NCBI RefSeq assembly: GCF_000346465.2 | Contig: NC_034012.1 | Coordinates: 5,764,084 to 5,828,083 of the forward strand | DNA: 64,000 bases | Direction: 5' to 3' | DNA from: Prunus persica | Lineage: Eukaryota; Streptophyta; Magnoliopsida; Rosales; Rosaceae | Shown: positions 1 to 64,000 of the stretch, in pieces | Position numbering within the stretch: the first letter of the stretch is position 1 | How the letters are laid out: each line of letters opens with the position of its first letter | Translations under genes and position numbers: made by a program | The notes under the pieces: model-generated | Told to the model about the DNA's origin: nothing | What the model saw: only the letters and a program-made list of their open reading frames with translations | The model's database searches: none

Positions 1-2
1 TG

Positions 3-1385
3 CTTATTCAAAAATGGAAGGCGCCATCTTCTTTAAAAACCCTTTGTCGTTTTGTGGAAACGACACTCCTGCCTGAGGATAAGACAGTCCAATTTACAAT
101 TGATAAGGAGGTGTTTGGTGGTGAGCGCGATACCTTCCTCCTGCCTGAAGATATTACACAATTTGCAGGCATGGAAGAAATTGGAGCTACTGTATTGGCT
201 GTATATATGAGGTTTGTACTTCTAAAATAATAACTCGTTGGTTTATATATTGCGTCGTCTTAACTAACTAACCACGTCGTCTTAACTAACAACCGTCGTG
301 ATAAATATATTATAACGTCCTCATCTATTTCAGTACGTCGTGTGAAATATTATAATACGTCGTTTTTTTATACATAACCGTCGTGTTTTGTGTGCTGACT
401 TGTTTATATTATTTTATTTGTTTAGGTACTTACACGATGTTTTGAAAAAAGCCAATATGTGCAGTATGGTTGGCTTTATCGACCCTGCTACAGTTAGTGC
501 CAACTCTGGCACAATAACTGAAAGATCACGACTCGTAGCAGCTCGACTTCAGAAGACAGACGGTGAACAGATTTTCATGATGCCTTACAATCCAGGGTTA
601 GTCTCCTTAGGATTTTGTTTTTATGATTTTCAATAAATGACAGCTTATAAACTAACCACGTCGGTGTTTTATTTTATTTAGTCGTTTGAAACTACTAACC
701 ACGTCGGTATTTATTTATCGTCGTGATAAATATATAATGTCGTCGTTAGCTACTTTACTTCGTCGTGTGAAATACTATAATACGTCGTTTTTGTAAATAA
801 CCGTCGTTTTTATATTAATTTTGTGCAGCCGTCATTGGATTTTGCTGATTGTAAGAGCAAAGAGAGAAACCGTCTATTTTCTGGATCCTCTGCCAGGAAA
901 TCGTGTGGTCGATGAAGAGGCCAAAAACATCGTGAACAGTGCTTTAAAAATATATAATACCCACATAGCCCGAGCAGGACGTAAAAATGTAATTTGGAAA
1001 ACTCTCTCAGGCACACCAAAGCAACCCAGCAATGTCGAATGCGGGTATTATGTAATGCGCTTCATGAGGGACATCATCATGGATCCTTCCTTGGGGTTTG
1101 AGAATAAGGTAAGAAGAAATTACCTTCATACATTTCACGTCGTTTTTTGTATTATCAACGACGGTCGTGTAAAATTAACGTCGTTGAATGGATATACTAC
1201 GTCGGTTATGAAAAATATCGTCGTCTGTGATTGAATTTCTTTTTATTTATAAACCCTAATAGTCATTGTTTATGCAGTATGCCAAGGGAAACCAGGAAGC
1301 TTCATACCCCCAAGAAGCCATTGATGAAGTCCGGAATGAATGGGCAGAGTTTGTTTTCCAAATTATTAAACAGGGCAATTATTGA
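3..1385 (+). CDS. Ulp1-type (C48) cysteine protease of the CACTA element, 5' end missing
   Basis: Four exons join in frame: 3-211, 426-596, 829-1108 and 1278-1385 (stop). All borders are GT-AG. The C48 catalytic triad is visible in the third exon: His in RHWILLIV, Asp in YFLDPLPG and Cys in VECGYYVMRF. C48 enzymes cleave SUMO-like tags from proteins; domesticated-looking copies are common in plant CACTA and MULE elements, where their role is unclear. The protein ends soon after the catalytic Cys domain (IIKQGNY), as expected for this family. The N-terminal part lies left of the window. Unusually, the introns are filled with CGTCG motifs and introns 1 and 2 resemble one another. It lies on the same strand as the transposase gene, about 2.8 kb upstream of it. 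Confidence 0.85.
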
Positions 1386-1740
1386 ACACTTGATATTTAT
1401 GTATAATGTACCAATTTTCTCTATAATATGTAATGTAAAAATTTGTTGAGGTTTTCTTAAATTAAAAAAAAAACAAACATACAAATTGCTTAACCGACGT
1501 GTAATACTTTTCCAACGACCTAATAAAGTCAATAACCGTCGTATTTTGTTGTTGCGTGTTTTAAACAAATACGACGTAAAAAAATAGTTAGACGACGTTC
1601 TTTGAACAATTGAGTCGTTAATGGTTTACAATATCTTCAATTTCTTAAGGGTTCAGGGTATAATCGACGACGTTTATGTAACGACTGCGGTTAAGTCGTA
1701 AAATATATATTTTACGTCGTATAGTTAAATAGCCGCCATG

Positions 1741-2995
1741 GTTTCTCATTTTAACGACGTCATTTTAACGACTTAGTAGTCTATTACAATTTACAACGTC
1801 TACAATTTATTTAACACCGACGTGGTTTGTTGTATGGTAAGAATATTTTATTATTTTTATATCAAAATATTCAAAATAAATATAAAATAAATCAGAAAAT
1901 TGAAAAGTCAACTCCTATGAAGTCATTGATATATTTTCTTCCACATAAACCTTGAAAAAATTCATTTTGAATAACGAAAATTTAAAATGACCATCCAAAA
2001 CAAAATTGTTTTGATGAGTCATAAAATCACTTCTAGTTTTATGGTTTAGGGTTTAGAGTCTAGGGTTTAGAGATTAGGGTTGTTATTTATTGGGGTTTAT
2101 TTTTAAAGTATAATTTTTGGGTAGTCTAGGGTATATGTTAGGCTTTAAAACCATAAAACCTTTTATAAACTTAATTTTTTAAATTGTATAATTTAATTTT
2201 ATGGGTTTAGGGTATTAATTTTTAACGACGGTGGTTGGGTCGTGGAATACATATTTTACGTCGTACAGTAAAACATACGACATGGTTTACGCTTCAAACG
2301 ACGTCATTTTAATATGTAAGTCGGTTTATATAATTTACAACGTTTTTAATTTCTTAACACCGACGTGGTTTCTCATTTTAACGACGTCATTTTAACGACT
2401 TAGTAGTCTATTACAATTTACAATGTCTACAATTTATTTAACACCGACGTGGTTTGTTGTATGGTAAGAATATTTTATTATTTTTATATCAAAATATTCA
2501 AAATAAATATAAAATAAATCAGAAAATTGAAAAGTCAACTCCTATGAAGTCATTGATATATTTTCTTCCACATAAACCTTGAAAAAATTCATTTTGAATA
2601 ACAAAAATTTAAAATGACCATCCAAAACAAAATTGTTTTGATGAGTCATAAAATCACTTCTAGTTTAATGGTTTAGGGTTTAGAGTCTAGGGTTTAGAGA
2701 TTAGTGTTGTTATTTATTGGGGTTTATTTTTAAAGTATAATTTTTGGGTAGTCTATGTTATATGTTAGGCTTTAAAACCATAAAACCTTTTATAAACTTA
2801 ATTTTTTAAATTGTATAATTTAATTTTATGGGTTTAGTGTATTAATTTTTAACGACGGTGGTTGGGTCGTGGAATACATATTTTACGTCGTACAGTAAAA
2901 CATACGACATGGTTTACGCTTTAAACGACGTTATTTTAATATGTAAGTCGGTTTATATAATTTACAACGTCTTTAATTTCTTAACACCGACGTGG
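1741..2995. repeat. 627-bp tandem duplication inside the CACTA element
   Basis: Copy 1 runs 1741-2367 and copy 2 from 2368 to about 2995; a further partial start follows at about 2977-3003. Both begin with GTTTCTCATTTTAACGACG and differ only at scattered single bases. Each copy contains a short degenerate run of TTTAGGG-like words (about 2040 and 2670) and two clusters of ACGACG motifs. Confidence 0.9.
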
Positions 2996-3447
2996 TTTTT
3001 CAGTCGTCGTTATATAAAAAATTCAAAATAAATTTAAAATTAATCCGAAAAATGAACGGCCTTACGTTCTTAATCCGAAAAATGAAGTTTCCGTCGTGGA
3101 ATATTAAATTTACGTCGGTACTTGTAGAACTTTCGCCTTGGTTTTTCTTTCGACGTTTTATAACGCGCGCGCTCTAAAAATTTTCGCGCGACCTAAATTT
3201 TTTTAGATTTGGCTCTTAGTCTTATACTTTGATCCCTGAAACCTAAAATTTCAGATTTCACGCGACATAACATTTCGCTCTCTCACTTCTGCTCTAATTA
3301 AAAGTTGCACTCTCCAGGCTCGTCGAATCTGTGAGCTCGTCCAACCTGTAAGTACAAACCCTATCTTCCCCTTGTAAATTCATTGAATGATATTAGGTTG
3401 TTTTGTTAAAGGGTTTTAGGTATATGCTTTGCGATCTGTTAATAATG

Positions 3448-3679
3448 TGCTTATAGGTATGGGTTCATGGATTTTCTGTTTAATGGGTTCATGACAAGAT
3501 CAAATAAAGGTGTACTTTTGCTGGAAATCAACACAAAAAGACACATCACCAACTTCCAAATGATTTCCAGCAAAAGGACACCTTTATTTGATCTTGTCAT
3601 TTTCCGCTCTGGAGAAGGTGCAAAGTGCACCAATGCTTATAGGTATGGGTTCATGGATTTTCTGTTTAATGGGTTCATG
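3448..3679. repeat. 46-bp direct repeats flanking a hairpin
   Basis: The same 46 bases occur at 3448-3493 and 3634-3679, beginning TGCTTATAGGTATGGG and ending GGGTTCATG. They bracket a 140-bp segment that contains the 3491-3600 inverted repeat and a short palindrome, GGTGCA-AAG-TGCACC, at about 3617-3631. The layout fits either a segmental duplication or an insertion that duplicated its flank. Confidence 0.85.
3491..3600. repeat. 40-bp near-perfect inverted repeat (small-RNA-like hairpin)
   Basis: Arms 3491-3530 and 3561-3600 are reverse complements at 39 of 40 positions; the one mismatch is A3514 against G3577. The loop is 30 nt. A transcript would fold into a precursor of about 110 nt with a miRNA-sized stem, although such perfect pairing is more typical of young or siRNA-type hairpins. 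It lies about 570 bp upstream of the transposase start, probably in its leader or a leader intron. No expression evidence can be seen from sequence. Confidence 0.85.
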
Positions 3680-4165
3680 GATTACATTATCTGTTATGTT
3701 GAATTGGGAATGGATTTAATTTTGTCGTATCTTTTAATCACCCTATGTTATGTTGAATTGGGAATGGATTTATTGTTTTCATGCTTGGTTTCATGTATAT
3801 GTTGGTTTCTTGCTTGGTTTCATATATATGTTGTGTTCTTAATGGGTTTTGTGTTCTTGAAAATAAACTGAGACACGACGAATTTTAAGGCGTACGACGA
3901 CGATTACACGACGGTGTTTTTAAACTACCGTCGTTGTATTACTTATACACGACGGTTTTTTCATAAACCGTCGTTTGTATTACGTATAATAGACGACGTC
4001 TGTTGAAAATCCGTCGTCTATATATGCCAAATACGTCTGTTTTTGATTAAAACCCGTCGTCTCTGTTGTTTATTACTTGCGATTAGATCATTGTATAATC
4101 TGCTATAGTGATGGTCATTGCCTGTATTTTCACTTTATTATAGATAATAGGTTATAGTGTCGGAG

Positions 4166-7100
4166 ATGGATAAGTCATGGATGCACTCGGATAGAAGATC
4201 GAAGGCATATGAGTTTGGGGTGGAAGCATTTTTGAACTTTGCTGTAGAAAATCTTCTAACTACAACACATATCCGTTGTCCATGTGTTAAATGTGTTAAT
4301 TTGAAGTTGTTTGGGGTTGGAATTATAAGGGATCACTTATACTTTAATGGAATTGACCAAAGCTATAAGAATTGGACATTTCACGGAGAACCTTGGGAAG
4401 CAACTACTAATGCTAGCAGAAATGTTGAAGAAGATGATGGCCATAGTAGGTACAGTTTTGTGTCTGAAGAAATTGATATGGATGATAATGATTTTGGTGA
4501 TTTTGGTTCGGATCCGTATGAGTTTGCCAATGTGATTGGGGATGGAGATCAACCAGTGTACCCTGGTTGTAGAAAGTACACGAAGTTATCGGCATTAGTG
4601 AAGTTGTATAATTTGAAGGCAAAACATGGGATGAGTGATGTCTGTTTTACAGAATTATTGATACTTCAAGGCGATTTGCTTCCAGAAGGAAATACAATAC
4701 CAACCTCCATGTATGAGGCTAAAAAGACTTTGTGTGCATTGGGGCTGAGTTATGAGAAAATGCACGCATGCCCCAATGATTGCATCTTGTATAGGAAGGA
4801 GTATGAGGATTCAACTAATTGTCCTACTTGTGGTATCTCAAGGTGGAAGGAAGGCAAAGATGCAATCTTGAAAGAGGGTGTGCCAGCGAAGGTGGTGTGG
4901 TATTTTCCCCCAATTCCAAGGTTTAAAAGGATGTTTCAATCACATGAGACAGCTAAGAGTTTGACTTGGTGGCATGTTGCTAGAAAATCAATTGACGGTC
5001 AGATGTCTCATCCGGCGGATTCCCCGTCTTGGAAACTTCTTGATGATAAATGGCCTGAGTTTGGTAATGAGCCGAGAAACTTGAGATTGGCTCTTTCATC
5101 TGATGGATTCAATCCCCACAGTTCTCTAAGTAGCAGATATAGTTGTTGGCCGGTTATCTTAGTTACATATAATCTCCCTCCATGGCTGTGCATGAAACGA
5201 AAGTTCATGATGTTAACCTTATTGATTTCCGGTCCTAAACAACCCGGAAATGATATAGACGTCTACTTGGAGCCTTTGATTGATGATTTAAAATCCTTGT
5301 GGGTTGGGATTAGAGGAGTGTATGATGCACATAATGGAGAATACTTTACACTCAGAGCTGCATTAATGTGGACAATTAATGATTTCCCCGCCTATGGAAA
5401 CTTATCTGGTTGTGTTGTTAAAGGATATAAAGCTTGTCCAATATGCGGCGATGATACACCTAGTCACAGGTTGAAAAATGGCCACAAAATTTGTTACATT
5501 GGGCATAGAAAATGGTTACCAATCAATCATCCATATAGGAGGCAACGTGCAGCTTTTAATGGGAAACCTGAATATGGCATACCTCCAGAGCCATTAACCG
5601 GAGAAGAAGTGCTGCATATGGTTGAAAATGGTGACAAAGTTTGTTGGAAGAAGAAATCAATATTCTTTGATCTCGAGTATTGGAAATACCTTCCTGTGAG
5701 GCATGCCCTAGATGTTATGCACATTGAGAAGAATGTTTGCGATAGTATCATTGGTACATTGCTGGAGATCCCTGGAAAAAATAAAGATGGGATTGCTGCT
5801 CGATTAGATTTATTGAACATGGGGGTCAAAACTGATTTGCAACCCGAGTATGGAGAAAGACGTACTCGTTTGCCTCCTGGGCCTTGGAATTTGTCAAGAG
5901 CAGAGAAGAGAGAGGTTTGCAATTCTTTCTATGGTATGAAGGTCCCTGAAGGTTATTCTTCAAATATTAAAAATCTTGTATCTGTACAAGATTCAAGACT
6001 TCTTGGCCTTAAATCACATGATTGTCATACCTTAATGCAACAATTGCTCCCTGTGGCAATTCGTTCTGTTTTGGAGAAGCCTGCAAGGTATGCAATAACT
6101 CGTTTGTGCTTCTTCTTCAATGCTATATGTGCAAAGACTGTTGATGTTTCCAAGCTAGATAAGTTGGAAGAAGATGTAGTAGTTACTCTGTGTTTGCTTG
6201 AGAAGTACTTTCCCCCTTCATTCTTTGATATCATGGTTCATCTAGTAGTACATCTTGTCAGAGAAGTTCATCTATGTGGGCCAGTATATTTTAGGTGGAT
6301 GTATCCGTTTGAAAGATATATGAAAGTGCTGAAGGGGTATGTTCAGAATCGTACTCGTCCCGAAGGTTGCATTGCTGAGCGGTATATAGCTGAAGAAGCG
6401 GTAGAGTTTTGTACTCAGCATTTATCTGATGTTAGTACAGTTGGAGTGCCTTCAAGCCAAAAGATGGGAGTTTCAAAGCCATTATCAGGTTGCACAGTGA
6501 GCGTAGTTGATCAGGACCTGTTGAATCAAGCACATCTATATGTCTTGGAGAATACGGAGGAAGTCCTACCTTATATCGAGTACGTATGAGTTTTATTCTT
6601 TAAGTTTCCATTTAAAATTATTTCTTATGTTTATCTTATATATTTGGGACCGTAATGCTTGAATTTTTCGTGTCATGTAGGCAACATATGATCCACATCA
6701 AGACTGCTTATCCAAAATTTAGAAAGAGAACAAAGTGGCTGCAGGATAAGCACAATAGCACTTTCATTCAATGGCTACGCTTCAAGGTATATGTTGTTGA
6801 ATAACGTATTTCTCTTTTAATTTTCTTCTTATTTATATGTTAGGATGAATTAAGATATGATTAATTTGCAGGTTCAAAGTGAACTTGAGGAAGACAATCA
6901 TGGCGTATCAGAAAATTTAAGGTGGCTAGCAGCTGGTCCAAACATGTCAGTGCCATTATATAGGAGCTATCTTATTAAAGGTATTAAATTCAATATCAAG
7001 GCACAAGATGATGTGCGGACAACTCAAAATAGTGGAGTTTATTTACTTGCACATACCATGCAAGTTGCTAGTGCCAAGGATAAAAACCCAATTCTCTCAA

Positions 7101-7516
7101 ATATGGGTTTCTATGGTGTCATTCAAGAAATTTGGGACCTTGACTACCAAAAGTTTACAATCCCAGTCTTTAGGTGTGATTGGATAGATAGTTCTGGTCT
7201 TGTAGTCGACGAACTTGGATTTACCCTTGTAGATTTGAGTAAAATTGGACATAGGAATGACCAATTTGTTTTGGCTTCTCAAGTCAAACAAATATTTTTT
7301 GTTGACGACCCGATGCATCGTGGTTGGTCGGTAGTGTTATCAATGCCTAGTAGAGAATATAATGATGTTATTGGTGATGAAGTATTAGGTGATGTGATAA
7401 TTGAGTGTGAGCCATTTACTAGAGGGATGCCAAATGTTGACACATTTGATGAACTGGTAGGTGAGTTAGGCGGTCAAAATATTCGAGATGGGTGTGAAGA
7501 TATATGGATTGAATGA
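4166..7516 (+). CDS. TNP2-type CACTA transposase, apparently intact
   Basis: Exons 4166-6579, 6681-6786 and 6872-7516 join in frame into about 1054 residues. I chose the ATG at 4166 (MDKSWMHSDR) because the frame upstream only offers a GTG. The order is that of plant TNP2 proteins: an N-terminal transposase-associated domain with CPCVKC (residues about 1-80), the Transposase_21 core (about 330-470, with DVYLEPLIDDLKSLW and CPICGDD), a DUF4218-like region (LDVMHIEKNVCDS, then the HLVRE region) and a C-terminal DUF4216-like exon (FRCDWID to MPSREYND). The enzyme would bind element ends and sub-terminal repeats and cut the transposon out. There is no stop or frameshift in the model. The second donor-acceptor pair restores IEQHMIHIK, as known family members read here. 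Confidence 0.92.
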
Positions 7517-8860
7517 TGCTTATGTAATTGGCAGTGTATGACATTAATTTTGTAATATATTGTAATGTGATTTCTTCACTTTCTACGTTCAAATAAAACA
7601 CGACGTTATTGTGAATCAGTTATTCAGCATATTTACCGACGTCTTAAAGCAACGTAACAATGAAGAACCACGACGCTATTGTGAAGCAATTATTCAGGAT
7701 ATCACGTCGGTGAAGGATAAAGAACCGCCATGTAATTCAAAATAACACGACTCCAATCCCATAATACCGACGTCTAAAAAACGAGATATATAATCTGAAC
7801 GTTAAAAAATACGACGTCATCATACATTTTCCACGTCGCAAGTTCTTTTATAAACGAAGAGGAACGAAATTAATTCCGACGGAAATTCATTATAACCGCC
7901 GTCTAATAACAATTAAACGACGTTATTTGTAATACGGCTCCCATCATAATCTACGCCGTCTATATGTTCTGTAATACGGCTCTCATTTATTTGGAACCGA
8001 CGTTGTTTAGACGTTCAACGTCGTCTATATTATTAAGTGCGTCGTGAGTAATGAATACATATAAATACAACGTCGACTATATAAATGTATACGTCGTAAA
8101 TAATGACACTGACAACTATTTCCACGTCATCTTTTTTAGAAAAATCGAAGTGGAAAATTTATTTCACGACGGTTTTTTGTAAATAAGAGACGTTGTAGAA
8201 CTTTAGCAGACTAAACACGTCTGTTTTTATTGTTTTCCGACGTTGTTGTATTTAACAACGTCTAATATTTATGGTCGTTGTTTGTTTCTGAAAATAGGAC
8301 GTATAAATTTTTTAATACGACTCTCATATATTTGTAACTGACGTTGTTTAGTTTTTCAACGTCTACTATAGAAACACATACGTCGTAAATAATGATACTG
8401 ACAACTATTTCCACGTCATCTTTTATCGAAAAATCGAAGTGGAAAATTAATTGTACGACGGTTGTGTTTATATGTGCGACGTAGTAGGTATCAATAACGT
8501 CGTCTTCTAATGTATTTAAAGACGTCATATTTTTTATTGTCGTGAAAATTATATTTAACGTCGGCGTATTTTTATTGTCGTCGTTGTATGTCTATCTTGC
8601 GGCCTTGTTCTCTTAATATGTGTCATATTTTCCCTTTTTAACGACGGTCTTTTTAGAGAATTGGTCGTCTATTATCATCCTCGATTGCTTTTTTTAGATC
8701 TTTTTGCAGTACAAAGACGTCGTTTTGTATTTTTTGATGACGTTGTATTGTTTAACAACGACGGTTATTTAGCGTCGTGGTTTATGAGGGAAAAGATGAC
8801 GGTGGATTCCACGACCATTGAAAAACCAAATACACGACGGTGATTTACCGTCGTCTTTTT
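7517..8860. repeat. 3' sub-terminal repeat array of the CACTA element
   Basis: From about 7598 onward, dozens of short CGTCG/CGACG motifs occur on both strands, often as ACGACGT or ACCGTCG about 15-30 bp apart. In En/Spm elements such sub-terminal motifs bind the element-encoded protein. Two blocks near 8090-8150 and 8385-8445 are near copies of one another (ACTGACAACTATTTCCACG). No gene is visible; short open frames here read through the repeats. Confidence 0.85.
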
Positions 8861-8877
8861 GCTTTTTTGTAGTAGTG
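8861..8877. repeat. 3' terminal inverted repeat of the CACTA element
   Basis: GCTTTTTTGTAGTAGTG is the reverse complement of CACTACTACAAAAAAGC, a standard plant CACTA end. It fixes the right border of the transposon. Confidence 0.9.
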
Positions 8878-9022
8878 TATGTTCTTTGTGCTTAGCTAAT
8901 TTATGAATATAATTATCGATTTCCTCTATAATTAAAAAAAATAAATAAATTGAAATCTATATATTCCTTTTCCTTTTCCCTTTTTCTGTTTCCGCTTTTC
9001 TAAAATTCATTTCTGTTGGTGA

Positions 9023-10925
9023 GGAGCATTACACTAGGAACAGGTTCAGACAGTGTTGTGGGACAAGAGCCAAGTAGCAAGAATCCAACTCCAATGAAAA
9101 CAGCATCGTCAACAACAGCAGCAAGTATTTTCCGTATGGTAAAGCCAGCTTACATATTTTTATTATTATCATTCGTTGCAGTCGCATTGGACCCTTTGTT
9201 CTTATACATGCCAATCATCGATGAGTGCAACAAGTGCCTTGGAGAGGACAAAACTGTGAGGAATGCAGCTCTTATTCTGCGTTCACTTTCAGATATCCCC
9301 TTCTTAATCCGAATTTGTTATTAAAATTCGAAGTCCGGATAAGAAAAAAAATACTGCTACCGTGCCCAATTCTGAGCTTCATGTACAATCGGATTTGCTA
9401 TGGACCGCCATCAAGAAATATTTTATGTCTTATCCAAGGTTGGCTAAATTTGCCAAGGGATTAGCTTTGAGGATGCCTTGGTTATCTTTCGACTTCATAG
9501 TTGAATTTCTCGCTATCCTTCCCGTCCCACAGGTAACAAACACTAGACCTTTTGTCCTATATATGCACACAACTAGATTTTTTTTCTTACCCATATTATC
9601 ATTTGTGAAGGTGGCAGTTGCAGTGCTTTTTTTCAAAGTGAAAGGTTCTGGATACTTTTATGAAAAATCGATTATCAATCTCGTTCTTCTCTTTCAATAT
9701 TTGCCCAGGATTTTCCGAATCTATTTGCACGCATCCTGTATTAAGAAAATTTGGATTAAAGGCGTTTTCGACTTTTACCTCTATATCCTTGCTAGTCACG
9801 TAAGTCTCATCAAATTGGAAATATGTTGCTGTCTATTTATTTGGTAACAATTATATATAAACCCGTGTTATTTGAGGGATCCGTTAACTGAAGGCCACTA
9901 TAAAACACACTTACCCAAAATAAGACATCGAATGAAATTATATAAGCATCGCATAAGCTTTATTTTTCACATTTTCATGATAATTTACTTTTGTTGCTTG
10001 ATTTCTTCTTACAACGATGTATCCTTATGGAATTTTCTTGAATAATTAGTTAATTTCTTGGTGTTTTTAGATGCTTGGAGCTATTTGGTACTTTCTTTCT
10101 ATTCAACGAGGGACGATATGTTGGCACGAGGCTTGCAAAAGTCCTGAAGGATGCAAAGCTATTCATTATTGCCATGAGATTGACACTAGTCATTCAACAA
10201 ATAATATCACATTCCTAAATGAAAAATGTCCTATAAATCCAGCAAATGCAAAGCAGTTTGACTTTGGATTATTTCTTGAAGCTCTTCAATCTGGTAACAC
10301 TGCAGGCCAAGTAAATTTCTCAACAAAGTTCTTTTACACTATGTGGTGGGGCTTCAGAAATATGAGGTTTGCATACATATTTTGAACAAAAGTTTCCTGT
10401 TTCAGCTGTAGTTCAGATTGTCTTCCTTAGATTTTCTTACTGTAACTAAGTATTACATTAACTTCTGCGCTTCTTATTAATTAGTAATTACTTGATATCA
10501 TCAATTGATTTGCAGTAATTATGGCACGGATCTTAAAACGAGCAATTACTTGTGGGAAAATTGCTTTGCAATTCTTATTTCTGCTATTGGCTTACTACTA
10601 TTTTCATATCTCATTGGAAACGTTCAGGTATGTTGGCGATGTTATATCTTTACATTATAACTTGTTAATCATATATAAACTGAATTTTTTTCTTTTTTCA
10701 TTGGGATCGAAACAGACATGTATGCAGCAGTTGACAAGTACAAATCTTTTGGAGGTTGAGAAGGGGAAAGAGGGCGAGATACGGTACTGGATGTCCAGAA
10801 ATTGTCTGCTTGAGTATAAGAAGATAAAAATGATGCCAAACATAAATCAAAACTTGCTAGACAACATGGACGCTGATGCAAAACTTGTGAGCTTAAATAG
10901 AAGAAATTCTAAGGTGTTCGCGTAG
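9023..10925 (+). pseudogene. CNGC ion-channel pseudogene A (no CNBD)
   Basis: Six-helix channel exons can be followed: 9023-9532 (S1-S3 region, FVAVALDPLFLYMPI, ending AILPVPQ), 9611-9799 (S4-S5, KVKGSGYFYEKS to YILASH), 10071-10366 (pore loop region, IWYFLSIQR to KFFYTMWWGFRNMR), 10516-10627 (filter and S6, SNYGTDLKTSNY to YLIGNVQ) and 10716-10925 (C-linker start). The first exon has a one-base frameshift near 9320, after FLIRICY. The last exon runs into a deletion, so the C-linker ends abruptly and the CNBD is missing; comparison with D shows that the region matching D 34083-34770 was lost. Any micro-exons upstream would lie beyond the CACTA insertion. Confidence 0.85.
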
Positions 10926-13029
10926 TCTTACCAATTCATCCATATTATAATATGTGTATGTATTTAATAACATGTGTATGTATTTATTAATACTACTCTA
11001 GACCCGTGACATATTATTCATGTTGTCTATTTATATTATTGCACCTAAATTAATAACCCCAAGAGGACTGTGAAGGTAATATAAATTTTCTTAGACTATG
11101 ATATTTAAAGCCAATGGAGCAAATTAAAATGAAGAAATTTTTTTTCCCTGGCTTCTTCCCTATAGTATGAATGTTGCGTATACCTAGTCAAGTGTAATAC
11201 TTGAACTTGATCTTCATTAAATTTGTACATGTAGTCGTAGACTTGGAGATATATATTTTCTTTACACTTGGGGGTAAATACGACTGGGTGTCTCCAATTC
11301 AAAGTTTGGGATTAATCCTCGTTTGGGGGTTCGGCTTATCTCTGATCACAAAGTATTTCTAATTGGATTCGAACCCCTGTCATTGAGGCACCAGGCAGTC
11401 CGCCAGCTGGAGGAGGCAATTTGCCAACTGCACCACACCTTGTGGTTATAGGATGGGGATATTTGTTCCATAAAGCCCCTTATTTCTTTTAAAATTTTTA
11501 ACTTTCTCTGAAAACAAGTAAAGGATAAAATAATGGAAATGTAAACTATTTCCTTTTTCGGTTTCCTGAGTATTCCAAAGATAAAATAAGACCGAAAGTA
11601 AAAGATCATTCCATTCCAAAATAAAAAGAAATACAATTCCTAATCCCCTTTTAACATTCCTGTCAAACAAATAGACTGTTAGTTCACTCATTTGCTAGAC
11701 ATTATCAAAGTACATTTTTTTTTGGGACACTATTTTCTTGGTGCTAGCTGCCCTCCAGTTGATTATTTATCTCCCCATTTTCCCTCAAACTCACCAGTTT
11801 GAGTTTGTATAAATCTTTAGTGGTTTAATTATTGTATTTGTTTCAGGTCAAGCTGCCTGGCTAATATCTACATATATTTCCGTTACGCCAGAAGTGGAAT
11901 GATTGAGAAGCAACGAATATGTCTATGATATGCTACTTTCGTGTAACATGTTTCCTACCCTTGTATTCTATCTCTCATCACAAGAGTATATGATATGCTA
12001 CTTTCGTGTAACATGTTTCCCCAAAGTTCACAGTAAAAGCGTTGTAGGGGCAACTCTTGCAACCTCAAGGCTCAAGGCTTTATTCTTGTAACATCATCTT
12101 TCTTCTTTTTCTTTTCTTCTTTTTCTTTTCGGAAACAAAAGTAAGTTTGTTCTTTTCTTCTGGTTTGGGGAATTGTTTATTCAATTTTCGGGGTATATTA
12201 CAATAACTTTTCGTACGTATGATATGAGAGGAGTCTCCAGAACATGAAACCCAAAGCCAAATGACAAGTTTTTGTTTTTGTTTTTGTTTTTGTTTTTAGG
12301 ACTGATTTGGTCTAGATGCCAAATGACATGCTTATACCCTCAAATATTATCAGCCACAGTAATCTGGCCTTTGTACATATGCATAAATAACTTTTCTATT
12401 GTTTTTGAATTAACTAATTGCACATCCCATGGCAAATTGGTAGTGTGTGTGGGAAATTCCCTTTCCTCTTTGTAATTTAAATTATCGCCTATAGTTTAGC
12501 GTCTCCTAAAAAGGTTGTTCATTCATTAAAAAAAATAATTAAACTTAAATGAAATTGGTGTGTATACAATCAAATCTTATGAATTAGTGAGCATATTTTG
12601 TAAGTAACACAGTTTATCAGTGCAAAATTGATATGTAATCTCAACCATATAAGTCCACCATGTCATTAAGTTTTATCATTTTATTTTGTTGAATTAGTAT
12701 ATTACTGGTTAAATAAGCATGTCTTAAAGTTTCGTTAAAAATTTACATATTTGTATAACAATTTTCATAATTTTTATTCAATCTTCACCGATATCGAAAT
12801 TTCCATAAAAATTTATGTATTTTGAGACCCCGATAATTCAGAAGTGATCGAAGTTTCACACCTTGCTTACAATATCCAAAAGGAATTAACAGCTCAATTA
12901 CAATAGTTGCTTCATTTACTTTTTATCGTTAATAGCTCAAAACTAAACTTTACCTGTTCTCTGTAGATAGGTATTAGCTGACTAGAGTCAACTTTCCAGC
13001 TCAGCTCATCAAGTTTTGTTATTGTCCTG
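10926..13029. other. Spacer between pseudogene A and gene B
   Basis: No gene is visible. The spacer is homologous to 34770-38030 in the second unit. It contains a SINE-like repeat (11240-11442), a short direct repeat (TATGATATGCTACTTTCG at about 11922 and 11989) and a pyrimidine-rich tract. Near 11846-11900, GTCAAGCTGCCTGGCTAATA followed by a reading like FRYARSG may be a decayed IQ-domain exon of a former channel 3' end, but this is weak. At 12268-12298 there is a (TTTTTG)n run. Confidence 0.5.
11240..11442 (-). mobile_element. tRNA-derived SINE-like repeat
   Basis: On the minus strand there is a good internal pol III B box, GGTTCGAATCC (11365-11375), preceded by an A-box-like TGGTGCAGTTGGC (11423-11435) with about 50 bp between them, as in tRNA-derived SINEs. 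A related copy occurs at the matching place in the second unit (36118-36290), so the insertion is older than the duplication. Confidence 0.6.
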
Positions 13030-13038
13030 TATAAAAAG
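13030..13038 (+). promoter_or_regulatory. TATA box of gene B
   Basis: TATAAAAAG lies 118 bp before the ATG. The same context (GTATTAGCTGACTAGAGT, then the TATA box, then GCAATTGT) is found upstream of gene C, so this short promoter is conserved between the two copies. Confidence 0.65.
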
Positions 13039-13155
13039 CAATTGTTCATTCAATGCATGCGATTGTTCATTCATATACAGACAAATAGAAATCAGTTTTT
13101 CTCTCCAGATTTTTTTCGTTTGGTCTTCTTCGATTCACACACATCCTCTGTTTCC

Positions 13156-16100
13156 ATGGATGAGGAAGGGGGAGAGGTAACCATCCCTTCAAGTTCCAGG
13201 TAAGTCGTCATTTGTTTTTCTAATGCATATATATATATATTACAGCTTTATTCACGAATATTGGGGAAGCCACGTAGGCTGTAGCACTACGCGCGTTTGG
13301 TTCGCAGTAATAAGAATCAAAATTTGTGGTTTCACTAATCACTAGTATTTGTCTTTTATTTCCTGACTAGTTCAGGTTGGTTTATACAAAAACCAAAAAG
13401 GGGTAATCTGAAATAAGTTGGAAAACCACTTACTAATGCAATTGTTTATATTTCAGGACTATCGCCCCTGAGAATAGTAATGATGTTCTTGCACGTGTGG
13501 CCCATATCGTGAGGTTAGTATATGCATATAACCTTGGGTCGAAAGGTTTATTGGTTCTTATTATTCATTATTGTTTTCTTATATATGTTAATTAATTTAT
13601 GCCTATATTGTTTTCAGGACTCTCGTTCAGATTATTGTGGGCATTCTCGCATTTGTGGCCAAAATCGTGAGGTTAGAATATGTACATATATATACATACC
13701 TTTTAGGGCTTTCAGATAACCATCCTTACAGTTTAGCAAGATACTAGTTAGATTTAATTCGAGCTAGTACTTAGCTTGCTAGTCTTTTTTTTATTTTTAT
13801 TTTAGATTTATTACAGCTTAATTCATGAATATGGGGGGCCACGTGGGCTGTAGCAATACCTGCGTTTGGTTCGCACACTGGGTTCTTTCAAAATGAAATT
13901 GTCCTGCCTATTTCAAGCGCATGAAAATGAAAAAATTGGTCCATTTTAACATGACATATTATACATATAGGATTTATTTGGAGAGAAAAATTCAAAATTA
14001 CCACATATTATACATATGGGGTCTATTTTAACCCAAAGTATTAAACCGGATTTTAAGTTTTTATTGTCTTTGATTTGTTGGATTTGATTGAACTATCGAA
14101 TGAGATCACCTTAATCCACCATTAGTTACATCAAGAATTATTATTTTGAGATATATTGTTTTTTTTTTTTTGTCTTTTATTTCCTGACTAGTTCAGGTTG
14201 GATTATACGAAAACCAAAAAGGGTAATCAGAAATATTTATTTTAAGATGACTTTTGTTGAAGAAATAAGTAGGAAAACCACTTACTAATGCAATTGTTTA
14301 TACTTCAGGACTATCGCTGAGGTTATTATTCATGTTCTCGGACGTGTGGCCGATATCGTGAGGTTAGTATATGCATATAACTTTTGGTCAAAAGGTTTAT
14401 TGGTTCTTATTATTCATTATTGTTTTCTTATATATGTTAAACTCTTAATTAATTTATGCCTATATTGAAGTAAGTAAATACAAGAAATCAAAAGGACAAA
14501 CTAACCTGCAGTCGTTTATATTTCAGGATTCTCATTCAGATTATTCTGTTGGTTCGCATATTTGTGCCCAAATTCATGAGGTTAGTATATGTATATAGCT
14601 TGCTAGTCTTTCAGGTGACCATCCTTATAGTGTAGTTAGATTTATTTCGAGCTGGTACTTAGCTTGCTAGTCTTTTTTTACGATTTAGGTTTATTGATTC
14701 TCATTATTCATTATTGTTTTCTTATATATGTTAATTAATTAAAAGAAATTTATAATATAACTCATTTCTTATATTGATTTTATATATAAATCCTAAAACC
14801 TATAAATTGAAGAAAAAAACCAAAACAAGGGTAAGCTGTAATATTTTTTTAATTTGAATAATGTGTGAAAAAAAAAAACCAAAACAAAGGCAAGCTGCAT
14901 TATGAATTTTAGAAAGAAAAAAAACATTGATCGTATTGTTTTAAATTCAGAATATGGATGCTACTAAAAGTCGTTTGTACATATGATTCGTTTTTCTTTT
15001 CCCTTATGACATCGTTTCTTATCAGCAAGTTTTTCGATTTCGGCGACGAATACTACAATCATGAAATGAAAAAGAAGGGACTTCTTTGGCGCGTCTTCTT
15101 TTCTCCATTAACGAGGAAAAATGCATTTATAATATCATGTATTGCAGTGTCAATAGATCCTTTGTTCTTTTACATTCCAGTCATCGATGAGAAGAACAAG
15201 TGCCTTGGAATAGACAAAAGGTTGAAGACTGCAGCTCTTTGCTTGCGAGCACTTCCTGATGCCGCTTTCGTACTGCATACTATAAATCATGTGTTTATGC
15301 TACTTGGTGGAGTGCTTATAAGTTGGGTGCCCTGGATTCGGGTGCCAGAGGTTGGTGCTTTTGTATTCCTCGTTGGAATACTTGGAATACTTGTAATACT
15401 TGTCTTCAGCTTTTTGAGTATATTAATTGGCGCTTTCCTTATCCTTCCCATCCCACAGGTAAGAGATTGAAATCTCAACTTTTGTTGCTTAAATAATGCA
15501 AACGTTTGAGTTCCTAAATATGCTTTTAATTAGGAGATATACCTATTTCATGCTAAAAATGTTTTTTAAAAAAACCCTTGTATTACACTTATTCAATGCC
15601 ACATCAACTGTTGGAGCTATGTGGGTGATGAGGTAGGTATTAATATTATAAGATACACATAATCTACCTAAACAAAAGGTCAAAGTGAAGATCTCACGTG
15701 TGTAAATGAAGAAAATGCATGAGCAGAAAATTGATTTTAGCATTCTGCTTTATTAGTATGCAGTCAAGAAAACCGACAGGAAGACAAAAATTAATATACC
15801 AACACATGCATAAAACTCACAAATCGTCACCAAATGGATTGGTTTGATTCGTTTGTGCTACTAGTTTGAGGCCTAAATCAAATCAGTCTAAATTGTGTCG
15901 CTACATTAATTTGGTGTGTAGTTTGAGACCAGACCACTTATAAGATGTTGTTTTACCTTCGTCTGCATAGTTGTACTTGAAATTTTTAGATTTTGCTTGT
16001 CTTAAACGGAAAATCAGTCAAGGTCAACCTTTTCTCTATGCGTACATAGTTAGATTTTGCTTATTCACTCTTCTCTAAACCAGCTGTTTTTTTTTTCCCA

Positions 16101-16871
16101 GTTGGCAATAGTAGTTTTCTTTTTCAAGTCAGCAGGCTCTGGACATTTCGGCCAAAGAGTGACCACCGTGAACGTGTTCCTTGTTATGCATTATCCGGCC
16201 AGGGTTTTCTTAATCTACAGATTCAGTAAATATCTCAAGAACAAACCCAAAACAGGGGTTCAAGCTGCATTATATTTTTTCTTCTACGTTCTTTCTAGTC
16301 ATGTAAGTTTTTTATCGCCATGACTCATAAATCACAATTTTATGTCTAATCTTTAGCTTTGTAACTGCTACACAACCAAGGGCTCTTTGGGACCATAATC
16401 ACTTATAGAGAGAAACACCTTCCACGTGCTTTTTCATATAATTATTTCAAGTGATTTTGCTGAAAAGCACATGGGAGAAGTGATTCTCCATAAAAGTGAT
16501 TATTGACATATTCACAATCATTAATCAAAATTGGACTAATCTTTTTGAAGATGATCTAATCATGAATAAACATTTTGTGATTAGGTACTTGGAGGTTTTT
16601 GGTATTTCTTTTCTATTCAACGAGAGATATCATGCTGGCATCAATTCTGTGAAAATGCTATAAGTTGTGGAGCCACTGATTATTGCAGTGGCAGTACTTC
16701 ACGAAATATCACCTTCCTAAATGAGTTATGCCCGTCAAATCCACCAAATGCTACCGTATTTAATTTTGGAATATTTCTTGATGCCATTCAATATGGAATC
16801 ACAAGATCAATGCATTTTCCAACCAAGTTCTTTTACTGCGTATGGTGGGGCGTCAGAAATCTAAGGTATGC

Positions 16872-16909
<38 letters not shown>

Positions 16910-19900
16910 TTTAAGCTATTGATAGTGTAGAGGAATTTCATATACTTTTCCACTTCTAACTAAAACAGAACTTTTAAAATGGATGCCCTGTAGGATAAAA
17001 GTGGTTTAGGTATTATCATTTATTTACAAAACTATATGTCATTTTGGTTACAAGCAGTTTTTTTTCTCAAATAATCCCTAATTCCTAGCATTTCAAAAAT
17101 CCGGAATTTATTGAACATGATTTATTTTCGAAATCCCTAAAATTTCTCTAGTAAGAAAAGAGAGATATGAGAAAATAGTTGTGTAGTTTTCTTCTCATTG
17201 GCACCTTTATTTTCCTATTTGTGGTTACATGGATACCGCCCAAGAGATACTTTGTCTGAAGGACAGCTTGTTGGGTCATTACAAATTTTATTTTAACAAT
17301 TCAAATTATCTATTTTTCACGTCTTGATTCATAAATCATCCTTGACAAATACAGTATTTCAAGAAAATATTAAAATGACAACCATCATTGAGTGGTAAAA
17401 TGGATTTTGATTCAAGTAATTTTTTGTAAGGATGATATTTGAAGAAATACCCAAAAAAGAGTAATAAAGGGTTATTTGAGGACAGTTCTGATCTCTTGGA
17501 CCACAGGAGTCTAAGAGATTTGTGGTCACCCACAGTTGGATGTAAATTCAATGGTTCAAAAAAGTTTTTTAAAAAGAGTACAAGAGTGAGTGAACCGTTG
17601 AATTTACATCCAACAATGAGTGACCACAAATCTCTTGAATCCCTGTAGTCCAATAGATCATTACTATATTTGAAGAATCTGTTAATTAAGACTCTCTGTA
17701 TATCCTAAATATTTCATATCAATATATTAAATACTTAATTGGTTGTTGCAGTAACTTTGGTACGAATATGCAAACAAGTAGCTATGTGTGGGAAAACTGC
17801 TTTGCAATTATCGTTTCTTTGATTGGCCTGCTATTATTTTTATATCTCCTTGGAAACCTACAGGTACGCTGGTGTTGAATCATGTTCATGATAATTTTTT
17901 ATAAATAAAAAAAAAAGAATCATGATGAATATTTTCCTATTATTTTTATATCTCCTTGGAAACCTACAGGTACGCTGGTGTTGAATCATGTTCATGATAA
18001 TTTTTTATAAAAAAAAAAAAAAAGAATCATGATGAATATTTTCTTTTTTTGTTGATGAATTAATCTCTTGATATTAGTAAAATTTTTAAATTATTATTCA
18101 GTTATTCGCGTGTGAAAGGATTTTCATCAATTTGGTCACTGACTTGTCAAATGTTAACATTATTTCATTTATAAAAAAATATTGAAATATTAATTAGTTA
18201 GTTTAAAATTAATAAATATACATAAACTTATGTTATAAATTTTAATAATAAAATAAGATTATTTACGAGAAAAAAAAACAGCCCCTAGAACCTGAACCCG
18301 ACAACCCCCAGCACCACTCCTCCCACCGCTCCCACTCCCACTCCCACCAAAACCCAACCCTTCCCCATCGCCAACTGCCACCCCCCAACCCGTGGCCACC
18401 ATTTCCTCCGCATATCCCCACCCTGATTTATCCTCCTCTATGTCCAAATCTGATCGCCCCTAGCCATACCCGCCACCACAAATCCACACTCAATTCCACC
18501 AATCCGATCTGCTTCCAGCCGCAGCTATCCGAATAAAGTAACCAGAAACTCCACACCCAGTCACCACTTGAAATCCATAGACACCAAAACCAAAATCTCA
18601 AACACGAGAAAAATAAATCCATACATAAACAACAGAGACAATAAAATTATGGGAAGAAGGAAAAATGTGGTTTTTTTTGGATGGGGTTTGGTAGTTCGGG
18701 TGATATCTTACTTCGTTTTTTATTTTAATGAATATTTTAATAAATTTTTAACATAAAACTGACAAAGTGGCTTAAAATGTTAACGTTTGCCAAGTCAATA
18801 ACGGAATTAATGAAACTAAAAACTCAGATATTAAAATAGATTTTTGGAATAGACGGAATGATAAAAATGCAAGTTTTGAAGAGTTTGTATGCAAAATAAT
18901 TCAGCTCCAGTACATTTCGCATTAGCGCCTCGAGCTTGACCGTATTTTTCAAATTTTGTCCATAGTATGGGTTCGATTACATATTCCTTTATCCTTTTCC
19001 TTTTCAGTGAATGGCTATTTTTATGCTTTTTTATATAAAATATCTCCTATTGAGAGGGACGATAACAGTTTAAACTTACACCCACTACATGAATGTATAG
19101 TTTATGCATATTTAATATGACGAACTAGCTTCTTGTTTGTTATGAAACAGATATATATGCAACAAGCACTCCAAAAATCGTTGGATAAGGAGGAGTTAGG
19201 ACGGAAGATAGATAAGAAAAAAAAAAAGATAAAAAAGTGCATGGAAATGCATGGCATTTCAAATGATACGGTTGGAAGAATTTTGGGTGGTATTAGAGAA
19301 AACAAATTGGAAAAAAACATAGATGGTGAAGTGGATGTGAATTATATCTTCTCTGTTCTTAATAAGGATAAGAGAGAAATTATGAGACACGATATTTGTT
19401 GGAAGAAGCTGAAAAATGTAGGTTCCCTTTCCTCTCTCTCTTTTCTTGGTGTAAGTATGATAGTAGGGTTTTTAATTTTTAATTTTATTATATGAAATGG
19501 ATATGAATTAAGGGGGTATTCAAAGTATTCTATTATCATGAACAGTATTTCAGTGGTTTTGTTTTGTCTTTTTGGATTTATAAAGTTATGTGAAACTATT
19601 TTGAAATCTGAGGGATGTTTGTGTAATGTCTAGGACTTTGTGGGTTTTGTAAAAACACGAACAATCTCAAGAGTAGTTATTGTAAAGAAGGCCAAGAATC
19701 TCCTTTGTGGAGATGGGATCTAGGCACAGTCTAATGGAAATGTAGGGCATGACCAATAAAATCTGAGTACAAGAGGAGCGCTAGCTGCAGCCAAGCTGTC
19801 TGCAAGGTGTTTGATGTTTTGAAGATAGTCGAGCTAACGTTCTATCTGTTCATGAGCCTACAATGTAGGGTCGAATGGTCTTAGATAAAGAAGCATGAAT

Positions 19901-21160
19901 CCAAATGCAACACGTGCGCTCATTCTTGATCCATGGGTAAAAGATGGGTTCTCTTGCTTGGTGGGATGACCATCAGTATCAAGGAGGAACTGTGGGTGGA
20001 CATGGTTCTGTGCCATCAAGCACACCTATCATATCATAGGTTTGAAGGATAGGGTAAGCTCTTTCCAAAGCATGTAATTGTGTTTTTGATGCTTAATGGG
20101 GAAGAGGTTAGACGCATGTTGAATTGCGACTAGGGGATGATAAGAAGAAAGGGTAGGAGCTGGGGTTAAAAAAGAGGATTAAAGAAGGGGTTCTTAGATC
20201 TAGGTTCAAAACGATTAGCTGTCATTGGGTTTAGTCCGCGTGTTTTTGGTTTTAGATGTAGGTCATTTGACTTTTATTACTCTTTTTATTGTGTCGATTT
20301 TACCCTTTGAGATACATAAGGAAAACATTGAAAATCTAAATTTAATGAATTATTTACTTGTAATTGAATTTCATAATTTAAATTTGGAATTCTTTCATTG
20401 ATAATATTTACCTAATATATGGGTAAAGTACAAATTAATCAATTGAAGTAAAGGCCTCTATATTATACTAATCAATTAGGCAATCGCCCACATTAAATAC
20501 GTACCTAACATATAGGTAAATAGTGTTCTTATTAGCAACGAAAAAAACTTAGTGATAAATCGTGTTACCTATAAGTCATGAACATAAATTAGAATACTAC
20601 CTATATGTTAGGAACATAAATTAGAAGACTACCTATAAGTCAGATACAGAAATAGACAAATAAAATTGTATGTTACCTATAAAAAAATGTACATAAAATA
20701 CTATTATTCATTGTCTAAAATATGACAAATAAAATTTGTATGAGGATTATGGTTAAATTTTCTGATATATATATATATATAGGCAAAGGAACTTCAAAAT
20801 ATGAATGATCAAGACTTGCAAATGATCTGCCCCTATCTCAAGCCAAAGATCTTCAAGGAGAATGAGATTTTGGTTGAAGCGGGACAGCCACTTAACGCAA
20901 TGCTCATTATTATAGCAGGCTCTATGCAGGCATACCTGCCAATTAGGGATGTTGGAGATGCACATCCCTCAACCTCATTTGAAACTCTTGGCAAAGGTAT
21001 GCTTGTTGGAGAACAACTTCTGGATTGGGCAGCAAAAACCAAAACTTTCGATGACCAGCCTGTTTCGTTCAAAACTATCCGATGTTCCGAAAAAGTAGAA
21101 GCCTTTGCTCTCACCGTTGATGACTTTAGTGAACATCAAAGTCAAGATGTCAAAAGGTGA
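13156..21160 (+). CDS. CNGC-like channel gene B with four N-terminal micro-exons
   Basis: Exons: 13156-13199, 13457-13513, 13618-13671, 14309-14362, 14527-14580, 15026-15458, 16102-16302, 16585-16865, 17752-17863, 19151-19417 and 20783-21160. All have GT-AG borders and compatible phases with no stop, giving about 644 residues if translation ends at the TGA at 21158. The order is micro-exon repeats, S1 ([14 protein letters not shown]), an atypical S2-S3, S4-S5 (16102), a Cys-rich pore loop (16585), filter [15 protein letters not shown] plus S6, C-linker, and CNBD with the cassette KGMLVGEQLLDWAA. Plant CNGCs are plasma- or inner-membrane cation channels gated by cyclic nucleotides or calmodulin. 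This one lacks the IQ domain. It may splice on into the modules at 21252-25441. Transcription is not shown. Confidence 0.75.
13457..14580 (+). repeat. Four tandem micro-exons coding an 18-19-residue hydrophobic repeat
   Basis: Micro-exons 13457-13513, 13618-13671, 14309-14362 and 14527-14580 are each bounded by CAG/G and AG/GTTAG and are phase-symmetric. They encode TIAPENSNDVLARVAHIVR, TLVQIIVGILAFVAKIVR, TIAEVIIHVLGRVADIVR and ILIQIILLVRIFVPKFMR. Introns before units 1 and 3 share long matching stretches (AACCACTTACTAATGCAATT), so a two-exon cassette was duplicated. Confidence 0.85.
16866..16912. repeat. TA/TG microsatellite
   Basis: An (AT)n run followed by (GT)n lies just after the donor of the gene B pore-loop exon. 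Confidence 0.8.
17489..17661. mobile_element. MITE-like foldback element in gene B intron
   Basis: The two halves are inverted copies: TGATCTCTTGGACCACAGG at the left pairs with the reverse complement of CCTGTAGTCCAATAGATCA at the right. A longer inner stem (GATTTGTGGTCAC, TTGGATGTAAATTCAA) continues to a short centre near 17575. It codes for nothing. I found no clear target duplication. Confidence 0.75.
17831..18044. repeat. About 107-bp tandem duplication covering the end of the S6 exon
   Basis: The segment from TATTTTTATATCTCCTTGG through the donor CAG/GTACGC and on to AATATTTTC is present twice, at about 17831 and 17938. The second copy carries a spare 5' splice site and the last codons of the S6 exon, but no matching acceptor. 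Confidence 0.8.
18119..18830. mobile_element. Pack-MULE-like element with GC-rich passenger
   Basis: Diverged inverted ends flank a GC-rich core: TTGTCAAATGTTAACATT at about 18146 and, on the other strand, TTGGCAAACGTTAACATT at about 18778-18795. The core (18270-18620) is rich in CCCACTCCCACC and unlike the AT-rich surroundings, as if a host gene piece had been captured. Borders are approximate and I could not define a 9-bp target duplication. Confidence 0.45.
19418..20782. other. Gene B intron with antisense Copia gag remnant
   Basis: This is the intron between the C-linker exon and the first CNBD exon. At about 19780-20130 the minus strand reads like a Copia gag (NYMLWKELTLSF, DTDGHPTKQENPSFTHGS) with stops and frameshifts, so it is a dead fragment. 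The rest is AT-rich and shows nothing I recognise. Confidence 0.6.
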
Positions 21161-21251
21161 AGTTTAGACAATCCTTGAAATTTGAAATAGTTGGCGCTTC
21201 TTTTTATTATTTTATTATTTTTATAATGTAGTTGGCGCTAATTTGAAACAG

Positions 21252-23085
21252 GTGACTTTCGCACTATTTATGCTGCTTTGCGTATACATGACAAACATGA
21301 GAAACTACAAGCAATATTTTTGTGGATGGCAAGAAATGGCATTTTTGATGATGTGGCGATAGATATTATGCATGGTATTAGTCAAAACAAATTGGAAGAA
21401 AAAATAGATGATGAAGTGGATGTGAATTATATTTTCTCTATTCTTGAAGAATACGGGAGAAGCATTGTGAGGCGTCATTTCTGCATGGAGACTCTAAAAA
21501 AAGTAGGTTCCTCTTTCTCTCTTTTTTTTGGTTGTTGTCAAAAGTATGTTTCTGAATCTATATATATAAAACTCTTCAGAGTCATATAAAAATAGATCCT
21601 TGCAACCTGAAGGCTCTATATATAATAACCCACTTATGTTACAACTCTAACTAAAATTAAATTTTTGAATCAAATGCTGCCATTGAATCTCTCTTTTAAT
21701 TGGCTACCCTTTTTAACACCACTTGTTTCTATGTTGAGATGTTTGCTGCTAGGGTTTATTACAAGAATAATATATCTCTCACTGTCATTCATTTGCACAA
21801 AGGAAAAACGTATATATTTTAGGGTACTGTGTGAGAATTAGAACAAACAAACCCTATATATTTTCCTATACAAGAAGTCTATAGAATTAGAACAAAGGAA
21901 TACAAGGAAGAATAGGCCTTGGCTCATCCATATCCCTTCCACGTAGGTACTGTGTGAGCTGGCTACTTGCTGGTTCGGGTGCAAGTTTGTTGAGTGCCTT
22001 AAGTATTTTTTTTCTTCTCTTTCTAGTCGTTGGATGATTTGATTGTTTTGTTTCTTAACATACGCTCTCAAGCGGAGTTGTGTTGAGACAATGATAAGCA
22101 TGGAACTCAAGTGTTGAAATTGGGCTTTAGGTAAGCTCTTGGTGAAGGTGTCAGCAATTTGATAAGGAGAGGAAACATGGCTGATGGAAATGGAGTTACT
22201 GGTGATAAGTTGTCGGATATAATGGTAGTCAATTTTAACGTGTTTGGTGCGGGCATTAAATATGGGATTAGCTGAGAGAGGGGGAGGTTTGTCATGGAAG
22301 AAATTTAAAACTTTGATAAAAGAGCATAGCCATATAATCTCGGCAGTAGTATGTGATTAGGCACAATATTCACTCTCTAAGGAACAAAGATTGACTTCTT
22401 AAAATTGTGGTGGAGCTCATCCAAACGATATATTGGAAGACTATGGTATTATGGGAAGAAAAAAAAAATCAATAAAAACACTCAGCATGCTGAGATGGAT
22501 AATGGATAATGGATAAAGATCAATCTTGAATCTCTTATAAGGAATTAATCAAAATTGAAAATTAGATGACGATTAGAATCTGATTTTCTGATATATACAT
22601 ATATAGGCAAATGAGCTTCAACATATGAACGATCGTGAATTGGGAATGATCTGCGACTATCTCAAGCCCAAGGTGTTCGAGGAGAATGCCAAGGTTGTTG
22701 AAGTGGGAGAGCCACTTAATGCGATGCTCTATATTATAGCAGGCTCTATGCAGGTGTCCCTGCCAATTGCGGATGTTGGAGAAGTAGTTCCGTCAACCTC
22801 ATTCGAAACTATTGAGAAAGGTATGTTTTTATTTATTTATTTATTTTTTTGGCCAAACGGTAGTCTGCATTTCATTCATTCGAAACTCTTGAGAAAGGTA
22901 TGTTTGTTGGAGAACAACTTCTGGATTGGGCAGCAAAAACCAAAACGTTTGATGACCAACCTGCTTCGTTCAAATCTGTCCGATGTGTTGAAAAAGTAGA
23001 AGCCTTTGCTCTCACAGTTGATGACTTGGAAACTTTAGTGCTCTCCGGAGACATCTTCCCAATGAAGTCAAAAGGTGAAGTTTAG
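21252..23085 (+). CDS. Second C-linker/CNBD module downstream of gene B
   Basis: Exons 21252-21502 (C-linker, NKLEEKIDDEVDVNYIFSIL), 22607-22820 and 22898-23074 (CNBD, PLNAMLYIIAGSMQ to VEAFALTVDDLETLV) repeat the architecture of the last two gene B exons, on the same strand and with matching phases. The linker exon would join gene B in frame only if a weak donor at 21129 (TTT-A/GTGAAC) is used, because the usual donor site in CNBD1 follows a 17-bp deletion. If the intron after 23074 is retained, the frame stops at 23085 (KGEV). The CNBD is divided by a 77-bp putative intron (22821-22897) that the sister copies lack. The phosphate-binding cassette GMFVGEQLLDWAA is conserved. Confidence 0.6.
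21831..22350 (-). mobile_element. Copia LTR with RNase H fragment
   Basis: An LTR-like block, 21831-22060, starts TGTGAGAATT and ends CTTAACA on the + strand. Immediately right of it, the minus strand encodes a decayed Copia pol end (TKHVKIDYHYIRQLITS, then QIADTFTKSLPK, a typical RNase H tail). The rest of the element is missing, so this is a truncated insertion in the intron between the second linker and the second CNBD. Confidence 0.65.
22821..22897 (+). other. Putative newly formed 77-bp intron inside CNBD2
   Basis: The exon sequence CATTCGAAACT.TTGAGAAAG/GTATGTTT occurs on both sides of a 77-bp segment beginning GTATGT and ending AAAG. Removing it restores the uninterrupted CNBD frame (EKGMFVGEQLL) exactly as in the modules at 20783 and 25040, which have no gap here. 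Its length is near the lower limit of plant introns, and retention would shift the frame. Confidence 0.6.
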
Positions 23086-23177
23086 ACAATCCTTACCTTT
23101 TGAAACTTGAAATATTTGGCACCTCTTCTTTTTTTTTTTCTTTGTTTACTCATGTAGTTGCCACTAATTTGAAACAG

Positions 23178-24905
23178 CTGGCATTCTCAAAATTGCTGCT
23201 GACCCGAAGATACGTGAGAAACTAGAGGCGATATTTTTGTGGATGGAAATAAATGGCATTTCTGATGATGTGGCGATAGGTATTATGCATGCTTTTAGTG
23301 AAAACAAATTGAAAGAAAACATACATGCTGAAGTGGATGTGAATTATATCTTCTCTGTTCTTGACGAATGTGGGAGAAGCATTATGCGGCGCCATTTCTG
23401 CACGGAGATGCTGAAAAAAGTAAGTTCCTTTCTCTCTCTCTTTTTTTTTTTCTTTTTTTTCTTTTTTTTTGGTTCGAAAAAGAAGGCTGATGGATAACGT
23501 CAGAATAAGAGGACTAAGGGTTGGTGTCGTGAGAATTTTCCATAGGCACAAAAAACGAAAGAAAAAGTTAAGGATAGAGAAATAGTGATTGAAAGTGAAT
23601 GGAAGAGTTAAGGGGCTTCATGTTGGGGACACACCGGTTTCCCCCTAGTCACAGCGAACCCGATGTAAGAAATAAAGATAAATAAACCAAGAAGTCCAAG
23701 ATGACAATGAGTAAATATATGAGAGAACACACCGAGAATTTACGAGGTTCGACAGATAACCTGCCTACGTCCCCGGAGAGTGACCACCTTCACTATAACA
23801 TGAGAAAGACACAAGTAGAAGAATAACCACTCAAGAGTTTTATACACACACCTGAGTCCCGTATCCAATAGGATACACCCCTTGCACACCCTCTCTCATA
23901 CATGTGAAAATCACTCTCACCCCAAGAGATATACCCTCTCTTGAACCCTTGATGAACCCAGCTAACTCCCAGCTGAAACATCCTCCAGGAGTTCGTGGGA
24001 CTGCTTGCTTGCATCTCACAAGCAGTCCACTCCCTCTCTGCCGTGCTCTCTCTCCCTTGCCTTGGTGCAGCTGAAGCACAGCAGCCCACGCACCTTTGCA
24101 TGCTTTCTCTCCTTTGGTGCGGCTCACATGCACACCAGCCCACAACTCTCTCATGCCTTTGATGCAACACAAGCACACTCCCACTTGCATGCAGCCTCCC
24201 CTTTTATAAACCATAAAAGGAAGGGTGATTTTCACCTCCCAAAAACAGCCCACGTACATGCTAGAAGAGCCACAATGATGGCCAGTCAAAAGGCTTCCCA
24301 AGACAGCAGCATTAAAGACAAATGATGATGTCTTCCCATCATTGCAACAAACACCACCATGACATACAAAAATATTCCTCCACTAAGGAGGGAACCTAAG
24401 GCACCGAAAGCATGTGCAGCTCCCCCATTTTTCTCTTCCTTTCAGCCATCAATTGTAGACCATGCATGCATCTCCCATACATGCATTCATGTGCTTTGAA
24501 ACAGGAAAACTAACAGCCGTACATATCGACTCCACTAAGGAGGGAACCACAACACTTGAACTCAAAAACTCTAATACTAACCCAGCTATATTACCAATTC
24601 TTAGTAAAATAACAGCCGTACATCTTGACTCCACTAAGGTGTACGCTTGTTTTGATTAAGTTACAAATGATGCCACAGAATCTCCTCTTTAATTGGTTAC
24701 CCTTTTTTCACAACCATCCATGTTTTAAAGCAATGCAATAATAATACCTCGATAGACATTTCTATTTCTACTTCTATAATAATTTGAATATAGCAAACGA
24801 AATATTTTATGACGATGGATTCATGGGAAGGCAAAAAATAAAAAAAATAAAAAATAAAAAAATCAATAAAAACACTCAGTTGGAACATACATGCTGAATT
24901 GGATC

Positions 24906-24937
<32 letters not shown>

Positions 24938-25441
24938 CTAATAGATAGAGATCAATGTTTAACCTTTTGAAGGATGTAATCCAAATTGAAACTTATATGA
25001 GGATTAGAATCTAATTTTCTGATATGTATGTACATATAGGTAAAGGAGCTTCGAACTATGAACGATCAAGCGTTGGGAACGATCTGCGACTATCTCAAGC
25101 CAAAGATGTTCGAGGAGAATGCCCAGGTCGTTGAAGCTGGACAACCACTTAACGCGATGCTCTATATTATAACAGGCTCTATGCAGGCATACCTGCCAAT
25201 TAGGGCTGCTGGAGAGGCATGTCCCTCAACCTCATTTGAAACTCTTGAGAAAGGTATGTTTGTGGGAAAACAACTTCTGGATTGGGCAGCGAAAACCAAA
25301 ACTTTTTATGACCAACCTGTTTCGTTCAAAACTGTCCGATGTGCCGAAAAAGTAGAAGCCTTTGCTCTCACAGTTAATGACTTGAAAACTTTAGTGGTCT
25401 CCAGAGACATCTTCCAGAGGAGTTCAAAATCCGAAGTTTAG
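23178..25441 (+). CDS. Third C-linker/CNBD module, terminal exon
   Basis: Exon 23178-23419 (linker, AGILKIAADPKIREKLEA to IMRRHFCTEMLKK) follows the second CNBD exon in phase (AAA-G/CT). Exon 25040-25441 is a complete CNBD (VKELRTMNDQALGTIC to TVNDLKTLVVSRD) ending at TAG 25439. At the place where CNBD2 has the donor AAAAG/GTGAAG, this copy reads AAAATCCGAAG, so the donor is lost and the exon is terminal. The 1.6-kb intron between holds an LTR-like insertion. The frames are open, which suggests selection or youth. It could instead be a non-transcribed exon duplication. Confidence 0.6.
23621..24360 (-). mobile_element. LTR-like insertion in the gene B 3' intron
   Basis: The segment starts TGTTGGGGACACACC and contains GAGGTTCGACAGATAACCTG and CCTGCCTACGTCCCCGGAGAG, wording typical of plant LTRs. 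The minus strand has TATA-like TTTATAAAAGGGG near 24205. A relative lies at 48482-52020. The right border and target duplication are not clear, so it may be a solo LTR. Short repeats (CCGTACAT..TGACTCCACTAAGG) follow to 24645. Confidence 0.5.
24908..24940. repeat. TA microsatellite
   Basis: An uninterrupted (TA)n run lies in the intron before the third CNBD exon. Confidence 0.85.
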
Positions 25442-26172
25442 ACAACTCTTAGCCGTTGAAACTTCATGTAGTTGGCACTTCCTACAACAAGATTGATGAG
25501 ATACTAAACAATTTTTAAGAAGAAACTAAGCATGAAGGTCAGGAGGAGGTTCGTTTGTTTATTTTTTATCGTAGATGAATATTTCTATTTTCTTCATTTC
25601 ATGAATTAATGAATACGTTTATTTTCATTTTGTGGTTTCCTTTTTTGAGAAATAAAACCGAAAAATGAGGGCAAAAGCCCGAAGATATACAAAACCACAA
25701 TGTGGATATCATACATTTCTTGTGTAATTTGACAAATTAATAGCATGTGTGGTGCCTCAGGCAAGCTGAGCCATTTAATTAATTAACTCACTTCGGTCAC
25801 CAATGAGTCTTTGTTTTCTGTTTCCTTTATAGTTGGATGTGAAAAATACATTTAGCAAAGAAAGCACAGTGAGTGGATTCTCCCTCCCCTCCATGGCACC
25901 CAGGATCAAATTCCAATAGGGTTTCTCTTCTCTAATGTAACCCAAATTTAAAAAAAGAAAAAAAAAAGAAAAAAAAGAGCAACCCTCCTCAAATGCGTGA
26001 AGAATTACTCTACCCAAACCAGTAATCATCGAGCTCTAACAACCAAATGAATAACACCCCTTTGATGCCTCACTTCATACTCACTCTTGAAAGTTGGAAA
26101 AGAATATTAATTATTGACTCATAAAAAGTAATTAATTAAAGCAATATAAAATAGTTGATTATGAATAAATAC
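25442..26172. other. Spacer at the junction of the two duplicated units
   Basis: Downstream of gene B. The first part resembles the 3' flank of gene C (54535 onward), e.g. ATTTCTATTTTCTTCATTTC and the phrase GGGCAAAAGCCC. Homology to pseudogene A resumes abruptly at 26173 in mid-exon, so the duplication breakpoint lies here. No gene is visible. Confidence 0.55.
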
Positions 26173-26760
26173 TGCGACTGTGTCCGATTCTGAGCTTCAT
26201 GTACAATCGGATTCGCTATGGTCCGCCATCAAGAAATATTATGTCTTATCCAAGGTTGGCTGCCAAGGGATTAGCTTTGAGGATGCCTTGGTTATCTTTT
26301 GACTTCATAGTTGAATTTCTCGCTATCCTTCCCGTCCCACAGGTAACAAACACTAAACCTTTTGTCCTATATATGCACACAATTAGATATTTTTTTCTTA
26401 CCCATATTATCATTTGTGCAGGTGGCAGTTGCAGTTCTCTTTTTCAAAGTGAAAGGTTCTGGATACTTTTACGAAAGATCGATTATCAATCTTGTTCTTC
26501 TCTTTCAATATTTGCGTAGGATTTTACGAATTTATCTTCACGCATCATCTATTCAGAAAATTTGGATAAAAGATGTTCTCAAATTTTACCTGTACATCCT
26601 TGCTAGTCACGTAAGTCTCATTAAATTGGAAATATGTAGCTGTCTATTTATTTGGTAACAATTATATCTAAACTCATGTTATTTGAGAGATCAGTTAACT
26701 GAAGGCCACTATAAAACACACTTACCCAAAATAAGACATCGATGAAATTATATAAGCATC

Positions 26761-27266
26761 TGTTGTAAATAATATTGGTGAAGCCCATATAAAGAAAAAT
26801 GATGGAAGAAAAATGATGGTGTTGAGTATGGTAGTCAAAAGAAGAAATGATGGTGTTAGAAGTGGGATGATTAGTCAAAAGATGAAATTATAATGTTGGG
26901 GAGAAATCATTATGTCTCCATTAGAAGCCTTTTACTTTGCCTATAAATAGGCTTGCTCATTCACTTGTAAGATACACCAAAATGAAGAGAAGAATGAGTG
27001 AGGAAAGAAAGAAAGGAAGAGAAGGAAGAAAGAGGGTGAGTGAGTTGAGAGGAAAGAGAGCAAGAGAGAAATTCTCCAAGAGAGAAAATTGAGTGAGCCA
27101 TACTTATTGTAAACACTAAAGTTGTAGCCCTATTATTTTACATAGTGGAAAAGTTACTACTGCTGCTCTCCGGGGACGTAGGCATAGCCGAACCTCGTTA
27201 AATACTGTGTCTCATCTACTTTACGTGCAGCTCAATATTCGCACATATCCCAATTATTTTACAACA
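26761..27266 (+). repeat. 5' LTR (506 bp)
   Basis: Contains TATAAATAGG at about 26941 as a likely promoter. Confidence 0.88.
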
Positions 27267-27539
27267 CGTTATCAGCACGAGAAGCTCTCAGGTATAATTT
27301 TTGTGCTGCACTATTATTTATACTACTAACCATTGTATATATATGAAAAGTTGATGGTAATATAATATGCTATATCTATTCACTTTTCTATTACTAACCA
27401 CTAACAAAAATGGACCCTTGGTAATACTAAACATATTATCAGTGGGAGACCGTTACTAATACTAACATTTTTCTTATTTTATTCGGTGGTGGTTTTAACC
27501 CCATATTTATTTTATTTACTGTATGGTGTAGGTTTATTA

Positions 27540-28100
27540 CCCATACAAGCACGTTTACTTTATCGCAAATTTACTTTTACTTAAAGTATGATGTGGAATT
27601 AACCCTCATACTTTATGAAATTAACTTTACCGCACATTTATTTTATTTACTGTATGATGTAGGTTTATTACCCATACAACAGTATTTATTTAAAAGAGTG
27701 GTGCGGGTTTATCGTCCACGCCTTTACTTTTATTTAAATGTATGGAGCAGAATTAGTGCCCATACAAACACGTTTACTTTATCGCAAATTTACTTTTACT
27801 TAAAGTATGATAAGGAATTAACCCTCATACTTTATGAATTTACTTTACCGCACATTTAATTTTATTTAAGATATGGTGCGGAATTAACGTCCATATAGCA
27901 AGTAATTTATTTTATCGCACATTTACTTTTACTTAAAGTATGATGAGGAATTAACCCTCATACTTTATGAATTTACTTTACCGCACATTTACTTTTACTT
28001 AAAGTATGATAAGGAATTAACCCTCATACTTTATGAATTTACTTTACCGCACATTTACTTTTATTTAACGTATGGTGCGGGTTTATCGTCCATACAAGCA
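27540..28100. repeat. Tandem hairpin-forming repeats after the primer-binding region
   Basis: Units of about 66-70 bp contain AAAGTATGATGAGG-AATTAA-CCCTCATACTTT, an imperfect palindrome, and recur at about 27585, 27804, 27935 and 28003. Diverged units read GTATGGTGCGGGTTTATCGTCCATAC. They fill the leader position of the LTR element. Confidence 0.8.
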
Positions 28101-29331
28101 ATTCATTTACCAATAATTTAATTTACAAGCAATTTATTTTATGGATTAATTGTGTGGTATGATGAGTTTTTTTACAAGGATATAGATTAGAACCAGAAGT
28201 TTCTTAATCCTCATCATACAACTACATCAGGACTTGAAGATCCTTGATGATGATATTGATATGAGAGATGGCAGTCTCTCCAGTACTATATTTGTAAACA
28301 TGTGATCGGACTTGAGGGTCCTTGATTCTTGATATATAAATAAGGACCTGGGGTTCCTTAAATGATGTAACAGTATTATATTGGTTAATAGTGCCGTACA
28401 CATGAAAATAACTGTATTGGCAAATGTACTGTATACATGAATAGTGCCGTATACATGAATAGTGATGTATGCATAAATATTTACCATTTTGGGTAAACTG
28501 TCACTATTCAAAAAGGGAACCTGCAGTTCCTTAAACTCATGGATGAGCAATTAAATGAGATGCCAGAAGTTCCTCAAGATATGGACAATTATGTAAGGGC
28601 TTGAAGTCTAGAAATATGTGCAAAAAATTGTAAAAATGTCCATACCATGAGAATATGTGATTTTGGCTTGAGGTTCAAAATCTAATAGTGTTGAGAACCT
28701 GAAGTTCCAACAATTAAATGGACAACCCTTGAGGTATTATTGCAAATTGTGGTACGCCACATATTTCTTTGGCATAAGAGAATGATGAATTTAATAAAGT
28801 TCGATTCTGTTATAATCGACACCTCAAGGAAGAAATATATTTTGTGAATTCCGGTTGTTAAGAATACATCGTGAAATGGATAATATCAGTATAAACCTCA
28901 AATGATGAATTGAGGCTTCCCACATATTTTGTTATATCTGGGCCGGAAGCACATGGATTCAAATATATGAGAAATCCCGAACTTGAGGTTGTGGGTATAT
29001 AGTAGTTAATGCTCTTCACTACTATATTGTGATATTATCATGGCTTTTACTCAATTCATATTTCATGTCCATTTGAAAAGGGCAAATAAATTCTGAGTTT
29101 GTGTTTAGCCCAGGCCAAAAGTTCCATACGTTGAAATATGAAATTTAGGAGAGTCGATGTGGTTATTTGAACCTATAAGGCACAAGGTTCCAAACCGTCG
29201 TTTTGAAAAGACGTAAAAACCACAGGTGCAAGTTTAAGAATGTGCACAATTATTATAACAGGAACATACAACAGATAGATTTTTTCCACCTGCAATGAAG
29301 GTGCAGGCCCTATAAAATCTATAAAAATACA

Positions 29332-29880
29332 TCATGTTCTGGAAGCCTCTGAAGGAAGAGGACGGCGCCTCTTAAGCTTAGCCATGAGCCTCTCGTGGTC
29401 TCCCAAAATTCTTTCATTGGAGACCTGCAGCATGTCTAGCCTTCTCAGTGTATCAACGGAGTACGAACTCACCAGTTTCAACAAGGAATTATTCTCTCCT
29501 TTAAGTTTCTCAACCTCCTGTTGAGACTCATGAAGCATTCTTTGAAGAGAAGAATTTTCAGTTGTTAGCCTCTCAACCTCGTTTGCTCTGGCACGCAAAC
29601 GATCAGCCATGTTAGAAACAGAAGCAGCACTCTGAATGCTAAAAGCCATTGAGTCATCAATAGCCTCTTCCTCAGACCTCCCTGTTAACAGCATTTCATC
29701 CATTGGAGTAATGAAACTCCTAGCTACTATGACAGCAGTAGCATCATTCATCATCACAGAATCATTAACTGTGAGATGATTTTGGGATACAAAGGATGGA
29801 CGCCAAACTTTGGCGTCACTGGTTGTTGTGGGAGTATCATTTAAATTGAAATAATTTGGGCAGGAAGAAGAGGAAGCCAT
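29332..29880 (-). CDS. Antisense ORF inside the LTR element: coiled-coil protein of unknown function
   Basis: An uninterrupted 182-codon frame runs against the direction of the LTR element. I do not recognise its family. The N-terminal third is Ser/Thr/Asn-rich (MASSSSCPNYFNLND) and the middle is mixed. Residues about 95-140 form a likely coiled coil (RLRARANEVERLTTENSSL, then QQEVEKLKGENNSLLKL), and a basic patch, KLKRRRPLP, near the end could be a nuclear signal. It has no zinc knuckle, protease or transposase motif. It is the only long intact ORF in an otherwise decayed interior, which suggests it is kept for some reason. Extra and antisense ORFs are known from plant Ty3/gypsy elements. 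Confidence 0.6.
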   Translation of the reverse strand: MASSSSCPNYFNLNDTPTTTSDAKVWRPSFVSQNHLTVNDSVMMNDATAVIVARSFITPMDEMLLTGRSEEEAIDDSMAFSIQSAASVSNMADRLRARANEVERLTTENSSLQRMLHESQQEVEKLKGENNSLLKLVSSYSVDTLRRLDMLQVSNERILGDHERLMAKLKRRRPLPSEASRT

Positions 29881-30495
29881 TTTTAAGAAGGTTTTGAAGA
29901 AAGTCTTAAGAAAACTAAAGTTTTAGAAAATGAAGGAAGTTAAGTTGAAACGCAGTTGCTCCAATCAAGTTTTGCAAATGCAATATCTATAGGAGGAAAT
30001 ATGGCTACAGTTTTTCAGGATCCCAATATCTTTTCGGATCCCCATATTCTCTTTTTCTTTCCCAGATTCCAAAACTTCACGTGGCCTCCATTAATGTTTG
30101 TCGGCACTTTCGGCGTTTTCAAAGTATTATTTTCGTCAAAAGCCGATCTTGCTTTGCGGATTTCACGGAGCCATTTTTTTCAAAAGCACCCCGAGAATCT
30201 CGCAATTTTCTTATGGTTAATTTGAAATTCACCGGTTCTACCTATTCCTCTTATTTGTGTATAAATGTGTTACTAACGAAATTTTCTTTGCAGAAGACAT
30301 CCAGTTTTCTCCATACCTAGTGATGCGATATCTACTTGTTTTTCTTATCAGTGAGCACTTAATATGCCCGAGAAGCAAGACTATCTCTGATCATCCATTC
30401 AGGAAGCGAGACTATCCCTGATCACGTTTTCGCCACATCAGGGAACTGTGAAGGCAACCTTATGCTCTAATCTCCGGAAGTTCTTCTAGACTAGA

Positions 30496-30595
30496 AGAAA
30501 TGAGAGCTTGTTGTTTGCTCCCACCAGCTTCCTTCCTTGATTGCTGAGCTTGTTGTCTGCTCCCACCAGCTTCCTTCCCTGATTGCTTACCTTCT
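30496..30595. repeat. Short tandem repeat
   Basis: GCTTGTTGTTTGCTCCCACC and its near copy about 40 bp later, each followed by AGCTTCCTTCC and TGATTGCT, form two tandem units in the LTR element interior. Confidence 0.8.
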
Positions 30596-32644
30596 CTTGC
30601 AATCAATATCACAATTTTTTTTTTGTGCATTTTTTCTCTTTTTGTAACTCTCTGTTCATAAGAGATTTTATTTCTTTAGAATGAACATCTGAAGAAAGAA
30701 TCCATGGAGTGATCCTAACTCTGAGGGTTATTTGTTTTTGACAGAGAAAAGAGTTGTGATTTTGCTCTTGCAGGATATAACTAGATCATCAAGCGCTACA
30801 TTATATTTACTGGGCCGATACGAGCTTGAATGATACTTGAGAAAAGTTTCTCCCACCTAAGGATGTAAGCAATATTTGTGTTATTATATGCTTATATACT
30901 TATTTGATATTTTATCTTGAAAGGTAACCAAATGGGGAGATAAGTCTGTTCCAAAAGAATGGTTTGTATGTATCCATGAATTATTAATGCAAATTTTACA
31001 GATTGCAAGTTGGATACATTGATAATACACTGCACAGATTAAAGTCCCATAAGAACAGAATATGGGTATAGCAGTGATCAATATGATGCACGCCTGTTGC
31101 GTAGCAAATGATGTGGATTGTAGTCCCGAAAGGACAATCCTTTGACATGTCAATATTGATATTGTGCACGCCTAATGCGTAGCAAATTGTATGGGTGAAA
31201 GTCCCAGAAATTAATTGACATGTATCTATTAATCTGTGGCATGCCTGCAGCATGACAGATATATGGGTTCTAAATGTTTCAACTCCCTAAAATAGAGATT
31301 ATCCACGCCCTACTGTAAAATAACGCTCCATTGGAGGTTATAATCCACATTCTCACATAATAAAAGCCCCATGAAGTGGCTTGGGTACCCAAATGCAAAG
31401 AAATGCTTATAATTGATGTATGCACGTGCAAATGAGAATGATGGGATCATAAATTGATGAATGACAATTTTTGGTTTTAGAGTAGCTACTCAAATCATCA
31501 ATGTGCTGTGTTAATTGGAACCACGTTCAATTATTAAATGTCGACAATATCATTGGCCAAAATGGAATGAGGTAATTCCATTATAGATGAGAATGAACGT
31601 GAAAGAACAAACCCACAGTACGAACCCCAAAAGATGTTAATATTGAAAGTTATACTTGGGTGTTCGGAATAGAAGGGAATATACCTACTTTGTATGACAC
31701 AATATTTTTGGCATAAATAAGGAACGTTGGATTTTCTCCATATTTATAGATTCAATTGTGCCCTTTTATTGCACATTTACGGAGACCAACATATTATCTT
31801 TAAGGGGTATTAAATGCACAGAGCATATTGCCAGAAGCGATTCCCTAAAGATGTATAAATAGCTGGATTAAAGCTATATAATGTGTCATAAAGTTTAATC
31901 CCTTTAAACAAAATCCTTGAAAGGATTAAAATTGCATGAAGCAAGTCCCTGAAGGACATGTGCCTGAAGCACAAAATCTATATTCAATACTAATGTGCAT
32001 AAATTGTCTCAGTGAGTACATGGATTATAATGTGTTTGCAACACATTAAAGCTTCTGAAGAGTTCAAGAAATATTTGTCTCGACTTAAGGATAGAGCATT
32101 ATGCCAACGAGATTCTTGCTTATACTAAGAAAGTATTGAAGCATTTTTATGAGGATTATCCGTTGAACACTTTAATGATTTTCCGGAAGTATATTGGACC
32201 GGACATCATATTTTCCAGATAGGGCTCAACTCCATCACCATCATTTTGGGATGATGTGAGGTATATTTGATGCTATCTCCGCATAACACCATGTACGGGC
32301 ATATTCTTTCAAGTGAACTTACAAATAGCCCAAGTTTTGTTAGAAACGCGGACTCTGAAAATTTCTATGATTTACATAGAGATAGCTCACTGGAAATATA
32401 TTTACTTACTCAACTACGAGAATTATTAATGGCTATATCCTCCACTCACTCCGAAAGATTCTCACTCCAAAGGATAGTCATCAAGACATCAGGGGGAGAT
32501 ATTCATCAGGGGGAGCATCCAGAACTATGCTGCACTGATTACTGTAATCTTCTTCATTCCATCAGTTTTCTACCTCATTGGGTTTTCTTCAAGCAAATCT
32601 TTAATGATGCAACCGACATGTCATTTGTGGTCTCCAAGGGGGAG

Positions 32645-33150
32645 TGTTGTAAATAATATTGGTGAAGCCCACATAAAGAGAAATGATGGAAGAAAAATGA
32701 TGGTGTTGAGTATGGTAGTCAAAAGAAGAAATGATGGTGTTAGAAGTGGGATGATTAGTCAAAAGATGAAATTATAATGTTGGGGAGAAATCATTATGTC
32801 TCCATTAGAAGCCTTTTACTTTGCCTATAAATAGGCTTGCTCATTCACTTGTAAGATACACCAAAATGAAGAGAAGAATGAGTGAGGAAAGAAAGAAAGG
32901 AAGAGAAGGAAGAAAGAGGATGAGTGAGTTGAGAGGAAAGAGAGCAAGAGAGAAATTCTCCAAGAGAGAAAATTGAGTGAGCCATACTTATTGTAAACAC
33001 TAAAGTTGTAGCCCTATTATTTTACATAGTGAAAAAGTTACTACTGCTGCTCTCCGGGGACGTAGGCATAGCCGAACCTCGTTAAATACTGTGTCTCATC
33101 TACTTTACGTGTAGCTCAATATTCGCACATATCCCAGTTATTTTACAACA
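32645..33150 (+). repeat. 3' LTR (506 bp)
   Basis: Same length as the 5' LTR with about six substitutions. Confidence 0.88.
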
Positions 33151-34221
33151 GCATCACATAAGCTTTATTTTTCACATTTTCATGATAATTTACTTTTGTT
33201 ACTTGATTTCTTCTTACAATGATGTATCTTTATGGAATTTTCTTGAATAATTAGTTAATTTTTTTTTTGGTGTTTTCAGATGCTTGGAGCTATTTGGTAC
33301 TTTCTTTCTATTCAACGAGAGACGATATGTTGGCACCAATTTTGCAAAAATACTGAAGGATGCAAAGCTATTCATTATTGCAATGAGGTTGACACTAGTC
33401 ATTCAACAAAGAATTTCACATTCCTAAATGACAAATGTCCTATAAATCCCGCAAATGCAAAGCAGTTTGACTTTGGAATATTTCTTGAAGCTCTTAAATC
33501 TGGTAACACGGGCCAAATAAATTTCTCAACAAAGTTCTTTTACACACTGTGGTGGGGCTTCAGAAATATGAGGTTTGCATACATATTTTGAACAAAAAGT
33601 TAAGATTGTCTTCCTTCGATTTTCTTACTGTAACTAAGCATTACATTAACTTCTACCCTTCTTATTTGAATCTCATATATTAATTACTTGATCATCAATT
33701 GATTTGTAGTAATTATGGCACGGATCTTAAAACGAGCAATTACTTGTGGGAAAATTGCTTTGCAATTCTTTTTTCTGCTATTGGCTTACTACTATTTTCA
33801 TATCTCATTGGAAACGTAAAGGTACGTTGGCGATGTTATATCTCTACATTATAACTTGTTAATCATAAACTGAAATTTTTTTCTTTTTTCATTGGGATCG
33901 AAACAGACATGTATGCAGCAGTTGACAAGTACAAATCCTTTGGAGGTTGAGAAGGGGAAAGAGGGCGACATACGGTGCTGGATGTCCAGAAATTGTCTGC
34001 TTGAGTATATGAAGATAAAAATGATGCCAAACATAAATCAAAACTCGCGAGACAACATGGCCGCCGATGCAAAACTTGCGAGTCAACATGTCAGTATGAG
34101 TACGCTAAAGAAAGTATGCTCCTCAAACCTCTCAATATATAGAGATTTCTGGGCGTTACTATTAAAATTTCAGAGAGACGGATCACCAACACCAATACAT
34201 GTATATGATGAATCTTGTTGT

Positions 34222-34517
34222 TGTGAGAATGTGAAGGTAAAGAGTCCCACATTGGAAAGTTGAGAAACCTAGCAAGGGCTTATAAGGAGTTGGGTTACTC
34301 CCCCCATAGCCAATTGGTTTTGGAGTGGAACCTCAACTTCCTTCATGGTATCAGAGCGGGTTGCCCACGTGTGAAAGCCCAACGGCCACACGTGCTCCAC
34401 GTCACCCAAAATGTGTTGTCCACGTGTTAGGCTTGAAAATTCGCCACACGTGCGGGGGCGTGTGAGAATGTGAAGGTAAAGAGTCCCACATTGGAAAGTT
34501 GAGAAACCTAGCAAGGG
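34222..34517 (+). mobile_element. TRIM (miniature LTR retrotransposon), 3' LTR truncated
   Basis: A 124-bp LTR (34222-34345) begins TGTGAGAATGTGAAGG and ends CTTCA. It is followed directly by TGGTATCAGAGC, the standard initiator-Met-tRNA primer-binding site, a short interior, a GCGGGGGCG polypurine tract and the first 57 bp of the second LTR (34461-34517). It codes for nothing and lies in the pseudogene D intron before the CNBD exon. Confidence 0.8.
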
Positions 34518-35290
34518 ATGTGTAGGTACCCATGCTTCAATATATGGATCCTAAAGTGCTGGAAATGGTGTGCGGGTATCTCAGGCCAGTGACTTATCAT
34601 CAGAATAGCTACATTGTTCAAGAGGGGGAGCAACTTCATTTTATGCTCATCATCACAGAAGGCATTATATGGACGTGCGCCTAAGTAAAACAAATGCGGA
34701 TCCCGATGGAATTTCAAAAATTCTAACATTAATTCTCGTCATGATCGGTGGAGGAGACAAGTCCATCATGCGAGCTTACATAGAAGAAATTCTAGGCTGT
34801 TTTCACGTAGTCTTACTAATTCATCTATGTTATATTTATTAATACTACTCTAGATCCATGACATATTAACCATGTCGTCAATCTATATTAGTGAACCTAA
34901 ATTAATAATCTCAAGAGGACTGTGAAGGTTATATAAATTTTCTTAGAATATAATATTTAAAGCCAACGGAGCAAATTAAAATGAAGAGGATTGGTTTCAT
35001 AAAGGACTGTTTAACTAAATTAATAACCCCTGGAGATATATATATATATATTTTTTTTTCTTTACACTTAACTTTTTGTTTCCCAAAAGTTTCTTTGGGC
35101 CAGAATTTACATGGGCTCACTAAATTCCCCTATTCACCATTCCTACGGCATGGAAAATGAAAAGCTTCCATTCAAATACTAATGTTATCATCTACAATAA
35201 AATGTGATTTAATCCTAGTCACTAAACATGACCCTATTATTTTTGTTATTTTCTATTTGAATACAAAAGACGGAGGGAAGGAAGAAGCCC

Positions 35291-36020
35291 AAAGCCAGCC
35301 CTGGCCCAGGGCAACCAGGGGCACAGCCCAGGATCCGAACTATGGGGGCGCAAAAATTTGGTTTTTTAGCCTATATATTTACGTTAACCAAAAATAAATA
35401 AAAAAAATCCCCAAACTGTCAATGTCCTATAAGAAGTAGCCATAATCATTAATCATGGCAGCACAAACCTCTTTGAGATTCTCTAGGAAATTAAATATAA
35501 ATTATATAATATAATATTTCCAAAAACAAAAATTAATGAAACTAAACATATGCAAACAGAGAGTTCTTAACACAAACAAACCAAACAAACGTTCTTATCT
35601 TAGCCACCAAAAAAAAAAAAAATCAGGTAGTGGTAGAAACACACATCGGAAGCTTTAGCAATATGAAGGTCTTTTTTTTGTGTCGTTATTTTTTATAAAT
35701 AGATGTATAATAGGATTTTTGTAAGAGACATCTTTATTAACTTATTTTTCTTTTTATTTGATTTTGCAAAAAAAACTCAATAGAGATTCTTGTTATTTAC
35801 AACTGAAAATTTGAAGTTTCGAGTTAAACAAAAAAAAATGCTCAAAATCCAAATTTTACTACTCTTTGTTCATTAGTTATATTGTTATTGGTCGTGTTTT
35901 TATAAAAATTAAAAAAAATGTTACATAATAAAATTAATTTGTTGATAAAAAAAAAATTTAATCTAAAAGGCCACACTCTGGAAATTTGCAATGTGTCTTA
36001 GAAAATTCAGGACCGGCTTT
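35291..36020. mobile_element. hAT-like non-autonomous element
   Basis: The left end AAAGCCAGCCCTG and the reverse complement of the right end (AAAGCCGGTCCTG) match at all but two positions. The segment is absent from the equivalent part of the A-B spacer. I could not confirm an 8-bp target duplication. Confidence 0.4.
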
Positions 36021-36117
36021 GAGTAGAACATCAGATCAAACTGAGAGCAATAAGGATTCCCTTCATTATTGAGGGATCATCAAGAACAGGATGGGATATT
36101 TATATTTCTTTTTGGGG

Positions 36118-36290
36118 TAAATATGACGAGGAGTCCCCAATCCTAAGTTTGGGATAATTGTCACTAGGGGTTCGGCTTGTCTCTGGCCACAAAGTGTTCC
36201 CAACTAGATTCGAATTTGGCTATTGAAGCACCAGGCAGTCCGCCAACTGAAGGAGGCAGTTTGTCAACCACACCATACTTTGTGGTTATA
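36118..36290 (-). mobile_element. SINE-like repeat, second copy
   Basis: Aligns with 11240-11442; its B box is more decayed (ATTCGAATTTGG region). Confidence 0.55.
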
Positions 36291-36918
36291 GGATGGGAAT
36301 ATTTGTACCCTAAAGCTCCTTATTTCTTTTAAAATTTATAACTTTCTCTGAGAACAAATAAAGGATAAAATAATAGAAATGCAAACTGTTTCCTTTTTTA
36401 GTTTCTTGAGTATTCCAAAGATAAAATAAGATGGAGAGTAAAAGATCATTCCATTCCAAAATAAAAAGGAATACAATTCCTATTCCCCTTTTAACATTCC
36501 TGTCAAACAAATAGACTGCTAGTTCACTCATTTGTCAAACAAGGAATTATTATTATTGTTCGACACCATTTTCTTGGTGTGCTAGCTGCACTCCAGTTGA
36601 TTAGTTTGAGTTTGTATAAATCTTTAGTGGTTTAATTATTGTATTTGTTTCAGGTCAAGCTGCCTGGCTAATATCTACATATATTTACGTTACGCCAGAA
36701 GTGGAATGATTGAGAAGCAACGAATATGTCTATGATATGCTACTTTCGTGTAACATGTTTCCTACCCTTGTATTCTATCTCTCATCACAAGAGTATATGA
36801 TATGCTACTTTCGTGTAACATGTTTCCCCAAAGTTCACAGTGATTAGTCTTAAACTAAAAGCCTTGTAGGGGCAACTCTTGCAACCTCAAGGCTCAAGCT
36901 TTATTCGTGTAACATCAT

Positions 36919-37354
36919 CTTTCCTTCTTTTTCTTTTCTTCTTTTTCTTCTCTTCTTTTTCTTTCCGGAAACAAAAGTACGTTTGTTCTTTTCTTCTGGT
37001 TTGGGGAATTGTTTATTCAATTTTCGGGGTATATTACAATAATTTTTAGTACATATGAGAGGAGGCTCCAGAACATGAAACCCAAAGCCAAATGACATGC
37101 TTATACCCTCAAATATTATCAGCCACAGTAATCTGGTCTTTCCTTCTTTTTCTTTTCTTCTTTTTCTTCTCTTCTTTTTCTTTTCGGAAACAAAAGTACG
37201 TTTGTTCTTTTCTTCTGGTTTGGGGAATTGTTTATTCAATTTTCGGGGTATATTACAATAATTTTTAGTACATATGAGAGGAGACTCCAGAACATGAAAC
37301 CCAAAGCCAAATGACATGCTTATACCCTCAAATATTATCAGCCACAGTAATCTG
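36919..37354. repeat. About 218-bp tandem duplication
   Basis: A unit starting in the CTTTCCTTCTTTTTC tract and ending CAGCCACAGTAATCTGG is present twice. The A-B spacer has it once (about 12100-12305), so the duplication happened after the two units separated. Confidence 0.85.
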
Positions 37355-38032
37355 GTGTTTTGTCTCATGTATAAATAACTTTTCTATTGTTTTTTAATTA
37401 ACTACTTGTACATTCCATGGCAAATTAGTAGTGTGTGTGAGAAATCACCCTCCTCTTTGTAGTTTAGATTATCGCTTGTCGTTTAGCGTCTCTTACAAAA
37501 TTGTTCATTCATTAAAAATAAAAAATAACTAAACTTAAATGAAATTGGTGTGTATACAATCAAATCTTATGAATTAGTGAGCATATTTTGTCAGTGTAAA
37601 ATTGATACGTAATCTCAATCATATAAGTCCACCATCTCATTAAGTTGTATCAATTTATTTTGTTGAATTAGTATAACAATTCAAATAAGGATGTCTCAAA
37701 GTTTTGTTAAAAATTTACATATTTATATAACAATTTTCATAATTTTTATTCAATCTTCACCAATATCGATATTTTCATAAAAATTTATGTATTTTGAGAC
37801 CCTGATATTTTAGAAGTGATCAAAGTTTAACACCTTGCTTACAATCTAAAAGGAATTAACAGCTCAATTACAAAGCTTCATTTACTTCTTATCTTTAACT
37901 TCTCAAACTAAACTATACTTTACAAATCCCCACATCCATAATCATATAACATCACCGACCTGTTCTCTGTGTAGATAGGTATTAGCTGACTAGAGTCTAC
38001 TGTCCAGCTCATCAAGTTTTGTCATTGTCCCG

Positions 38033-38040
38033 TATAAAAG
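38033..38040 (+). promoter_or_regulatory. TATA box of gene C
   Basis: TATAAAAG lies 107 bp before the ATG, in the same context as the gene B TATA box. Confidence 0.65.
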
Positions 38041-38146
38041 GCAATTGTGCCTTCATTCAACGCATATACAGACAAATAGAAATCAGTTTTTCTCCCCAGA
38101 TTGTTTTCGTTTGGTCTTCTTCGATTCACACACATCCTCTGTTTCC

Positions 38147-40508
38147 ATGGAAAGGTTACCTTCTTACAATAACTGGTGGGAGATGGAAGAGGGAGAGTAT
38201 ACCCATCATCCCAGGTAAGTCGTACGTCATTTGTTTTGGAGAGAAAAACCTAAAATTGTCATTTGTCATTATTTGATTGGTTCTTATAAAATTTTAACAC
38301 ACTAATAACTAATTAGAAATTGACAAGTGGCATGAGTTTTTCTCTCCAAATATGCCATATATGAGTTTTTTTGTATAATATATCATGTTAAAATGGATTT
38401 TTGAATAAATATCTCAAACTTTTATTATAGTGTTCGAAAATTCTTGAAAATAAAACGACGAAATACAATTTTTATTTTCTTTTCCATTTTCTCATTTAGT
38501 TTATGCACTAATAAGAATCAAAATTTTTTGCATGTACGTAATTAAAAGTAGCATTTCAAGTTTACAACCGAGGTAATAAATTAGATGTGTTCTCCAGTCA
38601 TTTTAATAAAGCTCTCAAGATGACCAAAGTATATGTACAAATTCCTCCATTCATGGGTTTGTAAACCTATGTATGTGGGTAATCAGAAATATTTATTTTA
38701 AGATGACTTTTGTTGAAGAAATAAGTGGGAAAACCACTTACTAATGCAATTGTTTATATTTCAGGACTATCACTAAGATTATTTTTTATGTTCACGCATT
38801 TGTGGGCTGCATCGTGAGGTTAGTATATGCATATAACTTTGGGTCGAAACGTTTATTGGTTCTTATTATTCATTATTGTTTTCTTATATATGTTAAACTC
38901 TTAATTAATTTATGCCTATATTGAAATAACTAAATACAAGAAATCAAAAGGACAAACTAACCTGCAGTTGTTCATATTCAGGATTCTCGTTGAGATTATT
39001 GTGAGCACTCTCGCATTAGTGTCCAGTATCGTGAGGTTAGTATATGTATATACGTACCTTTTGGGGCTTTTAGGTGACCATATCCTTATAGCGTAGTTAG
39101 ATTTATTTCGAGCTAGTACTTAGCTTGCTAGTCTTTTTTATGATTTAGGTTTATTGGTTCTCATGATTCATTATTGTTTCCTTATATATGTTAATTAATT
39201 TAAAGAAATTTATAATAAAAACTCATTTCTTATATTGAATTTATATATAAATCCAAAAACTCATAAATTTAAGAAAAAACCCAAAAAAAGGTAAGCTATA
39301 ATAATTTTTTTTAATTTAAATGATGTGTGAAATACCATTATTATTCTTGCATTAGGATTTAAAATTTTATGGATAATTTTCGTTTAGTAGGTTTGAATTA
39401 GGATTCAAGTTTTATGGTATTTTTCATACTTTCCCTTTGGCTAAACTATTATTTTATTCCCTAAACTATACCATAATTGTTGATTTTCTCCCTAAATAAT
39501 TTTTTCAGTAAATTAAGGACTTAAACTATATGAAATTTGCCAATTTGGGATTCACTGTTAATTTTTTGAATGTCCCCAATTTAAATCCCGCCTCCTCCGC
39601 CGACCTCAATTCAAACCCCAACTCCCAACCTGCCCGCTTTTCCAACGCCGCCAGCTTTGACGACCCAATGTTTAGACTGTGCGGCTCTGGTGACGCCATG
39701 CATTGCCCACGTTTAGCTCCAATTTTGTTCTGCAAATTCATTTCACCAGTTTTTTGTTTTTTTTTTGGTTATTCTCTCTTTTAAATTTTGTTTTTGACTT
39801 TTTTATTATTATTTAATAAGGTGTAAACGTTTTCTTTAATATTACGAATTTTCTCTTAATATTGATGGAAATTTGAATGGACATCCAAAAAATTAACGGT
39901 GAGTCTCCAATTGGCCAATTTCATAAAGTTTAAGTCCTTAATTTATCCAAAAAAATTATTCATAAGAAAAATTGACAATTATGGTATAGTTCAGGGACAA
40001 AACGATAGTTTAGCCTTTCCCTTTTTATTTCCTAGTGAAACCCTAGCTGGGTGTAACTATTTAAGCTGACTTTAAAGTTGTATTACTCATCTTTTCATTC
40101 ATATTAATAATAAAAAATTGAGAGTTTCTCTATGATTGATTTTAGGCTTAATTACACTAATGCTCCTTAAAATCATGGTCAACCTCAAATTTCACATTGT
40201 CAAGTGACCTCCGTTGACTGATATTTTGTGTCTCACTTTACCCTCCACTGTCAACTCTGTCAAATAATTTTTTTAAATGACTGACGTGGCACGAGTGGGA
40301 CCCACTATTTTGCTAAAATGTATGTCGTGTAGGTGCCATGTCTCCCACCCGAGTCCAATTTTTCTGTTACCATATGCCCACCCTATTTCCCTCTTAGTTT
40401 TTTGACATGTGGCAAACCACTTAACAACACTTAACTTCATCACCCCCATCCTCCCCTTTGACTTAAGCCCTCTCGGATAGAACCCAAACCCGACCACCAC
40501 CGCCCCTC

Positions 40509-40590
<82 letters not shown>

Positions 40591-43500
40591 CAAATTCCCT
40601 TATGTGCTTTAAAAGGGTTGCAACAAACAAGTCTGAATGTTCATGTGTATATGGCTTTCGTCCATTAGACTTGGTTTTCCCAGAAAACACATTCAACCCA
40701 ACACAAAACAATAATTTTTTGATGTTCATCTTCGATGTTGGTGGTTTCAAAAGGCATCTTCCCAAACGGCTCTTGCCCACTGGAACTCCAGTTCCTAACC
40801 TTGTGATGAATCTGATGACAATTATATATGTTACTGTTTGCACCACAAATACCAACTTCCAACAACTCCAATACAACCTATTTCTTCTCTGAATTGCGGT
40901 TGATAGCAACCTCAACAGTATAAGAAACGAACCTAATTTGGGATTTTCCTTCTTCCACCAATTTAAGGGAAATGGGTTTCCAACAAGATATTACGTGCTT
41001 ATTAGAATCTTATGCTTGTGGGGTTTGGGCTTGTGGTAAGCAGGGAAAGGGTGGAGTTGGGCTGTGTGGGGGAGAGAGAGAGAGAGAGAGAGAGAGAATG
41101 GGGGCGGGTGGTGGTGGTGTGACGGAATAAAAGAATGATATTTTTGGTGGTGGGTATGGTTATGTGGAAGTAATAATGGGTAAGAGAAGAAACTTGTTCT
41201 CTTGTGATAATCAAAAGTCAGAAAGTAGTGGGAAGAGTAGTGGGACACTATTTTAGATATAATAATGTTCCTTCCTTGATTGATGCAAATGAAGAGAAAA
41301 TGGTGGCTTTATATAATAGCCACTACCCACCTAACACATTAAAAATACCCACCTAACACATTAAAAACACAACTAACACCAAACATAGTTAATTCAACTA
41401 ACTTCTACCACACCATTAATTTAACACACAACTACTAACAAACTGCCAAATATTTCAAAGTTACCAGCCGACTATTAATGAAGTCTAGATTACTTTAACA
41501 TCCCCCCTTAAGCTAGACTTCATTTATGCCAATTAATTTACTCATTTTGATGAGCAGCTCCTTCTTCAACGGTTTGGTGAACAAATCTGCCAGCTGATCT
41601 TGGGACTTGCAATACAGAACCTCAACTTCTTTATCTTTGATTAGCTCTCTGATGAAATGAAACTTGATCTTGATATGCTTACTCTTGCTGTGAAACATTG
41701 GATTTTTGGAAAGACAAATAGCTGATTTGTTGTCGCAGAACAGCTTTGTAGGTCCTTCTTGAACTTGACCCATCTCTGCTAAAATACTTTTCAGTCACCT
41801 AGCTTGACAACCTGCTGATGTAAGAGCTCAGATTCTGTAGTTGAAAGTGCCACTATAGATTGCTTTTTGGAGGACCATGAAATCGCACTTGAGCCAATGC
41901 TAAAGACATAACCAGATGTGCTTTTGCAAGTATCAACATCTCCACCCAAGTCACTGTCACTGTAGCCAGTCAAATTTAGATTCTGAACAGGATAATAATG
42001 CAATCCATAATTGATAGTTCCAACCACATATCTTAGGATTCTCTTTCCAAGCTCCCAATGAACATCTTTTGGTGACTCCATGAAACGGCTGAGGAAGCTT
42101 ACTGCATATGTAAGATCTGGCCTTGTTGTAGTTAAATACAAGAGGCCACCCACTAGACTTCGAAACAAAGTTTGATTTACCATTGTGCTTCCATCATTCT
42201 TACCTATCTTAACACCAACCTCCATTGAAGTAGCAATTGACTTTGCATTTTCCAACCTGAACCTTTTCAACAATTCCTTTTCGTATTTCTTTTGAGAAAT
42301 ATAGATACCATTCTCATTTTGTTTGAATTCAATTCCAAGAAAGAAATTAAGCAAACCAAGGTCTGTCATTTCAAATCTTTGTGACATAATCATCTTGAAA
42401 TTATCACACATTTGAGCATTACTTCCAGTAAATATTAAGTCATCCACATATAAGCAGACAATCAAAATCTCACCTTGAGAGTTCTTCTTGGTGTAAAGAG
42501 TATGCTCATATGGGCATTTGTGAAACCCATACTCTTGGAAGAATGCATCAATCCGACTGTACCAAGCTCTTGGAGCTTGTTTCAAACCATATAAAGCCTT
42601 CTTCAATCTACACACTTTTGTTTCTTCATTTACCTACACATAACCTGGAGGTTGAGCAACATACACTTCTTCTTCCAAAAAACCTTGCAAGAACGCTGAT
42701 TTAACGTCCATTTGAAAGACTTTCCAACAATTTTGGGCAGCAAGAGCTAACACCATTCGGATGGTGTCAAAGCGTGCAACTGGAGCAAAAACTTCATTGT
42801 AATCAATTCCATAATTTTGCTTGTAGCCTTTAGCTACCAAGCGAGCTTTGTATTTCTCAACTTCTCCTTGAGCATTCAGCTTGGTCTTATACACCCATTT
42901 TACTCCTATAGGCTTCTTTCCTTGAGGAAGATCAACCAGCTCCCATGTGTCATTTTTCTTAATGGAATCAATTTCTTGATCCATAGCCTTCACCCATTTT
43001 TCATCCTTTGAAGCCTCTTCAAACATAATTGGGTCTGCATCTACAAATAGAGCAAAATTTGTGCCACCATTAGTGATCAAAACATAATCACTAGATGGGT
43101 ACCTTGCGGATGGTTGATGAGCTCTTGTTGATCTCCTTTGTCCTCTGCAAATTTCTTCTTCCTCACTGCTATCGCTAGAAGAAGTTGAGGATGACCCTTG
43201 TGATGAAGATTCCTGTGATGATGGAGTTGTTGGTGGAGTTAAATTTGGATTTTCAAGGCCAATGTCCAACAGTATTGGACTTTGATTTTCAGCTTCACTC
43301 CAATTCCATGCTTCTTCTTCATTGAACTTGACATCACGACTAACAATAATCTTGTTAGTCAATGGATTAAACAACTTATATGCTTTGGCCTTTTCACTAT
43401 ACCCAACAAGAATGCAATTTTCTGATTTGTCATCCAATTTTCTCCTTGTTTCATCAGGAATATGAGAATAAGCAATGCTGCCAAATATCCTTAAGTGACT

Positions 43501-46500
43501 AATACATGGCTCGAGGCCACTCCAAGCTTCTTGAGGAGTCTTGCCTTCCACACTATTGGACGATGCACGGTTCAAGAGATATACAGCACATGCCACTGCT
43601 TCTGCCCAAAAACGATTAGGCATTGCTTTTGCCTTCAACATGCTTCTTGCCAATTCCATAATGGTCCTATTTTTTCTCTCGGCCACACCATTTTGCTGTG
43701 GGGTGTACCGAGCTGTGAATTGATGCTTAATCCCATTTTCTTTTAGAAAATTTTCGAACACATTGGATGAGAATTCTCCACCTTGATCAGACCGCAAGGT
43801 TTTCAATGCAAATCCACTTTGCTTCTCAGCCAAAGCTTTGAAAACTTTAAAGTAATCAAACACCTCTGATTTATATTTGAGAAAATAGACCCATGTCTTT
43901 CTGCTATAATCATCAATGAATGTAAGAAAGTAGCGATTACCTCCTGTTGATGTTGTGTTCATGGGCCCGCATACATCTGAGTGCACCAGCTCAAGAGGAT
44001 GGGATGCTCTCTAAGAATTTCCTGTAAGAAATGAATTTCTCTGATGTTTTCCCAGCACACATGCTTCACAAACTTGTGTTTGATGCTGTATCGTTGGTAG
44101 GCCTCGTACCATATGTTGTTTCCCCATCAATGATAGTGTATTGAAACTCAAATGCCCATAGCGTAGATGCCACAACCATGAGGAATCCTTGATAAGTGCA
44201 CTTAAGCAAGCAAAAGATTCATACTTTATGTTCAGAGAAAACATATTGTCTCCTGACATCTGCACCTTTGTAATTAGAGAGTTGTACTTGTCTCTAATTA
44301 CACACTGGTCTTCCCTGAAATGAATATTATGGCCTTTACGAAGAAGTTGCCCCACACTAAGGAGATTGTAATTTAAATCTGGAACGTATAACACATCAGA
44401 GATTCTTTTTTTGTTCTCCAGACTTGGACAGAAAAAGAATATCTCCACATCCTTTGGCCACTAGCTTTCCACCATCACCAATCCTTACTTCTGAGTTGTT
44501 GGTATGCTTGAAATTGACAAAGGCACTTTTGTTGCCTGTCATGTGATTACTACATCCGCTATCAAGATACCATTTTTTTGCACACACGTTTCCTTCCCTG
44601 GCAGCTGCATATGCAAGTAGAACCACATTATCATTTTCCCTTTCAGAAGCTTTTTCATGCACAAAGCTTGATTCGGCTCCTCCATTTGTTTTGTTTTTGC
44701 ATGTTGACTTGATGTGCCCATATTGCTTGCAATTGTAGCACTGAATATTAGAAAGAGAGGAACCTTGTTCTCTTCCTCTTCCTCTTGAATAACCACCATA
44801 ATCTCCTCTTCCTCTTGGAAAACCATAATCTCCTCTTCCTCTTTGATAACCATAATCCCGTCTTCCTCATGGATAACCATAATCTCCTCTTCCTCTTGAA
44901 TAACCATAATCTCGTGCAGAGCCTTCATCATTAGTTTCTTTCTGGTCATTTGCATAGCCACGTCATTGATTATTTCTTCCTCGTCCACGAGCAAAGCCGC
45001 CTCCTCCTCTTCTAGAACTTCCTCTGAATGAGACTTGAGATTGAAAAGCTTGCTCAACAGGGCCAGAGTCAAACTGCTTCAGTCGTAACTCATGGGATTG
45101 AAGAGAACCCATTAAACTGTCAAGAGACAAAGTAGACAGATCTTTGGATTCTTCAATTGCCACCACAATATATTCAAACTTTCGGGACATACTTCGAAGA
45201 ATTTTTTCAGCAACTCTCTGATCTTCAATTTTTTCTCCATTAATTCTCAGTTGGTTGACTAGAGAAATGACACGATTGAAATAGTCTTCAACAGATTCTG
45301 ACTCCTTCATACGTAACATATCAAACTCACCTCTTAGAGTTTGCAGTCTTGCCATCTTCACTTTTTCTTCTCCTTTATATGATGCAAAGAGAGTGTCCCA
45401 CGCCTGTTTTGATGTAGTGTATGATGAGATTCTTTCAAAGATAGCTTCATCCACTGCTTGAAAGATAAAGAATAAAGCCTTTTTGTCCTTCTTACGTGTC
45501 TCCTTCAGCTCTGTAAGTTGTTGTTGAGTGAGGACTGCTTGATCATTTGGCTCCACAAAGCCATTTTCAACCACCTCCCACAAATCTTGAGCAGCATACA
45601 ACACCTTCATTTGGATGCTCCATTGACTATAATTCTTCCCTGTAAACTTTGGAAGCTGGGGCTGTAACAAGTTGTTGTTTGAAGCCATATGATTCTGAGT
45701 TTCCAGCTCTGATACCACTTTGATGGAATAAAAGAATGATATTTTTGGTGGTGGGTACGGTTATGTGGAAGTAATAATGAGTAAGAGAAGAAACTTGTTC
45801 TCTTGTGATAATCAAAAGTCAGAAAGTAGTGGGAAGAGTAGTGGGACACTATTCTAGATATGATAATGTTCCTTCCTTGATTGATGCAAATGAAGAGAAA
45901 AGGGTGGCTTTATATAATAGCCACTACCCACCTAACACATTAAAAATACCCACCTAACACATTAAAAACACAACTAACACCAAACATAGTTAATTCAACT
46001 AACTTCTACCACACCATTAATTTAACACACAACTACTAACAAACTGCCAAATATTTCAAAGTTACCAGCCGACTATTAATGAAGTCTAGATTACTTTAAC
46101 ATGGTGGTGGAGTTGGGTTGGATTAGAGAGGGCTTAAGTCGGAGGAGGAAGGATGGTAGTTGGTGGGTGGGTGGGTTGGATGATGGGAGGTGGACTTAAC
46201 AGAGTTAAGTGCTGTTATTTTTTTTTCGTCGAGGAGTCCGGGCAATGGGCATAAGGTATTTCATAATAGGAAAATTGGACTCCTCCCACCTAGACGCAAC
46301 CCTGCAACTGCATCTTCATACCCAACTCACCCACGGTCCTGTTGTTCTTTCTCTTCCTCCACTCACAAACAAACCCCATGGCTGCCATTGCAAGAACCAT
46401 TGAACCCACTTAAGACAAACCCCCGAATTCAATATCCATGTGCGTAATCCTCAACGTCGAAAACAGACAAGCACAATAATTCACTTGAATGAACAAAAAA

Positions 46501-49500
46501 CTTCGTAACTTCAATCTTTTATTTCTTACATTTCACAATACTTAGATTTCTCCAAACACATCCTATTAAAGTTGTAAGAATATAACTTAAATTAAATTTC
46601 CTTCTAATTATCATGGCAACAAAAAGCCCATGGAAGGATTTTTATCTTAATCCTTGTATAGCTTCTAGTTTCCTTGGCCTTCTAGTTGGCATCCATGGAA
46701 ACAATTGTCTGAATTTGTTGAATATGGAGAGAATGAAAAGCTTCGAGCTTTGCTTTTTTTCTTTTTTGTATTTTTGTTTTTTGAATAATTTCAGTCGATG
46801 ACAGCTATGAGATTCTTGACTCTATGAGGCTAAGGATGAAGAAAGAATGAAAGCATTTTTTAAAAGAATTTTTTTTTTCCACACATGACACTTCTATGTC
46901 ATGTATGTCAGCGAAATATGGGCTCCACTCGGGCCACATCATCATTTTTAACATATTATATTGCAAAATTGATGATATGGACAAAGTGAGATGCAAAACA
47001 TTGGTAAATGAGTTACTTTACGTTTCGGGAACAATGATGTCACCGATCCACCCCCATATATATGATTGATTTCTTATTATCAGAGATCTTTTGATATTCG
47101 ATTTGGAATACCATCCAGATGAAGGTTCAGATGAGGATTCAAACAGTGAAAAGAGGAAAGAAGAGGGACCTATTAGGCGCATCTTCTTCCCTCCATTAAC
47201 AGGGAAAAGGATATTAATGTTATTATGTGTTGCAGTGTCAATAGATCCGCTCTTCTTTTACATTCCAGTCATCAATAACGAGAAAAAGTGCCTTGCAATA
47301 GACAAAAACTTGAGGGCTGCAGCTCTTTGTTTGCGAGCACTCCCTGATGCCGCTTTCGCACTGCATTCTATAAGTTCCGGGTTTAGGTTGTATCCGTTTG
47401 TGGAACTCTACTCTGTACAAGTATTTGTCTACAGCTTTGCGAGTATACTAGTTGCCGTTTTCCTTATGCTGCCCATCCCACAGGTACGTAAGAGATTGAC
47501 TATATTGCGTTTTCTTTATTTTATATATAGTTTCGATTGTTGAAATAAAATTTATAGGACACCTCACAAGATGTCCCTAAAATGAATTTATTTGAGAGAA
47601 TCATAACTCATATACTACAACGGGCAATGACAGACGTATAGAGGGACAAGAGTGGCCAGGTGACCCCATAGTAGCCAGAAAGGTAGATGTGGAAGTTTAA
47701 GGTGACCCTACCATTGGCTGGTGTGCGACCCCAAAGGCGCACACCAGGTGTTTAACGAAAGGTCCGAAAGACCTTGCATTACTGCTGTAATAACTTGACT
47801 TCAAATCATTTTGAGCCGGGCTTTATAAAAAAAGAAAAAGAACATAACCTACCCATTTTATCTTACATTCACGCTAGGTTTTAAAAGAAAAAAAATTAAA
47901 CACCCATTTTTTCCTTCCACATATTAAACCAAAAAAGAAATATGTATCTTATCTTTATATATATATGTTGATCTTCAATCAATTTCTTCATATATTACAA
48001 CTATACTAGTACAAACATCCCTTTTACTTGCCTAACCCGACTCACTCCCCCTCATTAACCCCCCAAAATGAATATTTATTCCTCCTCGTCACCAATTGAT
48101 TAAGGGGTTATTGATAGTATTTTCATTAATTGATTAATGCTTGTATTTTGATTAATTGATTAGGGCTTTGTGTTTTGATAAGTTTATCAGGGATTTTTTT
48201 AAATATTTGATTAGGGTCTTGTGCTTTCATTAATTGATTAGGGTTTTATTTTACATGTTGTGTTTTGATTATGGTTTTGTGTTTTGTGTTTTGATTAGGA
48301 ATGAATATGCTATTGTTTAATTTTTCAATGTTATTTTTGTTTTTAAAAAAATTAGGAACCTTTACACTATGACCCCATATCCTAAGAATCATGGATCCGC
48401 CACTGAGAAGGGGATGATGATTTCTCACGCACTAGTCTGCAAATCAATGCAGTTTTCCATAGGCTCAAGCCTCGTTGGCGATGTTGGAAAATTACTTCTC
48501 CTAGTCACAACAAATTGATGGAAAGATAAAATAAATAAATTATGCCAAGATGACAACTAGTGGACCAAGAGCGAACACCAAAAATTAAACGTAGTTCAGC
48601 AAAAAAACATGCCTGTCCACAGTGTGTTATCACCTTCACCCTAAGAAAGAAGTACAAGTACAAGAACACAAACCGCCCAAGAGTTTTGTACCCAAACTCA
48701 AGCCCGTACCCAATAGGATACACCCTTTGTACACCATCTCTCAAACCCTTTAATGCAAGAGCATCTAGTAGACTTTCCTAATCTAAGTGGGCATTAGAAA
48801 TAAGGCTAAGTTTTAGTTATATTAAATTAATAGGTTATTTTATTACTTGTTTTCCTATTCTTACAAGGATTTGGTTTAATTTCTTATTTAGGTTTTTAAT
48901 TTCCTATGTCAATTAGGTTTTCAATATTCTAGTATAAATAGGCTATTAAGAGACTCTTATATTTAGTTTTTTGTTGATGAATATAAGTTCAGACGTTAGT
49001 CTATAGAGTTTCTGTTGGGATTTTGCCCTAGAACTCAATTATCTTCGTTCCAACTTTAATTCTATTGTTGTATCCTTCTATTCTATATTTTGGGTATGTT
49101 TGAGTCATTAGACAGCAGCTTATAGTCATTGCCCCGCATCAAATTGGTATTGGAGCCTAGGTTCATCCTTGTTCCACAGCATGTTTGGACGTGATAGAAG
49201 TGGTGGACGAGGGAACCAAGCCCAACACACAGAGGTGGTTGAGATGCGATGTATGATGGAAGACTTGTTGAGAGCGGTGCAAGCCCTCCATAGGAACCCT
49301 TACACAAACCGGAAGGTGGTGGTGAGGATGAATATGAAGACGAGATAGACGTGAACAATCCTTTTGATGAAGCTAGAAACCATGGTGATGGTCATTGAGG
49401 TGGATTGGAAGAGGGGTTGGTTCGTGCGTTGGATTTGAATAGTGGAGGAATTAAAATTGAAGTTGTTGATTTCTATAGAAATATGCATGTCGAAGATTAT

Positions 49501-52500
49501 TTGGACTGGGAGGCAAGTCTAGAGAATTATTTTGAATGAAAGCCTATGGCAGAAGATCGCAAGGTGTTGTTTGTAAAACTTAAATTGAAGAGTACTGCAC
49601 TTCAATGATGGAAGTGAGTTGAAGAACAGTGTGCTCGGCAAGGGAAGCAGAAGATCAACACATGAGATCGTATGAAATCCAATTTACGAAAGCAGTTTTT
49701 ACTGGCTGATTATACCATGGAGTTATATAAGCGGTTTCATAACTTAAAGCAACGAAACATTTTCATAATCTCTCAATTCGAGTTGGTTTAAATGAGACTA
49801 ATGAACAAATGACATCCCGTTATCTTTCTAGTTTGAATCAGACAATTCAAGATGAGATGGGGATGGTCCGTTTGTTCAACCTTGAAGATGCTCGACAATA
49901 TGCTTTAATGGCATAGCGAAGACTATCTCGTCGTAGTGGAAAGAGAGTAGTTTCTAGCTGCCCAGATACAGTTTGGTAAAGAGATACTATTGCTGTTCAT
50001 GGCGTCCAAAGTGATGAAGAAGCCAATCCAAGTATCCGAATAGGTGGTAGGAACTTGGGTGCTGATAAGAGTGAAAAGGGGAAGGAAATAACACAATTTC
50101 ATCATCCAAATAGGGCTAATGTCAAGGTTTCCAAGGCTGGACGTACTCTACAAGCTCAATGTTTCAATTGCGGAGAGGCGGGGCATAAATCTTACACGTT
50201 TCCACAAAGAAGAATAAATTTGGTAGGTGATAAGATCAAATTTCCAGAACCAGGGTATAATGTTTATGGCAATGAAGAGGAAGTCATTGATCTCTTACCA
50301 GTTGAAGGAGAATGTTTGTTGGTAAGGCGAGTGATGACAACTCCCAAAATTAAGGAAAAAGATTGGCATCGACAAAATATATTCCGAACATGAGTCCTTT
50401 GTAGGGGAAATGCGTGCAACATGATTCTTGATGGAGGAAGTAGTGAAAACATTATCTCAAAGGAGGTGGTAGAAAAATCTAAGTTACCAATTGAGAAGTA
50501 TCCTAATCCCTATAAGGTTGCATGGTTTTGAAAAGGAAGCAAGGTACCAATCACTTTAAGGTGTTTGGTTAAATTCACAATGGGTAATACCATTGAGGAT
50601 GAAGCTTGGTGTGATGTTGTTCTCACAGAAGCATGTCATATCTTATTGGGAAGACCATGGTTGTTTGACAAAGAGATGATGTATTCTACTAAAGCTAACA
50701 CCTATTCATTCTATAAGGATGGGAGAAAGTGGACTTTGAAGCCTCTTGAAGAAGGATTCTGCCATGCTTTCTAAATATGCAAGGGTTAATGGTCATTTGA
50801 GAGCCCATAGGTTTGACATTGAGAGCAAGGATGTGGTGTTTGTGTATCCACTCGTCGCTACGAAGGATGTTGAGGGAGCTTCGAATAAATTGGAAGATGA
50901 CAACCTCCTAAATTTAGAAAACCCTCCCGTGTTTGACTGTTGTTTGGAAGAAGATAGAAACTGAAACTAGTGTAATATTGAAGGCAATGAATCACGAAGA
51001 AGTTGGGTTTGAACTTTTGAAGCAACATAATCAACCCACCTTTGAAGGAAAGGTGATTCAAGAAATTCTTGAGGGAATTGTTGGAGATCAGATGAATTCC
51101 TTCAAAGATGATACTTATGAGTATGTTGATTTTCTTGAGGTTGATTCTTCTAATTTACGAACTACCAAGAACGTCATTGGCCTTGTTTGACTACTGGTTT
51201 TTGGTGTGAAGAGTTTTTGGGCAGAGAGCTTAGCTGCAGAAGATATCTGGTATGTTCCAGAAGGATCAGATATTATAAATATCTATTTCTTTGGAGTGGG
51301 AAGGTTCAATATCAAGGCCAAAGTTCTATGGACAACTTATCTAAGAGGAGGTTATGTCTAGGCGGTTTTCACCAAACGATTGGAATTTGAGGAAGAATTC
51401 TTCCCAAACCGGTGGAGTTGATGCAGGAGCATCTAAGTAGGCATCAGCCAATAAGGCTGAGTTTTAGTTATATTAAATTAATAGGTTGTTTTACTTGTTT
51501 TCCTATTCTTACTAGGATTTGGTTTAATTTCCTGTTTAGGTTTTTAATTTCCTATTTCAATTAGGTTTTCTATATTCTAGTATAAATAGGCTATTAAGAG
51601 ACTCTTGTATTTAGTTTGTTGTTGATGAATATAATTTCAGACGTTAGTCTATAGAGTTTTTGTTGGAATTTTGCCCTAGAACTCAATTATTTTCTTTCCA
51701 ACTTCAATTCTATTGCTTTATCCTTCTATTCTCTGTATTTTGGGTATGTTTGGGTCACTGGACAGTAGCTTATAGCCGCTGCCCGACATCACTCTTGAAG
51801 ATCACTCTTACCCAAGAGAAATTCCCTCCCTTGATACTCCAAGAGTTATACATACTCTTGATATACACCCAACTCCCCAGTGAATGAATACTCACACACT
51901 CATGATCACACTTGAGTTGATGTCTTGCTTGATTTCCAAATGAAAACAAGCCTCCCTTTATATAGCCAAGGAGAAACCCCCATATGCATTGTACCGAACC
52001 CAAAAGGCAAGAGTCAACTTTATATAAGATACTACAGAATATTTCTTTAATTATTCATGAAGGAAAATTCCCGAACCAAACCAGTATCATTACCTCATTT
52101 GCCGACAATAAGCTATTAAGATGATATGAAAATATGTTGTATTTAAAATTAAAAATTAAAAAAATTAAAGAATCAGTCAAGGTTTATATTTTGTTCAATA
52201 TTGTCTTATGCACCTATAGTTAGATTTTCCCACATGCATTGACTCTAGGCTGTTTTTTTTTTTTTTTCCCCCAGTTGGCAATAGCAGTTTCCTTTTTCAA
52301 GCCAGGAGGCTCTGGACATCTCGGCCAAATAGTAACCGTGAACATCTTCCTTTTTCTCTATTATGTGGCAAGGATTGTACTAATTCGCATATACAGTCAG
52401 AAAGTCAAGTACCAATACAATATCGGAATATGGTTTCGAGCTTCATTCAATTTCTTTTTCTACATGGTTGCTAGTAATGTAAGTTTATAACTCGTAAACA

Positions 52501-54534
52501 TTCCTTCTTTTCATCGTTTATCCTTACTTTCGTAACTTTTGCGTGACTAAGATGTCTTATGTACTAAATAAATAACTAACTAAAACTGTTGATTACATTT
52601 ATAAATCACTTTGTTTACCTTAAAAATGAACTACTTGCATTGGTAGACTCCACATCTATTAAAGAGATCATAAACAAAATGGCTTTGCCTACTTCCTTTT
52701 ACTTTAGTACAATTTTGTTTACCGAATAGAGAAGACAATATTGCATTTACCAATTTTGGAGAACAAGTTCATGACATACGAAATCGGATGTGGAGAAATT
52801 TCGAATATTTAAGCATGATATTCTCATTTTTACGATATTTGTTTTTTTTACTTTGTCCTCTTGGTGGAGTTACACTTCTTTTATTTTTATTTTTTCAGAT
52901 TACTAGCTAAACTCAGTTTAAGAGTTTTTTTTTAAAAATTGTGTATAAAAAGGAACAAGTTTTTTAAAATAAATAAAAAATAAAAAAAACTCAAATCCAC
53001 CTAAAAAGCTCATGTAGGAAACTAGCTATCTAGAAGTCAAATTTTTATGAACACAGTGACTAGCGAAAAGAGAAAAAATGACTTTGATGAACTATAAATA
53101 AGTTTTGTGTCATTTAAAGTTAAATTTAACCAAGATTTGATTAACCTTTATTGACATTATTATCTAATTTTTTGCCCAGGTACTTGGAGGCTTTTGGTAC
53201 CTTTTTTCCATTCAACGTGAGATATCATGCTGGCAATCCTGTAGAAATGGTGCAGGATGTCGAGCTACTTATTATTGTAGTGACAGTACTCCACGAGACA
53301 TTACATTCCTAGATGAGTTATGCCCCGTAAATCCACAAAATGCTGCCATATTTAATTTTGGAATATTTTTGGAAGCTATTCAGTCTGGAATCACGAGATC
53401 ACGACATTTTCCAACCAAGTTCTTTTACTGTGTATGGTGGGGAATCAGAAATCTAAGGTTTGCAATTATGCATATTGAGCTAGTACTCTTTATAGATAAT
53501 GAAATGCTTAATTTAAATTGAGGGGGTGCGATAGTTCGGATTTAAATTTTCTTATATATATATATATAATGCTTAATTGATTTCTGCAGTAACTTCGGCA
53601 CGAATCTGCAAACAAGTAGCTATGTGTGGGAAACCTGCTTTGCAATTGTAATTTCTATTACTGGCTTGCTACTATTTTTATACCTCATTGGAAATGTGCA
53701 GGTATGAATGATGAATCTCTCAGCTCTATAATTGTTAATCTATTTGCTTGTCATAAAGAATATTTTTGTGTTGTGTTGTGAAACAGATATATATGCAGCA
53801 TGTAAAAACAAAATCGTTGGAAGATGAGGAGAAGACAAAGAATTTGAAAAAGAAGACAATGTCGAAAAGAAGGCAGATACGAGGGTGGATGAGAGATCAT
53901 GGCATCCCTCTTGATGAGGCGAGAAATATTATGCAACAAATAAAATATCACAAATTAGTAGATGACATAAATACTGATGAAGAAGTGGATTTGAAGTATA
54001 TCTTCTCTGTTCTTTATGACTCTGGGAGAAACCTTCTCCAGCATCATCTCTGCATGGAGACCCTAAAACAAGTATGCTCCATTTTATTTTCCTCCTTCTG
54101 CTTTTTTTTCTGGAGCCGAAACTTATGCAAGGATTAATTTTGTAAATATATAGGTAGACCATCTTCGAAATATGGATGAAAAAATGGTGAAAATTATCTG
54201 CGACCACATGAAGCTAAAGATATTCGAAGACAAGGAGTACATTATTGAAGCGGAAAAACCACTTGAGGTGATGATGATTACTGTAGAAGGCCTTGTGCAG
54301 GTGTACCCGTCAACTAGGCATGCTGCTGCAGAAGCACCTTCTGCCCAAACTTTTGAGGAAGGTGTTATTTTGGGACGAGAACTTGTGGATTGGGCAGCGA
54401 TGACAACCCATGATCGCCCCCCTATTTCCTTCCAAATTGTCCAATGCCTCACCAAAGTAGCAGCCTTCGTTCTCAAAATTGAGGACTTGAAAAGATTAGT
54501 CATCTCCAAACGCATCATCTTCCGGAGGAATTAA
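38147..54534 (+). CDS. CNGC-like channel gene C with two N-terminal micro-exons
   Basis: Exons: 38147-38214, 38765-38818, 38982-39035, 47084-47483, 52275-52478, 53180-53457, 53590-53701, 53787-54071 and 54154-54534. Lengths sum to 1836 nt, about 611 residues, with no stop or phase break. The order is leader peptide, two micro-exon repeats, S1 ([16 protein letters not shown]), a very short S2-S3 part (only about 40 residues between [13 protein letters not shown] and LPIPQ, versus about 70 in ordinary CNGCs), S4-S5, pore loop, filter [15 protein letters not shown] with S6, C-linker with CMETLKQ, and CNBD. The binding cassette reads [13 protein letters not shown], with Arg where plant CNGCs usually have Glu. 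It ends RIIFRRN without an IQ domain. Introns 3 and 4 (8.0 and 4.8 kb) are swollen by transposons. Confidence 0.75.
38765..39035 (+). repeat. Two micro-exons coding the hydrophobic repeat (gene C)
   Basis: 38765-38818 encodes [18 protein letters not shown] and 38982-39035 encodes [18 protein letters not shown]. Intron flanks match those around the third and fourth micro-exons of gene B. Confidence 0.85.
39439..40015. mobile_element. Pack-MULE-like element with perfect 9-bp target duplication
   Basis: Long inverted ends of about 135 bp start GGCTAAACTATTATTTT at the left and GGCTAAACTATCGTTTTG on the other strand at the right. The element is flanked by TTTCCCTTT at 39430-39438 and 40016-40024, the 9-bp duplication typical of Mutator-like elements. 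The core (39580-39740) is GC-rich and open for 84 codons (39530-39784; [17 protein letters not shown]), unlike the AT-rich intron, so it probably is a captured host gene piece. It lies in intron 3 of gene C. Confidence 0.8.
40511..40587. repeat. (CT)n microsatellite
   Basis: An uninterrupted CT run of about 75 bp lies in the left arm of the MULE-like element; a shorter GA run lies at about 41073-41098. Confidence 0.95.
41120..41500 (-). repeat. 3' LTR of the Copia element
   Basis: 381 bp. Contains an internal direct repeat, CCCACCTAACACATTAAAAA. Confidence 0.92.
41513..45718 (-). pseudogene. Copia gag-pol, broken
   Basis: Minus-strand order: gag with N-terminal [11 protein letters not shown] and a CCHC zinc knuckle near 44700-44740, protease ([13 protein letters not shown], about 44530-44570), integrase zinc region (H-x-H, C-x-x-C, about 44050-44180), integrase core ([23 protein letters not shown]; about 43640-43980), reverse transcriptase (MDVKSAF; YVDD near 42440) and RNase H down to 41513. 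It is broken by TGA codons after the gag ORF (near 44960) and near 44870, a frameshift in an A-run near 44400, a TAG near 44011, a TAG near 42634 and a frameshift in RNase H near 41790. Most of the stops look like C-to-T or G-to-A changes, as expected from deamination of methylated cytosines. Confidence 0.9.
45721..46101 (-). repeat. 5' LTR of the Copia element
   Basis: 381 bp; the same family end sequences as the 3' LTR. Confidence 0.92.
47484..48481. other. First part of gene C intron 4
   Basis: AT-rich intron sequence. Near 47630-47860 there is a more GC-rich block (CCAGGTGACCCCATAGTAGCC, GGCGCACACCAGG) that looks like old retroelement debris, but I cannot assign it. Repeats of TTGATTAGGG at 48100-48300 are simple-sequence drift. 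Confidence 0.4.
48754..51791 (+). mobile_element. LTR retrotransposon with gag and protease only
   Basis: LTRs 48754-49141 and 51422-51791 begin TGCA.GAGCATCTA and end CATCA, with a TATAAATAGG box in each. A primer-site-like TTGGTATTGGAGCC follows the first. No reverse transcriptase or integrase is present, so this is an internally deleted, non-autonomous copy, probably Ty3/gypsy-like. I found no clean target duplication; the element may have inserted with loss or the ends may have drifted. Confidence 0.8.
49180..50780 (+). pseudogene. Decayed gag-protease of the LTR element
   Basis: Reading from about 49180 ([13 protein letters not shown]), a gag with [10 protein letters not shown] and ALQ.WK motifs has several stops in place of Trp. 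A zinc-knuckle-like [14 protein letters not shown] (about 50159-50200) has lost its last Cys. A protease-like [16 protein letters not shown] segment (about 50418-50470) is followed by [13 protein letters not shown] stop interrupts near 50530. No polymerase follows. Confidence 0.75.
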
Positions 54535-54820
54535 AAACTTGCAGTTGTGGCAATCGATAGCCCTTGAAACTTGAATAAACAGTTGACACTTTTTTTTTCT
54601 TTTGCTTTCCTTGTCATGGATTAATATTTCTATTTTCTTCATTTCATGCATTAATATTTTTATTTTCAAATTATTTTTTCTTTTTCTTAAAAATAAAAAT
54701 AAACTCCGTATGAAACTGAAAAAATAGGGCCAAAGCCCAAAACTTCTAAAGGCCCAAGTGAAAGCAAGATAAGCGCCCGTGTAAACAAACAAGCCCACAG
54801 AGTATAGGCAGGAAGGTAAA

Positions 54821-54981
54821 ATTCTATAGTGAGAGACTTATTTAAGGCTCTTAGATGAGGCGCTATCTTTTAACTGTTTGATAAAATTGGTTAGCCGTTG
54901 GATCAAATTGGTTCATTTAATGCAACGGTTAAGAGATATAACCTCGTCTAAGGGCCTTAAATAAGTCACTCACTATAGAAT
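54821..54981. mobile_element. 161-bp MITE
   Basis: The ends ATTCTATAGTGA and TCACTATAGAAT are perfect inverted repeats, and pairing continues inward (GACTTATTTAAGG with CCTTAAATAAGTC). The paralogous flank at about 57147 lacks it. Confidence 0.85.
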
Positions 54982-55406
54982 GACTCGAGCAGGGAATTTG
55001 AGTTTTTTTATAGCAGAATTACATGGATTTTTTTGAATTAACTCATCATTTAATTTGAAAAATGAAACACAGGCCAGTAGCGTTTAACCGAATGAAAAAT
55101 AGTTAGTGTGTATAAGAAATCTCATATCCCTTATAGTTTAGATTACCGTTGGTATTTAGAAAAACAAAAAACAAAAAAACTAGGAAGACCACTTTTCTCT
55201 TAGGTCAATAACTATTTATTATTAAGAAAAATATTGTCATTATCACTTTTAACTCATCCTTATTTGGTGCTCTCTTGTTTGTTAATCCCTACAAAGTATT
55301 GGTGATATGCACAGAATAACCAATGTCAAACCACCAAGAATTCATAAGGACAACAACAAGATTAGACTCAATACACACAAAAACATTTGAAATATCTTTC
55401 TTAATC

Positions 55407-56072
55407 AGCTACTTTTTGTATTTGTCACAGTCCTTCATATGGCCAGACTTTTTGAAAAAATAGCATTTGAAAATTTCAGTTTTGTTGACTTTAACGTTTT
55501 GAGACCCTTTAGGTGGTGATTGGATAGTTTTGGCAGAAACATTTGAAGACTTAAAAGCATGAGATGGCTTATTAGAACCTGATGCACCATTTTTCTTACC
55601 ATGAGTTGAATGCACAAGGTTGACAACTTCCATTTTATCACGTTTCAGTCTATCCTCCTCTTGTACACACATGGAGATCAGCTCATTAAAATCCTAGTTT
55701 TCCTTTTGCGTGTAACTTTCAGCTGTCCAAACTTTGGTAGTAGTGAATTAAGAGACACACGCATGAGGAAAGGGTCAGAGATGGTTACTTCCAGATCCTT
55801 GAGCTTATTGGCAATGTCAATGAGTTTCATAATGTACTCTCTGACACTACTTTCACCATCATATCTCATAGTGGTGAGGGCATTCATCAAGCTTCCATTC
55901 TCAGCCTTCTTTGACTCATTGAATTTCTCCCAACGGCCTCTAGGAAAGCTTTTGCCTTATCATTGTTCAGAATACCACCTCTCACTGTTTCTGTCATAGC
56001 CCTCTTCATAATGAGAAGAGACATCTTGTTAGCCTTATGCCATTTTTCATGTTGCCTTCTCTGTGCATCACT
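55407..56072 (-). pseudogene. Copia gag fragment, antisense
   Basis: The minus strand reads EKWHKANKMSLLIMKRAM, then REYIMKLIDIANKLKDLEV, then CVQEEDRLKRDKMEVVNLV, the usual order in this Copia gag family, and a knuckle CYFFKKSGHMKDC in which the second Cys has become Phe. Frames are broken between blocks. There is no LTR or pol. It abuts the truncated CNBD exon E. Confidence 0.75.
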
Positions 56073-56292
56073 GCTGGGCTGCTGCTGCAGAAGAAGCTTG
56101 TCCCCAAATTCTTCAGGAGGGGCATATTTTGGACGAGAACTTGTGGATTGGGCAGTGGCAACCCCATTTTTTAATGACCTCCCTACTTCCTTCGTTAATG
56201 TCCAATACCGCACCAAAGTAGCAGCCTTTGTTCTCACAATTGAGGACTTGAAAAAATTAGTCATCTCCAAACGCATCTTCGGGGGGAATTAA
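56073..56292 (+). pseudogene. Truncated CNBD exon E
   Basis: This is a second copy of the gene C CNBD 3' half: [18 protein letters not shown], then VAAFVLTIEDLKKLVISKR, ending at TAA 56290. A one-base deletion shifts the frame just before the binding cassette, and the 5' half has been replaced by an antisense Copia gag piece. An open frame (55963-56292) happens to fuse the two. Confidence 0.85.
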
Positions 56293-56585
56293 TACTTCAA
56301 GTTGTGGCAACCCTCAGCAGTTGACACCTTTTTGTTTTCTTTCCTTATCATGGATCAATAATTCTATTGTCTTCATTTCATGCATTAATATTTCATTTTC
56401 AATTTTTGGGAAATAAACTCTGTAAGAAACCGGCCAATGGGTCTAGAGCTTAGTGGAAAAAAGCATTGACGTACAGATGAATAATCTCAAGTTTGAATTC
56501 TCATGATACTTGGTAGTGTGTATGAGAAACCTCATTTCCTTATAATTTTTTTTTTTGAGAAATCATTCCCTTATAATTTATAATA

Positions 56586-57018
56586 GGATAAATTACTCAA
56601 ATGGTCCTCAAACTTATACCCGATTTATATTTTGGTCCCTTAATTAAATTATTCGTTCAAATAGTCCATCAACTCTATATTAATCACTCTATTGATCCTA
56701 CCGTTACATTATGTTAATGTTGCCATCAAATGAAGAGTAAAACCGTCCATAACCATCCTATGTTCCCCAAATAAGTGATAAAGTGGTGATACATAAGTGA
56801 TAAAGTGGTGATAAAGGAGTGATACATAAGTCAAAAATCTTATTTACCCCCATAAATGTATCATATGTTGCTCACATGACTAAATTTAACAGAAAATGTA
56901 AGGGTAGGACCAAAGCGCCGATTAATAAAGAGTTTGTGGACCATCTAAATGAATAATTTAGTTTAAGAACCAAAATATAAATCGAATATAAATTTAAGGA
57001 CCATTTAAATAATTTACC
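56586..57018. mobile_element. MULE-type MITE (433 bp)
   Basis: The left half (GGATAAATTACTCAAATGG, GTCCTCAAACTTATACCCG) and the reverse complement of the right half (GGTAAATTATTTAAATGG, GTCCTTAAATTTATATTCG) match over about 115 bp. The flanks TTTATAATA and TTTATACTA would be a 9-bp target duplication with one mismatch. Confidence 0.7.
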
Positions 57019-57922
57019 TTTTATACTATTACTTGTATTCAAAAAACTTCGTAAGAAATCTGAAAAGAGGGCAAGCCCAAAACTTCAAAATGCCCAAAAG
57101 AAAGAAAGATAAGCATCGCGGATAAACAAACAAGCCCACAGAGTGTAGGCAGGTAGTTGGAATTTTTTTTACAGCAGAATTACATGGATTTTTTTTAATT
57201 GACTCTTCATTTACAGTAGAATTGCATTACAATGATCTGAAAAATGCAGGCTAATGAAGTTTAATTCAGTGAAAAATAATCTTTACTTATCGACCAATGG
57301 TATCAAGTTTGAACACCTATGTGAAACCACTTTCTCTAATAATTTAAAAGAAAAATTATTGCTTGTATTCAAATAAATAAATAAATAACAAGATAGGACG
57401 ATTTCTTTGGTAAAAAACTATTTATTATTAAGAAAAATATTTCACCGTCACTTGAAAATCACTGTTTCTCTTTCTTATGAATTAAAAAAATCATTAAATT
57501 ATTAGTAAATTTAGGTTTTACCCATAAAAAAACTTTCACTTTTGAAAAAAGTCAAAACTTTTTCAAAAAAGACAGAATAACCTCTCAACTTTCAAACCAA
57601 AGACATGCAAATGTAAAGGATTTCTTAGGAAATTAAAAAATAAATAAGGGTAATTTTGTCCATTTTTGCTTCTTTTAAAAATTTTCTCTCTCCTTTGGGT
57701 TTTTCCAAAGTCCCCCTAAATTATTACACTAACTTTTAATTAGCAAGTGAATAAAATAAGATCAAGAGTGAACAGACAGAAAACAAATGAAATAAGTTGG
57801 TGTCTGATATTTACTCGTCCAACGATTTTGCCATCTCTCTGTCGCTCTCATATGCTTCAATTGTTGAAGCCTCAAGCCAGTAGAGGGCAAAGGCAAACGC
57901 AGAGCCCAAACGTAAGTCGAAA
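57019..57922. other. Intergenic region and promoter side of EXO84C
   Basis: Up to about 57430 it is the duplicated 3' flank of the channel cluster. The rest is AT-rich. The last 150 bp become GC-richer and are the likely 5' UTR of the exocyst gene; I see no strong TATA box. Confidence 0.5.
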
Positions 57923-60900
57923 ATGGAGAGCAGCGAAGAAGACGACGACTTCCCATCAATTGAGAGCATCACTCCCCAGTCTAAAGTTGACTCTCTTTAC
58001 CAATCCCACACTGAAAAGGTTTCTTCTTCCTCCCCCCATAACCCTCTATTCGGCTCACGAGAAATTGTTTGAAATCAATAAAGGAAAATGCTTTTTTTTA
58101 TTTTTTTTATTTTTTATTTTTATTTTTTATATCTCCCACATTTATTGTTCATGGAAGATTTAACATTTGGCTTTCACATTTTTTTTTGGCGATCAATTTT
58201 TTTGGACCTCAGCTCCTAGCTCTTTGAGGAGTTTGAGGATTGCCCATTTCAAATTAATCAATAATGTTGAGTTCTTAGCTGAATTTGTTTCTTGTTGTTC
58301 TGGGCTTAAGTACAATTTGAGGGGACAATTGTATTTGCCATCTGGGTGATGTCTATTTCATGTTATACTTGTGTATATAGCGAATAAGCAGGCGTTTCAT
58401 ACTTAAGAACATGTAATAAATGCATTCCGTTTTCTGTAAGCTTGTTTGGGTAACAATATATGGACTTTGCCGCAATTGGGACAGTGAGTTGCTGTCTGAG
58501 GTTGGAAGCTGCAAGTATTTATTTGCTATAGTTATTCTTTTAAGTGTTGCTAGTGATGCTTCTGTTGTATTGTTTCAATAAGCAGTTGTTATCATTGTTG
58601 TTATTGTTGTTGTCACGCCTATAACATATACATATATTATGAATGCAGGGAATTAGAAAGCTATGTTGTGAGCTGTTAGATTTAAAGGATGCAGTGGAGA
58701 ACTTATGTGGAAATATGCGATCAAAGTACTTGGCTTTTTTGAGGTAATTTAATGACGCTGAATGATTTGTATGCCTGTTTAACAATAAAACAATCATTAA
58801 CTATATATGTGAAAAGAAAACAAAAAATTTACAAAGTCGTTCATGTACGAAGTCCGCAAGTTTGAAATAATTGATGTTTACTATCAACTTTTTGAGCTTG
58901 TGGGCATAGGGAAAGAAAAATACAGGAAAAATCTTTAAGGAACAAAGATTTCCACATGAAAATTTCTCTGTATGTAACAACATATACACGACAATAATGT
59001 CGGTCAGTGATCCTATATACAATAAGTTAGCCTAGTTACAGAGTTTTAGGCTATCTTATTTAAAAAGAGAGAAGGGGTCCAGAATTTTAGGCTCATATCG
59101 GGTTCAACTCAAATCAAGGGCTTCTTATGCGCAGAAATTTGCTATTATGAAGAGTTTTATGGGTGACCTGATGAGAATTTCAAAAAGACTAAAGCAGTAA
59201 TAAAATTATTATCTTCTGAGTTTTATGTAATCTTATAATTATGTGACTGGACCAACCAAATTGATAACTTGAAGCAATGGGGTCACGAAGGTGATGTGGA
59301 AACTCAAATGTTAGATTTATAACTCGAAACCTAAAAAATATATTACAATATGGCATTGAAAAAGTTTATTCAGAATGATAAAACAGTGTCAAATCCATTT
59401 TGCAGCCATGCAACTCAAATTTTCCATGGCATGATTCTTGGGCAGGGGAATGCTAGGATAGCTAAACTTCTCAGAGAGCATAGTTTAATTTAACAGGAAA
59501 TATGTGTGTGGTTAATATCAACTCAACATACATCCCAACCTTTTTCCTCTTTGAGGATTGTATGTCACGTGTGTGGGGTTGTCCAACGTTAAAGGGTTTT
59601 AAATGACTGCCCCTAGTCTCCCACCTCACTTTTCTTGGGAAAAGACGTTGGAACCCCAGAAAGGCATGGACCATTCTTACTCACCTTCATATTTTCATTA
59701 CTTAGAACTTTTGATCCTTGATATCCACTGCATCCTTTAAATCTCTAAATCCTCTATTTCAAGAACATATTTTGAGGTCTGTCTGGGCTTGCCTTTCAAA
59801 ACACTGAAACATGGTCACAAAATGGCCCAAAGTTGTTTTCTTTCTTAGCTGTACATTGCTTTGATTTTCATTCAATTTAATACGTTCATTAATCCTGTCT
59901 ATCCATGCATGCGTGATCCGATCTTAATGCTAATTGCAGAATATCTGAAGAGGCTGTAGAAATGGAACATGAGTTGGTTGAGCTCCGAAAGCATATTTCA
60001 GCTCAAGGGATTCTTGTGCAGGATTTGATGACTGGTGTATGCCATCAATTGGAAGAATGGAATCAATCTACTACTGAAGTCCAGCCAGACCCTGAGATTG
60101 GTGAACTTCAGGATCCCTTGCCAATTGAGACAGATGATCACAAGATAGTTTTGGAGAAAATTGATGTTCTCTTAGCTGAGCATAAAGTAGAAGAAGCATT
60201 AGAGGCTTTAGATTCTGAAGAGAGAAACTCTCCAGAACTGAAAAGCTCTGGAGATACTTCATCAACTGAAGGATCCTCATACAGATCTGCTTTCTTGAAA
60301 AGAAAAGCAGTGCTTGAAGGTCAGCTAGTTGAGGTTACTGGACAACCTTTTGTTAGTTTTCCTGAGTTGAAGAAGGCCTTAAGTGGGTTAATAAAGATTG
60401 GAAAAGGTCCTTTGGCACATCAGTTACTGCTGAAATTTTATGGGTCCCGTCTTGAGAAGAGCATTGAAGCTCTTTCTCCTTCTTGTTCTGTCTGTCCAAA
60501 GACATATCCAGCAACTTTGTCTAAGCTCGTATTTTCTGCAATCTCACTTGCAACGATGAAGTCTGGTTCAATATTTGGTGATAATCCTGTTTATACAAAC
60601 AGAGTTGTTCAGTGGGCAGAGTGGGAAATTGAATACTTTGTACGGTTAGTGAAAGAGAATGCACCATCTTCTGGTACAGTTTCTGCCTTACGTGCAGCTA
60701 GCGTTTGTGTTCAGGCTAGTCTCAATTACTCTTTGATGCTGGAACGGCAAGGCCTGAAACTGTCAAAATTGATTTTGGTGCTGTTGTGGCCTTTCATTGA
60801 AGAAGTTTTAGAATTGAACTTTAGACGGGCCAGAAAACTTGTCCTTGATTTGGTAGAAGCTGATGAGTGCATGTCATTTTCACCTCGCTTTGCAGCTCCA

Positions 60901-63301
60901 TTGTCTGCATTCACAATATCATCAGATCGTATGCTCGCTGATAGTGGGATAAGATTTATGTGCATTGTTGAAGTAAGTTAGTCTTGTACTAATCTTTCTA
61001 CAAATAATTTTTAAATTCATCTCTTTGTACTGATACAAGCAATTCAAATAGGCTGGTCTTGGTAGGTATTTTGAAGATTGAACTTGAGGAATTAAGATGA
61101 TGGAAAATTTTCAGACATAATGACATTAAAAAAAAAAAAAAAAAAAAGAGTTCTTATGAACAAAGAAAATGGTATAAAATACTTTAAAATTATATTGAGT
61201 TGATTTAACAGTTGTTCCAAATTACTCTTGAGAAGGGAACATTTTAAAATGCTCCAAATTATTCTTCTGTATTTTTGGGAAAGGTCACTCTTCCACTCAA
61301 CAGGACTTTCACGAGGTTTATGTTAAATTAAATGCAATTTTACATGCATATACTCGAGTACCTATGTACTTTACTAAGTATGCAGGTACCATCTACAGCT
61401 GGTGTGTGTATCTCCATGTGGGGGCACATCTGATATGTGTGTCAACATAATTATAATGAATGTACAATTTGGTTTTGCAGTATACTTTTCTTAGTGTCTC
61501 TGTACATATGAGCGTGAATCGGTTTTGGTCAGTAGTAATGTCAAGTTCATTGATGCATTACTAATTTGTTAGTAATGACTCAACAATCAGTCATAATGTT
61601 ATGTTGATTTCACAGGATATATTGGAACAGTTGACCCCTTTGACCATTTTGCATTTTGGGGGAAACATATTGAGTAGGATCAGTCAACTTTTTGATAAAT
61701 ACATGGATGCTTTAATTAAAGCCCTACCAGGACCATCTGATGATGACAATCTGACAGAGCTGAAGGAGTTTGTATCCTTTAGAGCTGAAACAGATTCAGA
61801 ACAGCTTGCCATTTTGGGAGTTGCTTTTACCATTTTGGAAGAACTACTGCCGAATGCTGTAATGAACCTTTGGAAGCAGCAGAGTGAAAGTGGGGAACCA
61901 AAAAGTGGATCTGCTGAAAATGTCACACCTATTCCAAGCACTTCTACAGAGTTAAAGGATTGGAGGCGCCATCTTCAGCATTCATTTGACAAGCTACGAG
62001 ACCATTTTTGTCGGCAATATGTCTTGAGCTTCATTTATTCCAGAGAAGGAAAAACACGATTGGATGCACAAATATATTTAAATGGGGATGGGGACGATCT
62101 CTATGGGGGCTCTACCCCTTTGCCTTCCCTTCCATTTCAGGTGTTGTTTCTTACTTTAATGCGCTCTACATATACATGGGTTTCTTTGTGATAATATTTT
62201 TCTTTAGCTTTGCTTATCTGTGTAAACATTATTACCCTATGGTATTCTGAATATTTTAAACCTCTCCCATTCTCTCTTAAATTATTTTATTTCTATATTT
62301 CCAAATTTCGCTTTGTCGTGGCCTATTTACCTTGGGTTGTTTGGCTGTTGGGATGCACCGTGTAAGAGCAGCTATAACAAATATTTGTGGGTGGGGTCAT
62401 GCTTCTTGTAGTCATTAACTATAATTTGTTTCTAGTGGCACATTTCGTCAGATCAACATCAAAGAAAAAAGTTTGTGGAATGTATCATCTAATCTATTTA
62501 GTGGGTTCCGTTATTATAACTGTTAGAAAGTTGAGTTTGTTATCCTGAAAGCACTGTATTCTGCTCAAGTGATCATTATCTTGCATTCAGCCATAGGACT
62601 TTATATGCATATTGCTGTATATCTTTTGGTATAAGTTATGAGACTTTGTCCTGGTATTGCAGGCATTATTTGCGAAGCTGCAGCAATTAGCAATTGTGGC
62701 TGGAGATGTGTTACTTGGAAAAGATAAAATACAGAAAATTTTGCTTGCTAGGTTAACAGAGACAGTTGTAATGTGGTTGTCTGATGAACAAGAGTTTTGG
62801 GGTGTGTTCGAGGATGATACAGGCCCTCTTCAGCCACTTGGGTTACAGCAGGTACTTACATGCTTCCATACTGTCCATTTTTTGGTTGTTCTTTTTGAAA
62901 AATAATAGGACCAGATATCATTATTTCACTCTTTTTCATATCGGGAAAAGTGTTAATATGGGATCCTTAGTTGATGATGGATTTTCATGGTTCAACATAG
63001 GACTGAAACCATGAAAAAGTTACTAAGTGGAAAAATTGCTATGGGAAAATACCACAGAATTTGTGAGCCCAGATAAGAGTCATAGAAATAGAATAAGTTT
63101 GCAAGCCACAAGCCACTAATCTCGTATCTTTTTGACTGGGTTGGTGGCAGATGGCTGTGTCTTTAGACCCCTTGACATGATAGGTCATTGCTTCATCTCT
63201 TCTAAAACAATCTTGGTTGAGAAACTGTAACAGATTGAAGTTTTATGCTGGGTGGACCCTGGAGTCTGGCAAGTGCTGCCAGCCAGAGTCCTGGGTTGAA
63301 T

Positions 63302-63400
<99 letters not shown>

Positions 63401-63911
63401 TAACTCACAATCAACTATGTTTGTTACAGTTAATTCTTGATATGCACTTCACTGTTGAAATTGCACGTTTTGCGGGTTACCCATCAAGGCATGTCCACCA
63501 GATTGCATCAGCCATAATTGCTCGTGCTATCAGGGCCTTTTCTGCTAGAGGCATAGAAGTGCAAAGGTAAGTTGTTTGCATGTCTTCCCATTTTTGGTTC
63601 TTTCTCCCTTGGACCTCTATTTTGAAAGTTTCAACCCAAAGCTAAAATTCTTCTGTTTTATTAGTGCGCTCCCTGAGGATGAATGGTTTGTTGAAACTGC
63701 GAAGTCAGCAATAAACAAACTACTTTTAGGAACAGAGGGGTCAGAGGTGTCAGAAATTGATGAAGATAACATCATCCCTCATGATCACATCGTGTTGGAT
63801 TCAGATGATTCCGTCTCTTCCCTCTCATCTGTAGAGTCTACCGACTCTTTTGCTTCTGCAAGTATGGGTGAACTTGATAGTCCAAGGCATTTCGATGATT
63901 CAGAGGGTTGA
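57923..63911 (+). CDS. EXO84C: Exocyst complex component EXO84C
   Basis: Seven exons, 57923-58018, 58649-58743, 59940-60972, 61616-62140, 62663-62851, 63430-63566 and 63665-63911, total 2322 nt and encode about 773 residues. All borders are GT-AG with fitting phases. The start [15 protein letters not shown] is acidic, as in plant EXO84C. The N-terminal part ([17 protein letters not shown], then [15 protein letters not shown], about residues 35-95) is the helical Vps51/COG-like segment. The long third exon holds the middle helical-bundle region, and the tail is Ser/Asp-rich. EXO84 is one of eight exocyst subunits that tether secretory vesicles to the plasma membrane. Plants have three EXO84 subfamilies; I choose C from remembered wording, so the subfamily is less certain than the family. 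No damage is visible. Confidence 0.9.
63303..63396. repeat. Compound (CT)n(CA)n microsatellite
   Basis: About 57 bp of CT followed by about 37 bp of CA lies in intron 5 of EXO84C, roughly 35 bp before the exon 6 acceptor. The CT run makes an unusually long pyrimidine tract there. Confidence 0.95.
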
Positions 63912-64000
63912 AATTGTTTTTTCCTGGGCATAAAAAGAAAAAGAAAAAAGACAGGGTTCGGTTTTGTAGTAGTAAGTATGTTGACCACTATTCTTGAACA

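What the first reader, a model, noticed from the sequence alone, without database searches (positions are those of the whole stretch)
13156..14580. Modular N-terminus made of phase-symmetric micro-exons, one 18-residue helix repeat per exon
Gene B has four micro-exons of 57, 54, 54 and 54 nt and gene C has two of 54 nt (38765-39035). All start after AG with one base of a split Arg codon and end in AG/GT, so any number can be skipped or added without changing frame. The peptides (e.g. [36 protein letters not shown]) share a pattern of Arg, branched hydrophobics and Ile-Val near the end. Eighteen residues is exactly five alpha-helical turns, so stacked units would show the same face. I know of no such module in front of plant CNGC channels. 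It could be a tunable membrane- or partner-binding handle.
Basis: partly seen in the sequence, partly recalled or inferred. Interest (0 to 1): 0.87.

Follow-up and report, generated by a model that had tools for sequence, protein, structure and literature searches.

The report
Fast-diversifying micro-exon array in peach CNGC
Two neighbouring ion-channel genes in peach carry four and two copies of a tiny interchangeable exon that encodes a helical N-terminal extension, and the copies have changed their amino acids several times faster than the silent DNA around them, which suggests selection for variety at that end of the channel.

Summary
Gene B has exons of 57, 54, 54 and 54 nt and gene C two of 54 nt, all homologous, open and in one phase. 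Splicing B by hand gives 644 aa identical to an NCBI Prunus persica CNGC1-like protein, so an annotated protein already contains the module. A third, probably damaged copy (D) lies 13.6 Mb away. Among the proteins found, units occur only in Prunus, 0 to 4 per gene model. The split Arg is what splice consensus plus a phase-2 intron gives. The main new result is the rate of change: between the B3-B4 and C1-C2 blocks, 36% of amino-acid-changing sites differ, against 4% of silent and 6% of intron sites; omega 7.8, LRT p = 0.0003. The array expanded recently and its exons diverged under apparent diversifying selection, while pore exons are constrained between B and C. The units form an amphipathic repeat; AlphaFold draws one helix over residues 22-90 at modest confidence. 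Exon choice by splicing is possible but untested: no RNA was available. Best reading: a lineage-specific recognition helix on a divergent CNGC channel.

The parts
13156..13199 (+). gene B exon 1 (MDEEGGEVTIPSSS + AG of split codon)
   Evidence: identical to start of P0001
13457..13513 (+). unit B1, 57 nt, TIAPENSNDVLARVAHIV
13618..13671 (+). unit B2, 54 nt, TLVQIIVGILAFVAKIV
14309..14362 (+). unit B3, 54 nt, TIAEVIIHVLGRVADIV
14527..14580 (+). unit B4, 54 nt, ILIQIILLVRIFVPKFM
15026..15458 (+). gene B exon 6 (S1 region), entered in phase 2 (AG|C, Ser)
16102..21160 (+). gene B exons 7-11: 16102-16302, 16585-16865, 17752-17863, 19151-19417, 20783-21160 (stop codon included); pore, C-linker, first cNBD
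   Evidence: for exon borders, for the stop; 644-aa product identical to P0001
13545..13597 (+). 53-nt intron element after unit B1; further window copies start at 14394, 14688, 38850, 39148 (two more in locus D)
38147..38214 (+). gene C exon 1
38765..38818 (+). unit C1, 54 nt, [17 protein letters not shown]
38982..39035 (+). unit C2, 54 nt, [17 protein letters not shown]
47084..54534 (+). gene C exons 4-9: 47084-47483, 52275-52478, 53180-53457, 53590-53701, 53787-54071, 54154-54534 (stop codon included); 611-aa open model; a Copia-like element lies in the intron before 47084

Best explanation
A short 2-2-symmetric exon arose in (or was captured by) the phase-2 first intron of a Prunus CNGC gene and was recently multiplied: one unit became an odd/even pair, the pair was doubled in gene B, and the block was shared among genes B, C and D. 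After copying, the exon cores were driven apart by diversifying selection on the protein. Joined, the units make a long amphipathic helix in front of S1 with a kept hydrophobic stripe and a more variable other face. Shown: exon anatomy, phase, homology, open frames, an annotated protein identical to my splice model, the excess of amino-acid-changing over silent and intron substitutions, hydropathy periodicity, constraint on the pore exons between B and C. Inferred: the order of duplications; that the helix is made and lies on the membrane or a partner through its hydrophobic stripe; that the variable face is a recognition surface (subunit pairing, a regulator such as calmodulin, or avoidance of a pathogen protein). 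I put about 0.4 on a partner- or effector-recognition role within this reading.
For: Splice model = P0001, 644 of 644 residues. Exon vs intron: B3-B4 vs C1-C2 N 29.0/81.5, S 1.0/26.5, intron 26/438; N>S p = 5e-4, N>intron p = 6e-12, S vs intron p = 1. D1 vs C1: N 14/41.3, S 1/12.7, intron 2/152; D1 vs B3: N 9/40.3, S 0/13.7, intron 4/151; B1 vs B3: N 8/40.3, S 1/13.7, intron 5/144. In the B-C block the two exons are the peaks of difference (13 and 17 per 54 nt; maximum 8 in 283 non-exon windows). ML over three blocks (B1-B2, B3-B4, C1-C2): omega 7.81, omega = 1 rejected, p = 0.00026. Pore exons 8 and 9 constrained: omega 0.31 and 0.27 for B-C, 0.32 and 0.20 for C-D. Helical periodicity p = 0.0002; the side with most residue types lies opposite the hydrophobic side (p = 0.036). 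AlphaFold helix 22-90. Units in two almond proteins, single unit-like stretches in P. avium P0121 and P. brigantina P0006.
Against: No RNA evidence. B1 vs D1 shows no acceleration (N 1/43, S 1/14, intron 10/215). B2 vs B4 exceeds its intron only weakly (N 12.5/40.7, intron 20/110, p = 0.09). Of the five single-exon pairs, N>S is below 0.05 in one (B2-B4, 0.021; others 0.25, 0.06, 0.051, 0.94), N>intron in three. By parsimony count the odd and even groups of four give p 0.02-0.08 depending on kappa, subsets of three 0.009-0.09. Other parts of the genes also evolve fast: B-D omega 1.12 overall, exon 7 1.72, exon 10 1.77, and only 0.80 and 0.55 for exons 8 and 9; B-C exon 11 1.20. Several near Prunus proteins omit the units: P. 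mume P0002 joins exon 1 to S1, P. brigantina P0003 and P. armeniaca P0004 start inside the intron, peach P0005 (locus D) starts later still. The unit-like stretches of P0121 and P0006 score low (32 and 26). Helix pLDDT is 57-78 over residues 21-80 and below 50 at 1-21 and 82-99. D lacks the S1-exon acceptor by my reading (no candidate in L012), so it is probably not a working copy of the joined form.
Confidence: 0.6

Rival explanations
1. Splice-tuned cassette array: transcripts carry different numbers or choices of units, so one gene makes a set of channels with N-termini of different length and surface, much as schistosome micro-exon genes do.
For: All units are 2-2 symmetric, so any subset keeps frame. 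Gene models across Prunus hold 0 (P. mume P0002), 1 (P. avium P0121, P. brigantina P0006, by my reading), 2 (C), 3 (almond P0086) and 4 (B, almond P0024) units.
Against: Number differences between gene models can be gene differences or annotation errors; both almond models also contain translated intron. Symmetry is forced by insertion into a phase-2 intron. The one model of peach gene B that was listed uses all four units.
Confidence: 0.3
2. Conversion mosaic: the units diverged long ago like the rest of the genes, and gene conversion later homogenised the introns but not the exons.
For: The micro-exon block (B-C introns about 6% apart) is far younger than the genes (B-C dS 0.43), so the block has been exchanged between loci, D at 13.6 Mb included.
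Against: Silent sites inside the exons are as close as introns (1.0 of 26.5; about 9 expected at dS 0.43), so the exons took part in the exchange and changed afterwards. Exons escaping on their own would still need selection.
Confidence: 0.2
3. Decay: the array is a non-functional or never-translated part of a relaxed gene, and the real start is the ATG at 14958 that runs open through the intron into the S1 exon.
For: P0003 and P0004 are annotated this way (MLLKVV...); the frame is open in B and D. Whole-gene B-D omega is 1.12.
Against: Relaxation gives omega near 1, not 7.8, and does not raise exon change above intron change. All 8 units stay open in one shared phase with intact AG/GT borders. 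Pore exons are under constraint between B and C.
Confidence: 0.13
4. Membrane handle: the hydrophobic units (B2, B4, C2) act as one or two extra membrane segments in front of S1 rather than as a surface helix.
For: GRAVY 2.37, 2.14, 2.44 for B2, B4, C2. Three Rosa relatives have different but hydrophobic stretches before S1 (P0008, P0014, P0033).
Against: Each of the six window units carries at least one Q, E, K or R; units B1 and B3 are polar (summed biological scale, values recalled, 16.1 and 8.1, against 1.5, 3.9 and 0.5 for B2, B4, C2). The amphipathic periodicity fits a surface helix better.
Confidence: 0.2

Closest known systems
Schistosome micro-exon genes (MEGs)
   Same: Very small symmetric exons, high dN/dS, potential for variation by exon choice (abstract and introduction of PMC4350168).
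   Different: MEGs are secreted or membrane-anchored proteins with most of the coding region in such exons; here the array is an N-terminal accessory on an ion channel, the units are copies of one exon, and alternative splicing is untested.
Plant CNGC channels (solved structure 9j34, 'Cyclic nucleotide-gated ion channel 1'; Arabidopsis recalled)
   Same: Residues 120-636 match 9j34 at E = 1.4e-96; pore residues such as W386-W387-G388 are invariant in 55 aligned relatives.
   Different: Residues 1-119 are unmatched; the match ends at residue 597 of 716, so the C-terminal tail (calmodulin-binding IQ region, recalled) is absent in this model; by my reading two more cNBD-like copies follow gene B.
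Accelerated exons of snake venom genes (ASSET)
   Same: Coding segments change faster than expected after duplication (abstract start of PMC2711939 in the listing; that venom introns are more conserved than exons is recalled).
   Different: Here silent sites stay at intron level and the change sits in 54-nt duplicated exons inside one gene.
Ordinary tandem exon duplication
   Same: Segmental copies of exon plus flanking intron in a row.
   Different: Copies here diverged almost only at amino-acid-changing sites.

Membership tests
Plant CNGC family | Homology to a solved CNGC over membrane part, C-linker and cNBD | tested here: met
   9j34 E = 1.4e-96, query 120-636; also 9j35, 9kcu, 9kcv
Plant CNGC family | Pfam ion-transport and cNMP-binding domains above gathering score | tested here: not met
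   only cNMP_binding at 19.5 bits against cut-off 27.5; no ion-transport match. The relative P0002 passes for cNMP_binding at 27.7. Divergent by profile, clear by pairwise homology
Plant CNGC family | C-terminal calmodulin-binding tail after the cNBD | tested here: not met
   B ends at residue 644 with the match ending at chain residue 597 of 716; the C model also stops right after the cNBD. That the tail binds calmodulin is recalled
Micro-exon (plant definition) | Exon of at most 51 nt (or at most 15 nt for the smallest class) | tested here: not met
   54 and 57 nt; limits from abstract starts of PMC6600660 and PMC8831610
MEG-like gene | Most of the coding region in tiny symmetric exons | tested here: not met
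   4 of 11 exons in B, 2 of 9 in C
MEG-like gene | Alternative use of the exons in transcripts | not testable with these tools
   no RNA data held
MEG-like gene | Elevated dN/dS | tested here: met
   omega 7.81 for the units, p = 0.00026
Gene region under diversifying selection | Replacement changes exceed silent and neutral changes | tested here: met
   for the B-C block and the three-block test; exception B1-D1, weak B2-B4 against intron

The most novel reading that the evidence does not exclude
Prunus evolved a splice-tunable, hypervariable recognition helix on a calcium-permeable channel: duplicated exons serve as a store of N-terminal surfaces that are diversified under an arms race (pathogen proteins or partner choice) and mixed by exon choice, a plant counterpart of schistosome MEGs on an ion channel.
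Probability: 0.22. Interest if true: 0.9.

Novelty: new variant of a known kind. Interest (0 to 1): 0.7.

Why it matters
Ion channels are usually conserved; a channel whose pore exons are constrained while tiny duplicated exons at its N-terminus change amino acids several times faster than silent DNA is unusual. CNGCs are known as calcium channels in plant immunity and development (recalled), so a diversifying N-terminus would point to a partner or attacker that can be looked for. It also gives a clean test of whether exon symmetry is used for choice or is only a by-product of insertion into a phase-2 intron.

Tried and rejected
An 18-residue genome search found nothing (0 of 1 genome; probably too short); DNA searches replaced it. 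Rfam at gathering threshold gave no family in the window. GC-biased conversion as the cause: not sufficient, because exon GC is 0.37-0.49, changes are a mix of transitions and transversions (7 to 6, 8 to 9, 6 to 7 for B3-C1, B4-C2, B2-B4), and such bias would not spare third positions (16, 10, 4 at codon positions 1, 2, 3 for B3-C1 plus B4-C2). The Arg at each joint as a functional residue: explained by splice consensus. The idea that 18 residues were selected for five turns: the length follows from copying one 54-nt exon, so only the hydropathy pattern counts as evidence. Sd of hydropathy showed no face preference (p = 0.61). Unit matches outside Prunus: the next-best scores in the 127 proteins (41 down to 36) fall on the S2 helix of Malus, Pyrus and similar relatives, after S1, not on an N-terminal unit. 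The remaining hits (8 of 9) match other parts of the query (28% coverage) and I treat them as ordinary CNGCs. Literature: ten searches ran; no title or abstract start in those listings describes this module, but only PMC4350168 was opened (outline with abstract; introduction).

Phase of the first intron in other peach CNGCs: of 30 loci examined, 12 showed the S1 motif on the strand scanned; 8 of these had a candidate acceptor; 6 of 8 (B and C included) were phase 2, and 2 (L020, L024) were not, which may be wrong acceptor picks.

Full report
What is there. The window lies on contig C4 of a 227.5-Mb genome, which I take to be peach because the gene B product is identical to a Prunus persica protein. 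Gene B has exons 13156-13199, 13457-13513, 13618-13671, 14309-14362, 14527-14580, 15026-15458, 16102-16302, 16585-16865, 17752-17863, 19151-19417 and 20783-21160 (stop included), all internal borders AG/GT, giving 644 aa. I built this by hand from the sequence; the protein search then returned P0001, 'cyclic nucleotide-gated ion channel 1-like [Prunus persica]', 644 aa, 100% over 100%. The annotation therefore already contains all four units, although I cannot see whether reads support it. Gene C gives an open 611-aa model with two units; no identical protein was found for it. A third locus, D (C4:19.376-19.389 Mb), has an exon 1 and two open units (57 and 54 nt), but by my reading its S1 exon has lost the stretch with the acceptor (no candidate), so the joined form is probably dead.

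Is it more than chance? The bare pattern is common: 20 open stretches of that shape in 64 kb, 6 of them the units. The homology is not: the units align with each other and with long stretches of intron, and the block was found at three loci only.

Why it is symmetric and why Arg recurs. B, C and four other peach CNGC loci enter the S1-side exon in phase 2 (6 of 8 candidate acceptors, from 12 of 30 loci with a readable S1 motif). An exon inserted into a phase-2 intron without breaking the frame must be 2-2 symmetric. Ending in AG and starting in G is splice consensus, so AGG (Arg) at each joint follows.

How the copies changed. Within the odd units (B1, B3, C1, D1) the near introns are almost identical while the exon core is full of differences; the exon edges are kept. 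Counting on codons, the B3-B4 versus C1-C2 comparison gives 29.0 changes at 81.5 replacement sites, 1.0 at 26.5 silent sites and 26 at 438 intron sites. A sliding count puts both exons (13 and 17) above all 283 non-exon windows (maximum 8). A three-block maximum-likelihood fit that I wrote gives omega 7.81 and rejects omega = 1 (2dlnL 13.3, p = 0.00026). Third codon positions are short of changes (16, 10, 4; p = 0.012), so the frame predicted by splicing is the frame in which the bias appears. Results the other way: B1-D1 shows no excess; B2-B4 is not clearly above its intron (p = 0.09); of five single-exon pairs, N>S is below 0.05 in one and N>intron in three; odd and even groups of four by parsimony give 19N:2S and 32N:5S with p 0.02-0.08 depending on kappa. 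The pairs are not independent, so I rest the claim on the three-block test and on the B-C block.

The rest of the genes. B-C dS is 0.43 and omega 0.77 over the remaining exons; pore exons 8 and 9 have 0.31 and 0.27, exon 11 has 1.20, and exon 1 has 2.56 on 12 codons only. C-D gives 0.70 overall, 0.32 and 0.20 for exons 8 and 9. B-D, a close pair, gives 1.12 overall with exons 8 and 9 at 0.80 and 0.55 on few changes and exons 7 and 10 at 1.72 and 1.77. So the channel core is kept between B and C while other parts run fast. The micro-exon block (introns 6% apart for B-C, 1.3% for C1-D1) is much younger than the genes, so the block itself has moved or been converted between genes. Silent sites in the exons share that youth, so the replacement burst came after the copying.

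Other Prunus. Restricting the search to residues 1-95 of B found 3 proteins among 392 candidates: peach itself and two almond proteins, P0086 and P0024. P0024 holds four units, P0086 three; both models also contain translated intron. The search with residues 1-140 of C found 9 among 356 candidates, of which P. avium P0121 (53% over 73%) is the only one covering the unit region. P0121 reads R-PSIVETIEEVVANVVGIL-R, and P. brigantina P0006 reads R-TIVQDYLEGVIAIARHLF-S, each a fit to one 57-nt unit by my reading of protein only, with low alignment scores (32 and 26). P. mume P0002 has none. Of 127 proteins scored (the 120 listed of 180, plus 7), P0001, P0086 and P0024 score 83-98 against seven peach unit peptides; the next, 41 and below, fall on the S2 helix of apple and other relatives.

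Structure. Mean hydropathy of seven peach unit types (D1 left out as near-identical to B1; one residue of B1 left out) peaks at 100 degrees per residue (p = 0.0002); the hydrophobic side points to 129 degrees and the side with most residue types to 294 degrees (p = 0.036); the spread of hydropathy has no preferred side (p = 0.61). AlphaFold with 55 sequences draws one helix from 22 to 90, pLDDT 57-78 over residues 21-80 and below 50 at 1-21 and 82-99; few rows cover this part. The channel part matches 9j34 from residue 120 on.

How it most likely works. The joined units extend the channel by a long amphipathic helix before S1. The kept stripe would hold it on the membrane, on the channel or on a partner; the changing side would set what it recognises. 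Change concentrated on amino acids after duplication fits a surface tuned against or towards a changing partner. Choice of units by splicing is possible by design but unproven.

Verdict. Real, correctly described, and more interesting than first stated because of the rate pattern; function and splicing remain open.

Noticed in passing
20783-25441: By my reading gene B is followed by two further copies of the C-linker exon (from about 21252 and 23178) and of the cNBD exon (from 22607 and 25040), each cNBD copy with its own stop and the second with an insertion; P. mume P0002 (800 aa) reads through two cNBDs, and Malus, Pyrus and Rosa relatives (P0007, P0013, P0008) also seem to hold two.
   Followed up: partly
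41120-46102: A Copia-like element in the intron of gene C between the units and the S1 exon; its LTRs (41120-41501, 45721-46102) are 98.4% identical over 382 nt, so a young insertion inside an 8-kb intron.
   Followed up: partly
13545-13597: A 53-nt T-rich intron element in seven copies within 6 mismatches: after B1, B3, B4, C1, C2 and twice in the intron after D1, so shared by odd and even introns; branch-point region, splicing element or just recent copying.
   Followed up: partly
9004-10925 and 33259-34800: A second CNGC-like gene (A) upstream of B and a partial copy of it upstream of C; with the 81.5% match of 12401-13160 to 37389-38151 this suggests a tandem duplication of the A-B segment.
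   Followed up: no
14958-15025: ATG at 14958 opens a frame through the last intron into the S1 exon (MLLKVV...); P. brigantina P0003 and P. armeniaca P0004 are annotated with this start.
   Followed up: partly
38765-38818: Unit C1 ([13 protein letters not shown]) resembles the start of the CNGC S2 helix of apple relatives (e.g. RTLTDFIFFVH in P0074, score 41); chance, convergence or a hint at the origin of the unit.
   Followed up: no
P0014 (Rosa sericea protein), N-terminal part: A different short N-terminal repeat (RQLWSTVTYPV / RQLWSTVIYPF) in a Rosa CNGC relative, hinting that N-termini of this group are repeatedly remodelled.
   Followed up: no
15026-15458: The S2-S3 stretch of exon 6 differs strongly in length and sequence between B, C, D and P. 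mume (53 and 31 gapped residues in B-D and B-C), a second fast region of the channel.
   Followed up: no
4151-6589 and 59917-63911: An 812-aa frame that looks like a CACTA-type transposase and an exocyst EXO84-like gene (names recalled from the translations, not tested).
   Followed up: no
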